In this document: positions 1 to 64,000 of the stretch, piece after piece
How the letters are laid out: each line of letters starts with the position of its first letter
Numbering within the stretch: the stretch's first letter is position 1
Origin: Eunapius fragilis
Lineage: Eukaryota > Porifera > Demospongiae > Spongillida > Spongillidae
Assembly (NCBI GenBank): GCA_963681505.1
Contig: OY811990.1
Location: forward strand, 1,609,350 to 1,673,349
Direction: 5' to 3'
DNA length: 64,000 bases
Notes under the pieces: generated by a model
Seen by the model: only the letters and a program-made list of their open reading frames with translations
The model's database searches: none
What the model was told of the DNA's origin: nothing
Program-made: the position numbers and the translations under genes

Positions 1-1638
1 ACTTGTCCATTGCTAACAGCCCTTATTTTATGTCCCGCTAACTTTAATAGGGCCTGGGGACGAGTCTAGGCATATGTTTCGCATAACAACCGCTGTTTAT
101 TTTTAGTTTTTACGACAAACGGGTGAAGTTAAGTGACATTGATTGTGAGATATGTAACTTCTTAAATATGCAGTTCACAATGTTAGTGATAAAAATGGAT
201 TGAATGCATTGTAAGTCCATGATGAACTACAATGAAGCTACCAGATCGTTTTTACCAAACATGTCATTAAACAAAAATAGCATACAGAAATTTTTTCTTC
301 TGATGCTAGGATTTTTTTTCAAAATGGTGTTAAATCACCGATTCCGCAGTGCCTATCAGTATAGTGCGGATCGCGATCTGGGTTGGCTGGCATGCGATAT
401 AAAAGACCTGGTGATTTTCATCAACCATATACATTATCGTGCCGGCCAGCATCGTTTGAAAGTGTACAGAGGAAGATGTTGCTCGCAACAAAATTGTTGA
501 TAGATAAGTATTACAGGATGATTGATTAGCTAGTAACTTGTGAAATTGTTAAGACTCTTTTTAAAGTGCTATGTGGTATATCATTCAGGAAATGCACAGC
601 AATCGATCAGGATCATGAGTTTTAATAACTCAGTCATTCGGTATATTAGTCCATTCGTGTTTATAGTATTATACTTCTTTTATATCAATATAATTAAGAA
701 AACGTTCGGCGGTAGAAGTGAATGATAAGTTAAAAATAATTGTTTCGCGCTAGTCGGACCCAACTATTCAGCCATTCGGTACACCACTACTACCAAAGAC
801 TAGTGGCAAATCGAATTCCATTCGCACGTGGCTGCCAGGTCGGTAATTAGTAGGTAACTGGGTAATTAATATCATCAGGGTGCAAGAAAGATCGGAGATG
901 TGATAAAAGTCACGTCCGAAGTTAAAAAAAAAAAAAACCGCAACGGTTGCCTAGGATATTGAGCATTCGTTTACTCAAATACAATCCTAAGCTTGGAAGT
1001 ACATACTTTCCTGCACCGATTCTTTATCTGATCTACCGAGAATTTTCTGTATATTCACCATGACTCTCAGCTGTATGAATTTATCAATGAATATAAAAAC
1101 ACATGACCGCCATAATCTGTCTGTAGCTATGCACGTTTTTGCTTATCAAAACATATCTCTTTATTGTGACCCATCAGTCCAAATACATTAATGCAGACCG
1201 ATAACTAACTTCCACTCGTGTTTAGTATTATACTTCTTTTATCTCTCTATTGAGTTCCAATCCACCAAGATTGCGGCCAAAATCAACATCCCTAGCTTAA
1301 TATGTTTAATTGCTACATGCACCTTTTCCCTTCCTGTAGGATTACATTTCTAAGACCCATAAGCTGAATTTCATGAAATCAACACTTAAAATCAACACCC
1401 ACCCATTGTTGGATTATATGTATTCACCCCAGATAATTCTCTGTCCTACCACGATTCAATAATCCGATATCTTTGAACAACAATAATCGTTACAAAATGA
1501 TTTATTCTTGGGATTACATGAACAGTACTATTGGAACTAAATGAACAGTTATTAAAGGAATCTCTGCAGGTAGTAAGGTCTAACGCACTGGTACCATTAA
1601 TATATTATTTCCTCTATCAACGGTGTGCATGTCGCTTC
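1..1638. other. Region without a recognised gene
   Basis: AT-rich sequence 3' of the minus-strand GPCR gene. Open frames at 204-500 and 540-725 have no recognisable domain. A short degenerate direct repeat (about 653-690 and 1212-1250, sharing a TTAGTATTATACTTC-like core) suggests old repetitive DNA. I see no exon signals that I can defend. Confidence 0.5.
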
Positions 1639-2784
1639 TCAATCAGACATCCATGTATTGTACAAAATTTTAGGTCGTGACGGTCGTGATGGATGGGCTG
1701 AGTTACCAGTACTGCCATTATTGAGCTGATGGTCAGAGGGCCTGACAGTCACAATTATGTTACTAATACCAACACGAGAAGTGCGGATTGCACTGGGAGG
1801 CTTCAGCTGCAAAATATCCATGATTCTCATTCTAAACCTTTTGTTCACCGCTATGAATACCATGGGGCCTGCAGTTGGCACTAAGTATAAGCATAAAACA
1901 GCAATATGTAGAAGTGGTATATCCACTTTGGCAAAGGTTGTTTGATTGGCAATAGCGACTACTTCTTCCAAGATGATGAAAAAAGAACCCATAATGAATG
2001 ATACAGCAGCAAATATGAATACAGAAGCCATTGAATAGAGCGCCCTTAGTTCTGACTTCCATTGTACCGGAATATCTTGGTAAGTATATCTCAGTGAACC
2101 AGTACTGGGATACATGTTGTTCTTTTTAATTACGTGCAACTGTCTGAAGATGTAGATGTAATGGACCACACTGAAAAGCAGAATAGATGTTCCTGCTACA
2201 ACACTCAATACATGGAACCCAATGGTTGATTCCTGTGGCCATCTGTTTGGTGCATAACAAGATATGACATCATCTGTTTCTCCCACTATCTGCCCCCCTT
2301 GTAGCAGAGCGAACAGTCCTGTACCCACTGCATTCATCCAGACCACTGCTACCTCTATGTACGTTCTCTTTGTGTATGGTTTCCACTGAAAGAAGTGAAG
2401 CACAGCTCTGTATCTCTCTCGACTGATGAACGCTGGTAGGAGGAGGTTTGGACTTGCGATGGCATACATAATGACTTGGTTTATTGTGCACATGGTCTGC
2501 CCAAAGACCCATCGTTGGGTCGCAGTTGTCACCATCAGAGTTAGTAATAGAAACAGAGACAGTAGATTATTGGCGGCCATGGAGCAGAGGTAGATGTTGA
2601 TGTTGTTAGTTACACTTGACTTGATAAGCGCAGAGACCAGAAGGAGGTTGGAGACCAGTGCAACCAATAGCTGCACCGCAATAATGGGAGTATAGATCAC
2701 TGCCAAATATGGTAGCAGAGTTTGGCCAGAGTAATTAGTTTCTCGACTTACATTGGCATAGCTGTCTGTATTTCCCATCTTCAA
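1639..2784 (-). CDS. Orphan rhodopsin-like (class A) G protein-coupled receptor
   Basis: Single-exon 381-aa seven-helix receptor, predicted in the plasma membrane and signalling through heterotrimeric G proteins; the ligand is unknown. Hydrophobic segments lie roughly at residues 27-55, 62-88, 98-122, 140-162, 190-215, 250-276 and 288-312. Class A marks are a SNLLLV helix 1, a Cys at the start of helix 3 (TMCTIN) that can pair with a loop-2 Cys (ISCYAPN), and SRERYRAV at the end of helix 3, a DRY-box variant. Helix 7 ends in GPMVFIAVNKRFR where NPxxY is usual, so the canonical Asn-Pro and Tyr are missing. The N terminus has two NxS sequons (NVS, NYS). The start is the first Met; Met3 is an alternative. 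Length is normal for the family. It stands alone, with no intron and no related neighbour. The divergent DRY and NPxxY motifs are common in lineage-expanded sponge receptors (family knowledge), so no vertebrate orthologue is assigned. Confidence 0.85.
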   Translation of the reverse strand: MKMGNTDSYANVSRETNYSGQTLLPYLAVIYTPIIAVQLLVALVSNLLLVSALIKSSVTNNINIYLCSMAANNLLSLFLLLTLMVTTATQRWVFGQTMCTINQVIMYAIASPNLLLPAFISRERYRAVLHFFQWKPYTKRTYIEVAVVWMNAVGTGLFALLQGGQIVGETDDVISCYAPNRWPQESTIGFHVLSVVAGTSILLFSVVHYIYIFRQLHVIKKNNMYPSTGSLRYTYQDIPVQWKSELRALYSMASVFIFAAVSFIMGSFFIILEEVVAIANQTTFAKVDIPLLHIAVLCLYLVPTAGPMVFIAVNKRFRMRIMDILQLKPPSAIRTSRVGISNIIVTVRPSDHQLNNGSTGNSAHPSRPSRPKILYNTWMSD

Positions 2785-4854
<2,070 letters not shown>

Positions 4855-4880
4855 GGGGGGGGGGGGGGGGGGGGGGGGGG
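4855..4880. repeat. Poly-G tract (26 G)
   Basis: Uninterrupted G homopolymer in intergenic DNA; a potential G-quadruplex former. Confidence 0.95.
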
Positions 4881-5162
4881 TACAATCTAGCGGGATGTAA
4901 GCGAAAGTAGTTGGTAACCATGGAAACAAGGAATAGGTTAGCAGCATATTATAGTTCCCAGGTGCAGTGGATATCATTGATACTTATGCATTGCAAATTG
5001 TTTTTCCATAATAGTATCCATGCACGGTGACAATGAAAAGGAAGTAGGCACGTTAAGTGCAATGGGAATTACAACATCATACTGATACTTACACAATGCA
5101 TTGTTCGTATAATAGTGCATCCATGGGGACAAGGAATAAGCTAGTAGTCGTGTTAAATTTAG

Positions 5163-5369
5163 TTGATGTTCTGCACCACTCGGATCAGTTCGTGTGAGCC
5201 TTGTCAAAGGGATGAATCCAAGGGTCATGCACCATTGCATCCTATATTCCCTGTAAAGGATGAAGTGCAGCATCAGATAGGAATAGATCTCATAAGTTCA
5301 CTACCTGTCACACCAAGACTTAGAGGGACTGACTATCAGGAATTGTACAAGAAGGAGAATACGCACTAA
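5163..5369 (+). pseudogene. LTR-retrotransposon integrase relic
   Basis: A 68-aa open fragment containing SSCEPCQRDESKG, then APLHPI and HQIGIDLISSLPVTP. This is the layout of a retroviral-type (Ty3/gypsy or BEL) integrase: the CxxC of the zinc-binding domain, the linker, and the first strand of the catalytic core with its leading Asp (GIDL). The rest of the core is absent and the frame ends soon after, so only a decayed piece remains. The identification rests on remembered family motifs. Confidence 0.6.
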
Positions 5370-5395
5370 GCTAGCTGTTTCTTTGGTGGACCAAT

Positions 5396-5790
5396 TTCAG
5401 AGCATATTATGGGGACACTGCATTAAAAGAAGCATTTTATGGCAACTTCATTATTTCTAATGAAAACATGCAGGATAAATTTGAAAAATTCAGGAAAAGA
5501 GTTAGTTCATACATTGGTGCATCATACAATATGGTGAAAGCAAAAGATTTGGTTGAAATCTTGTGGCATCTGCTTGAAGTCCGTGGTTGTACTTGGCAGA
5601 CTGGGTGGTTCAGATCTTGATGACTTGTAACAATGGGCCAATAGCAAAATAACAGTTTGCTGTGATGAGGAAATCACTATTGAGAATTTATTGGAACCAA
5701 TTGAAACCAAGGGCAGCATGACTCAAAGTTTGCAGGTGGATATTCATGAAAATTTATCAAAGTCATCTCATGATATATACCCATAGGCAT
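5396..5790 (+). pseudogene. Unidentified protein-coding relic
   Basis: Two out-of-phase stretches look like decayed coding sequence. One (about 5400-5600) reads FRAYYGDTALKEAFYGNF and continues to KAKDLVEILWHL. The other (about 5600-5790) reads LGGSDLDDL, a stop, then QWANSKITVCCDEEITIENL. The amino acid composition and shared trend suggest one disrupted gene, probably of mobile-element origin. I do not recognise the family. Confidence 0.3.
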
Positions 5791-7601
5791 AGTTGAAGAT
5801 GAGCAGACATATCAAGTATGCTATACACCTGTATGTAAAGAGTGGCAAAAAATACCACTGCAGTTTACTGTGGCTGAATGCCATACATTCATGGAAACAG
5901 TCAACATCAGACTAAACATGCGATTGTTCCAGTAACTCACTCTCCATCTTCAACAACAAGAATTGTTTGTGATGCTTTTTTTTTTTTTTTTCGAGCTCTT
6001 TCATACACACTTATTACTGGCTCGCAGGAATATCATCACGCAGTCCGCTTGCTGATTGTAACCTACATGGTTGAAAACTCTACAGATTTCCTTTCCTCTG
6101 CTTTCATAATGTTACAGTAGGTGAAGCAATGGATAGTTACATAGAACAGTCTACTAAAATAAAAATTATTGCTGCATGCAGCCTCATTGCTTCAGACAGC
6201 AATCTATGTCTGTGGGAAGATGAACAATTGGCAAAAGAACGCAGCACATAAAGCAGGAACAGATAACACCCATGATTGCAATGAATGTATATACATAACT
6301 AATTTAGGCAATCATTTTGAAAGGATGTGAGTCATACAGGTACATTGCTTAATGTCATATCAATATTAAGCACACTCTATTTGGTGTGTTATTGGTCATT
6401 TTCCTCTTTGCAATGATGGAAGTCAAAGGTTTTTTTCATGGATTATACTCTGTCTTAAAAGTTATGTCCATTATACTTTGCAACGTCCTATTATTTGCAA
6501 TGTCATATTATTGTAGTGGGTTATCATAATCTATGTCAGTTTATTAGGTTGGATCCGTTGAAATGATTACCCATGCGCATCGTGTAGTGAAGGGATTGCA
6601 GATGCGATGACCAAACGTTTCTGAAACATATAGTCCTATGAAAGGGCACCAAGAAATGTTTGTTTTGCTTGGAAGACAAATAGTTTTTGTGGCTTTGTCA
6701 GTGAATAGGGATCACTATAATGTCCGCTCCCGAACACTGAATATATTGAGTTCTTTTTGAAACAGCCTTCCTTGCCTTTTCTTCGCTAATTTATGCCTCT
6801 AACTTTATCTGACTTAAGAACTACGTTATTTTTTAAATAGAATATGCCATCTCTACCATGAGAACGAATAAGGGGCGTTACTTCAATCAATGCATGTCCA
6901 ATGTTTATAGTTTTGCCCTCCACGCCACGTTAAGATTGTACGTTAGCACAGTAAGAATGTACGTTCCTTGGCGTTCAGTGTCATGTACATAAAGTCATAG
7001 GTACTCGTAGAAAATTCTACGTGTTTTACTGTTCAAAGCTCTGTGACTAAAGTCACAATATTAATGTTGAAGGTGGTTCCGCAATGTTTATTTAGGATTG
7101 GAAGGTAAAACGTATTGTAACTTCTGTAATTAAGAGTATCTCCGAGCAGTTCTAACGCTATGTTATGAGAGCAGATAGATATCTCTATAATCGTAATACG
7201 TATTTTTAAAGTAACCTCGTTCATAACAGGTTTTTAAGTTGTCAGTACTACTTTAAAAGTATTGTGGCTTGAGTCACAATGATGCGGTATAGTTACGCGT
7301 TTTATGTGAGATCGCGTACAGAGAATGCCAAGTATTGTAAACTGAAGTTATTCATAGACAAGTGTTAATTTATATGAACACAAATGCATCCAGTGTGTGA
7401 GGGAAGTTTCAAAATCACAGTTTTTTATTCTAAAATATGTCGTATTTCTTCATTGATATATATTGTGACTTTTAAGTCACAGTTGGTTAATCTATGGTTA
7501 AAGTAAAAATTAACGAACATATCAATAGTGAGTTATACCTATAAAATGCAAAACACATTTACAATGCACAAATACAAATTTTCAAAAGCAGTTCAATACT
7601 T
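5791..7601. other. Intergenic region with three short dyads
   Basis: No gene recognised. Three short palindromes sharing TGTGACT/AGTCACA (near 7030, 7262 and 7463) recur at 200-230 base spacing. The last 150 bases are the 3' flank of the minus-strand Kunitz-containing gene. Confidence 0.4.
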
Positions 7602-9468
7602 TCATGCAGAGCAGGCATCCAAACAAGCTCCTTCTGTGCTAAATCTGTTGTCGTTGCCCTGGCAACCTCCATAATCAAACGGGACGCATTGCAATGTAGT
7701 TGAGTTGTAAGCATACATTAGCGTGATATTGCTGCATGGACCAGGATCCTGGGATAGCTGGCAAAATTCTGCAGAGGTGTGCATATATGTGTGCGCATGT
7801 GCGTGTGTGAGTGTGTGTATTTATGTGTGTCATTTGTGATGTGAACAAGTGTAAGAGCATTTGTACATGTGTATGATGTCATGAACGAGAGAGAGAGAGA
7901 GAAATCTGGATCTAGAACCATCTCAGCCTTGTCATTTTCAGGACTGCCTTACGAGGTTGAGGTGAGAGGCTGGACTGGTTGCACTCCTCAGGACGCACAC
8001 ACTGTCCACCATCTTCCATTAGCCCATTTGGGCAGAAGCATCCTACGACACAGACATTGGTGCAGATGGCACGAGGCCTGGTGCAGGAAGGAGGACAAGC
8101 ACTGCCACATCCACTGAAGACCATCCCAGGAGGGCAGCTCAGGGGAGGGAGGGTGGGAGGAGGGAGTGAGGATGGAGGTGGAGGTGGGATGGCTGCAGGA
8201 CATGAGAAGTGAGGAATTATGTGTGCAGCAGGAGGGGGAGGGAGAGGAAGAGGGTTAGGAGGAGAGCTAGGTGGGGAAGATTATGATGATGATGGTGATG
8301 GTGATGGTGGTGATGGTGATTATCCATGCTTAAAACTGCACAAGTGCAAATATAAGGTCATTCCAAATATTTATCAATCGTGACATCTAAACTTGCATGC
8401 ACTAGTCTGTGGGATGAAGGGTAGATTGGTGATTCTTTGAAGAAGACTGAACGGATAATGGAAAGTGCATTCCCTAATTCCCCCTGCATAGGGAAATACC
8501 ACTTACAGACAACAGAGATGATGGAGTTGTTGCTCCAGCAGTGTGATGAGCACACCTCACACCTGAAGGACTCCTGAAGGAAGATGGGTATGGAGGTACT
8601 GGGCACTACCAGCTCTACAGAGGTGTCAGGGAGAGGCTGCTCTGGCTCATTGCGGATCACTGCCCTTGGGTTGATGAGCTGTGAGTGCCAGGTTATGTTC
8701 CCCCCACCATGGGCTTGGACCAGCGGAGAGCAGTCTATTGTGATGTTCACTCCTTCGTACACCCTTATATCATAACCAATGGTGAGAGGTATGTTACCTG
8801 GATGAGGTGATAGTAAATCAGTAGGAATAGGGGTGATTTTATACATGCATTTTAACGGCAGATTTATTGACCACTTTCTCCTTTTCCTTATCCCTCTCGC
8901 TCACCCCCCCCCCCCTCCCCCTTGCATTTCCCTTTCTAACTCTAGTAGCTCCACTCCCTCTCTCCTTCCCTCTCTCCACCCACAGCCACCACCTTCTCTC
9001 CATTTTGTAATAACGCACCACCAACCTGAGGTGAGTTCAGTATCTACAATGGTGGGAGGTCTTGGGGGAGGGGGGGTGAAGCTGGTGCAGTCAGATGGCA
9101 TGATGCAGTCTCCGTTGTACTCTACCATGTTGGGGGGACAGAAGCATCCCTGCAGACAGTCAGTAGGACAGCCATCGGGAGGGGTGGGGTTGGTACACGT
9201 TGGACGACAGACAGGGCCACACTCAGAGTATGACTTTCCTTGGGGACACACTAGAGATGGAGAGAAGTGGCTATATGCACACATCATCTCTCCAATTTAC
9301 AACCTGCACATATTTATAAGGCACCATCATAGAATTCGTGCACATTTGCTGTACTCCAGAAATAATCACACACAATGCATGAATTGAAGTGCAGACAACA
9401 TAGTGCATATACCTTCATGTCAAAAGCAACACGCATGCACATACACACATGCACATGCACATGCACAT

Positions 9469-9506
<38 letters not shown>

Positions 9507-11111
9507 CAGGAGCCACACAATCTGTAGGCGCAGAGGCTCCAAATGATGCTGTGTTGGTGTTGGGAGGACACTGTACACATGAGCTGTAGTCCAAGCCAGC
9601 CTTCCTCCACGTTCCCTGGGGGCAGGGCTGGCACTGAGATGACATCGGTGGTAGATAGAGCCCATCATCACATTTGTCACACTGCAGGGGACAGTCTGGG
9701 GAAGAGTGAAAACACATCAGTATACTATCGTAACATATGACAAAGCAGTGCTTTGTGGATATGCAGGAAGAACAGATTGGGGATTGGAATTGACATCATT
9801 TTAAATTGGTGCCTTAAAGCAGAGTTTCAACAGAATGAAAATTTAGACAAATTCACTCACCGCACAATGATGGAAGTCCATTGTTCCCAGAGGTGGCGTT
9901 ATTGTCCTGACAGGTGCTCACAATGGGATGGTGACCATCAAAAAATTGCATCTCGATGTCTACCCCTGCGATGTTGAGGTTCACAGACACGCGCTGCCTG
10001 GCCGCATTCCTGAGGTAGGCGGCACTGTCCTTCAGGGCCCTGAGGGACTGCAGGGTGCCGTTGTGGGGGACACATGGGCTGTCACAAGTCATGGATGCCG
10101 TGATGATCATGCGGGTGTGCACAGTGGTCATGTTGGTCTGCTCATGTCCTAAGTGGAGGAAGGGAGAGTGAAGGGGAGGGAGGAGGGAGGAGAGAAAGGA
10201 GGGATGGTAGGAGGATTGGGGAGATTGAGGATGAGAGGGAGGGAGGGAGGGAGGGAGGGAGAGGAACAAGGGAGGCATGCCATATGACATATTGGGTAAG
10301 CATATAAGCACGGATGCATTAACACAGTGGGCTATTCTACACGTAATATTGCCTAGGGCAAGCTAAGGCAGCAAGTGCAGCTAAAAAGGCAGCATGCACG
10401 TAATGGGTCGACTCTCAAATGAATACGAGTAAAGTTTGATAAACGAAATTATTCATTTTGAGGCGTCAGATCGGCAAGAAGTAGACCTATGTCGGTCTTA
10501 TATGAAAGCTGCTTCACTTTATATGGAACAGAAAAATGAAAATAGTTTTTATCTTTTTAAAGTAGTCATTAAACGGACGCGTTTGGTCGTACTGCTGACG
10601 ACGGGCAGACGTAATTGACTTGATGGTTTGGGTACGAGACTAGCAGCTGTGGGGTCTCGTACTCAGACCCATATGAACGAACAAGGGCCTGACTAAGCAC
10701 ATACCCAATGGAATGCATTCTCGCAGCTGGGGTGTGGTAAGCTTGCATCGCCTGTCCACCGGCCCCTGTTCGACCTCATCGAGCAGCTGTGTAACCAGCT
10801 GGACGTCTTGAGTGCTGTTTGAACAGTAGTGAGAGCCCATCGCCTTAACGCTGATTGACGCGATGGTAGTTTTCTGTGGTAGGCAGCTAGCTGTATTTTG
10901 TTTTGTGTGCGGTGTGGAGAAAAAGGGGAAGTGAGTGGACAATCAAAAGTCTACCAATTGAATCGCGTTAATCGATAAAGGAGGTTTGTAATAAATATTG
11001 CGGAAGGCGGATGTACAGGTTTTAGCACGTAGAACGCTTACGGATGGGAGAAACTGCTCCGCTTGCAGCCGCCACCAGTACCAAAACAGCAAACGTTGCT
11101 CTCAGCGTCAT
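7602..11111 (-). CDS. Secreted multidomain protein: GCC2/GCC3, TIL, Ig, TIL and Kunitz modules
   Basis: Eight exons, all joined in phase 1: 11111-11042, 10890-10705, 10148-9861, 9695-9507, 9250-9026, 8797-8507, 8192-7953 and 7768-7602. They sum to 1656 nt, encoding 551 aa. Exon 1 gives a signal peptide (MTLRATFAVLVLVAAASGAV). Residues about 24-181 are a Cys-containing N-terminal region I do not recognise. Residues about 182-244 (CQPCPQGTW, CVQCPPNTNT) are a GCC2/GCC3 (ephrin-receptor-like) module. Residues 245-319 and 417-496 are trypsin-inhibitor-like (TIL) Cys-rich domains (CGPVCRPTC, CLQGCFCPP; CGSACPPSC, CVVGCFCPN). Residues 320-416 are Ig-like. Residues 497-551 are a Kunitz domain (DPGPC, FDYGGCQGNDNRF) ending the protein. 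There is no transmembrane helix, so it is probably secreted. TIL and Kunitz folds usually inhibit serine proteases. The residue after GPC, the P1 position, is Ser rather than Arg/Lys, so trypsin inhibition is doubtful. It lies on the same strand as the RTK, 2.35 kb beyond it. Confidence 0.85.
9430..9505. repeat. CA/CATG-rich microsatellite in the Kunitz-gene intron
   Basis: ACACATGCACATGCACATG-like sequence passing into (CA)n, abutting the 5' splice site of the GCC2/GCC3 exon, which ends at 9507. Confidence 0.85.
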
Positions 11112-13460
11112 CTTCTAACAAGCTATAGCTACCGACACCTCGTTGAGGTGCTTATATGAGCAAAAATAAATAAACGCCTACGCATGCCGGTAGGTTCAAA
11201 GTACTCTTGTGCCGTCTCAAAGCGGACAATAGATGCTATTCATGCTTACTTTGCTGCTTAGAGGTTCAAGCGAATTACAGCTCATGACCGCGACATTGAA
11301 TTACCATTTAGATGCGAGTGACGTGAATGAAGCATACAGCTGCATATATAGCTGCTTTAACCACACAAAGGCAGTACCACAATTCAAGTTAAATAGATCG
11401 AACGATCTATACACTGTTCACTTCTGCACTGCATGGGAAAATGATGACGTGATCGAGCACATGTACATCGGTAATTTTAATCATACATTGGTCATTGGCA
11501 TGACACTGCAAGCAGGCTATGGTTATAAACCACGTATAACTTTGGTATAAACGCACATAATCAAATTATGTGCGTTTATACCATGCAAAGTTATACGTGG
11601 TTTTTTTAGTTTGTATATGATCTGACAGGGAATAATTTACTTTTTAAAAATTGCACAGCAATTTTGCTATGCAAAGTCTAAGTTGGTTAGCAACTCAGCT
11701 CAATTGCATAGCAATGTGTCGATATCACGTGAGTCTGTACAGCCACACTGATGCAACGTCGTGGAAGCCATATATTAATCAGCGTGTCTTCTTTTGTACC
11801 GTGCATACATTCTCTTCGGGTAGCATGTGTCCGTAAGCGTGGGTGGATCAATACTGTACTGTGATGGCGTATTCGAAAACATTAAAACTTCGCATCGCAG
11901 TTTTCTGCGACAATTTGTTTCGCACCTTATAATAACTGCATCGCGATGCGATTCCGGTTAAACTACACGTATTCCCTGCGGGTAAACCATAGCCTCCTTG
12001 CAGTGCATGATAACCCTAGTGATCTGGTGATAACTGCATGGACTTCCACATGCTTTACTGTTGTGCAGTAATAGCGCAATTCACTACTCTCTATTCTGTA
12101 CCGAAGTGGCCTTGACACCCAGTAGCTGCTGAGTGAACAAAGGCACAGAGGGATCAGCAAGGTGCAATAAGTAATTAACGTCTTGGTTAAATAACGTCTT
12201 GGTGCAGGTCAATGCAGCAGACAAATTGAGGGGGGGGGGGGGGGGGGGGAGAGCTTGCAACGCAGCGGTGTGGGGCTAATGCTAAAAGTAATTAACAGGC
12301 TTTTGTAGATTGAGAGGGTTCGGGATATAGCCGGTCATAAATGAAAGTTGCACTGGATGATGATGATATCAAAGTGCCTTATAATTAATATGCCAACGGA
12401 AATAATCATGTAAAGTGTTGTGTAAAGAATTCTCATGATGTATACGATGCGATTGGCACTGTGTAAGAGTGCCATTCTAATAGGGTACTGGAATTGAATC
12501 TAAGACACTTTCAGGAATATATCTAAGGTCCTTATTTTAGTACCAAATAGTACACTGGCTGCAAGTGTGAACTCTACGTTATTGGTCAGAGAGTAGTCTG
12601 GCTTCCTTGTACAGCTTTTAAGGATCTACTGTTAAGCTTATTCATTGCTGTTTAAGGCTTTCAAGACCAGCAGCTAATTATGAATCCTGAGGCCTATGTT
12701 TACAAACTCAGCCTTAAAAGCAAATGCATGTGGATCACCACACATGTGCTGCATCCTAAAATAATGATGATTTATGTGTGAGGGGATGATAGGTGCATGC
12801 AGCTTTTCATGCAATCAGAAAAATCACATCTAATCATCAAAAATTGCATCAATCTGTGATTAATTTGCGCAAGTGTACAACGTGCATGCACTCAAAATGT
12901 TATCATTGCTAAAAACTTAATTAATTATAAAGTACTTTGATTCTGCTTCAAAGTTAAGATTCGATCATGTCATACCACCCTTAACTAATTCTAGAGCAAG
13001 AGCAAATAATTCACGCATGCATTCCTTGTTTGTAGAGCATATGTGCCATCATGCAATGTACAGAACCTAACTAGGTTAGTGCTACAGCTTAGCATGCTCT
13101 AAGGCACAACCTTTTATAATTATGGATACGTAAATGGAGAAATGTTTTGATACTAAAAATGAGTTTCACCCTCTGGATACCAGATGTGTGTAAGTTACTT
13201 GTATGCATGTGAATATGTTTTTAAAAGAATGCATTGCTGGTCCACATCCATAAACTAACGCACAAGATTTTACATGTACACAATGTACAGCAACAGTAAC
13301 TGCATAAAATAAACCACAATCATTATGATATTTCTGCTGGGAAAAAATTGATCCAGTCAATCAAAATATGTAAAAACCACGAACAATGAAGACAAAATAG
13401 CAGATATACATTATGAAAACAAAAAACAGATATAAATTGTATGTATGCCAATGTAACCAT
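11112..13460. other. Intergenic region between the Kunitz-domain gene and the RTK
   Basis: No host gene recognised. It holds a strong hairpin at 11528-11600, a poly-G run at about 12230-12250, and the RTK 3' flank (13000-13460), which is AT-rich. An open frame at 11233-11550 (105 aa) shows no domain, signal or splice support. Confidence 0.5.
11528..11600. repeat. Near-perfect long hairpin (inverted repeat)
   Basis: Arms of about 35 bases: AACCACGTATAACTTT then GGTATAAACGCACATAAT on the left, and their reverse complement on the right. The loop is about 3 bases with a small asymmetric bulge. A T run follows the right arm. It could be a small fold-back (MITE) element. Confidence 0.8.
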
Positions 13461-16400
13461 TTATAGTTCAGTCTCTTCAGCGCAAACTTTTTCAGTGATT
13501 GCATCAGCTGCCAGTGGAGAGTCAATGTAGGGATTTGTGGAAGCAATCCTGGTGAGAGACACACCACCTCTGCCGCCTCCCCCTCCTGTTGCACCCATGC
13601 CAAATGGACTAAGACTGGTGGCAGCAGATGGAGAGGCTGCACCCTTCTCACACACACCCACAGCAGTTGGCTGGTGACCGTCTTTAGCTGATGCGGCGGG
13701 TTTGGTAAAAACGCCCTTATTTGGGTCATCATCTTCCTCTATACCATCAGGGATGTACAAATACTGGTCCGTGTCCAGTTCCAGTTCGATGTATGGCTGG
13801 TCCCTGTCTGATGCAGATAGCTGGAGCATCAGTTCAAACTTGGACTTGAGATGGGTAAAGGATGGTCGACCATGTGGGTCTTCACTCCAACACTCCAACA
13901 TGATGAAATAGCTACATGTGCACAGAGAGACTTATTGAATGGGAGATAGACTTGGAGGCAGATTAACATGGTACCAATGCTACATAATATTACCACCAGT
14001 AATTTAATCAGGGCATTGAACACTCCGCAGAACTTTAATAATTATTCTCCACACGACTTAAATATTTAATACATGTACATGTGTAGATCCAAGTCTGCAA
14101 CAATTACAGTTTGCATATTGTAATAATGCTGCTACAAGATTGTATTGATTATTTTAAAAATGCATTCACACTCCCGTTAGGAGCATCACAAATACACAAT
14201 GTGCTATCTTTTTCTCAGGGGGGGGGGGGGGGGGTGTATGGGAAAAGAGGTTATAATATTTGGGGCAAAGTTCAGGGAGTTTGTCTTCTACTTAGTTTTT
14301 TATCCTCCACAATAACTGGATACTACATGTATTTACGTAAGTCAGGCAGCAAATTATTTAAGTGTGGCCATCCCCAGTATTCAGCTGATGTTACGGTATC
14401 CATCTACTGTATATGCTGGCAAGAACAATTCAAAGAGAAGACTCACACTTCATTAGAACAGTTTTCTGGTTTCTCCATTCGGTAGCCAATCTTCAACCTC
14501 TTCAGGAGGTCATCATTAGATATTGATGGATAGGGAAACCCCCCTTTAACAAAAGAATATTACATAGTATCTGGTCACACAGTACTCTGATACATACCAA
14601 AGGTGCTTATCTCCCACAGAGTGATTCCAAACGACCACACATCAGAGTATGTGGTGTAGATCCTCCTTTCCAGGGACTCTATGGCCATCCATCTCCATGG
14701 TAACTTCCTCTTCCCCTTCACTTCATACACCTCTTCAACCTCTCGGGAAAGACCAAAGTCTGTGATCTTCAACGCTTTGTTTTCTCCAATCAGAACGTTG
14801 CGACAGGCAAGGTCACGATGGACAATATTGAGACTTGCCAAGTGTTGCTATAATAAAAGAGGAAAAATACATTGAAGCTGAAAATATAGTCATTGTGGTC
14901 CATCGCAAACATAAAAACTCTGAATGAGGTTATGTCAGTCTGCCTCAGCCTCACCCTCATGAGGCAGAATGCCAGGGCAATTTTGGCCAGATGTATCTCA
15001 CCAAACACTTGCTGTGACTTTTAGTTATTTGTAGTGCTTATGTTTTAAATTAATGTATTCTGTACTATTTTTCTATACATTAATATTTATATTCACAGAA
15101 GATGTGAGGGTCATTGTAACTGAAATAATCCCACCATTCCCTCCATAAGGCCCCACCATTCCCTCCATAAGGCCCCACCATTCCCTCCATAAGGCCCCAC
15201 CGTTCCCTCCATAAGGCCCCACCATTCTCTCCATAAGGCCCCACCATTCTCTCCATAAGGCCCCACCATTCCCTCCATAAGGCCCCACCATTCGCTCCAT
15301 AAGGCCCCACCATTCCCTCCATAAGGCCCCACCATTCCCTCCATAAGGCCCCACCATTCCCTCTCCATACTTCCCTCCCATATAGACTCACCATCCCATC
15401 AGCTATCTGGTAGGCAAAGGCAATGAGGTCATTTTCCTCCAATGGTCCAAGGCCATCTTCAGGTTCAGATTCTGACTTAGTTGTATCCAAATGAGAGTAC
15501 TCACTTCCTGCCTCCTACAGTGGGAGGGGGGGGGGGGGGGGGTGGGAGGAGGGATACAACCAAGTCAAACAAAGCAAATTGTAACAGAACATATGTGTAC
15601 ACAGATTCATCCCCAGGCCGTTACGGCAATGTGTATGTGCTAGGCCAGTGACGGTTTTGTTATGTTAAGTACCATGTGTTCTAACACTAGATGCCACATC
15701 CCATTACATGTACGTTTAAATGGTTCCTTTTTTACATGTGCTCCAGTCCACTACACATGGTTCAAGCTGCACAAGTTAACCCTTTCTCGGTTTAACATGA
15801 CGCTGGCACCCTGCTCACACAACCGACCCACCAGACAAGGTAGATAAAGGGCTTCCTCCACTTCACCTTGGGCATGAAGTGTGTTGTTTTGGAAATCACG
15901 CAAAAGAGAATAATCTACCACCACTGTACATGTAGATGAAACCTTCCTGCGCTCAAGCAAGTTGTATAACATTACATGTACCTAGGTGTGCTAACCCCCT
16001 ATCAATGTGTACCAGGCCATCTGTTTCCACCTCCATCCCAACTTTAATGTCAAAGAAAATGGCTCGGGATGAGGCTAACGTGAATGGTACATTCACATAT
16101 ATGTAGTAGCACACACACACACACACACGCACACACACACACACACACATACACACACACACACAAACACACATACACAAAATAAACACACAAATCCTCA
16201 CAAGGTATGGAGCTGCAGGTTGATCAGTTCCACCATTCATAACGCTGCCATTGGTGGTAACAGTCACCCTCGATAGCTCCGACACCTTCTGGGCTCCCTG
16301 TTAGAACAAAAAGGGACAGGATTCATAACTAACACCAATAAATATGATTACACCAATGTGCAAATACATGTCCATTACAGTAGCATTATATAAACCAACT

Positions 16401-19400
16401 CATGCAGTACGCTGCACCAGCCACAAGTAGGATAACTATTTCATTACATCGTATCGGGCCCTTGGAAGAGAAAATATGAAGTAATATAAATTCATAAACC
16501 ATATGTACACACGGGTATGCCACACTGTTTATCATCAGAACTGGTACTGATACTGATCTTGCACATATGTACATATACTTTAACTTGTATACATACTAAA
16601 AAGCAGTACCCCCTAGACTGACCTCATGGGTGGCTGCAGACGTAAAGCTCTCCACACCCCTCCTCAGTACAGGTACATGTACTGACTATTGACCATGTAT
16701 ACATTAAAGTGATGCAGTTTCCCCTAGACTGACCTTCTTCTGGTGTGTCCTCAGGTACGACAGCAGACTGCCATAGGTGACCAGCTCACACATCAGGCAC
16801 ACTGGCTCTGACCTGGTCACACATCCTATCATGTTGACAATGTGGGCGTTACCAGAGGTGATCTTCTTCATCATCTCTATCTCATTCATGAAGTCCTGCT
16901 TCTCCTTGCCCTGGGCTGTGGCTGAATGAAGTGGTGATGTCATCATTAGATGTCACAATGAATATCAACAAACAGGTGATCAGGGTCAAATGGATTGAAC
17001 ACAAAAGAACAGCACACACATGCTAACAACATGTATCTTTACCTTTAAGTACTTTGATGGCAACAGGGAAACAAACTGACTTCTTAACTGATGAGGGTAG
17101 CAATGGATTCTTAGTCAGGCATGGTCCACTGACTGTTCCCTTGTAGACCTCTCCAAAGGCCCCCTCCCCCAGCTTCTGGTCTACAAACACCACCACATCA
17201 CTGGGATCAACCTCCCAGTCATCATAGTAGGTGACCTTCTCACACAGAAGGTCCTGGAGAGTCCTTCCTCCAGTGGCGCCCAAGTTAGTCTGAATGGCAA
17301 ATTGTGAATTATATACATGAGGAATTGAAAACGGACATAAGTGACTCTGACATTAGGGACTATCTACATATATACGAACCTCCGTTCATCACCCCTCCCC
17401 CTGGAACATACCTGCTCTCCCAGGATGACCTTGTTCTTTGATCTGATGACACACATCACAGCCAACACTATGAAAATGGCCAACAGCAGTACAGCAACAG
17501 ATGGAACTACTGCGGCAATCAGGATGGTTAGTACACTTCCTGCAAAGAATAACAAAGTGGTGGGAGAAGGGTGGACAGATGAGAAGGCTTAAACTATTCC
17601 TACCTCTCCTTCTTCCATCACAATTTTCCCCGTGACACATTATCCCTCACCTCCTTCATACATCTCCTACGTCACACCCTATCCCTCCCCTCCGATCTGT
17701 CACATCTCTTCCTTCCCTATCAATTCGTTTTTCTGATTATTCAAGGTATATTTACATGTATCAAAATATTCACAAAAACCTATTGCATGTAGCTAAACAG
17801 TGTTTTAGCAATGTTCGGAATTAGTATGGGCCACTGGCTGAAAAACCTAGCTTTTAAAGTATCATACTTTTAGCTTACGGTACAAGTACATGTACATAAA
17901 TCGATTTTGATAAATTGCATCTCTTGAAAGTATCGAAAAATCCTATTAAAGAGGTTAAGAGGAGGTGATAAGTTCCTGAACACTAAGATGTCTTCCCTCC
18001 ACCTCAATCAAATCTATTCCCTCCCACCTCCACACTCTCCCATCTCAGGGGAACGGATCAGTAATCTAAAACATTGGAAAACTAATACAAATATAGAAAT
18101 TAAAATACCATAACCGAGACAAACTCCAAATAACACCCACCATCATTGCCACTTGTCTGTTCAGCTGCAGTTTCCTTGGGGGTTGGTAACACTGATGTCA
18201 TCAACGAGGACATAACAACAACAGGGGAAGCAGGGGGTGGTAGCGATGATGTCATTGTCACCATAGGAGGCAGCAAGGTAGGTGGTAGTTGAATGGTAAA
18301 ATTTGTGGGAGGACTCCAATCGCTGGTTATTCCGTAGCTACTGACTGTTCGAACCTACACATTGAAATATTAATAGCACAAATCAATTGAAGGTTTGGAA
18401 GTGCTTAATTACGCGTATATATAGACAAGGGAAGGACTGGGGATGAGATGGCTTGCTAGTATGGGGAAGGGAAGGCTGGGGATGAGAAGGCTTGCTAGTA
18501 TGGGAAGGGAAGGACTGGGGATGAGAAGGCTTGCTTGTATGGGGAATGGATGACTGGAGAAAGAAGGCTTGCTTGTATGGGGAAGGGAAGGACTGGGGAA
18601 GAGAAAGCTTGCTTGTATGGGGAAGGGAAGGACTGGGGAAGAGAAGGCTTGCTTGTATGGGGAAGGGAAGGAATGGGGATAAGAAGGCTTGCTTGTGGAA
18701 GCATCAGGATGGTAGATATGATTTAATGACTATAACTGGGGACCATTGGTATTGAAACTGAGGTTACATGTAGATCGGATGCCTTCTCACCTGAATGTAG
18801 ACGGTTAAAAGAGGTGCGGTTAGGGAATCAAGGTCCAGTGTGAAGTTGGTTGAAAGCATTGTCCTTCCCAAGCTTGGCTGCAAGGACGTTAAAATAGCAC
18901 AGTACTCAATTAACCGCACAACACTCTTCATTAACCGCACAACACTCTTAATTAACTGCACAGCACTCTTAATTAACCGCACAACACTCTTAATTAACCG
19001 CACAACATTCTTAATTAACCGCACAACACTCTTAATTAACCACACAACACTCTTAATTAACCGCACAACACTCTTAATTAATTGCACAGGACTCTTTAAT
19101 TAACCGCTCAACATTGCTCATTCCTGCATGCACATCTAGTGTTGTACATATGTAATTGAAAGGTAGTGATATAACAGTACTCAATGTGGAATTATAAATA
19201 GAACTTCCATATCTCAGTGGGGGTGGTGAGTGGGGTGGGGGGGGGGGCATAGGGAGAAGGGGGGGGCATAGGGAGGAGGGGGGGGGCATAAGGAGGTGGG
19301 GGGCATACATGTAGGGAGAAGGGAGGGGGGGCAGGAAGGGGAGGGAAGGTTTCGTCACGGGTATGTTCTGAGCAGGGGACCATAAAGTGACAGGTGGGAG

Positions 19401-22400
19401 GGGCACGTGGGAGGGGCATACCTGTGCCTGCCTCTTTCCAACGTTACTGGACTGCACCTAAAGTGAAACCAAAGTACAGAAAGAGACCCATGACATCAGC
19501 CTTCCCATACAACAGTGCAAAGCAACCTACTCTGTAGGCCAATGTACATGTACACACACATGTACACACACATGTACTCAAACACATGTACACACACATG
19601 TACACACAAATGTACACACATGCACTCACACACATGTACACAAATGTACATACATGTATACACACATGTACACACACATGTACACACACATGTACACACA
19701 TGCACACACACACATGTACATTACATGTACACACACACACATGTACACACACATGTACACACATGCACACACATATGTACACACACATGCACTCACACAC
19801 AAAACATAGACTAGCATACCGTAAATCTCACCACCCTTCCTGGGGTTGACCCACCATCAGGCTGATTGGGAGTTAAGGCCTGGGCACCAGCCCAAACATC
19901 ATAGAGCGTTACAGTTCCGCTGGGAGGTGTCCAGTCAAGCCACACCTCCAGGAGGAGGGTCAACACACGTCCACTGGTGGACCACTGAGAAGTGGGCGTG
20001 GTCAAATTGACGTTGGACACAGGCTTGAGGGGCAGGGGGAGGGCACTAAGGTTGCAGTATTGCACGAGAGATGGTAAGGAATTCGAGAAAGACGACGGTC
20101 GGAATGCAAGCTGAACCTGAAGGTGGTGGTGGTGGTGGGGGGAGGAGGAAGGTGGGAGGGGCTGGTGATGTCACTTCTACGGCCAACTCACGTTGAAGTA
20201 ATATCTCCCATTGGTCACATCAGGAGCGTAGTCTTTTACAAAGGAGTAGGTTTTCTGTTGTGGGGGTGGAGGGGAGGGGAGGTGGAGAGGTGTGGGGGAG
20301 AGAGAGAACAGCTGAACCATGCAAGCTGACATATACGACGTACACATGCACATGAACATGTACAATATGGATCAAGGAGGTGTGTTGACTGGCATACCAA
20401 AATGGGCACACTGATCTGAGGGGAGTAGGTGGGTCCCCTGCGATCGGTACCCAGCAGACCCACTGTGGCAGTAGACAGTGCGGCCATGACATAGGGAGGG
20501 AAGTCCAGGGTCCATGTTATGTTGTATCTGAACATAGAGGATGTCGCGTTCCACGTGGAGGTACACTGGAGACCTATGTCCGCGGACTTGGCAAGGTCTG
20601 GGGAAGAGGCACGCACACGTAACATTTGTACGTGCATATTACAACGACGGCACGTGACATCACACTCACCGCTACAGGGGATGGAAGGGATGATCACCTG
20701 TGGAGACACTGATCCCACCTTTGCTGGCTTGACAACAACCTGTTAGTTAAGCAGGTCAACCATACACCCTTAAGGCAACCACACAATGTTGCATGCAACT
20801 CAAAGAATCCAACTACATGTATATTTTCAGTAAAACATTAGTTTACTGATATTTTGCTAAAATTCATAGTGTTGCACAATATGTTGCCTAGTGTATGGTC
20901 AGATTTACATGTAGTAACACAGGAAAAAAATTTCAACTCAAATATAATTTTAGTTGTTGTGTATGGTCAGGAGGCATATTGCAAACTCCTACATGTATGA
21001 TTGACATACACACCAGCCATGCTCTTCTTCACATTAACACTATTCATCTCTGTACATGCAACTCCAAACGTTTTCCCTACACACACAAGACCCATGAGTG
21101 AGGAGGTGATGTTTTACAGAGATGCATGTAACAACAGGGACAGAGCTAAGTGATAAGTTTTGGATATGGAAATGACCATTTTAGCTTCTCTATAATTCCC
21201 TGATCCCTGATCCCTCCCATTCCTCCCATTCCTCCCCTTCCCTGTGATCACCTGCACTGTGTTTCCACTGCACCCACACTTCAGCCCATCACTGCTTGAG
21301 GAGGAGGAGGCCATGAGAGCAAAGCCAGTAGCATCAGCCTGAGATGAAATCAATATAATTGACGGTTAACTCCCCCCCCCCCCCCCCCCCCCCAACGCAT
21401 GCACACACAACATTAACCCCACAGTTTCACTAGTAATCCCTTACATGTATATGTAGACTGGTTTTGAAAACCATGTGTTTTGGCAAGATTATGGCCCCTT
21501 TCCATGCTTAGTTGCGCGATTTGTAGACATTGCCTGACCACAACACACAGTTGGCCTTTTAGTTTAAATATCAATATCATTGACGGTTAAGCCCCCCCCC
21601 CCCACCCACGCATACGCACACAACATTAAACTCACGCACATATGCACATACGTGTATATGTACATATTCATACACACAGAAGCATAAGCAACACATACAC
21701 CCGAACAAAGATATCAAAAAGGATCACCTCTTGTTTCATTTGGCGAGTGTGGTCAAGTACATGTACATGTAATAATTAGAAAGTTAAACACTACAGCCAT
21801 ACACACTCCCACACGCTCCCATATATACACAATTCCATACTCTTAGACCCACTCCCATCACAATCCCATATACACTCCCCTTATACTGATGCATACATGA
21901 CACACACTTTGTACACTAGGCACGCAAAAATGGTAGTATAAAGGTATTAAGACCTTACCTGCGATACAGAGTAAGACTTGGGATTGAGAGAACAAGCACC
22001 AAAACCAAATGACGGGGATGTGAAAGATACATCATAGCTCTGAATGTATTCAGAATCTACAGAAGGTAAATACAGGTCCATAACTAAAGCATGGTAGTAG
22101 ACGGATGATGTGACATCAGTAAGTATCAGGTGACAATGGAGACAGATCAGGTGACATCAGGTGACTTACTGCTGGGTCTCTGCCAGGAGAGTGCCAGCAC
22201 CAAGTACCCAAAATATCCCATGCGGGTGTCCGGTGCCGTGGTAACGCTGAATGTCGACAACTGTGAGGGATATACTGCAGGAAAGAGGAGGAGGGGGAGG
22301 AGGTGGAGGAGGAGGAGGAGGAGAAGGTGGTGGAGGAGTAGGGGGGATGCAGATAATGATGATGTCATACTTATAGATGATACTTATAGATGAGGTTATC

Positions 22401-23488
22401 ACATACTTACAAGTGGATGATGTCTTTATACATGTACATGTGTTATGAAAACACAATTCACCAGGCTATGAGGCTAGAGGCAGCTTCTTGTACTTGAAAC
22501 TATTAGTTGCTGCCATCTCAAATTGTTCTAATTATCCACTTACTGTAAGTGTTCTAATTATTGTAAATGTTCTAATTATCTACTTACAGCCAGATATCCA
22601 CATGGTCAAGGGACCAGAGAACACTGGAGCTCCATACAGGTAGCTGACCACAGCAAAGGACACGTTGACAGTAAGGCCTGAAAAGGTACTGAGGTTCAGC
22701 TGGTTCTCTGTACTGACCTGGGGAGGAGGGAAACGTTTGGATTGGTTATGATACAAGAGCATGCATACATAGACACTATCTATACAAAACATGCACATGT
22801 AGTACTTTACATAAGACCACACACTTATTAGCTTGCAAGCTACCACGAGAACAAATAGCGTACCAGCCAGTAGTAGGTAGGCGGAGCTTCTCCACCCACT
22901 GGTTGCACTCTCACAACCAAGCTTGACACCAGTGGAGGTGTGGGTGGTGTTATACTGGGGGCAGCCGATGTGATGTTAAGAAAGAAAATGTTGGGATCAA
23001 TAGAAGACGTAGTGAGCTGAGGGGGTCCCAGAGGAGTGTACTGACTGGGAAGGTCTGGGGACATAGTGTTATGGTCACTTATATAATGTATGTACATGTA
23101 TGTATGTATGTGTGTGTGTGTATGTATGTATGTATGTATGTATGTATGTATGTATGTATGTATGTATGCATGTATGTATGTATGTATGTATGTATGTATG
23201 CATGCATGTATGCATGCATGCATGCATGCATGTATGTATGTATGTATGTATGTATGTATGTATGTATGTATGTATGTATGTATGTATGTATGTATGTATG
23301 TATGTATGTATGTATGTATGTATGTATGTATGTATGTATGTATGTATGTATGTATGTATGTATGTATGTATGTATGTATGTATGTATGTATGTATGTATG
23401 TATGTATGTATGTATGTATGTATGTATGTATGTATGTATGTATGTATGTATGTATGTATGTATGTATGTATGTATGTATGTATGTATG

Positions 23489-23519
<31 letters not shown>

Positions 23520-23818
23520 CAGTTGGATGCCATCTCTCACCACTAAATGCAATGGTCCTGTTGCAGGCAGTGTCACAAACATTCGCGTTCTAAAATATAT
23601 TTATAAGTTTGGAAGAAGAGTGAATAAAGTATGTGGGTGTGGCTTACACATGTCCTAGTACGGCACTGTTGGGGCTGTGAGGTGTAGTATCCATTACAGG
23701 TATAGGTGTTTGGACTGAACCTGTTATTGGGACACACGGAGGTGCAGTTTGAATACTGTGGGCAAAGGAATTCAAAGACAATACAGTTACAGACAACATA
23801 CACACACAGACACATACC

Positions 23819-23896
<78 letters not shown>

Positions 23897-26800
23897 TGGT
23901 CGCACGTTGTAGGTGTGTATGTATATATGGCAGCTTTGTTAATATACCAGCCAGGTCAGAGCACAGGCACAGAACTCCCAGGTTCATCATCAACTCCACC
24001 AACCAGTAGTTACCCACATCACCACTGGGAAGGAGATTTGCAGGAAGTGTAACTTTGACAGACGCACCAAGGGACCCCTTTGCTTATTTGCACACATATG
24101 TTGGGTTAATGCTGACTGGGGGAGACCAATCAGCCAAGTCCTGCACTCTTGGGCCCCCCGGGGGAGGATTACAACACTCCAAACCATTCAGCTGTTGTAG
24201 CACAGTCCAACACTGTCTGTCTCCAATGTTTTGTACCTGTAACTGTCATTTGCTTGCTCACTACCATACCCCACGGGACACCACTATCTTGACAGTATCA
24301 AGGCAGCAACCTCTGCTTGCCTCTAGGGTACAGTGGTCTGCATCCCATTCCGCCCCACAATGGTTCAGGCAACCTAGGGCATGGTGGTCTGCACCCTACA
24401 GGTGTACCTAAGGCTAAGCATACAGCCCTCGGCACACACCATTCAACCTAAGATGGCTAGCCTAGGGTATGGCGGTTATCACTTGCCTCCCTTAGCTATC
24501 ATGCAGTCAACAGGGTACACGTACAGGGCTAGCGCACCTACTAAGTAAGGAATTAACAGGCATACATATTACAAATCCACTCCGGGAAAAAAAAAAAAAA
24601 AAAAAAACATGATGCAATTGCGCGCGAAAAAGGGCCATAAACCCATCAAATCGTGCAGTCTTCAAATAGTTGTATCTCCTTGATTGTGCAATATATAGTA
24701 GAGTCACATTTTGCATATTTACAAAGCGGTCCTGTATCTATAGACGTCCAAAGATGGTTTAATTTGCCATGCATCGTTCCGAAGATATCCACGTTCAAGT
24801 AAAAGGTTTGTTTTGTACTTGAAGTCCGTGAAATCTTGACCCTTACTTGAATGTATCACAAATTAAACCATCTTTGGACCTCTATAGACACAGGACCACT
24901 TTCTTCACATTACTTCATACATGTAGCCACATTATGCACAGCATAACAACATTGTGATCCCCAAAAACATGTACTACTCACACAAGCTGAGGAACAGTTG
25001 GTCCAGCCCCCATAGTTCACACAGGCATCCCTGCATTCCCAGACCTGGGGATGGAGGGAGGGAGAGGAGAGGGAAGGGGAGGGAGGGAAGGAGAGGTTGA
25101 GGGAGAAGAAGAGTTGGGAGTGAGAAGGGGAGAAGAGGGGACCAGAGTGAAAATCATATAAAGCATGCAAACTCACAAACTTACCGAATTGTACACCTGT
25201 CCTGCTATGGTGGTGCACAGGTAAGAGTCAGGCATAATCAACCACACAGGGGATCCAGGGTAGCGCCTCTGCAAACACAGAATATGTAGTCAACTGTACT
25301 ATGCATGTAGTTAATATGGTGTAACACATGGTGATGGTGTTAACATGTGACATGTCGATTTAATTTTAATGCCACACCCACAAACCTCAAGTTCAATGCC
25401 CTAGCATGCATTCAATACAATCACTGCTTAATAATTTGGAATTACAATGTATTTACTACTGATCAAATGTGGTGCAAATGTGTATGTAAATATGGTATAT
25501 GTGACATCAACACAATAGTAAATATAAAACTTTAGCAGAAATGCCACATCTACAATATTTCATACACATTTGCACCACATTTGATCAGTAGTAAATACAT
25601 TGTAATTCCAAATTATTATTTGATAAATAGTAAATACTATGTAAATCGAAATTATTATGCAGTGAATGTACATGTAATTACCTAATCACCTAATCAAAAT
25701 CCACACACACACACAAATGTACACATGTGTACACATACACACATACATGTACATGTAGAGGCAGTTCTTACCTGAAGGAATGTGTTTTGAGCAGACATTG
25801 AAACATACTATAGTTTAAAAGAACCAGCATATGATTGACATACACTACTACTGTACATGTTTTTTTAAAACTAAACTGTACAGCCAAACTCATGTGGGGA
25901 GTGTGTGTGTGTGTGTGTGAACACAACACACAAGTAGGTGTGAATATTTCCCCCAATATGACCAGTAAACAACCTCCTATCTGTCACTTCATGTATAATT
26001 CATCCTCTGTTAGTCCATCCCTAGGGCCTACCTTATATTCTACCTTATTGCGTTCCAACTTTGAAGTTACTATACACTTTGCTAATTTACACCTAAACCA
26101 ACACCCTAGCCTTATACTGACTACACCCCTAGCCCAATACTGACCACACCCCTAGCCCAATACTGACCACACCCCTAGCCTTATACTGACCACACCCCTA
26201 GCCCTATACTTACCACACCCCTAGCCTTATACTGACCACACCCCTAGCCTTATACTGACCACACCCCTAGCCTTATACTGACCACACCCCTGGACTTGTA
26301 CCTAACCACACCCCTGGACTTGTACCTAACCACACCCCTGGACTTGTACCTAACCACACCCCTGGACTTGTACCTAACCACACCCCTGGACTTGTACCTG
26401 ACCACACCCCTGGACTTGTACCTAACCACACCCCTGGACTTGTAACCTAACCACACCCCTGGACTTGTACCTAACCACACCCCTGGACTTGTACCTAACC
26501 ACGCCCCTGGACTTGTACCTAACCACACCCCTGGACTTGTACCTAGCCACACCCCTGGACTTGTACCTAACCACACCCCTGGACTTGTAACCTAACCACA
26601 CCCCTGGACTTGTACCTAACCACACCACTGGACTTGTACCTAACCACACCCCTGGACTTGTACCTAACCACACCCCTGGACTTGTACCTAACCACACCCC
26701 TGGACTTGTACCTAACCACACCCCTGGACTTGTACCTAACCACACCCCTGGACTTGTACCTAACCACACCCCTGGACTTGTACCTAACCACACCCCTGGA

Positions 26801-29800
26801 CTTGTACCTAACCACACCCCTGGACTTGTACCTAACCACACCCCTGGACTTGTACCTAACCACACCCCTGGACTTGTACCTAACCACACCCCTGGACTTG
26901 TACCTAACCACACCCCTGGACTTGTACCTGACCACACCCCTGGACTTGTACCTAACCACACCCCTGGACTTGTACCTAACCACACCCCTGGACTTGTACC
27001 TGACCACACCCCTGGACTTGTACCTAACCACACCCCTGGACTTGTACCTAACCACACCCCTGGACTTGTACCTAGCCACACCCCTGGACTTGTACCTAAC
27101 CACACCCCTGGACTTGTACCTAACCACACCCCTGGACTTGTACCTAACCACACCCCTGGACTTGTACCTAGCCACACCCCTGGACTTGTACCTGACCACA
27201 CCCCTGGACTTGTACCTAACCACACCTCTGGACTTGTACCTGACCACACCCCTGGACTTGTACCTAACCACACCCCTGGACTTGTACCTGACCACACCCC
27301 TGGACTTGTACCTAACCACACCCCTGGACTTGTACCTAACCACACCCCTGGACTTGTACCTAACCACACCCCTGGACTTGTACCTAACCACACCCCTGGA
27401 CTTGTACCTAACCACACCCCTGGACTTGTACCTAACCACACCCCTGGACTTGTACCTAACCACACCCCTGGACTTGTACCTAGCCACACCCCTGGACTTG
27501 TACCTAACCACACCCCTGGACTTGTACCTAACCACACCCCTGGACTTGTACCTAACCACACCCCTGGACTTGTACCTAACCACACCCCTGGACTTGTACC
27601 TAACCACATCCCTGGACTTGTACCTAACCACACCTCTGGACTTGTACCTGACCACACCCCTGGACTTGTACCTGACCACACCCCTGGACTTGTACCTGAC
27701 CACACCCCTGGACTTGTACCTAACCACACCCCTGGACTTGTACCTAACCACACCCCTGGACTTGTACCTGACCACACCCCTGGACTTGTACCTAGCCACA
27801 CCCCTGGACTTGTACCTAACCACACCCCTGGACTTGTACCTAACCACACCCCTGGACTTGTACCTAACCACACCCCTGGACTTGTACCTAACCACGCCCC
27901 TGGACTTGTACCTAACCACACCCCTGGACTTGTACCTAACCACACCCCTGGACTTGTACCTAACCACACCCCTGGACTTGTACCTGACCACACCCCTGGA
28001 CTTGTACCTAACCACGCCCCTGGACTTGTACCTAACCACACCCCTGGACTTGTACCTAACCACGCCCCTGGACTTGTACCTAACCACACCCCTGGACTTG
28101 TACCTAACCACACCCCTGGACTTGTACCTAACCACACCCCTGGACTTGTACCTAACCACACCCCTGGACTTGTACCTAACCACACCCCTGGACTTGTACC
28201 TAACCACACCCCTGGACTTGTACCTAACCACACCCCTGGACTTGTACCTAACCACACCCCTGGACTTGTACCTAACCACGCCCCTGGACTTGTACCTAAC
28301 CACACCCCTGGACTTGTACCTAACCACACCCCTGGACTTGTACCTAACCACACCCCTGGACTTGTACCTAACCACACCCCTGGACTTGTACCTAACCACG
28401 CCCCTGGACTTGTACCTAACCACACCCCTGGACTTGTACCTAACCACACCCCTGGACGTATACCTAACCACACCACTGGACTTACCTTGCTGATGCACCA
28501 GGAATGGCATTTGGCTTTCCTCACAGCATTTCTCTCTTCAATGACATCATTGGATAAGTTGAACTGTCGGAAGGGTGTGGGACTGGGCACCACCACCATG
28601 TTTGTGGACATGGGTTGTATACTTTCAGCAGTGGTCAATGATGGTGCAGGTGATGGTGTTACTGGAGCACTTGACTGCACTGGTGGTGCTACTGGAGCAC
28701 TTGACTGCACTGGTGGTGCTACTGGAGCACTTGACTGCACTGGTGGTGCTACCGGAGCACTTGACTGCACTGATGGTGCTACTGGAGCACTTGACTGCAC
28801 TGGTGGTGCTACTGGAGCACTTGACTGCACTGGTGGTGCTACTGGAGCACTTGACTGCACTGGTGGTGCTACTGGAGCACTTGACTGCACTGGTGGTGCT
28901 ACCGGAGCACTTGACTGCACTGGTGGTGCTACTGGAGCACTTGACTGCACTGGTGGTGCTACTGGAGCACTTGACTGGACTGGTAGTGCTACTGGAGCAC
29001 TTGACTGGACTGGTGGTGCTACTGGAACACTTGACTGCACTTGTGGTGCTACTGGAGTGCTTGACTGCACTTGTGGTGCTACTGGAGTGCTTGACTGCAC
29101 TGCTGGTGCTACTGGAGAACTTGATTCCACTGTTGGTGCTTCAAGAACACTCGACTGAACAAATAGCGTTAGGGAAGCATTTTGGAGTGTAAGTTCAGCT
29201 GAAGGAACAATGAGGTACATGCATCACTTAGGAGGTCAGTCATGGAAATTTTGGTCAGCTGTTAAAAACTGGTCCCAAACTATAATTTTGGTCTGGGAGT
29301 ACTAACACTACTGTGAAATTTAGGTCTGAGTAAAACATAAGCCAAAGAATAATTTTCAGTAATTGCATTCCAGGGGGATTTTGGTCCTGGACCAAATTAA
29401 ACGCAGGCCAATTTCCAGCGACAGGTTCTAGAATGAATCCTGTGCATGCAGACTACTGAACACACAATTAGTGACATGATATAGAAGTAAATGATAAATT
29501 CCCTGCTACACCCTTCTGCTGGTGTGCATTCACAGGAAGGTGGCGCATATGCACATGCATAAATACTCCAGGATACTCCAGGATACTCCAGGATACTCCT
29601 GGAGTACTACAATTATTAACACAATGAAATAATAACCAAATCTCCACCCCCATCAGAAATAAATAGAGGTGCAGTACTTAACAGTACATACATGTGACTT
29701 ACACACTCTGACCATATTACTGTACAGTGAGTGAACTTACCAGGTGATAGAGACGGTTGAATCATGCTACTATGTGCATCGAATCCTGATGCTGTCATGG

Positions 29801-32800
29801 CAACGTATGTTGGTGATGTGATGGCTGATGTTTCCATGGCAACATAGGCAGGCGATGTGATGGCATCAAGTCCTGATGTTTCCACAGCAACAGACGTTGG
29901 CGATATGTGATCTGTTATTGCCATGGCAACATGTAATGATGATGATATTGATGGGAGATCAAGTTCTGTTGATTCTGTGTCATTTCCCAATGATGGTGTA
30001 GCCTCAGGTGTTGGAAATGCTTGCAGGGTAAACAAGTTTGAGGGTAAACAAGTTTGAGGGTAAACAAGTTTTTGAAGCAATACAAGAGGAGGAAAATGTA
30101 CGGGGTGTGGCTACCATTTGAGGGGCATGGCTAAACACTCACGGGGCCATTTACATTGTAATTTTGATCAAAAGGTTAACACAGAGCACTGGTATTATAA
30201 CACTTAGGCACTCGAAGGGCTGATGTACATATGGAGACATTGTGTGTACACACTCACACACTCCATTACATACACTCACTACCTACCATAACAGGACAGA
30301 ATAGGCAATACTCTTGAAGGGACACTCGACCCAAGAGGCTTTGGTTCTGCTGAGACCTGCAGATATCAAATAAAATAGAAGGCAGCCATTGTTAGCATCA
30401 TCACCTATTCCCAGGGGACCTGACCAGTTACACATGCCAGCACATACCTCCAGCGTAACGTCTGCACACCCACACGTCAGTGCGGCAGCATCAGTGCCGC
30501 CAGCTGCAATCGTGATGTTGACAGCACCCTGGAGGTGGTGGGCATTAATTAAGGTTGTAACGTTTTGTATCACGCCCGGAGCCCACCTGTGGTGCAACGC
30601 AGACGGTACGGTTCAGACAGCTACCGCTGACTACCACCGAATAGCCTTGCAAATAGGTCATGTCTGTAAAATGGGTGGAGGGTGGAGGGGGGGGAATATT
30701 AACATGCAGTAAATGGTATCCCTCCATATATATACTGTATGAGAAACTAAATACATGTACATGTGTTATGTTTTCAATTTTTTTCTTAAGTGATGCCTAA
30801 ATTGTAGGTCCTGTATAACTTCATTCTTACACATTGGAAATTGGTCTGCCAAGGTCCAACACAACACAGCCCCACTCCCTAGCTCCACACACTCACCAGC
30901 AGGTCTGGCCCATGATAAGGTGAACACAACAAAGCCATCAAATCCCACACGTGTGTCGGGGATATACTGGACCTCAAAGGAGGTCAGCTGAGAGGGAAAG
31001 CCTTGCGCCATTGCTGAAATAGGGAGGAGGGGAGTAGGAGAGAGGGGAGGGAAGGAGGGAGAGAAGGGGAGGGGAGGAGTAAAAGGAGGAGGATGAGGGG
31101 AAAGATAAGGGGAGGAGGAGGGAGGTGAGGGCAGGAGAAGAAAAGAGGAGAGGGGAGGAGGAGAAGGAGGAGGGGGAAAGATACAGGGAGGAGGAGGGAG
31201 GGGATGGAGGGGCAGGATAATAATACATGATTGAAGACCTAAATTAATCGCAAAAAAATCACCTAACAAATATCAGATGACCACTTCCTGTTACACAATC
31301 CATAAAACTGCTGACCACACATACCTGGAGGAACTTGGACAACAAGCGGACTGGAGTATGCAGGAGCAGTACTGTACAAGAAGCTGACCAGAGCAAAGGA
31401 GATGGAGATGTTCTGACACGAGAAGGGAGACAGGTCCAGTGGTTCCTCTGTGCTGGTCTGGGGAAGAGGGAGGTGACCATAAATGACCACTGGTGAGGTG
31501 ACAATGGGAGGTAAAGTTACAATGGGTGACCATGGGAGGTAAGATGTCAATGGGTGACCATGGGAGGTAAGGTGACAGTGGGTGACCATGGAAGGTAAGG
31601 TGACAATGGGTGACCATTGGAGGTAAAGTGACAATGGGTGACCATGCGAGGTAAGGTGGCAATGGGTGACAATGGGAGGTAAAGTGACAATGGGTGACAA
31701 TGGGAGGTAAAGTGACAATGGGTGACCATGGGAGGTGAGGTGACAATGGGTGACCATGGGAGGGTGATAAACACTTATGATGCAAATGTAAATACTTCTA
31801 ATGTGCTTGACACCAAACAGAGGGGCTAGTGTTATCAAACAACACCAGGTAGATGCCAATTGTACCACTTCTCCCCCACACATCCCCACTCCCCACCTAT
31901 TCTCCTTCCTCCCAATCCCCCCTCCCCTTGCACCAGGATTGTTGGGGGGGGGGGGGGGGGGGCACCAAGTATTAAGAGTATTATGTAGGTGTAGGTCACT
32001 ATAAGGGTGTGGGTGTGGGAGGGGGATATGGTGTGTGTAGGAGGTGTGGAGGGGGATGTGGTACGGAGGGGCATATGGTGTGGGAGGAGGGGGATATGGT
32101 GTGGGAGGGGGTATGGTGTGGGAGGAGGGGGATATGGTGTGGGAGGGGGTATGGTGTGGGGGGTATGGTGTGGGAGGGGGATATGGTGTGGAGGGGGATA
32201 TGGTATGGAGGGGATATGGTGTAGGAGGAGGATATGGTGTAGGAGGGGGATATGGTGTGGAGGGGGATATGGTGTGGGAGGGGATATGGTGTGGGAGGAG
32301 GATATGGTGTAGGAGGGGGATATGGTGTGGAGGGGGATATGGTATGGAGGGGATATGGTGTAGGAGGAGGATATGGTATGGAGGGGATATGGTGTAGGAG
32401 GAGGATATGGTGTGGAGGGGGATATGGTGTGGAGGAGGATATGGTGTAGGAGGGGATATGGTGTGGAGGGGGATATGGTGTGGAGGGGGTATAGTGTGGG
32501 AGGGGGATATGGTGTGGGAGGGGGATATGGTATGGAGGGGGATATGGTGGAGGAGGGGGGTATGGTGCTGAAGCTTTGATAGCTATACGTTCATAATGCA
32601 AGGAAATACACATATAGTGCAACTATGAATATATAATTACCCCGAGGGGCACGTGCCCCCTTCCCTTCCCCCTTGATTCACCACTGAGTATTACAGTGAG
32701 GCGGGGATGGTGGGGGTGGAGGGGGATACAGACAGGCATGGTTGTAGGTAAACTCGGATATATCAACGTAAATTGTCGTTTTACGTACAAATATCCGATA

Positions 32801-32835
32801 ATATTGAGTTTACCCTACAACCACACCTGTCTGTA

Positions 32836-32866
<31 letters not shown>

Positions 32867-33865
32867 AGGCTAAGAGAAGTCAGATTTTTGCATACCCATA
32901 CTCGAAAAACATTATTCTATTTAAAACCTTGTCATTTGACCATGTTTATTCTTATTAGTGCCTACTGTTTTTTAGCACTTCCAAAATAAAACGTTTCTAT
33001 CAAAACTTATGGTTGCTAGAAGAACACAGTTGTGAAGTACAACCCAGAAAAAAATAAGAATGTCCTGGAATGTTGCAATCACACAGAGTAGTTTACTATA
33101 CACAAGGGTATAACTACATAAATATTGCTATTGTTAAACATTATAAACCAACCACCTGAAAAATTGCACGCCTAGCAAGTACGAAGAAATTGGGGGTGGG
33201 GGGGGGGGGGGGGGGGGGGGGGGGGGTAGTTTGACATCATATGACATAGAAGCCACAACTGCAAGCAAACATGATAACTGCCCCTGATATCACCACTTAG
33301 TACTAAGTGGTATGCTAGGCTACAATCACTAACCAGTGAACAGTTTTTGCAGCCAGTTTCGCAACACGTTATGTACACCAATGTCAATGTGAGTATGTAC
33401 ATTACAGACATGTAAAATGCAAAATGCTCAAAGCAAAACCACCCCTCCTCACTCCCTCCTCTCCTCCTCCCTCTCCTCCCTCCTCTCCCTGTCCCTCCCT
33501 CCCTCCCTCCTTCACATCCTACCAGCCAGTAGAGAACAGGTGGGTCCCTCGTGGGCTGAACCCTCACTATCAGGTTGGCAATCAGACCCTGCTGCCCAGC
33601 AGTAGCTCTAGGGACTGCTGGAGCGATGTTGAGCCTATAACTGTTGGTCTGGTTGGACACACTGACGAGCTGGGGTGGACCCTGCGGCAGGTACTGATTA
33701 GGAAGGTCTGGGGACGAGGACAGTAAGTAATATGAACAGGTCCGTAGAGGGGACAAAGTGGTCTACATACTTGAGGAACCAAAGGTTTTGGCATTTGTGC
33801 ATCCATTTGAACAGGATAATGAGCTCTATAAGGAAGAACTCGGTCATTAAATGCTGGAACAATTG

Positions 33866-33904
<39 letters not shown>

Positions 33905-35082
33905 CACCATCCACACAAGTACAAAGCAATACATCCTAATGTAACTTACACAAGTTCTTGTACGACATTGTGTTGATGGTGGGTAGTAATTAGAACATGT
34001 ACCACGTGGACACGTTGAAGTGCAATTTGAATTCTGCAAAACATATAGAAGTCTAACTAAAAACTCCGTCTGAAACCCCACTCCTCCGAAACCCCACCCC
34101 TCCTAAGTCCAACCCTCCCTAAGTTTTTCAGCCATATAGTCTCCTTTCATACTCACACAAACTGTTGGACATGTTCTTGTTGTCAGGGTTGTGTTGGTAC
34201 CAAAATCCTTACAAGCACTGCTGCATTCCCATACCTGAAAGGAGAGGGGAGGAGGAGAGGAGAGGGGAGGAGAAAGAATGGTCATACTTGTATATGCACC
34301 ATTAAAACCACACACCGTCACCCACACACATGCACACACAACACACTTAAATTTACATCATTATAAACTGCACTTCGTGTAGTTGAGATGAAACAGAGGT
34401 ATGAATCTGGAATTATTAACCAGATGGGAGACCCTGGATAGTTTCTCTGCAAAAGAAATAAACAGACAATATTCAACTCATGGTGTTAAAACACACTAAT
34501 GCCTTTGGTTTAGCTACGGGAGGGCTTATGGGGACAGAGTGGCTTAGAATTACATTAACTTTTGGCTATTACACAGCAAGAGAATTGTTTTAAAAGGGGG
34601 AAGGGGGTTCAGAGCCAATGTATTGACATACTCTCGTCCAGGGATATTAAAGTATCTACACGTATGCAGCGGCTTACCTGAACGAAAGTGCTCTTCATAG
34701 TGGAAGTAAAGGCCTGAAATAAAAGTAAGATTTAGATGATATGATTATCCTTTCAAAAAAGATAACTTTAAACGCTTTGGGACGGCCTTACATCACTTAG
34801 GCAGCTGGTACGGCACTTGGCTCTCGTGACGAGGTCCCTCTCGGTGTTCCTGGGCGGAGCGGGAAGAGGTGTGGGGCAATAGAGCAGCTGGGAGGGTGAG
34901 GAACTTGGCCCGCCGGCAGTCGGGGTTGGCGCCAGCAACGTGACCGTATTGGCATCGAGGGACCACGACGACGAGTACGTTCCCGGAGGTATGGTGGGGG
35001 ATGGTTGCGGCGAAGTGACGTCGCTGCGACTTCCCCCGTACAGCAGCAGGTGCACGAGGCCGAGCAGGTACACTGTCCTCAT
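13461..35082 (-). CDS. Receptor tyrosine kinase with an internally duplicated Cys-rich/FN3-like ectodomain (39 exons, 1928 aa)
   Basis: Exons in transcript order: 35082-34792, 34713-34678, 34446-34357, 34234-34157, 34033-33950, 33825-33771, 33707-33523, 31457-31325, 31013-30897, 30663-30587, 30528-30448, 30356-30287, 30019-29741, 29198-28486, 25807-25772, 25268-25185, 25044-24982, 23755-23648, 23589-23541, 23054-22864, 22717-22588, 22274-22170, 22056-21959, 21338-21252, 20739-20670, 20597-20398, 20254-20192, 20116-19820, 19457-19422, 18877-18791, 18354-18141, 17539-17412, 17289-17043, 16921-16734, 16297-16202, 15514-15392, 14847-14598, 14543-14447, 13911-13461. All use GT-AG and sum to 5787 nt without a stop. 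It is a type I membrane receptor: signal peptide, a module present twice (residues 1-433 and about 526-1104), membrane-proximal segments, one helix (about 1403-1445), a cytoplasmic kinase and a Tyr-containing tail. Kinase motifs are complete, so it should be active; the ligand is unknown. The kinase resembles metazoan RTKs generally, while the ectodomain matches no RTK family I know. The alternative of two adjacent genes is disfavoured because no helix or kinase follows the first module and the frame runs through. Confidence 0.85.
15129..15372. repeat. 22-bp minisatellite (RTK intron 36)
   Basis: About eleven units of CCACCATTCCCTCCATAAGG plus CC, beginning some 20 bases beyond the exon 36 donor on the transcript strand. 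Nearly identical units imply recent expansion. Confidence 0.95.
16110..16192. repeat. CA-rich microsatellite beside RTK exon 35
   Basis: Interrupted (CA)n directly after the exon 35 splice donor on the transcript strand. Confidence 0.85.
17412..17539 (-). other. RTK exon 32: transmembrane helix
   Basis: A 43-residue exon with a hydrophobic run of about 30 residues ([20 protein letters not shown] onward) and a basic stop-transfer RSKNK. It is the only such helix after the signal peptide, which fixes a single-pass type I topology. Confidence 0.9.
18430..18700. repeat. 35-40-bp minisatellite (RTK intron 30)
   Basis: About seven units with core GGGAAGGGAAGGACTGGGGA and GAAGGCTTGCTTGTATGG. The overlapping open frames are repeat artefacts. 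Confidence 0.9.
18905..19105. repeat. 21-bp minisatellite (RTK intron 29)
   Basis: About nine units of TTAATTAACCGCACAACACTC, each containing the palindrome TTAATTAA, just upstream of exon 30 on the transcript strand. Confidence 0.9.
19530..19800. repeat. TGTACACACA-type microsatellite
   Basis: Imperfect tandem TGTACACACA/TGCACACACA units over about 270 bases in the RTK intron between exons 28 and 29. Confidence 0.9.
23097..23518. repeat. (ATGT)n tetranucleotide microsatellite, about 420 bases
   Basis: Nearly pure ATGT repeat with a few ATGC variants near 23170-23232, in the RTK intron just beyond exon 19. Open frames on both strands are repeat artefacts. Confidence 0.97.
23822..23894. repeat. 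(CA)n microsatellite in an RTK intron
   Basis: Uninterrupted CA repeat of about 36 units, upstream of exon 18 on the transcript strand. Confidence 0.95.
24723..24902. mobile_element. Small fold-back/MITE in an RTK intron
   Basis: About 40-base inverted repeats (AAAGYGGTCCTGT, TCTATAGA, GTCCAAAGATGGTTTAATTTG) at the two ends of a 180-base unit, with only a few mismatches. It lies between RTK exons 17 and 18. A long A run (about 24585-24607) sits nearby. Confidence 0.75.
25428..25619. mobile_element. MITE with about 57-bp terminal inverted repeats (copy 1)
   Basis: The left arm begins AATAATTTGGAATTACAATG and runs to ATGTGTATG; the right arm is its near-perfect reverse complement. The core contains GTGACATCAACACAATAG and AGTAAATATAAA. 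A related copy lies at 50017-50207. A TA or TTA target is suggested by the AT-rich ends. It sits in RTK intron 15. Confidence 0.8.
26093..28485. repeat. 24-bp minisatellite array, about 92 main units plus a diverged tail (RTK intron 14)
   Basis: Unit on the transcript strand: GGTACAAGTCCAGG then GGTGTGGTTA. Units from about 26286 to 28485 are almost identical, differing mainly at A/G sites. From 26093 to 26280 a diverged version (CTAGCCTTATACTGACCACA) keeps the same period. The first unit is the splice donor of exon 14 (AAG|GTAAGTCCAGTGGTGTGG). Two extra bases (near 26443 and 26588) shift the phase. The long open frames on both strands (up to 932 codons) result from the 24-base period. Confidence 0.97.
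28486..29198 (-). other. RTK exon 14: Pro/Ser minisatellite stalk plus first Cys motif of copy B
   Basis: The 713-nt exon begins [15 protein letters not shown], then carries about 16 copies of a 10-residue repeat ([10 protein letters not shown]). It ends in [17 protein letters not shown], the counterpart of [11 protein letters not shown] in exon 1, with the same phase 0 end. It is the copy B version of exon 1 with the signal peptide replaced by, or decayed into, a low-complexity stalk. Upstream in-frame codons include a Met at 29220, so use as a separate start cannot be wholly excluded. Confidence 0.75.
28660..29145. repeat. Coding 30-bp minisatellite in RTK exon 14
   Basis: About 16 tandem 30-base units (core GGAGCACTTGACTGCACTGG on the plus strand), nearly identical in the centre and diverging towards both edges. 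The unit is a multiple of three, so copy-number change keeps the reading frame. Confidence 0.95.
29741..30019 (-). other. RTK exon 13: Ser/Thr-rich linker with internal repeats
   Basis: 93-residue exon, phase 1-1, joining copy A to exon 14. It has no Cys and repeats a short unit around [16 protein letters not shown] ([28 protein letters not shown]). It is likely an extended, O-glycosylated spacer. Its acceptor is TGCAAG, weaker than the others, so alternative skipping is possible; the phase 1-1 structure would keep the frame. Confidence 0.7.
31480..31765. repeat. 28-bp minisatellite (RTK intron 7, before exon 8)
   Basis: About ten units of a 28-base repeat (core GGTGACCATGGGAGGTAA with GTGACAATG), starting some 25 bases upstream of the exon 8 splice acceptor on the transcript strand. 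Confidence 0.9.
32000..32570. repeat. Degenerate minisatellite, GGAGGGGGATATGGTGTG type (RTK intron 7)
   Basis: More than 25 imperfect tandem units of about 17-22 bases with core GGATATGGTGTGG. Open frames over it in several phases are repeat artefacts. Confidence 0.9.
32721..32866. repeat. Hairpin element ending in a 30-base C run (RTK intron 7)
   Basis: An inverted repeat of about 32 bases per arm (GGATACAGACAGG with GTTGTAGG and GTAAACTC, and its reverse complement) spans 32721-32840. The right arm runs straight into an uninterrupted C tract at 32837-32866, and the left arm is preceded by G-rich sequence. It looks like a small fold-back element with an expanded terminal C/G run. Confidence 0.75.
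33198..33226. repeat. Poly-G tract (29 G) in RTK intron 7
   Basis: Uninterrupted G run (C run on the transcript strand) in the 2-kb intron after exon 7. Confidence 0.95.
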
Positions 35083-35480
35083 CGCACCGATCGATCGAAC
35101 TGTGAGTACACGAGAACGTGTAGAAACGCTGACAGTGGGTGAAATATTTGCGCGATTGATGAGAATCTGATTCCAAGCGCGATAAATTATGACGTAATAC
35201 TACGTACCCAGGCCAGCAATATCACAAAATGGACCAGGATTGAGCCAGGCCATGAACCATCATGTGGTTGGGATATTACCGCCCGTACATTCTCTATTCT
35301 CTTTGCTGCGAAGCTCAGTTATGGTCACCTTCTCACCTTGGTCATTACGTGTCCATGACGCAACCTCCACTTGACCTGGCGTCATGGGAAGCACTGCTAA
35401 GCCCGCAATAGACTCTTCCTTAATTTTTATTTATAATATTCCTGGAGTCTTGCAGGCGTACGTGCATTGGTGCCCGAGTT
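35083..35480. other. 5' flank of the RTK gene
   Basis: This should contain the promoter and 5' UTR of the minus-strand RTK. No TATA or initiator motif is convincing enough to mark. Confidence 0.4.
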
Positions 35481-35499
35481 AAATCAGGAAGTGGTCTTG

Positions 35500-35843
35500 G
35501 GCATGACCAACGTCGTACACGACCTGCTGGTGTGCTTGTCCCTGACTGGTTGTTTGGCAAGCCAGCTGCCTTTGATATTACCGTCACATCTCCGCTTAAA
35601 CCAAGCACTTTTTACTGAAGCGAGTGTGACGTCAGGGTCAGCAACCTTGGCAGCTGAACAGCGAAAGCATAATGCCAATGATGTGAAATGCTCTCAGCTT
35701 GGGTGGAAGTGTGTCCCACAAGCTGTGGAGAGCTACGGGTGCTGGGGGATAGAAGCTAGGGGCATGCATTTGGCGCGATTGGCTTTTCGTCTGGCACACG
35801 TTACAATCTAAGTCCCAGGCCACCTGGTGAATAAATAATAATA
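35500..35843 (+). pseudogene. Non-LTR retrotransposon (LINE-like) ORF2 C-terminal relic
   Basis: One frame reads RTRPAGVLVPDWLFGKPAAF then DITVTSPLKP. After a frameshift near 35610 the adjacent frame continues EASVTSGSATLAAEQRKHNA, then CSQLGWKCVPQAVESYGCWG. This is a motif set I associate with the 3' part of invertebrate retrotransposon polyproteins. The unit ends in a TAAATAATAATAAT tail (35829-35843), as LINEs often end in a short simple repeat. It is 5'-truncated and frameshifted, hence dead. Confidence 0.6.
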
Positions 35844-36149
35844 ATGTACACATTCTTGTATTCTCTGCTGCACTTTTTAAAATAATATTCTTTCAATTAC
35901 AAAAAAATAATTGTTTATATGAACACAAGTGCATGTTGTACATTTGTATTTTTAACCACAATGAGGTCACTGCCACGTGCACTAGCCGCAGCTTTAAGTT
36001 TTTCTTTGTCAAAATTAAAGAACTAGTTCGTAAGTAATCATATTTTTGCATGGTGCGTTTTTACTAATTATGTGGATTAATACATTTCTACCGATCCCGC
36101 CCCAGCTCCTTCTTCCTCCCTCCTGTAATGGATTATATTGTAAACATGT

Positions 36150-36500
36150 ACAGTGCAGTCCTCATTATGAGCGGAAATCCATTTACGCACCTTTGCGCAG
36201 CTATGTCGGAAGTTTCGCTAGGAACTTCCATATAGGAGTGACCCCGACTATGAAATCATTTAAAAAACACGCGACCTGTTAATGACGAGACTCCTGACGA
36301 TCGGATAGTTGTGGTAATCGAACGAGAAGACGAAAGTGAGTAATTTCGTCGTTTGTTTAATGTCGCAAAACCGCGTGAACAAAAGGGTACTGCCCGTTAT
36401 CGTACCCAGTGCCGGAATTATCCTCCTCCTTTGAGTTTGACCACGCATAACTCGGGATAGGAACACATTAAAAGAATGGAAATTTCACCATTAGCTTCGG
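36150..36500 (-). repeat. Dispersed repeat, inverted relative to 61835-62150
   Basis: Read on the minus strand it matches 61835-62150. Shared landmarks are TATCCCGAGTTATG/TGTCCCGAGTTATG, CCGATCGTC, TCATAGTCGGGGTC and CTATATGGAAGT. This marks two copies of an unidentified interspersed element. Confidence 0.7.
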
Positions 36501-37096
36501 AATTGGCTGAAAGAGTGCATGCCTGCTGTGATCAAATAGTCAATAGTATACTTTGGTAATTGTATTGTTAGATTTAGGCCGTACCAAACGCTACTCGTAT
36601 CATTATGCCAGAATCTTTGACGAGTTTAGAATTGTCGATACCAAACCTCAAACTACAGGAGCACTAGCAAATGATTTTTAACAACCAACTATACGGTCTT
36701 TGTAAGACGCATAATTAGATACCAAAATAACTCAAATACAATAATTTCCAACGGACGTCCGTACGTCCGTACGTCCTCGTAACTTATTTATATACTCGGC
36801 CTAACAATTAAAGCAACACTATTATGGTTCACTCTCAAGTCTCATCGTACAGGTCGAGAACATGTAGTTACTATCTGACAATAATAATTCCATGTATTGC
36901 GCAGGCATGTTATAGGGGTTGCGTATAGTAACCGTTTCACTGTTTAATAATCAGCCCGTGATTTTTCACGGTGCAAGAAATAGTGACCAACTAGAGAAAC
37001 ACTTTGGTGTCGTTTGGTGTGAAACCTATTCAGTTGCCAGCCGGCGAAGTTGTTTTTCACGAAATGCCTTCTGAGTTACGTCAGAGAAAGAATAAA

Positions 37097-38298
37097 GTGA
37101 AACCATAGATTATTTAGACAGGGATTGGAAACGGGTCACGTGAGCCATACATTTTACGGTAGAAGGCTATGCGCCGTCAATATTATAATGGATAGCACCT
37201 TTTGAGTTTGGCGGGAAAATGTCTTATAGCTGGTTTTGGTGAAATCCGTATCATGTAGAGTCTCGAATGTATTCCATCAAATTCATGAAAGGTAAGGTTT
37301 GTCTAGAAAGGTGTTTGAAGTTCTAGTGAACGAATCTTCGGGAGTTTTTAATAAAAACTGAGAAAGGAAGCTATGTCAATCCTTTCTGGGCGTGCAAAAA
37401 CTGTTCTGTACGTTTTTTGACCTTCATTTTTTGTAATTAAGCTCTTCGTAGCAATCTGGATAGAACTGGATAGGTTTTGCCCTTTTCGCTAGCTTTGAAA
37501 ACATAAAGTGGCACGAAACAGCGTTTCAGACATACAGTCAGTTCTGGGCGTATAACTACTTTTGTAAATAGTGTAAACGGGGTTTGAAGGTTTCATCCTC
37601 TAGTGCACTCTTTTTGCGATAGAACTGGGCTATGGTCTAAGTCAGAGAGTGCTGGTATGACGTTATAAAAAGTTCGCTTTACATCGACTATCGCGTCAAT
37701 CATTAGGGACACGGCACGAATAGACTGGCAGTTCTGAGCGTATAGCCACTTTTGTATATAGTATTAGCGGGGTTTAAGGTTTTATCCTTTAGTGCACTCA
37801 TTTTGCGATAGAACTGGGCTATGGACTAAGCCAGGGAGTGTTGGCATGAGGTTATAAAGAGTTGGCTTTACATCGACTCTTGGGTCAATCATTATAGGGA
37901 TACGGCGCGAATAGAATACTGTCAGTTCTGGGCGTATAGCTTCTTTTAAAAATAGTATTAACGGGGATTGAAGGTTTCAACGTCTAGTGCACTCATTTTG
38001 CGATAGAAATGGGCTATGGGCTATGCCAGGGAGTGTTAATGTTGGTATGAGGTTATAAAAAGTTGGCTTTACATCGCGTCAATCATTGGTACGGCACGAG
38101 ACTGCTGTCATTTCTGGGCCTGTGGCTACTTTTGTAAATAGGGGTTTGAAGGTTTCATCCTTTACTGCTACTCATTTTGCCATTCCAGACTTAATAACTA
38201 CTACAATAATCTATCTTCCGCTATAACACAGATGGAGCTGTTAATTGGCGTGCACGTGATCCGTTTTCAATCCCTGTCTAAATAATCTATGGTGAAAC
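37097..38298. mobile_element. DNA transposon (non-autonomous), 1188 bp, with 39-bp TIRs and 7-bp target duplication
   Basis: The left TIR at 37104-37142 starts CATAGATTATTTAGACAGGG. The right TIR at 38253-38291 is its reverse complement with 2 mismatches in 39. Flanking GTGAAAC occurs at 37097-37103 and 38292-38298 as a 7-bp target-site duplication. The inside carries no coding sequence but about four tandem units of 187-193 bases (starts near 37540, 37727, 37920 and 38107; core CAGTTCTGGGCGTATAGC). The superfamily is uncertain: a 7-8 bp duplication fits hAT or P types, and the CA terminus fits both. Confidence 0.85.
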
Positions 38299-38462
38299 GA
38301 CGTGCGAAATACCTCAAAATCGAGTCGATGTTTTATAATCACCACGAGCATGATTTCAGGAGCCGTTTTGATCGAGGGACGTCAAGGTTCACTTCCCTTT
38401 CCAATGATTTGGTACCCACTGAGATCCATGGATGTCTAGATATCACTTGCTACGTGCTGGAC

Positions 38463-38490
38463 GGGGGTGGGGGGGGGGGGGGGGGGGGGT
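38463..38490. repeat. Poly-G tract
   Basis: G-rich run with one T interruption near its start, just beyond the 37104-38291 transposon. Confidence 0.9.
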
Positions 38491-38549
38491 GGCAGAGATA
38501 AATAATATTCACAGTGATTTCAGGGATATGGGTGTGAACAAAAATCAAT

Positions 38550-39052
38550 GAAACAAGTAACTAAAAACATTCTCTATCAGAAAGTTGGTGGTACAGTTCA
38601 TACCTCACACTAAGGGAAAATTAACACCTCGCACTAAGGGAAAATAAGGGCAATTCATAGGGAGTTAAGCTAACTGTCAGTGTTCATAGCGGTATCTAGA
38701 CACCGCTATGAACACTGACAGTTAGCTTAGATACCGCTATGAACACTGACAGTTAGCTTAACTCCCTATGAATTTCCCTTATTTGCCATTAGTGCGAGGT
38801 GTTAATTTTCCCTTAGTGCGGGGTATGGGCTGTATATGGAGGCAATAGTGGTGTAAAAAAGCCAGGAAACAAGGTGGAAACTGAAAATGATAGTCCTATA
38901 TTTAGCAGGGCATATGTTGTGTGTATCTATATAAATATAGGGCTATTATATCTTCCCTTCTGATAAGACCTTGTTTCCTTGCTTTTTACACCACTATTGC
39001 CTTCAAAACCTATATACCACCAACTTTCTCACAGAGAATGTTTTTTCCGTAA
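38550..39052. mobile_element. Nested fold-back element
   Basis: The inner palindrome at 38600-38827 has about 95-base near-perfect arms (CACTAAGGGAAAATTAACAC to TTCATAGCGGTATCTA). A second inverted pair (38846-38870 with 38966-39002, GGTGTAAAAAAGCCAGGAAA type) and outer arms (38553-38592 with 39008-39050, CCACCAACTTTCT and GAGAATGTTTTT) lie around it. The outer sequences recur at 59605-59690, 61580-61690 and 62160-62275, so this belongs to a family. Confidence 0.75.
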
Positions 39053-40600
39053 CGGATGACAATATGGGACAGTGTTCAGCAAAATCACCTTTAGTTTTTC
39101 AAGTTTTCGAATTTTTCGTGATCTCCAAAGAGCTTCTATCAAATGGTCCTTACGCATCCTAAATTTATCATCATAAAGTTATTAGGCACTGAATTTATTA
39201 TTAGCCATACATTTCAACGCGAGCGTTACTTTTCTTTTGCTTGTCCTGGAAAATTTGAAAATTTAAGTATCACAAGGGTGATTTGGCTGGATACTGTTCC
39301 ATATACCTGCAGCTGTTCTTGTGATATCTCCCGTTTTTATGGACAAACAAATTGCTCTTGCTACTTCATGGTTCAAGTGTGCCAATAATTAGAATATGGT
39401 AATCGGTGGCCCACGTCACCGAACTACCAGCAATGTTAAAGGTTTTCTGTTCTAGTTAAGAGCGCATGCATTAATTTCTTGAACTGTACTTGTAGTATTT
39501 GGATTTACTCCTTGTTTCTCCGACGCTTCTGTTCCAGTGTTGATCCCGAATTACCATAAACGCGCAATACTACAAAAAAATTTCATGCAAGGTTTGGATA
39601 ATCGCCATAAAAATATCAGCACCACCATTGAAGGTTGAACACGCTTGGACCAACGAAGGCTGCATGTAATCACAAAAATCTGGTGAGGCCATGGTATGTC
39701 GTTACGTCGGTGCTAGACTTTTTGTGGGATAAATTCATGTTTGTAGTCCTGATTTATATGAAAGCGACTTCTATTTACGGTAATTTTCTTCGACAATTCA
39801 AAGAGCTGGCTGCGACACAAGATGTACTCGCGCGCGACCACTTGTAAGCTAAATGAACACGTGAAATACGTGGTGGACCTATGGAAACATTCTATTAATT
39901 AAGATGTGTGCAGAAAAAAATCGAAACATACATACATATGGGCATATTTTTTCTTATTTCATATCCTAAGAAACACTTATGTCAAAAAACTTCTGTCTTA
40001 CGCACTGGAAATTAGTCTGTCCATCATGGAGTAACAGTGGCCTGAATTTTTAATTACGCGTACATTTTATTGCAAGCGTCAAAATTTGTTGCTCCTTCTT
40101 GAAAAATTTACATAATATGCGCTAGGTCCCTTTTCGCTGCTACCATCCCATTAATATTTTGTTCGGGCTAAAGCCATACAGGCCCGACCATTTGCGCCGG
40201 GCCTGGGTTTTTTATTTAAATTCTAGTTTTGCTTTATCGCCACGGTCATCGGATGGTGTATCAGTGTTGTGCCTGATCCAGAAAAAAAAGCCATGTTTAA
40301 CTTATGGCTCCTACCATAAGTGCATCCACATCAAGATAAGATATTGGGTGCTAAGTTAAATCAATGTACAGGTGGATTGGTGAATGGCCATGAGTGCATG
40401 TAAAATTCAACTTTCCGTCCTTTGAATAGTTTTTCTGCTAATTTTCAACGTTACCATACACTGTGAATTCTCTCTTCACAAGTGTCAGTTAATTGTCTCC
40501 TTAAAAGGCTGCATGACAATGTAGGAGTGAATCAAAAGGAGCGGTGTTTGTTTGGGGATACAGAATTCAGTATGGTATTTAATATAAGGCTTAGCTAAGG
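39053..40600. other. Intergenic region without a recognised gene
   Basis: AT-rich sequence with short open frames only. It probably contains old repeat sequence continuous with the fold-back family, but I recognise no motif. Confidence 0.4.
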
Positions 40601-40616
40601 TAGTGCGAAAGACTCG

Positions 40617-40935
40617 AAAAACCTAGCTCCCACTACAGGCATATGTTATGCATGCTTAAATGGCAACACCTTGCTCCCACTACTGGCATAGGTTATGCAT
40701 GCTCAAATGGCAACACCTAGCTCCCACTACAGGCATAAGTTATGCATGCTCAAATGGCAACAGCTAGCTCACACTGCAGGCATAGGTTATGCATGCTCAA
40801 ATGGCAACACCTAGCTCACACTGCAGGCATAGGTTATGCATGCTCAAATGGCAACACCTAGCCCCCTTTACAGGCATAGGTTATGCATGCTCAAATGGCA
40901 ACACCTAGCTTCCTCCCTCTACTGCTATAGGTTAT
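40617..40935. repeat. 49-bp minisatellite, about 6.5 units
   Basis: Tandem units with core CTCCCACTACAGGCATAGGT and TATGCATGCTCAAATGGCAA, lying 3' of the TRIM-NHL gene. Confidence 0.9.
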
Positions 40936-41338
40936 GGCCAACTGTTTGCCTACACATGGTCACCTAACAAGGCAGTAAAATGTTTAACGCTTTTTGGGGG
41001 CACACTAGGTGCTGCATTACAACCTCCTTATAGCTAAGAGCTGTATGTATGTGCATGTGTGCGTGCTTAGTGAATCAATGTATCCTTAGAACTTCACTAC
41101 TTGCTTGTCAACTTATAGTGTACACAATAAACACCAACCCATGCAGACAAAAGCAGCCACTAGCTCCCTCTTGTGTCTCCATGGTTGTATTGCTTCATGG
41201 TGGTGAGGATTACCTCTGGAGGCCTCACTAATGGGAAGGTTGACGCTGAAATTACAATTGATCATAATGTGTGAAAATAACAACATTAACTCTCAATCAA
41301 AGCATATACCGTCATCTTCTAATATTAAGCATCCTTAA

Positions 41339-44300
41339 TTACACACCATACTTCAAAATAGTTTTAGCTCCGTTGTTGGCTACATACAGACTACGATTTA
41401 TTGTATCCAGAGTAACACCACAGGGCTTATTGAGATTGCCAACTGTGTGTATCTTGTTCCCCTGAGGATCGAAGATGGAGAGGCAATTGCCATTCCATTC
41501 ACAGACAAAGCTGTAACCTTCGTCATCAATTGCAAGTTTCGTTGGTCCCTTTACATCTCCATATGATCTGACGTATGTCCCCTCTCGTGTGAAGACTTTG
41601 ATGGTGTTATCATCCCAGGCTGCAACATGGATGTTGCCTTCAGGGTCAAAGGCAACATCATATGGAGATTTGAAACCCTGACAGCCAGACACATTCCCAT
41701 TTATGGTCATTACCCAGTTACCATTTTGATCCAATACTACTATCAAATGGTTTCCATGATCTGCAACAAATATCCTACCGGTGTCTCTTTGGTCTGGTAC
41801 TACTGATATTGGTCTGTTAAACTGTCCCTGAGCACTTTTATATTGTGCTAGAAACTGCCCGCCAGTTGAAAGTTTCTGGATGCAATGATTGCCATAATCT
41901 GTTACATACATCACATCTCCCTTGATGGATATACCATTGATATAACTCTGTCCAAACTGACCATCATCACCACCTCCACCCCTTCCTATGGTTCTCTTCT
42001 GATGACCACTTTCACCAAATACATGGATATTGCCATCTCTGCAGCAGACATAAATGTCTCCACTGTCATGGATGGCTAATCCTGATGGACCACCACTGCA
42101 ATTGATAACTTGCTGGGGGTTACGTAAGGTGCTGTAGTTAGGCCTCACATCAAGGTCATGAGGACTGCCTTGCACATGTTCACCATCCACTGCAATGAGA
42201 AGCAAGTGAGGTCCAGTAATCTGAGGGGTCAGGGTAATGGTATAGGTTCCATTTCCATGATCCTCCACCTTGCCTAAGACAACTACCCCACCAGGTGACT
42301 TGGGCCTCAGTTCTGCCTTTACCTGCACACCACTATAAGGGTACCTCTCTCCCGTTGAGATTTTGGTTTCCAAACTAATACTGTACACCTTGCCCATCCT
42401 GGCTGCTGACTTAGAAAACCATGTGCTTTGTGATGGAGATGGAAATAAGTCCACTACTTGTCCACATGTAGATAACTCCTTTATCAGAGAATCAGATTGC
42501 ATTGTAAAATGGATGTTACTGGACTTACTGGGAGTAAGAATGACTCCGCTGACCTTATTGAGGGTGGCCTTTAGTTCAGTAGGTAGCAGATCTCCAAGAG
42601 CTACCACCTCATGGTCAGTGTGGGTCTGGAGGATGTGGGAAGTCATGTCAGCATAGCGGGCAATCTCATCTTGCATCGTCACCATCTGTTTCTTCTGGAG
42701 GGACAGAGCTGTTGTCTTGGAGAGTGAAATGGCCACCATCTCTGACAACAGTGTCTGCTTCCTTTCTTCTATGGCTTGGTGGAGCTGTTCAAAGGCTTGG
42801 TTTATTAGCAGTGTGGCATTCTCCCTGGAAGCCTCATTCTGTTTTGCCATCTTGTCATTGACACCGATGGCTGTGGTTAGCTTTGAGGTCATTTCTTGAG
42901 CATGTACCAGTGCCTCTCTCATTCCATCCCTGTGGACCTTTGCTACATCACACATCTCAGCAATGGTGTGGTCCTTGTGAGTGGTTAGAGTACAGTTTCT
43001 GCAGACCAGACACTTGCAGGTCTCACAGTAGAATTTTAACTTCTTTTTCTTATGATGAGATTGAGAACAGAGATGCTCTGTTGGTGTCATGATGGATGGG
43101 AGCAGACTGACAGACTTATGGTCTAGTCCAACAATTTGGTGATGGGATTCTGTTTTATTGTGTTCATGACAGAAGTCACAGAGGAACTGACGACATGTAC
43201 AACAGAACACCACCGCAGGCCCCTTGTCTCCATCAATACAAACATCGCATAACTTTTCACCACCACTGCCAATCTTGGACATGTACCCAGCCACCTCCAC
43301 CTCAAAACCAAGATGGAGGTTCTGAGGTATAGCATTGACTCCACCTTCTGGAAGAGTGATACTTCTCTGACAGGTAGGGCACTCCAAGTTTTTATTGGTT
43401 CCAGACCTCTCTAACTCCTTACGCAGACACTGCCCACAGAAAGAGTGTAGACATGGAAGGATCCTAGGAACTCTGTATGGCTTAGAGCACAGCTGGCATA
43501 TGGTGCGAGGAGGGAAGAAGCCTGCTGCAAATCTGTCAAATAAAAAACGCCTATACAATATGTAAATAAAGTGCAGCATGACACAGAAGACCACGTGTAA
43601 AAAGTAAATCTACTGTTTGCATTACTCCATCATACAGGGCACTAATGGCATACATGATTATCGGCGATAATGATGTACTTGTGGCAGTGACATAGGAACG
43701 GGTCAAAAAATGTGTGTGGAGTTGGGGACGTAGTTCTGAATTAATTATTCATATGTGCGTGACCAGCTAGTAATATAGTTCATAAGGCATTGAAAAACTG
43801 AAGTAATCTTCAAAAACATGCAGTGAAGTCATGCAGCTAATAAGCTAAGTCTTTCAGGGTGTATGCAACCACGCCTACTTTGATAGTTAATTTATGCCGT
43901 CAGTGTAAATTACTATTGGGCCTACCCACAATCCTGCCTCCGTTTTCCTGCAGAACTTCACAATCTAATCTCAAGAACCATGCATATTATAAGCGTCAGA
44001 GCCTGGAATCTTCTCTCGCAACGTTTGGAGGCATGCATACTATGCTTTGTAGTTCAATGCATGCACGCACGCGTGGGTGTGTGGCGCGCGCTGGACAACG
44101 GACCTTTCAGTAGTTTTGCCGCTGAAGTTACTAATGCACATCCCATTTGCCCCGCCTATTGACACAAGTTATATTTCATTACTGTGTGCTCATTCTGTCA
44201 AGTTCTTCCTCCCACATGCAGGCAGCCCGGCCTGACAGATCAGGGCACCCACGATTGATTGTTATGGCAACAGAGCCATACACATCGCGCGTACCTGCTA

Positions 44301-44530
44301 CTTACGTCGTCTTGCTCGGACGGTTTCGACATCATCTCTTTGCTGTCCGCTCCACAGTTGTCACAAATTGGCTGACCTGTTTGGAGTTCTCTTTGGCAAA
44401 GATTGCACTTCGGTAGCTGTCTCATGCTTTCATGATGATGTTGTACTAGTTTATTACCACACCTGAAACAGAAATTTGCGGTACCCTTGGGCACCTTCAC
44501 TCCACAGTGGATACATGTAGAACGCGACAT
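41339..44530 (-). CDS. TRIM-NHL protein with N-terminal zinc ribbons (RING, B-boxes, coiled coil, filamin, NHL)
   Basis: Two exons, 44530-44295 and 43532-41339, joined in phase 2 (SSR|FAAGFF), 2430 nt, 809 aa. The order is two short zinc ribbons (CIHCG and CFRCG; CNLC and CDNCG), then a RING (CQLCSKPYRVPRILPCLHSF, CPTC). Two B-boxes follow (CDVCIDGDKG and CDFCHEHNK; CSQSHHKKK and CRNCTLTTHKDH), then a coiled coil, a filamin/ABP280 Ig repeat (GNGTYTITLTPQ) and about six NHL repeats (GDIYVCCRDGNIHVFGESG, FVADHGNHLIVVLDQNG) ending at KYGV. RING-B-box-filamin-NHL is the TRIM2/TRIM3/TRIM71 architecture: a probable E3 ubiquitin ligase, with the NHL propeller binding protein or RNA targets. The donor used is AG|GTACGC at 44294. 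A better-looking donor 14 bases upstream (GAC|GTAAGT) would break the frame. Without exon 1 the second exon has no convincing start. The zinc ribbons are unusual for the family. Confidence 0.88.
43533..44294 (-). other. TRIM-NHL intron 1, containing a dispersed repeat
   Basis: The intron holds 44086-44215, a segment (GCTGGACAACGGACCTTTCA, CCCCGCCTATTGACACAAGT) repeated in direct orientation at 51286-51405. No exon was found inside. Confidence 0.7.
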
Positions 44531-44666
44531 TGCTTGCGATGATTCTCAGCTGACACATGCACGTGCACGCGGGGGCTGCTGCAATGAGTTAATTCTTTGC
44601 AGGCCGGAACAGGGAGGGAGTCAGCGGTTGGCGAGCGAGAGCATTAAACAGACAATGAGAGAACCC

Positions 44667-44995
44667 TGGCTTCTTATAGCTCAATCGAACTCTGTATCTC
44701 AGAGTTGGCCCTGTGATGAGGTGTACCTCTTAAGCACGCTTTGGACAAGCGCATGAGAGAGAAGCTATGGCAGCATCATATACAGGCAATAGCTGTGGCA
44801 TAATGTTGCTAAGGAAGCATCATATCCAGGCAATAGCTGTGACATAATGTTGCTAAGGCAGCAGGCAATAACTGTGACATAATGTTGCTAAGGTAGTATC
44901 ATATCCAGGCAATAGCTGTGACATAATGTTGCTAAGGTAGTATCATATCTAAGCAATAGCTGTGACATAATGTTGCTAATGTGGTAAGAAGGAGC
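44667..44995. repeat. 44-bp minisatellite with flank, copy 1
   Basis: A unique-looking lead (GCTCAATCGAACTCTGTATC, AGTTGGCCCTGTGA) is followed by about five units of 44 bases (CATATCCAGGCAATAGCTGT, GACATAATGTTGCTAAGG). The same lead and array recur at 53938-54312, so lead and array moved as one element. It lies just 5' of the TRIM-NHL gene. Confidence 0.9.
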
Positions 44996-46195
44996 CATGC
45001 TCTATTTCCCTTACACATTGGTCATAAAATATCTGTCATCATGTTCTAGCTGCCTGTCCATCATTTCACAACAACTATCCACCAATGAAAACACTCCTCT
45101 GTCCCGGGGATAACACCACCTACACCTGTAACCTTGTCAGATCAAGCCCTATTACTGTAGCTGTGAACACACGGTGCATAGGATCTGGCTTCCAGTGTAC
45201 CACTTTTGGTGCTCAAGAAGATGGAATGCTGATATAGTAACTGCATTTTTTGATGGGTGGATAATGTGTACATCAAGCTCTGAGTCACAGTGAGTGTAGC
45301 TACTGTACTTGTCTCATGCAGAGATTGGAATGTACTTGTTGCCTTGGCCTGTTTTCAATCAACAAAGGAGTGAGGATGGTTCATGCAATGTACCAATATA
45401 CAATGAAAAAAAATGGGCTGTGATTTGAGTATTCAAAAGTAGCTGAAGCAGAGGTGTGCACTAACTTCCCACAAGGAATGTGGGGGTTAGTCCTCATACA
45501 GATAAATGCATGCATTAAGCCAACATGTCACCTCTCCTCCACAATCATTTTGAACATCTAGTTGGCAGTCGTGCACAGGCAACACTGCACCAAGAGTTGT
45601 CAATATGCATGGCGTATGGGTGGCATACATGTATGAGGAGGGAGATACACGTTTTTGTCGGTTGAACATAGTGAATTAGACAGAAACTATGCTCCCTCCC
45701 TATGTGATTGGTTGTATGGCACGTGATGTTTGCAAGTGGAGGTGGAGGTATGTAAAATTATGTGAGCGGAAGTAAATCAGTCTACGTTGTCAGTGCACGT
45801 GTCTGGAAACTTTAGATATTGCAATTGTGGTGTTCAGCTGGATGGGGTATGTGTGGGTGGATTGTTTAATGGGGTGCTGTATTAACAATTTATGTAGTGC
45901 AGTATAGTAGGAATTTGCAAAGTGATGTGAATTATTACCAGTTGTAATGTAAGCACAGCCTCATGGGGTCATGGGTTACATGCAAGCTGCAAACATATTA
46001 ATGTTTCCAAGGAATGTGGAGGAGTTAATTTTAATCTTACTATATGCATGCAGATAACAATTGGTGGATGACATGGAGTGCTTACAACTGATGTTCAACC
46101 ATAACTGCATGCACATTGGGCCATAGTGGAGGGTTGTGTGGGGAGGAAGACTAGGAGCAGTGTACAGATGTTTATTTGGAGAGATTGGCTGATGT
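44996..46195. other. Intergenic region
   Basis: No confident gene. Open frames at 45487-45669 and 45976-46431 (minus) lack domains and are low-complexity. Confidence 0.4.
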
Positions 46196-46875
46196 GAGGT
46201 GGTGAAAACACTAACTGTATATGGAGGAGAGTTATTGTTTGCGGGAGGTTGGAAGTGTTGTGTGTATAGTAAGGAGGTGAAGCTGTGGAGAGAAGGGAGG
46301 CGGACATCCATGACTAATATGCTGGTAGCATCTGTGTGGTCATGTGTGGTTAGTTTAAGTGGAGGGGATGGGAGGGTGGTGTGATAGGTATCAGCCCTGA
46401 CGTTCAAGTATTTCAAAGGATTGTTAGACATGGTTCAAGGGAGTCACCATCTCATCTACTATGCAGGGGCATGTCTGCAGTGGCCCATGGAGACCTGGTC
46501 GTTATGATAGGAGGTGTGGGCATGAAACGGGATGTGCATGAGGTCTGCCAACATCACTGCCACTGAGCATTGTGTGGCTTCTCTGTCCCTGTGTGTAGCT
46601 ACCTACCACCATGTTACTACACACACACACTACACACCTATGATATGCATCTATGCTCAGTGTAGATATGCCACATAATCACCCACATCATACACACCGC
46701 TATCAAGCGAAAGTAAGAACTGCCTACCATCATGTTCATCAGAAATGGCAGCATGTTGGAGACATGCCATTTAAGTGCTCAAGCGTAGACCACACTACTT
46801 TTTTTCAGGAGGAAGGTTGCCGGATTGTGGTTGATGGAGAAGATCACTGTGGAAGGTTAATGAAACTATGCTAAA
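46196..46875 (+). pseudogene. Kelch-repeat protein relic
   Basis: Broken plus-strand frames carry kelch-like blades in order: LTVYGGELLFAGGWK with VYSKEVKLWREG (46199-46384), LCRGMSAVAHGDLVVMIGGV (46381-46566), and HQKWQHVGDMPFKCSSVD with RIVVDGEDHCGR (46653-46874). The pattern LxVxGG followed by VYS and W is the kelch beta-propeller signature. Frames change between blades without good splice sites, so I call it a pseudogene. Sponge genomes carry many kelch/TRIM-like relatives, but no partner domain is visible here. Confidence 0.5.
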
Positions 46876-48094
46876 TGGATGTGTACACAGGTCTGGCTAA
46901 GCTCTTCATCCCACCTAGCAATAAAGGATGAGAATATGACACTTGAGAGTGGTGAATGGGAATATGAACTGGCATGTGGGCTCCATGGTTTGTAAAGTCT
47001 GCGAATGTCCACATCCATTTATCTCAATACTGGTGTACATTTATATACGTGGACACCAATAATGCATACGCTGAAGACGTCATTATTAGCCATGAGTAAC
47101 TGAGACCATTCTGTTTGACAAAGTTGGTGGCATATAGGATTGGAAGACAATAAAGGTGTAAGAAAGCATGGGAAAAGAATGAAATGGGCAAACAAAACTA
47201 CACATATTTATAAAACAAAGTTGCTGGCATAGGGATTCAAATGCAATCATGGTGTATAATATGGGAACAAGGTTAACTGATTTTGCAGAAGGAGGTGTTT
47301 GTGGTGAGTTTTTCTAATACCAGCTGCTCCAACGATGTGATACTTCACTGAAGTTTCCAAATATTCCTTGGTTACGAGCTCATGACAGGGACATCTGAAT
47401 ATGAAACACATAATATTGGCAAGTAATCTCAAAGCTTCTAACAGACAACACAGCATGATAAATTGTAATACACTGTATAATCTCCAACGCAATAGACACA
47501 TTTATGCATGCACATTTCTGTGACTCAGTCCACAGCTAGTGAGGTTGCTCACATGTACCTACAGCATAACAGGTATAACCTTCATACTACCAAGGTCCAG
47601 TATTTCCCTATGCAGTACAGAAGAGAGAAACGTCAAAAATCATATTTATTTTGTTAACAGAACCAGCTACACCTCTATGTAGTATACATGTAGCAGACCA
47701 CAGCAGCAAGTGCTGCAGTCCTCAAAACACAGCATACCTTTCATCTCCATTTCCGTTAGGCTTAGCAATCTGGGTAGTTCCTTTAGTAGAGGCCCATTGC
47801 CATGACACTTTCTAGCCCAACGTCATCCACTTCACAATCTTTATTTGGAGTAAAATATTATAGCATGAAAATATGGTCATGGTAAGTTTAGTTTATAAGG
47901 TTCAAACACTTTGTTTTGAAATTCCAATAATTTCACTGATTGCATAGAACATCATGATTATACAGTTAGCAGGACAAAGTTCAACATTGCCATGTATCAC
48001 AAAAGTAGATGAACAGAACTGAGGATTGTTTCTAAAACGAATACGTTGTCCATAAAACAGGATTTTTCGCTATCTATGGTTTGATTGACACATG
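46876..48094. other. Intergenic region with a possible minus-strand exon pair
   Basis: On the minus strand, segments near 47820-47743 (SWQWASTKGTTQIAKPNGNG) and 47396-47275 (CPCHELVTKEYLETSVKYHI) could splice in phase 2 through GAAAG|GTATGC and TTCATATTCAG. No start or domain was recognised, so no gene is called. Confidence 0.25.
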
Positions 48095-48228
48095 CAGTGA
48101 AAAAAGCTTCGAATCATTTAGAAATCATTGTGTAATTGAACAGGAAAATCAGTAGAAGCGTGTGATTATTGTGTGATTTTCTGACCAATCACGCAGTGAT
48201 TTCTAAATGATTCGACACTTTTTCCCTG
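48095..48228. mobile_element. Small hairpin MITE
   Basis: Inverted repeats of about 38 bases (CAGTGAAAAAAGCTTCGAAT and CATTTAGAAATCA) bound a 134-base unit. The outer ends read CAGTG/CAGGG, as in some hAT-type MITEs. No clear target duplication. Confidence 0.6.
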
Positions 48229-48595
48229 TGTGATTCCTTCAAATAAGGTACTGAACTACCCTTTGACTGAAAAGAGGCACAGTATTCCGCGATAATGATC
48301 TGTTGCTATAAGATACCGAAGGATCATTTTCACAGCAGCGGATGAATTTAAATCGCAGCTACGCTGGAGCCCTAGCGTAGCGGTATGTAATCCACACGCA
48401 GATGTGACATACTTGGATCTGGGTTCTCACACAAAAAGGAAATTATGAGATCCCTGACCCTGATTTCAATATGGCGAATTATACATGTATACATTACCAG
48501 ATACGTAGGCGACAAATTTGAAGCATGCAATCCATCCGGCTTTGAAAGTATTTAATTTTAAAAGCGAGCCCATAACTATTATTGTCGTTCCAAAT

Positions 48596-50946
48596 ATGAT
48601 ATTGTCGATATTTTTGCTGTTAACAGTAACAAGAGGTAAGCCATACTATTAAGTCGCGAGAACTAATTTTATTCGGAGACAAGGTATAAGAGGAAAAGTA
48701 GATTACAAACCTTGAGCATGGGCAATATAATAGACTAATTCAAGATACGCTAACTAGTACCCATTCTTTAATCAAAACGTTGACAAACTCTTCCAGTTCA
48801 ATTAATGGTGACATTTACGTATACATGTTATTATTTTCAGAAAACATTGGGCATTGTGCGGGTCAAACCCCAAGATATCATAACTTACAGTGGTGGTGCA
48901 AACGTGATAGTAGCGGGATCAGTCATCCAGCTCTTCTGTTCAGCCAGTGGACAGTTCACTGCTCCTCACATACAGTGGACCAGGAACAATATCACCATTC
49001 CAGAGACTGCACAGTTGCCTCATCTGATGGTCAAGAGTAGGACAGAGAACAACACCATCACTTCTTCAGTCCTCACTATCTAAGGTTTCTCTACAAGTGA
49101 TAATGGAAGTTATTACTATTGTGCTTTGGATAGTGATGGCTCTGATGTCAGCCAGCCATTACTACTCACAGGTATGAATAGCCATGGCCGGTTTTGATGC
49201 CCAAAGTAATCAGCTTATAACTCTACAGCGTCCAATGGTTCCAAATTGTTAAATGTAATTCGCGAAATTGGCAACACCACATCAGACAGAACATATGTTC
49301 CTGTTGGAAGTTCAAATATTTCAACCACTGGAACCATTTTGAGATGTTTGGCTGGACAGCCTTTCTTTATCCTCTTGTGCTGCACCCAGTGTGATATGGT
49401 TGAAGGATGGGACACAGCTATCTGGTGATGGGGTTAGGGTTGTTGTGACAACTACCAATACCACTATCATGGGATCAAACAGAACTGTAAGCTTTGTCCG
49501 TATCTTCAACTTCAGTCAGTCTGATACTGGAGTGTACCAGTGTGTGTTCTATGACACACCATCCCAGGAAGGGGAGGTCATCACCACTAGACCATACAAA
49601 GTGGACACAGGTATTGTATTTGATATCACATCACATCATAATGAATAACTTACCTTTAGGTTCTATCAATTTAAATCCAGTATCCAACTGTTCAATTATC
49701 CTCCATCCCCCTGAGCCTCTAGTCCTTCAAGTGGAGGCAGGGGGAGAGTATGCTGGTATTCAATGGACCAGGACACCAAGAGCTCTGAATGTCAGCAGTG
49801 ATGAACTGGTGGACTTCCAGCAGACTTTTTATCGAGCTGCTACTACAATGGTTTGTATGAAGCTGATCTGGTGACAAGGAAAGCAACCTTGGCTTTTCCT
49901 TCATTCAAATTTAATGTAACAGTGTATGTTGGTAAGTGTTGTTATGCTATGCATTAAAGGGCCTAGCTAGCAATAGTGCTACAAAAAGAACTGTTTTGAT
50001 CCTGCAACTTACACTGCATAATAAAATGGTATTTGCTATTAATCAAATTTGGTGAAATGTGATAGTGAGTATGGTGTATGTGACATCAACTTAACGCAAC
50101 AGTAAATATAAAGGATTCATTTACTATAGCGGAAATGTCACATAATTACATACACATATTCGTACATTTGCATCATATTTGAATAATAGTAAATACAAAT
50201 TATTATTCAGTGTTATACCTATATCACTTAGCGAACCTTTCATCCATTGTGACCGGCCACTTTAATGTCACCTGTGACAAAAGCACGCATGGTGGAACTC
50301 TCTCCACATACTCCTATGCAGATTTAACAACGTCATTTTACTTTGGCACTTCTGCAACAATAACTTCCGTCGATCAATTTAATAATGGCACTGCTAACGA
50401 AATGGTCACGTTATTCTCGACTGCTGCAGTCTGTATAATGTTCTTACATTTGGTCTTCATCATGGTTATAATCTGCATTGCTTGGAGGAGACGGCGTTGG
50501 ACATGTAAGGACTAGGCTTCTTTTTGTGCTCGTATTATATATGGCAGTTAAGTTAAACTGAGTACTGAAAGGTGTTAGGTTGGTTCATTATTTAATATGA
50601 ACGCTTTCTTTTAATGCCTAACAAATTTTCATCATTCGACTCCACAAATGTTAGTGCACTTCAAGGTAATGTTGGATGCCACTCAAATCACATACAACAC
50701 AGTATCGTAGTTGAGATTTCAGACAGTCTGAACCATCCTGAGTTTAACGAATCATTAGATGCCATACACTGTAAGCAAGGCGATGAGAGGCAACAGAATC
50801 GGATCTCCACTCAGAGTTATGTGCCAAATGAGGACGAATACACAGTGATGCAAAACGAAACTGAAATGTGCAGGAACATATATACCAATCCTGGCCACTG
50901 TCTCAATCCCACCAGCTGGCCGAGAGTCGGAATACACCAACTAAGC
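48596..50946 (+). pseudogene. Three-Ig type I membrane receptor, frameshifted
   Basis: Exons with good splice sites in phase 1: 48596-48635 (signal peptide MILSIFLLLTVTRG), 48841-49171 (Ig 1: VIQLFCSASGQ, HIQWTRN, GSYYYCALDSDGS), 49229-49610 (Ig 2: APSVIWLKDGTQLSG, SDTGVYQCVFYD), 49660-49931 (Ig 3: YAGIQWTRTP, CYYNGLYEADLV), 50232-50504 (stalk and helix STAAVCIMFLHLVFIMVIIC, then WRRRRW), and a cytoplasmic exon about 50614-50946 with Tyr motifs (DEYTVMQ, SEYTN). The three Ig exons are 331, 382 and 272 nt, each off a multiple of three. A TAA at 49081-49083 also interrupts Ig 1. The neighbouring 39-exon RTK has no frame errors, so sequencing error is an unlikely cause. Probably a dead or null allele of an inhibitory- or activating-type Ig receptor; ligand unknown. 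Confidence 0.7.
50017..50207. mobile_element. MITE, copy 2 of the 25428-25619 family
   Basis: A diverged copy with the same order of blocks: ATGGTATTTGCTATTAATCA, GTATGTGACATCAAC, AACAGTAAATATAAA, then the inverted end CATTTGCATCATATTTGAAT and ATAGTAAATACAAATTATTA. It sits in the intron before the transmembrane exon of the Ig receptor. Confidence 0.75.
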
Positions 50947-51285
50947 TAACACTATACTGCATCAAGGAAATCAAAGTACCAACGATCCGCACATTTCCAC
51001 GAAAGCTGAAGTTCAACGCGTGTGGTTGAAGCACATGCTATCCTTATATATTGTTAAGAAATAATGTGAACTATATACTACATTTGTTTTTAATGAGAAT
51101 ATGTTTGAGAGCCATGCATCCTATAAGGTATATAAATGATCGAGTGGAATATATCATGATATTTCTCTTGTACTGTTTATATTAATGCGTTGTGCTATAG
51201 GGTACTCTCAAAGCAAGAGCAGGTGGAAAAAGAGAAGGGATGCTGCCACTTATTCTGCAATTGAAATATATTTCATCGCTTAGCT

Positions 51286-51405
51286 GTACAGTACGCTGGA
51301 CAACGGACCTTTCAGTAGTATTTTAGCTGATCAGAAGTCAATGCACATCCCATTTGCCCCGCCTATTGACACAAGTTATATTTAATTACTGTGTGCTAAT
51401 TCTTT
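51286..51405. repeat. Dispersed repeat matching TRIM-NHL intron 1
   Basis: Direct copy of 44086-44215, with long identical blocks such as TGCACATCCCATTTGCCCCG and CCTATTGACACAAGTTATAT. Confidence 0.85.
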
Positions 51406-52059
51406 CTCCCATATTCATGAGGTTACAGTGGTACGACTTTGGGTTATGTGGTATCATGTCTTGATGTGTTTTGTATATATAACGGAGTTACAAAATGAAT
51501 AAGCAAGTTTTTTTTTGTGCTATTACATATCTTAAAAAGACAATAGCCTCCTCACCCCTTTTTAAAACGTGTCACGTCAACGTCAAACATATGTTAAGCC
51601 CCAGGCATGTATGAATATAATAGTTTATTGTTGAGACTAGCTTGTCCCCGTGAAAAATCAAGGGCTGATTATTCGTCTCGCTGTTATTCGCTATTCATTT
51701 GCCAGATGAACAGTTGGTCTACCTCCTAGCTCCTCTTTTTTTACCGGCTGTTTTACCAAATGTTGCATACATAATCTACCACACGGTTTACCACGCAACC
51801 TCTATAAAATGCCCGCGCAACTCGGCCTGTACGATGAGGCTTGAGAGTGAACCACAATAGCGTTGCATTTATTCTTTCGGCACGTATGCAGATCCCCCCT
51901 CCACATTGAATTCAAGAAATATTGAAATTTTTTTAGATATTAACCCCGGTGCCAAAAGTAAACCGTAACAGCGGTTAATTGCATACGCCCCCAATTGTAA
52001 GTAAACCTTTTATAACCGTAACAGTGGTTAATTTCGTACATTTTGTAAGCGGTACAGTT

Positions 52060-52512
52060 AGCTTCCAGAGTTGATTTGCTTGGCAGTTTTCTCGGTCCGA
52101 TTAGAGCAAGTACTTGTAATTTAGCTGTAAGAGGTTGGAGTCGGAAAGAAGAGGCTACGGCTTTTGAAGAGGAGGCTGGTGACAAGTACGCAGACCTTAA
52201 TGAACTGTTTTTAGACAGCTCTGAAATGGACAGTGACAATGACGCATCAGAGGAGGACATGAAGGTGAGGTACACATACCTTATGCCCAAGGAGAGTGAC
52301 GTTAGTGTTGAGTTTAACTCAGTCAAAACTCTGCTTTTTGAGAATCAAATTGAAGATATTAGTAAGACATTGCACCAGGTTCGAAAAGAGCGTGGAATAA
52401 AAGAAGGAGAAGAGTTAGATGATCCCAACATGTTGTTAAACGCATTTCTGGATCCTGTCCAGAGCCGGCGGAAGGTCTAAAATTCAACCCAGGCAAGAGG
52501 AGGGGTGCCAAG

Positions 52513-52549
<37 letters not shown>

Positions 52550-53290
52550 GAGCGGAAGCTTTAAAAGAATATGTAAGCCCAAAAATCTACCCAGGCAATT
52601 GCCTGGGTTGCCTGCTGGGATCCGCCGGCCATGCTGTCTTCTTGGCGTTTTTGTTAAAGTCTGTGAATCGTGCATTCACAGATGGTAAAGAGAAACTCTC
52701 GTACTATGACATTGAGATTTGCTTGAAGACACTCTTCTGGCTACACTTCTATCGCTGTTCCCCCGCTGCCTTTTTTGACAAAAAGGTTAGAAAAGCCTAT
52801 GGACCTGCCTCTGACCTAAGTGAAGAACTTTATGAAGGGTATTTCCTATAACACAGAGGGACAACATTATGGTGCTCACTTCAAGTCTACAATGACCATG
52901 CATGGACCATGTGTTTGCAGATGCCAGTACATCAGCTTGGAAGAACTGTGTTAATATGTTGTTCAACCCTTCTACCCCTTTGTGACAGGGCTGAATGCAT
53001 GCATGCAGAATTTGCTGGATATTATTACCCATGGCTCTAAAGATAACACTGTTAACCATGACATAACTTTGGATAGAGGCTATAGCTCAATTGATAATGT
53101 TAAAAGATGTGCAATGGTTGGACTGCGACACACATGCAGGTACAGTTAAGTGTAATGCTGGGCCATTTACGAATAAGCAGCCATCAAGTCTTAATGGACG
53201 TCCAATCAAACTTAATAACGGTGTTATAGGCATCAATATAAGCAATCTTGAAACAACCGCAATAGCGGTTGTTTTGACCGTTAGCCGGTA
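52060..53290 (+). pseudogene. Decayed DDE-type transposase
   Basis: Fragments in three frames on one strand. An acidic N-terminal part (52076-52480) has EEEAGDKYADLNELF and SEMDSDNDASEED. Then comes FWLHFYRCSPAAFFDKKVRK (52513-52851). A core reads DHVFADASTSAWKN, then HDITLDRGYSSIDNVKRCAM (52900-53140), and a C-terminal NAGPFTNKQPSS follows. LDRGY followed about 15 residues on by a Gly and a KRNAGPF-like stretch is a pattern I associate with a transposase family of cnidarians and sponges; the exact superfamily is uncertain. A 34-G run (52515-52548) and stops break the frame. A hairpin CCCAGGCAATTGCCTGGG lies at about 52590. Confidence 0.5.
52515..52548. repeat. Poly-G tract (34 G)
   Basis: The longest pure homopolymer in the window, interrupting the transposase relic. 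Confidence 0.95.
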
Positions 53291-53937
53291 GTGTAGAATG
53301 TCCGTACTTCTCAATCACGTAACTTGACAGCCATTCCTAGTCTAGCATCAGTATATCGGTACACTAGGAACCAATAGGCTATAGTACGAAGTTCATATAA
53401 AACGTCACAATGCATTTTTTTAACAATGCAGGTGTAGCAGTTCAATATAAAAATAAACCAAATTTACGGTTAATAAATTTCGGGGCTAAATGTGAAGTGG
53501 AAACCAGCTGTCATTGCGACCGCCTTTTGTGTGGGAGGTGGTCGTTCCTATTGGTTGCTAGGTACGCGTTCATACCTAGCAATCAATAGGCGCTAGGCCG
53601 AGTGTATAAATGAGTTACGCGAACGTACGTACGTACGATGGAAATTATGTCAAGTGCTGCCTACGCAAAAGATAGCCAGTATTGTCTATACATAGCGAAG
53701 TTCCTTAGGACGCAGGAAGGGAGAGGATTATTTTGGGGTGTGCATGTGTGGAGGGTGGGAGTGGGCCACTTTGCCAAAGGCAGCCCGGCCTGGCAGATAA
53801 CATCTGTTTGGTCATTGATGGTGGGTGGGGAAAACATGGCTGATATTTACAAGTGCCAAGCAAATTGTAAATAGCCACATTAAGTGAATAAGTCCACTCC
53901 AAATACTGCATTATTTAGAACTTGAACAAAAAAAAAA

Positions 53938-54312
53938 GCTTCCGTTATGGCTCAATCAAACTCTGTATCTCATAGTTGGCCCTGTGACGACAGTGCACCT
54001 CTTGAGCACACTATGGACGAGCACAGGAGAGAGGGGCTAAGGCAGCATCATATCCAGGCAATAGCTGTGACATAATTTTCCTAAGGTGCATCATATCCAG
54101 GCAATAGCGTGACACAATGTTGCTAAGGTAGCATCATATCCAGGCAATAGCTGTGACACAATGTTGCTAAGGCAGCATCATATTTAGGCAATAGCTGTGA
54201 CATAATGTTGCTAAGGGTGCATCATATCTAGGCAATAGCCTATGACATATAATGTTGCTAAGGGTGCATCATATCCTGCAATAGTATTGGCATAATGTTG
54301 CTAAGGTAGCGC
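53938..54312. repeat. 44-bp minisatellite with flank, copy 2
   Basis: The same lead sequence as 44667 (GCTCAATCAAACTCTGTATC), followed by about six diverged 44-base units (CATATCCAGGCAATAGC). Direct orientation, about 9.3 kb from copy 1. Confidence 0.9.
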
Positions 54313-54829
54313 ATATTTTGTGCCACTCAAAGGCAGTCAGGTAGCTGTCAGCCTTAGATCCTCAAATTGCACTTCTCCTCTTACATCATTGTGCCTCATC
54401 TTGCAAGCTGGTTCATTTAGCTTGCTCCACACTACCTTCTCTTGTGTCTGAAGGCCTAGCATTGTTTTTGTTTAATCAGGAGGTCCGTCGATACTTCTCT
54501 GATTGTGTTTGAATTGATGCTTCAGACTCTGATTGGCTGCAAAATCAGCTGAGCCTTAGTAGAGGTGGCGTAGGCCTCCGTAAGTTGGCTCTACATTGCT
54601 TAGCTGCGTCAATCATCAAAGCTGACTGTGCAGACTCTCGCGGTGAGTTCACTCTGCAAGCCATTACCTCATACAATAGCTTGGTTCCTCCTGCAAGGTC
54701 TGTCTCAGTTGAGTCTAGCTTTGCTTGATTTTTGATGAAATTTGGGGTCGAAATATTAAAAGACAAAAAAGTTATGACCGTTTGAATATCGGCATTACGT
54801 GGATCACAGTTTTTATATCAATCTCCATA
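54313..54829. other. Intergenic region
   Basis: No gene or recognisable repeat; the short minus-strand frame at 54545-54766 has no domain. Confidence 0.4.
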
Positions 54830-55211
54830 CAGTGGCGTGGTGGCTATTTATTGGCTGGGGGGGCACTTGCATATTTGGCGCCCCCCCCCCGGCGCAACCG
54901 CCACGCGCGTACGCTCTATGAATAAATAATAATCTGTCCTACATGCGTGCGCATGCGCTAACTGAACAAGGTAGGTTATTATTTAAATAGTATTTTATTG
55001 CATTGGGGTGCGTACGCGCGTCTCACGGCCTTTGTTCCAACGTAACAAGTGATTGCCGATTCAATTACCGTGGTATGATTTACGTATCGGAAGGAAAATA
55101 AATTTCAGTTTTTGGCGCTCCTTGTGCTCGGTGGCGCCCCTATTTTTAAGCCCCGCAGGGGGGGCAATTGCCCCCCCGGCCCCCCCTGGCCACCACGCCA
55201 CTGTCTCCATA
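54822..55211. mobile_element. hAT-like MITE, 374 bp, with 8-bp target duplication
   Basis: TIR CAGTGGCGTGGTGGC at 54830-54844 and its exact reverse complement at 55189-55203, flanked by TCTCCATA on both sides (54822-54829 and 55204-55211). An 8-bp duplication and CAGNGGCG ends are typical of hAT elements. The inside is rich in G/C runs with no transposase, so it is non-autonomous. The intact duplication and perfect terminal 15 bases suggest a fairly recent insertion. Confidence 0.92.
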
Positions 55212-57000
55212 TATTGTTTTATCGGGACTTAATGGCCCGTTTCACCGGTTAGAAATAAGTTACAAAAACAAGTAAACAGTTTTGAAAACCATTCAATGGT
55301 CTTTTTAAAATTATTATTTTTAGTTATGCGTTAATATAAAATTGTTTCAAACTTTTTTGTACCTAATAAATACATCCTATTCGTCTTCGCCCCTTCCTCC
55401 ATCGTAGCTTTTCGTTTAGTTAACTTTGCTGCACGGCCGGGATATACCGAAATCCTGAAGGATGCCTAAAATACGGTAGAAAATTTGGAATGGGCATGCC
55501 CATAACCCTAGGATATTTGGAACAGGGGTGGGGTGCCTATTATCCCATGACAACCTGACCCACGGTAACCCATGCATACCCCCCCCCCCCCCCCCCTCCC
55601 TCCACCCCTCCCAGATAAACTTGCCGCTTCCTTACGAAATAACTTCCTTATATTTAGCTATCTTTTGCATCGGCACTTGTCACGTCAGCTGCAGACTCAG
55701 CCCCACAGTGGGATCGAGGCAGGGAAAAGAGACCTAGCCGGCTAGCGCGTACCGGCTATAAGAACTTTCCAGGAAGGAGCATCCAGGTTGACGCGTGCAG
55801 TTGAAATGTATGCAAATTAAAAATTCAGGCAACTGTAACTCGCGATGGTATTATTTCAGTGCGTAAGAAAGAAGTTGTAGAGGACACAGGTCAGGGGTCT
55901 CTTAGAGAAAAAAAATGCGCTAGGTCGATCCCTTTCCGCTGCCTCGATCACATCTATGCTTTTAAATTTTCGATAAATCCGATAGCATCTTTCGCACCTT
56001 GCATGTTGTACCTTGCTGAGTTGACACTCCAAACATTTCCACACACCAAATCGCTGATTGCAGACTAGCACAAGCACTCAACCAACATGTGTGTGCATCA
56101 GTTTACATACAGTGTAGCTTGAAACGACAGCACTCCTCCATAACTTTCTCACCTCAATGTCCCTCCACATGAGCACATAATGCCTGAGGGGGATGTGTAC
56201 TATGTATGAGCTTCATACGTAGCTGTAGTACTATATACTCTAAACAGTAGATGTTGTCATTTGCTTATGTTAACCCTTAAAACTGCTATAGGCCACCAAA
56301 GCGGCCAAGCCAAATCTTTAAGATATGTGCTAATTATTTGTATGTGGTTAACTCATACATGAATGTCATTGTATCAGAGACTGTTCTTTGAAAACAACGC
56401 TGCCTTGTAGTCCAATCAATGTACCACCAATCCCGTAAGATATTGTAGCTGGTTGTACCCTGCATGTAGTTGCAGCCCCAGGTATCTGGTGTATTTGAAT
56501 ATTGGTGCATGAAAACCAGTGTGTGAGAGATTATTCGACAATATTCAAATGCAATAGACTAAGACTAAGTGTTTAGCCGTAAGGCCTAACAAATAACTTG
56601 TTGAGCATTATGATGTGGGAAATTTTCATGCAACAATAATAAATACACTATGCATGGACCAGCCAATACAATACTTTTACGGAAAATAGATAGTGCATTG
56701 ATTGACTATAATGTAGCCTTGCAAGGAAGCATGAAAGATATGCTAGCTATATACAATTAATTATTTAATGACAATCGGGCTTAGCCATTTTAGAAGATGA
56801 AGGCTATAGGGTTAATATTTTCACAGTGCTGGTATATATGCGTGCCCTGAGCCGACATACACATATGTATTGTTCCTCCATACAGATATTTGTAGTAGGC
56901 TGTCAGCACGTAACGTAACTGGCATTTTTCTACTTAATTATAGACGTACCTGACATCCATCATGTGACCATCCCTACCTAACACGAATCCCGTCATTACC
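55212..57000. other. Intergenic region
   Basis: No gene recognised. A C run lies at about 55580-55596. Overlapping short frames at 55856-56077 on both strands have no domain. Confidence 0.4.
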
Positions 57001-57195
57001 ATCCCTATCAAACATGAACTACCATCATGGTACCATCCCTACCCGTCATGCATAAACTCCCATCATGGGACCATCTCTACTCGTCATGCATAAACTCACA
57101 TCATGGGACCATCTCTACTCGTCATGCATATACTCCCATCATGGGACCATACCTACCGTCATGCATATACTCCCATCATGGGACCATACCTACCT
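57000..57195. repeat. About 38-bp minisatellite
   Basis: Five units with core CATCATGGGACCATCTCTAC and TCGTCATGCATA, about 200 bases 3' of the GPR157-like receptor. Confidence 0.9.
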
Positions 57196-57396
57196 GACAT
57201 GAACTTCAATAATATCTGCAGTACGTATGTTATGCATAGTACTTGCCCATGCATCATCACATTCTCTCCAAGAATACACACCAAATCAAATTCCGCACAC
57301 TAAGGAGTCACTCATTGTTATAATATAAGTCACTTATATATAGGATCATCTACTTACTATCGATCATCACTCGTTACATGTTACCGAAGTCACTAG

Positions 57397-58422
57397 TTAG
57401 TCACTTGGAAGTAAAAAATGGGTATCCATGCTGCAGGTACCAGTATCCGTTTTGTGCACTGTAGTGGCATTCTGACTAGAGCCATAATTTTCCACTACCC
57501 TTTTAATTCCATTCAAGGGACGAGTCCACCTTTTTTTAATAGTTGAAATTAAGACTATTAACATGTGCACCAGGAGAGCTGTACCAGCTGCAAAACTCCA
57601 CGCAGGAATGAAAAATGCGCTGGCATATATTAGATTCAGTTCTAACTTGTCCTCTGACATGTAAAGACGGTTTGTAAATGGAATCATAAAAAAAACGCAG
57701 AAGACAATGGGATAGACGATAAGGGGGAGAAGATGCTTCAGAGCTTGCCTGTGTTGGACACTGCCCATGGCCAATTCATCATGTCTGCAGTACACTCTGT
57801 AGATTAGAACTGCAAGCATTACCACCACTGCTATTGCCACAACGACTAAAATGATAAAGGCCACGCCATAAAAAAGAACAAACTGTTCAATTTCACCATT
57901 TATGACTATATCCAATGGACAGTTGTTTTTCCAGTTTTGAATCCAGCACCACGCCCCAGCTTGCCCATACGAGTTGGTAGTAAAAGGAATCACAGCCATT
58001 AAAAGTGGAATACACACAGAAAATGAGACATATGCCACTTCGAGCCTTTTTAGGTTCTTATGAAATACAGCAAAACAAAAAAGATGGAAAGTGAGGCATA
58101 CAACAAATAAAACTTTCATCATGATGAGCAATTGACCAAAGAAACCCGTCGCTTGGCATATCGGATGAGGAGCGCCGAATGCCAAAAAGAATCCAACAGT
58201 TGACATACCGAACAGAAGTGAACTTAATCCTTGGTAGAGGGCTAAACGGTACGATAGCATCTTGTAAAGTCTGAGAAGGAGTAAGAGGGTGATTGCTAGT
58301 GAGCAAACCACAACAGAGGCTCCTCCAGTAGCTATTCCGAGATAAGCAAGCTGCTTTACAATACCCTCGGACAAGTGCGTGGAACAGTTACTCATTTTGC
58401 TAGTCTTGTGCCCAGCCAGCAA
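57397..58422 (-). CDS. Seven-helix receptor of the cAMP-receptor/GPR157-like type
   Basis: Single-exon protein of 341 aa; a second in-frame Met ten codons on (MSNCSTH) may be the real start, since the first adds a basic lead. Seven hydrophobic segments lie roughly at residues 25-52, 60-82, 92-118, 127-147, 182-212, 233-253 and 268-292. A helix 3 Cys (HPICQATGFFGQL) can pair with the loop-2 Cys in QAGAWCWIQNW. AGAWCWI is a hallmark of the Dictyostelium cAMP-receptor/GPR157 group (family knowledge). N-glycosylation is possible at NCS. The C-terminal tail is short and Ser/Thr-rich. The receptor should sit in the plasma or ciliary membrane and couple to G proteins; the ligand is unknown. It is not close to the class A receptor at 1639 and shares no promoter with a neighbour. 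Confidence 0.82.
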   Translation of the reverse strand: MLAGHKTSKMSNCSTHLSEGIVKQLAYLGIATGGASVVVCSLAITLLLLLRLYKMLSYRLALYQGLSSLLFGMSTVGFFLAFGAPHPICQATGFFGQLLIMMKVLFVVCLTFHLFCFAVFHKNLKRLEVAYVSFSVCIPLLMAVIPFTTNSYGQAGAWCWIQNWKNNCPLDIVINGEIEQFVLFYGVAFIILVVVAIAVVVMLAVLIYRVYCRHDELAMGSVQHRQALKHLLPLIVYPIVFCVFFMIPFTNRLYMSEDKLELNLIYASAFFIPAWSFAAGTALLVHMLIVLISTIKKRWTRPLNGIKRVVENYGSSQNATTVHKTDTGTCSMDTHFLLPSD

Positions 58423-58870
58423 ATATTATAGATGCGTGATATCATTAATTAATCATCATAATCAAAGCTAGCTAGTCTGGGAACCCGACTGATCGGTTAG
58501 AGACTAGGCTGCGTATTAAGTTAGTTCAGTCGTGTCCCCAGACTAAATCAAAGCAGGTTCCATTATAGGAGTGATGTCGTACAATGAAGTCATTAATAAC
58601 GTGACTCGCGTCTGGAGGGACGACGGCGAATCGGATCATTTCCCTCTTTGTCGCTATTTATGTAGTGTTCTGTCTTTATGGTCCATCGTCGACAGCGAGG
58701 CATGTAATGTTGACGGGCAAGTGTGAACGCGCGAGCAGTACTCATATAGCCTGTGCCGTTGCCGACGTACACTCATGCTAGCAAGCCAATTACTATACTG
58801 CAACTTATTCTACACGGTATATATACCCAAACATACACCCATGCCTTTTACCCCACGATTCTATCGTATC
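58423..58870. other. 5' flank of the GPR157-like receptor gene
   Basis: Contains the presumed promoter. A short palindromic pair (AGTCTGGGAACCC near 58476 and CCCCAGACT near 58534) may be a small repeat. Confidence 0.35.
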
Positions 58871-58879
58871 AGTATCAAG

Positions 58880-59179
58880 TTCTTGTCTCCCTTCAAGTGA
58901 CCAAATTGAATGTGACCTGTAACTGCACTGAGTTCAATCGGCATTGACGAGTTCACACTCTGAATGGGTAGCCGGTCTTCCACACGCCACCTCCCCTCTC
59001 CTGCAACGGACCGCGTAGCGTGAGAGTGAGTCAGCATTCCCGTTTGCTTTTCTCGGTCTGTGAACGACCGTATACTGCGTATACTGATAAGGTCCCAAGC
59101 TCCACCTGCACAATCTGGGATTATTGCCCTCCAAAGATCGATGATCTGCATACGCGCGTGTACAGATTTGCGGCGTCAA
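58880..59179 (-). pseudogene. Ty3/gypsy reverse-transcriptase/RNase H relic
   Basis: Minus-strand frame with DHRSLEGNN, RWSLGPYQYTQYTVVHRPRK and ANGNADSLSRY. This matches the end of Ty3/gypsy RNase H, where RW..LQ.Y.....HRPGK.N.NADALSR is the familiar motif. Frameshifts on either side and its small size show it is a fossil fragment. Confidence 0.75.
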
Positions 59180-59604
59180 AAAGTATTTTTGGCATGGTAC
59201 GTAACCATATATACAAAATTGTTCTTCTTTGTGAGTGTGGCTTCAGATCAGTTTGTTTTGTTAGAAGTCTTTCCAACAAATTCTTTGATGGTGATTAGTC
59301 TAGATATTGATTCTGCATCAGATTGGTTTGAACCAAAAACCACTTGTCAGTTTTAAACCATAATGGTAAGTTTGGATAACTAACCATAAAAAAATAATGG
59401 TTTTGTATTTAAACCAGTTCCATTTTAAACCAATGATTTGGTTCGACATATCAACCAAATTATTTGCAGTGAGCTCACATTTGGGCCCTGCCACAGACTG
59501 ATGCACATGCCGCATTTAGGTATATCCATATAGTCAGTTGTTATGGATGTACGTGTTCGTATTAAGTCTAGCTGTGATGTATGTACGTGTTTAACTAACA
59601 TGGT

Positions 59605-61690
59605 TAAAAAGTAAATAAAAACATTTTCTAACGAGAGAATTAGTATACTGGTGTAAAAAGCAAGGAAACAAGTTTTATCAGAAGGGAAAATGTAATTTTG
59701 CACACTTCGACTAAGGCATATGCTGTGCTAAGTATAAAGTGGACACCGTGATAGTTGAGTATAAATTTTTTCCCTACTCCTCAATATTTGAAATCAGTTT
59801 TATCAATAATGACTTGAGTTATAAAAATTCTAATAATGCAATTTCGTTAGCAAACTAGTTTTCCAAAAGAGTTTGAAATTGTAGCTTATCACGTGACACC
59901 TTACTTTCTATTTTGGGGAATTTGTGTTCCTCGTCCTGAAAAAACATTTTTAGCTGATATCTCCCCTATTCGGAAACAGATCAGGCTAAACATTGCCATA
60001 TAACTACCCCATATATACCTGCACTACTTGGTCGGGCCGAAAGTTGAATGAGCTAAACGGTTCGACGACCGCGGCTGCAAATGTGTTGTTTTAGAGGGGA
60101 ACGCATCTAGCTGATTGTCGCTTATTGCTTTGATTTTTGGCTACCGTACCTAAACAATGCATAGAAGACAGGTATCTGTATCTGAAACGCTAGCTTACCG
60201 AGAAGTTTCGTTTACTCTGCCGCTAAAATGTTTGCCTCGAACTTTGGCTCTGAATAGTTAGCCATTTTCGGATGAATAACATTATAATTATTGACAGTAT
60301 TGTGGTTATCGTGGTTATGATTGAGAATCGAGCAAGTTGAAAACGGTTCTTTTCAGAACCAAACGGAGAGTCCATTAGCACGCAGGCTGCCACGAAGAGC
60401 TGGCAGACAGGGACCACTACTTTGGGAAGGTTTGAAGTGTATACACATTTATAAATGTACATGCATGCATGTATTCATATTGTAACTCCAACTACTCACC
60501 AGGCAGTAACCCATCTTTTCACAGTGATTGAATTAAAATCAGAAGCATCTTGTTGACCTTTCTCTTTGCATCTCTTGGGGAAATTCCCTCGCTCAGCTCG
60601 ATGTAGCTAGTACATTCTTAATGCGAGTGTCCTAGCATCAACGTCTGCATGTATCGGCTAACGCAAGTTCTTTGGTTGCACTTTCTGATAGCAGTCCTTC
60701 GAGCTCTGCTCGCCAGCTCGAGCTTTCTGGCACGAAACAACGATTGCCGATGCAAACCTGCCGCTTTAGGGTTTCCTCTTGGAGTGCTCCTTGGCTTCAA
60801 ACCTTCCCAAAGTGGTGGTCCCTGTCTGCCAGCTCTTCGTGGAGCCTGCGTGCTAATGGACTCTCCGTTTGGTTCTGAAAAGAACCGTTTCAGAGGCGGA
60901 TCCAGGGGGGGGGGGGGGGGGGGAGGGGAGTTTGGGGGTTGCAACCCCCCTTTCATATATTGTAACGCCCCCTCTTCTGCTAAACAGCCCCTCCCCCTTC
61001 CTCGCTTTTTGTATCGGGCCTGAAGCGCTGGACAGCACCCCCCCTCTCTTCCGCATTCATCCGACAATGGCTAACTTTTCAGAGCCAAAGTTCGAGGCAA
61101 TCATTTTAGCGGCAGAGTAAACGAAACTTCTCGGTAAACTAGCGTTTCAGATACAGATACCTGTCTTCTATGCATTGTTTAGGTACGGTAGCCAAAAATC
61201 AACGCAATACGCGACAATCAGCTAGATGCGTTTTCCTCTAAAACAACACATTAGCAGCCGCGGTCCTCGAACCGTTTAGCGCATTCGACTTTCGGCCCGA
61301 CCAAGTAGTGCAGTTATATATGGGGTAGTTATATGGCAATGTTTAGCCTGATCTGTTTCCGAATAGGGGAGAAATCAGCTAAAAATGTTTTTTCAGGACG
61401 AGGAACACAAATTCCCCAAAATAGAAAGTAAGGTGTCACGTGATAAGCTACAATTTCAAACTCTTTTGGAAAACTAGTTTGCCAACGAAACTGCATTTTT
61501 ATAGCTCAAGTCGTTATTGATAAAACTGATTTCAAACATTGACGAGTAGGAAAAAATTTTTTATACTCAACTATCACGGTTTCCCTTCTGATAAAACTTG
61601 TTTCCTTGCTGTTTACACCAGTATACTATTTGCCTGCAAAACCTATATCCCACCAACTTTCTCAGAGAGAATGTTTTTATTTACTTGTTT
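59605..61690. mobile_element. 2.1-kb fold-back element with arms of about 650 bp
   Basis: 59605-60276 is the reverse complement of 61055-61690 with scattered differences. Landmarks are ACTTGGTCGGGCCGAAAGTT / ACTTTCGGCCCGACCAAGTA, and TATCTGTATCTGAAACGCTA and its complement. An inner inverted pair, 60339-60437 and 60794-60890, flanks a spacer of about 355 bases. The left arm has a 55-base insertion near 59690-59745. The right arm has G-rich sequence (60891-61054) beginning CAGAGGCGGATCCAGGGGG, a hAT-MITE-like end, replacing the matching left-arm segment. No transposase is visible. Confidence 0.85.
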
Positions 61691-61834
61691 CTTTAATTGT
61701 TTTAGCACCCAAATCACTTTTGCATCGCAGGTTTCCCCCCTTTCATTTAACTCAATTCAGACGTATTGTGAAAATTTTCTAGGTACCTTTGCTTGATAAG
61801 ACCGTATGTATAGGCTTTTAGGCTTTTGTGTATC

Positions 61835-62150
61835 AAAGCGAGTCCACCAGCAAATTCTAAAGCTATTGGTGCAATTTTCATTGTTCTTGTCCCGAGTTAT
61901 GAGTTCCCAAGAAGCAGAAGACGACCCGCCCATTATGTTTGGAAGGGGAACGAGGACACAGTATTTTTCGTTCTCGACAACCACGCGAAACAAAAATGAA
62001 ACTACTCAGTTTTGACTTCTAGGTCGATTGCCGCAACAAGCTAGACGATCCGATCGTCGGGAGTGCAGGTACTGTAGGGTCGCGGGGTTTTAATTAAATT
62101 CATAGTCGGGGTCAAAACCTATATGGAAGTCTAGCGAGACTTCCGATGTC
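61835..62150 (+). repeat. Dispersed repeat, inverted copy of 36150-36500
   Basis: Matches the minus strand of 36150-36500 as described there, and is followed at 62160-62275 by another copy of the fold-back family's terminal sequence (TTACACCAG, GAGAATGTTTTTATTTACTT). Confidence 0.7.
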
Positions 62151-62629
62151 AATTCAGTCAAACTTCTGTAGCTCTTGTTTCCGTGCTTTTTACACCAGCA
62201 TTGGTCAATCCTTTATGCCAACAATTTTCTCGTTCGAGAATGTTTTTATTTACTTGTTTCATAAGTTTTTTTTTTCTCCCTCAGACTACATATCAGTATC
62301 GTAGTGAATAATCAATCATTGGAAAGGTCAAGAATTATAGGACGATCCATGTCCACCCCTGACTTTATCTCTTCGTGCAATAAACGAAATTAGGGCAGTG
62401 CTGCTGCTGGTGGTGGGGGGTAGGGGGCAGTGCAGCTAGTGGTGGTAGCGCCGGTGGCAGTGTTGCTGCTGCTGGCGGTGGGGGACTTTTAGAGCTAGCA
62501 ATTACAAAAGGCATCATTTACTTCACTTAGAAACTCACTATCCCTATGAACAGCTTATTCAAGACCACCATTATACCTCCTCCATTTGCATGAGATTTGG
62601 GTTAGTATATGTTCCGTACCGATAATCAA

Positions 62630-62965
62630 TTTGTCCCGTTGATCAACGGGACGCCGGTTGATCAACCGGGCACCCGGTTGATCAACTGGGTACCCGGTTG
62701 TTCAACCGGGTACCCGGTTGCGTTATTACTATCCGGTTGTCTAACGGGGCAATATAGTTTACCCGGTTGTTCAACGGGATCTACCCGGTTGCTCAACGGG
62801 ACTTACCCGGTTGTTCAATGGGTTATCCAGTTGTCTAACCCGACTGTTCAATGGGTTATTCGGTTGCCTAACGGGGCAGTATAGTTAACATCGGAACTTA
62901 CGTATACCGGTTTGTTGAACCCGGCTGTTCAACAGGACTTATACCCGGTTGTTCAATGGGTGAAT
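62630..62965. repeat. Palindromic minisatellite (CCCGGTTGTTCAACGGG type)
   Basis: About 16 units of 19-24 bases. Each contains an inverted repeat (CCGGTTG, then ATC or TTC, then CAACCGG or CAACGGG), so the transcript of either strand could fold into a series of short hairpins. Confidence 0.9.
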
Positions 62966-63049
62966 ATTTGTGTATAAATTACTTATTGAGGCGACCATAT
63001 GGAAACAAAAACTACACCCCCTCACCTCCCTGCCCATGAGTTATATAAT

Positions 63050-63691
63050 TCATGAGTGCGAATGTATCACTGAAGACCTGAAACAAAATACAACACTAAG
63101 AATGCTATCATCAGTGGTATATTGAATTATCAGCACACGACTGACAGTTCCAGACAAGTTTTTTTTGTTATGAATGACTTTCGAGGGAACAGACAGACAG
63201 GACTTATGAAACCATTCTTTACAGGAGAAACATTGTATCATGTGCCTTCAGCGATGAGACGGCAAATACAATAAATAGAAGGTTTCTGTGGTGTGTTGCT
63301 GCGGGTTTCGGTGACCATGGGTTGGGAACAATGACATGTGTCCAATTTCAAAGCAGTTGACAACGTGATGCCTCATTTTTTCCTGATAAAAATATATCAT
63401 GGCAGGATCTTGACCAAAGGTTAGTGCAGTTGCAAGTACTATTGAGTACAAGCCGCAATCACATGAATTAGCTTGTTTTTGGTCATCAATGTAATGGATT
63501 ACAATATCAGGTTCAACTTGACAAGACTGCAAAATATCTGCCTCTAACTTTTGCTCATGATGAGGCAGTTGTCCATGGTTGCTATCATGAACTTTGACAG
63601 TAGATGGTGGTACACCAATAGTAGATATTGTAATCCAATGACTGTTGTTAATATTCAATATCTGAATAAAAGGTGTCCTTTTATGCTCCAT
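63050..63691 (-). pseudogene. Transposon-type C48 (Ulp1-like) protease plus PHD finger, frameshifted
   Basis: The frame at 63691-63248 contains NNSHWITIST (His), VHDSNHGQ (Asp) and QKQANSCDCGLYSIVLA (Gln and Cys), the triad and oxyanion residues of Ulp1/C48 cysteine proteases. Next, in a shifted frame, IYCICRLIAEG provides the first PHD Cys pair. The original frame then gives MIQCFSCKEWFHKSCLSVPS with the remaining PHD zinc ligands. One frameshift and a TGA after LPSHR separate the parts. Protease plus PHD proteins of this type are encoded by mobile elements in sponges and cnidarians (family knowledge). The 5' part may lie in the N gap. Confidence 0.65.
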
Positions 63692-63733
63692 TTGAAATTT
63701 AAAAGACTGATTAATATAAACTGAAATCCATCA

Positions 63734-63933
63734 NNNNNNNNNNNNNNNNNNNNNNNNNNNNNNNNNNNNNNNNNNNNNNNNNNNNNNNNNNNNNNNNNNN
63801 NNNNNNNNNNNNNNNNNNNNNNNNNNNNNNNNNNNNNNNNNNNNNNNNNNNNNNNNNNNNNNNNNNNNNNNNNNNNNNNNNNNNNNNNNNNNNNNNNNNN
63901 NNNNNNNNNNNNNNNNNNNNNNNNNNNNNNNNN
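63734..63933. other. Assembly gap (200 N)
   Basis: 200 consecutive N, just upstream of the C48 protease relic on its strand. Open frames through it are meaningless. Confidence 0.99.
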
Positions 63934-64000
63934 CTGACACTCACCTACACATATCCACTGACATTCCTGTCCTCTAGCTAGTTATATCGCTGCGCTTGGG

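Follow-up and report, generated by a model that had tools for sequence, protein, structure and literature searches.

Arrays of FN3 domains placed before a transmembrane helix and a kinase are carried by several receptor tyrosine kinases (RTKs), among them ROS1/Sevenless, the insulin receptor and Tie2. Sponges have, to our knowledge, many RTKs whose ligands are largely unknown, and the main sponge kinome papers are reportedly Srivastava 2010 and Suga 2012. No title or abstract opening among the entries listed from the open-licence PMC literature was about the receptor analysed here. Its gene, g1, lies in a window of 64,000 nucleotides (C20:1609350-1673349) of the 219-Mb, 24-contig genome of Eunapius fragilis. 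We consider it probable that g1 encodes one functional RTK, in which two homologous modules, each built of a cysteine-rich domain and a pair of FN3-like domains, and a Ser/Thr/Pro-rich stalk precede an FN3-like trunk, a transmembrane helix and an active-looking kinase, and that it arose by a single doubling, exchanged its trunk and kinase with a sister gene (g2) by conversion, and serves ligand-driven signalling.

The likeness of g1 to ROS1/Sevenless, the insulin receptor and Tie2 is one of ectodomain. These receptors appear among the Foldseek matches to a low-confidence model; Pfam found no N-terminal domain common to them and g1 in the stretches of g1 that were scanned (residues 69-433 and 727-1928). 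The kinase domain of g1 scores 289 bits against PF07714. A FastTree phylogeny of 23 kinases (g3, a relative described below, left out) unites g1, g2 and two Ephydatia muelleri proteins, P0001 and P0002, in one clade (1.000), which adjoins kinases of Halichondria, Geodia, Ephydatia (P0009) and metagenomes (0.969). RET and FGFR (P0106, P0105) are among the kinase matches and in the tree, where their branches are separate from those of the sponges and metagenomes. Pfam gave neither a cadherin nor an Ig match in the scanned residues, and membership of the RET or FGFR families was rejected, g1 having neither family's ectodomain over those residues nor its kinase clade among the 23 kinases. Catalytic motifs, DFG included, can be read in exons 33-37, and by motif the kinase looks competent. 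The hydropathy windows of exon 32 are the only 19-residue windows of g1 above 1.6 and indicate a single transmembrane helix between ectodomain and kinase. As to an N-terminal signal peptide, the start of g1 looks hydrophobic by eye, though no 19-residue window there passes 1.6; in a general hydropathy scan of g2, windows starting at residues 1-6 pass it.

The exon boundaries of g1 were set by hand from three-frame translations and the sequence and then assembled, and they are backed by the intact paralogue g2 and by co-linear E. muelleri proteins, that is, on a genomic and predicted-protein basis. The model runs on the minus strand from 35082 to 13461 with 38 GT-AG introns, 1928 codons plus a stop and no internal stop; this rebuilding reproduced the totals of the preliminary description, an open chain of 39 exons and 1928 codons. 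We read the order of parts as cysteine-rich, FN3, FN3, stalk, cysteine-rich, FN3, FN3, FN3-like trunk, transmembrane helix and kinase (Table 1).

Table 1. Parts of g1 and associated repeats, in positions of the window
Feature	Position	Strand	Basis
g1, complete receptor tyrosine kinase gene, 39 exons, 1928 aa	13461..35082	-	gene model; co-linear with P0001/P0002
Block A1-A12	35082..30287	-	gene model
Copy A cysteine-rich domain, from the end of A1 through exon A6	33771..34881	-	gene model and A/B alignment
Copy A first FN3-like domain, exons A7-A8	31325..33707	-	gene model; FN3-like in a structure model made of homologue P0001 instead of g1
Copy A second FN3-like domain, exons A9-A12	30287..31013	-	gene model and A/B alignment; not in g2 nor in either E. 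muelleri protein
Linker exon 13 (L13), Ser/Thr-rich, phase 1-1	29741..30019	-	gene model; not in g2
Block B1-B12	29198..20670	-	gene model
Exon B1, Ser/Pro-rich 10-aa repeat stalk joined to start of copy B cysteine-rich domain	28486..29198	-	gene model, repeat scan
Coding 30-bp minisatellite in B1, 16.2 copies	28654..29140	-	repeat scan
Intronic 24-bp minisatellite between B1 and B2, 96.7 copies	26166..28483	-	repeat scan
Copy B cysteine-rich domain, exons B2-B6	23541..25807	-	gene model and A/B alignment
Copy B first FN3-like domain, exons B7-B8	22588..23054	-	gene model; FN3-like in a structure model made of homologue P0001
Copy B second FN3-like domain, exons B9-B12	20670..22274	-	gene model, A/B alignment; fn3 sub-threshold at the same place in P0001
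Trunk, FN3-like region, exons 26-31	18141..20597	-	fn3 15.1 bits, below cut-off
Transmembrane exon 32	17412..17539	-	hydropathy windows starting 1401-1424
Kinase domain and C-terminal tail, exons 33-39	13461..17289	-	PF07714 E 3.9e-86

It is the protein identity of the two blocks that shows the duplication. Copy A (residues 68-433) and copy B (727-1104) are identical in 157 of 387 columns (41%, 278 bits), with a Smith-Waterman score of 723, the best of 500 shuffles reaching 86. Identity per exon pair from exon 2 to exon 12 ranges from 22% (A11/B11) to 68% (A3/B3), and is 22-51% in exons 9-12. The one-to-one pairing of exons 1-12 with 14-25 proposed earlier is borne out, all 12 pairs ending in the same phases (0,0,0,0,0,1,0,1,1,0,0,1), and the motifs then named occur in both copies; of the "several identical lengths" only 36/36 and 70/70 remain, the other ten pairs differing. 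Shuffled phases match at a mean of 6.3 of 12 positions, and at all 12 in a fraction of 0.0001 of 20000 trials. An unrelated 12-exon offset (exons 26-37) nevertheless matches at 11 of 12, so the phases are supporting evidence only. That block was considered as a third module copy and rejected, since it covers trunk, transmembrane helix and kinase; the trunk compared with A or B scores at shuffle level (36 against a mean of 41.3, and 53 against a mean of 45.5). A recent origin of A9-A12 from B9-B12 was likewise set aside, as the exon identities there are those given above and the tree gives no resolution in that part. Exon B1 does not match A1 cleanly: the 30-bp repeat array takes up 487 of its 713 nt, and only its 3' end aligns with A1. 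By pattern, the stalk repeat has 15 units in g1, five in g2 and five in P0002; the pattern scan of P0001 found none.

The preliminary description saw in the ectodomain a previously undescribed receptor class, and this is partly supported. The cysteine-rich part of g1 has no Pfam match in either copy and no match to PDB sequences, and copy A (69-433) has no Pfam match at all, fn3 included; the rest is FN3-like, the kinase groups with sponge and metagenome RTKs, and the E. muelleri relatives already stand in databases. In the g1 trunk fn3 remains below the curated cut-off of 25 bits. For the family, nine pieces of seven related proteins, of which five belong to named sponges and two are jgi sequences, were aligned: six of the nine match fn3 at E<=1 (best 9.9e-6), one matches TIL (0.034) and one ILCR1_N (0.00048), and the alignment profile gives 19 matches to PDB sequences at E<=10, the one below 0.001 being IL-13 receptor alpha-1 (2.4e-5), in the trunk. 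A thrombospondin type 1 identity of the cysteine-rich part, suggested by WEC..C and CRTRTC, was rejected for want of Pfam support; this domain may be a new extracellular domain of sponges.

Structure prediction of each copy, proposed as a check in the preliminary description, gave a partial answer. The AlphaFold models are of the P0001 copies, not of g1, were built on four-row alignments and are poor, with mean pLDDT of 48.3 and 45.2. By blocks of ten residues, pLDDT is about 50-81 in A and 48-76 in B for the first FN3-like domain and about 25-38 for the cysteine-rich part, whose structure was not used. FN3 or cytokine-receptor folds account for nearly all of the 50 Foldseek matches listed for the copy A model (best E 4.5e-3), and the model of B plus trunk finds mostly FN3-type folds, with a best E of 4.4e-8 and low TM-scores. 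Because the models are poor and leave the cysteine-rich domain unresolved, a shared fold of A and B rests on sequence identity and a similar predicted strand order.

P0001 (EMCRGX_G013624) and P0002 (EMCRGX_G002487), both databased as hypothetical proteins of E. muelleri, a freshwater demosponge, have like g1 the order A, Ser/Thr/Pro-rich linker, B, trunk, transmembrane helix and kinase in one chain, with 84% and 74% query identity to g1, respectively, over transmembrane helix and kinase. The claim that a module is doubled inside one RTK gene thus stands, on A/B homology and on both copies occurring in single E. muelleri chains. Unlike g1, both proteins lack the A9-A12 domain in copy A, although as gene predictions they may have missed exons. 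Three protein database searches were made, with about 8000 candidates scored in each: those with the A half and with B plus trunk each returned two proteins, both from E. muelleri and both with A and B in one chain, and that with the kinase returned 223 at E<=1e-60, the closest among those listed being from E. muelleri. A profile search with the module, as the preliminary description had advised, was run over the best 120 of these 223 and found five more members above the inclusion threshold: P0010 (Halichondria panicea LOC135347803), P0009 (E. muelleri EMCRGX_G013614), P0015 and P0007 (jgi sequences) and P0025 (Dysidea avara). All five show a single significant module stretch, where P0001 and P0002 show two; the membership of P0025 is weak, and it has a second, non-significant stretch at 0.099. 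These single-module RTKs share with g1 one module match ahead of a related kinase, at 18-21% ectodomain identity to P0001 B plus trunk. By eye, residues 1-300 of P0015 seem to hold FN3-like sequence before the cysteine-rich domain, which might be part of an additional copy or come from a fused prediction.

Genes that show one module set also occur in E. fragilis. A whole-genome search with module A, run exon by exon with only the best candidates scored, gave 24 matches, 23 of them at three places on C20, namely g1, g2 (about 1.566-1.596 Mb) and g3 (about 5.354-5.371 Mb); the remaining match, on C17, is weak (E 4.47). In g3 (C20:5.35 Mb) a single set of module exons precedes those of trunk and kinase; the g3 model is partial, with exons 10-11 uncertain and one GC-AG donor assumed by eye, and a pattern scan for exon A1 and a signal peptide found nothing. 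The P0009 ectodomain, used as a query, had 13 matches: ten are co-linear at C20:1361396-1366620 (g4), with each module part once, and three are weak (E 0.003 to 0.4). In E. muelleri the reported contigs of P0009 and P0001 have equal length, a placement consistent with a conserved cluster. Matches to PF07714 also lie close together on C9, C13, C14, C15, C18 and C23, as in tandem clusters (at least 154 matches, some being exons of one gene). Module number is one in g3, g4, P0009 and P0010 and two in g1, g2, P0001 and P0002. The suggestion that it varies between species is therefore supported among relatives; at one orthologous locus the only difference seen is the presence or absence of A9-A12, the Ephydatia side being known from gene predictions. 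A tree of 14 module sequences unites the four B copies in a clade (100/98) and leaves the A copies, g3 and the single-module proteins outside it with weak internal support, the A copies forming no supported clade. The B clade indicates that A and B split before g1, g2, P0001 and P0002 did. The doubling, shared with E. muelleri, is old.

A different origin, possible but in our judgement less likely, is the joining of two diverged single-module receptor genes through fusion or unequal crossing-over, with loss of trunk and kinase from the first. The contig of g1 does carry relatives with one module set, and g3 and the single-module RTKs branch off among the A copies of the module tree and not beside an A+B clade; this attachment is weak, however (bootstrap 40-63 at the relevant nodes), and faster evolution of B could explain it. 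Exon order and phases would be the same under in-gene copying and fusion and cannot decide between them. We infer that the doubling happened once in the lineage leading to g1, g2, P0001 and P0002.

The first reading of the locus missed the inverted sister gene g2 and the mosaic homogenisation of the pair. Gene g2 also has two modules and lies tail-to-tail with g1 on the opposite strand, at a distance of about 27 kb. It is an intact gene of 34 exons and 1740 aa; it lacks A9-A12 and L13, and A8 joins B1 directly in phase. Third positions differ between g1 and g2 at 122/266 in A1-A7, 51/1055 from A8 to exon 38 (B1 left out) and 53/144 in exon 39, with dS of 1.49 in A2-A7, 0.28 in A8, 0.05 in B2-B12, 0.04 in exons 26-31, 0.09 in exons 32-38 and 0.70 in exon 39. 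From just upstream of A8 to early exon 39 the aligned DNA is 84-95% alike, intron stretches included; some trunk introns fail to align, and there are large insertions in g2. Upstream of A8 the alignment is confined to parts of A1 (171 bp, 92%) and A5 (54 bp, 98%), so the distal part is not uniformly old. Quartet sites in A1-A7 number 12 for g1-P0002 with g2-P0001, four for g1-g2 and two for the third pairing, and in the first 40 residues three, one and none; the four trunk segments have 48 for g1-g2 against one and two, A8 two against one and none, and the C-terminal tail two against none, although dS in exon 39 is high.

Gene conversion of trunk and kinase between the old paralogues g1 and g2 would be the simplest account of this mosaic. 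Copy B of g1 is 66 or 60% identical to P0001 against 42 or 46% to P0002, and its kinase 86% against 77%; exons 26-31, at 46 and 47%, do not lean to P0001. Since the g1 and g2 trunks are both nearer P0001 than P0002 in B and kinase, conversion from g2 to g1 is the likelier direction. We find it improbable that g1 and g2 are instead recent duplicates whose distal module diverged fast by positive selection, without conversion. The divergence is indeed concentrated in the distal module and the C-terminal tail, but A2-A7 differ far more at synonymous sites than the trunk (about 0.05), the DNA upstream of A8 aligns only in the two short patches, the A1-A7 quartet sites favour an older orthology, and dN/dS in A2-A7 is 0.27, a value of constraint that led us to reject positive selection on the copy A recognition module.

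That copy B and the kinase are a separate transcript or gene starting near exon 14, with copy A in an upstream gene, is very unlikely. An in-frame ATG does stand just upstream of the B1 acceptor (ORF from 29220, minus strand), but the sequence there differs by eye in g2, the A12-L13-B1 junctions of g1 and the A8-B1 junction of g2 have compatible phases, two E. muelleri gene predictions hold A and B together, and copy A would be left without a transmembrane helix or kinase of its own. Still less credible is an assembly artefact or collapsed haplotypes, which the long minisatellites in and beside the block might suggest: A and B are too different for it at their level of identity, g2 and two E. 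muelleri proteins have the same order, and the sole N gap in the joined 122-kb region (200 N at window 63734-63933) is outside g1.

Several other features were seen in the window. An ATGT tetranucleotide of about 108 copies occupies 23086-23518 in the B6-B7 intron of g1, and in g2 the part of the B1-B2 intron matching the minisatellite intron of g1 spans only about 210 bp. Upstream of g1, by eye, 38600-38840 is an inverted-repeat-like stretch, possibly a small mobile element, and 40640-40900 holds several copies of a unit of about 60 bp. Three ORFs lie on the minus strand: an intronless one of 381 aa (1639-2784) matching the rhodopsin-family GPCRs (PF00001, E 2.5e-19), one of 751 aa (41339-43594) with RING, B-box, filamin and NHL repeats, presumably a TRIM2/3-like E3 ligase by its architecture, and one of 341 aa (57397-58422) weakly matching the slime-mould cAMP receptor family (PF05462, E 2.3e-5).

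We propose that in g1 the Ser/Thr/Pro-rich stalk would carry the distal module A above module B, away from the membrane, and that signalling would proceed by ligand-driven dimerisation. Module A may offer a second or different ligand site, giving higher avidity or a second specificity. As g1 and g2 have nearly the same trunk and kinase and different A modules, the two receptors probably couple different cues to an almost identical kinase and pathway. Joining any A exon to the next B exon would keep the frame in 11 of 11 cases, against 6/12, 6/10, 5/9 and 5/8 for shifted junctions; that the splicer could do so follows from the paired phases and is not evidence of use. It is doubtful, though worth stating, that the pair forms a self/non-self or ligand-repertoire system of recognition receptors, in which conversion keeps trunk and kinase alike, distal module and tail differ, and two-module, single-module and chimeric isoforms are made. 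The doubled-module receptor, its single-module relatives on the same contig and its partner, probably gene-converted, lend themselves to a comparison of what the module binds with and without doubling.
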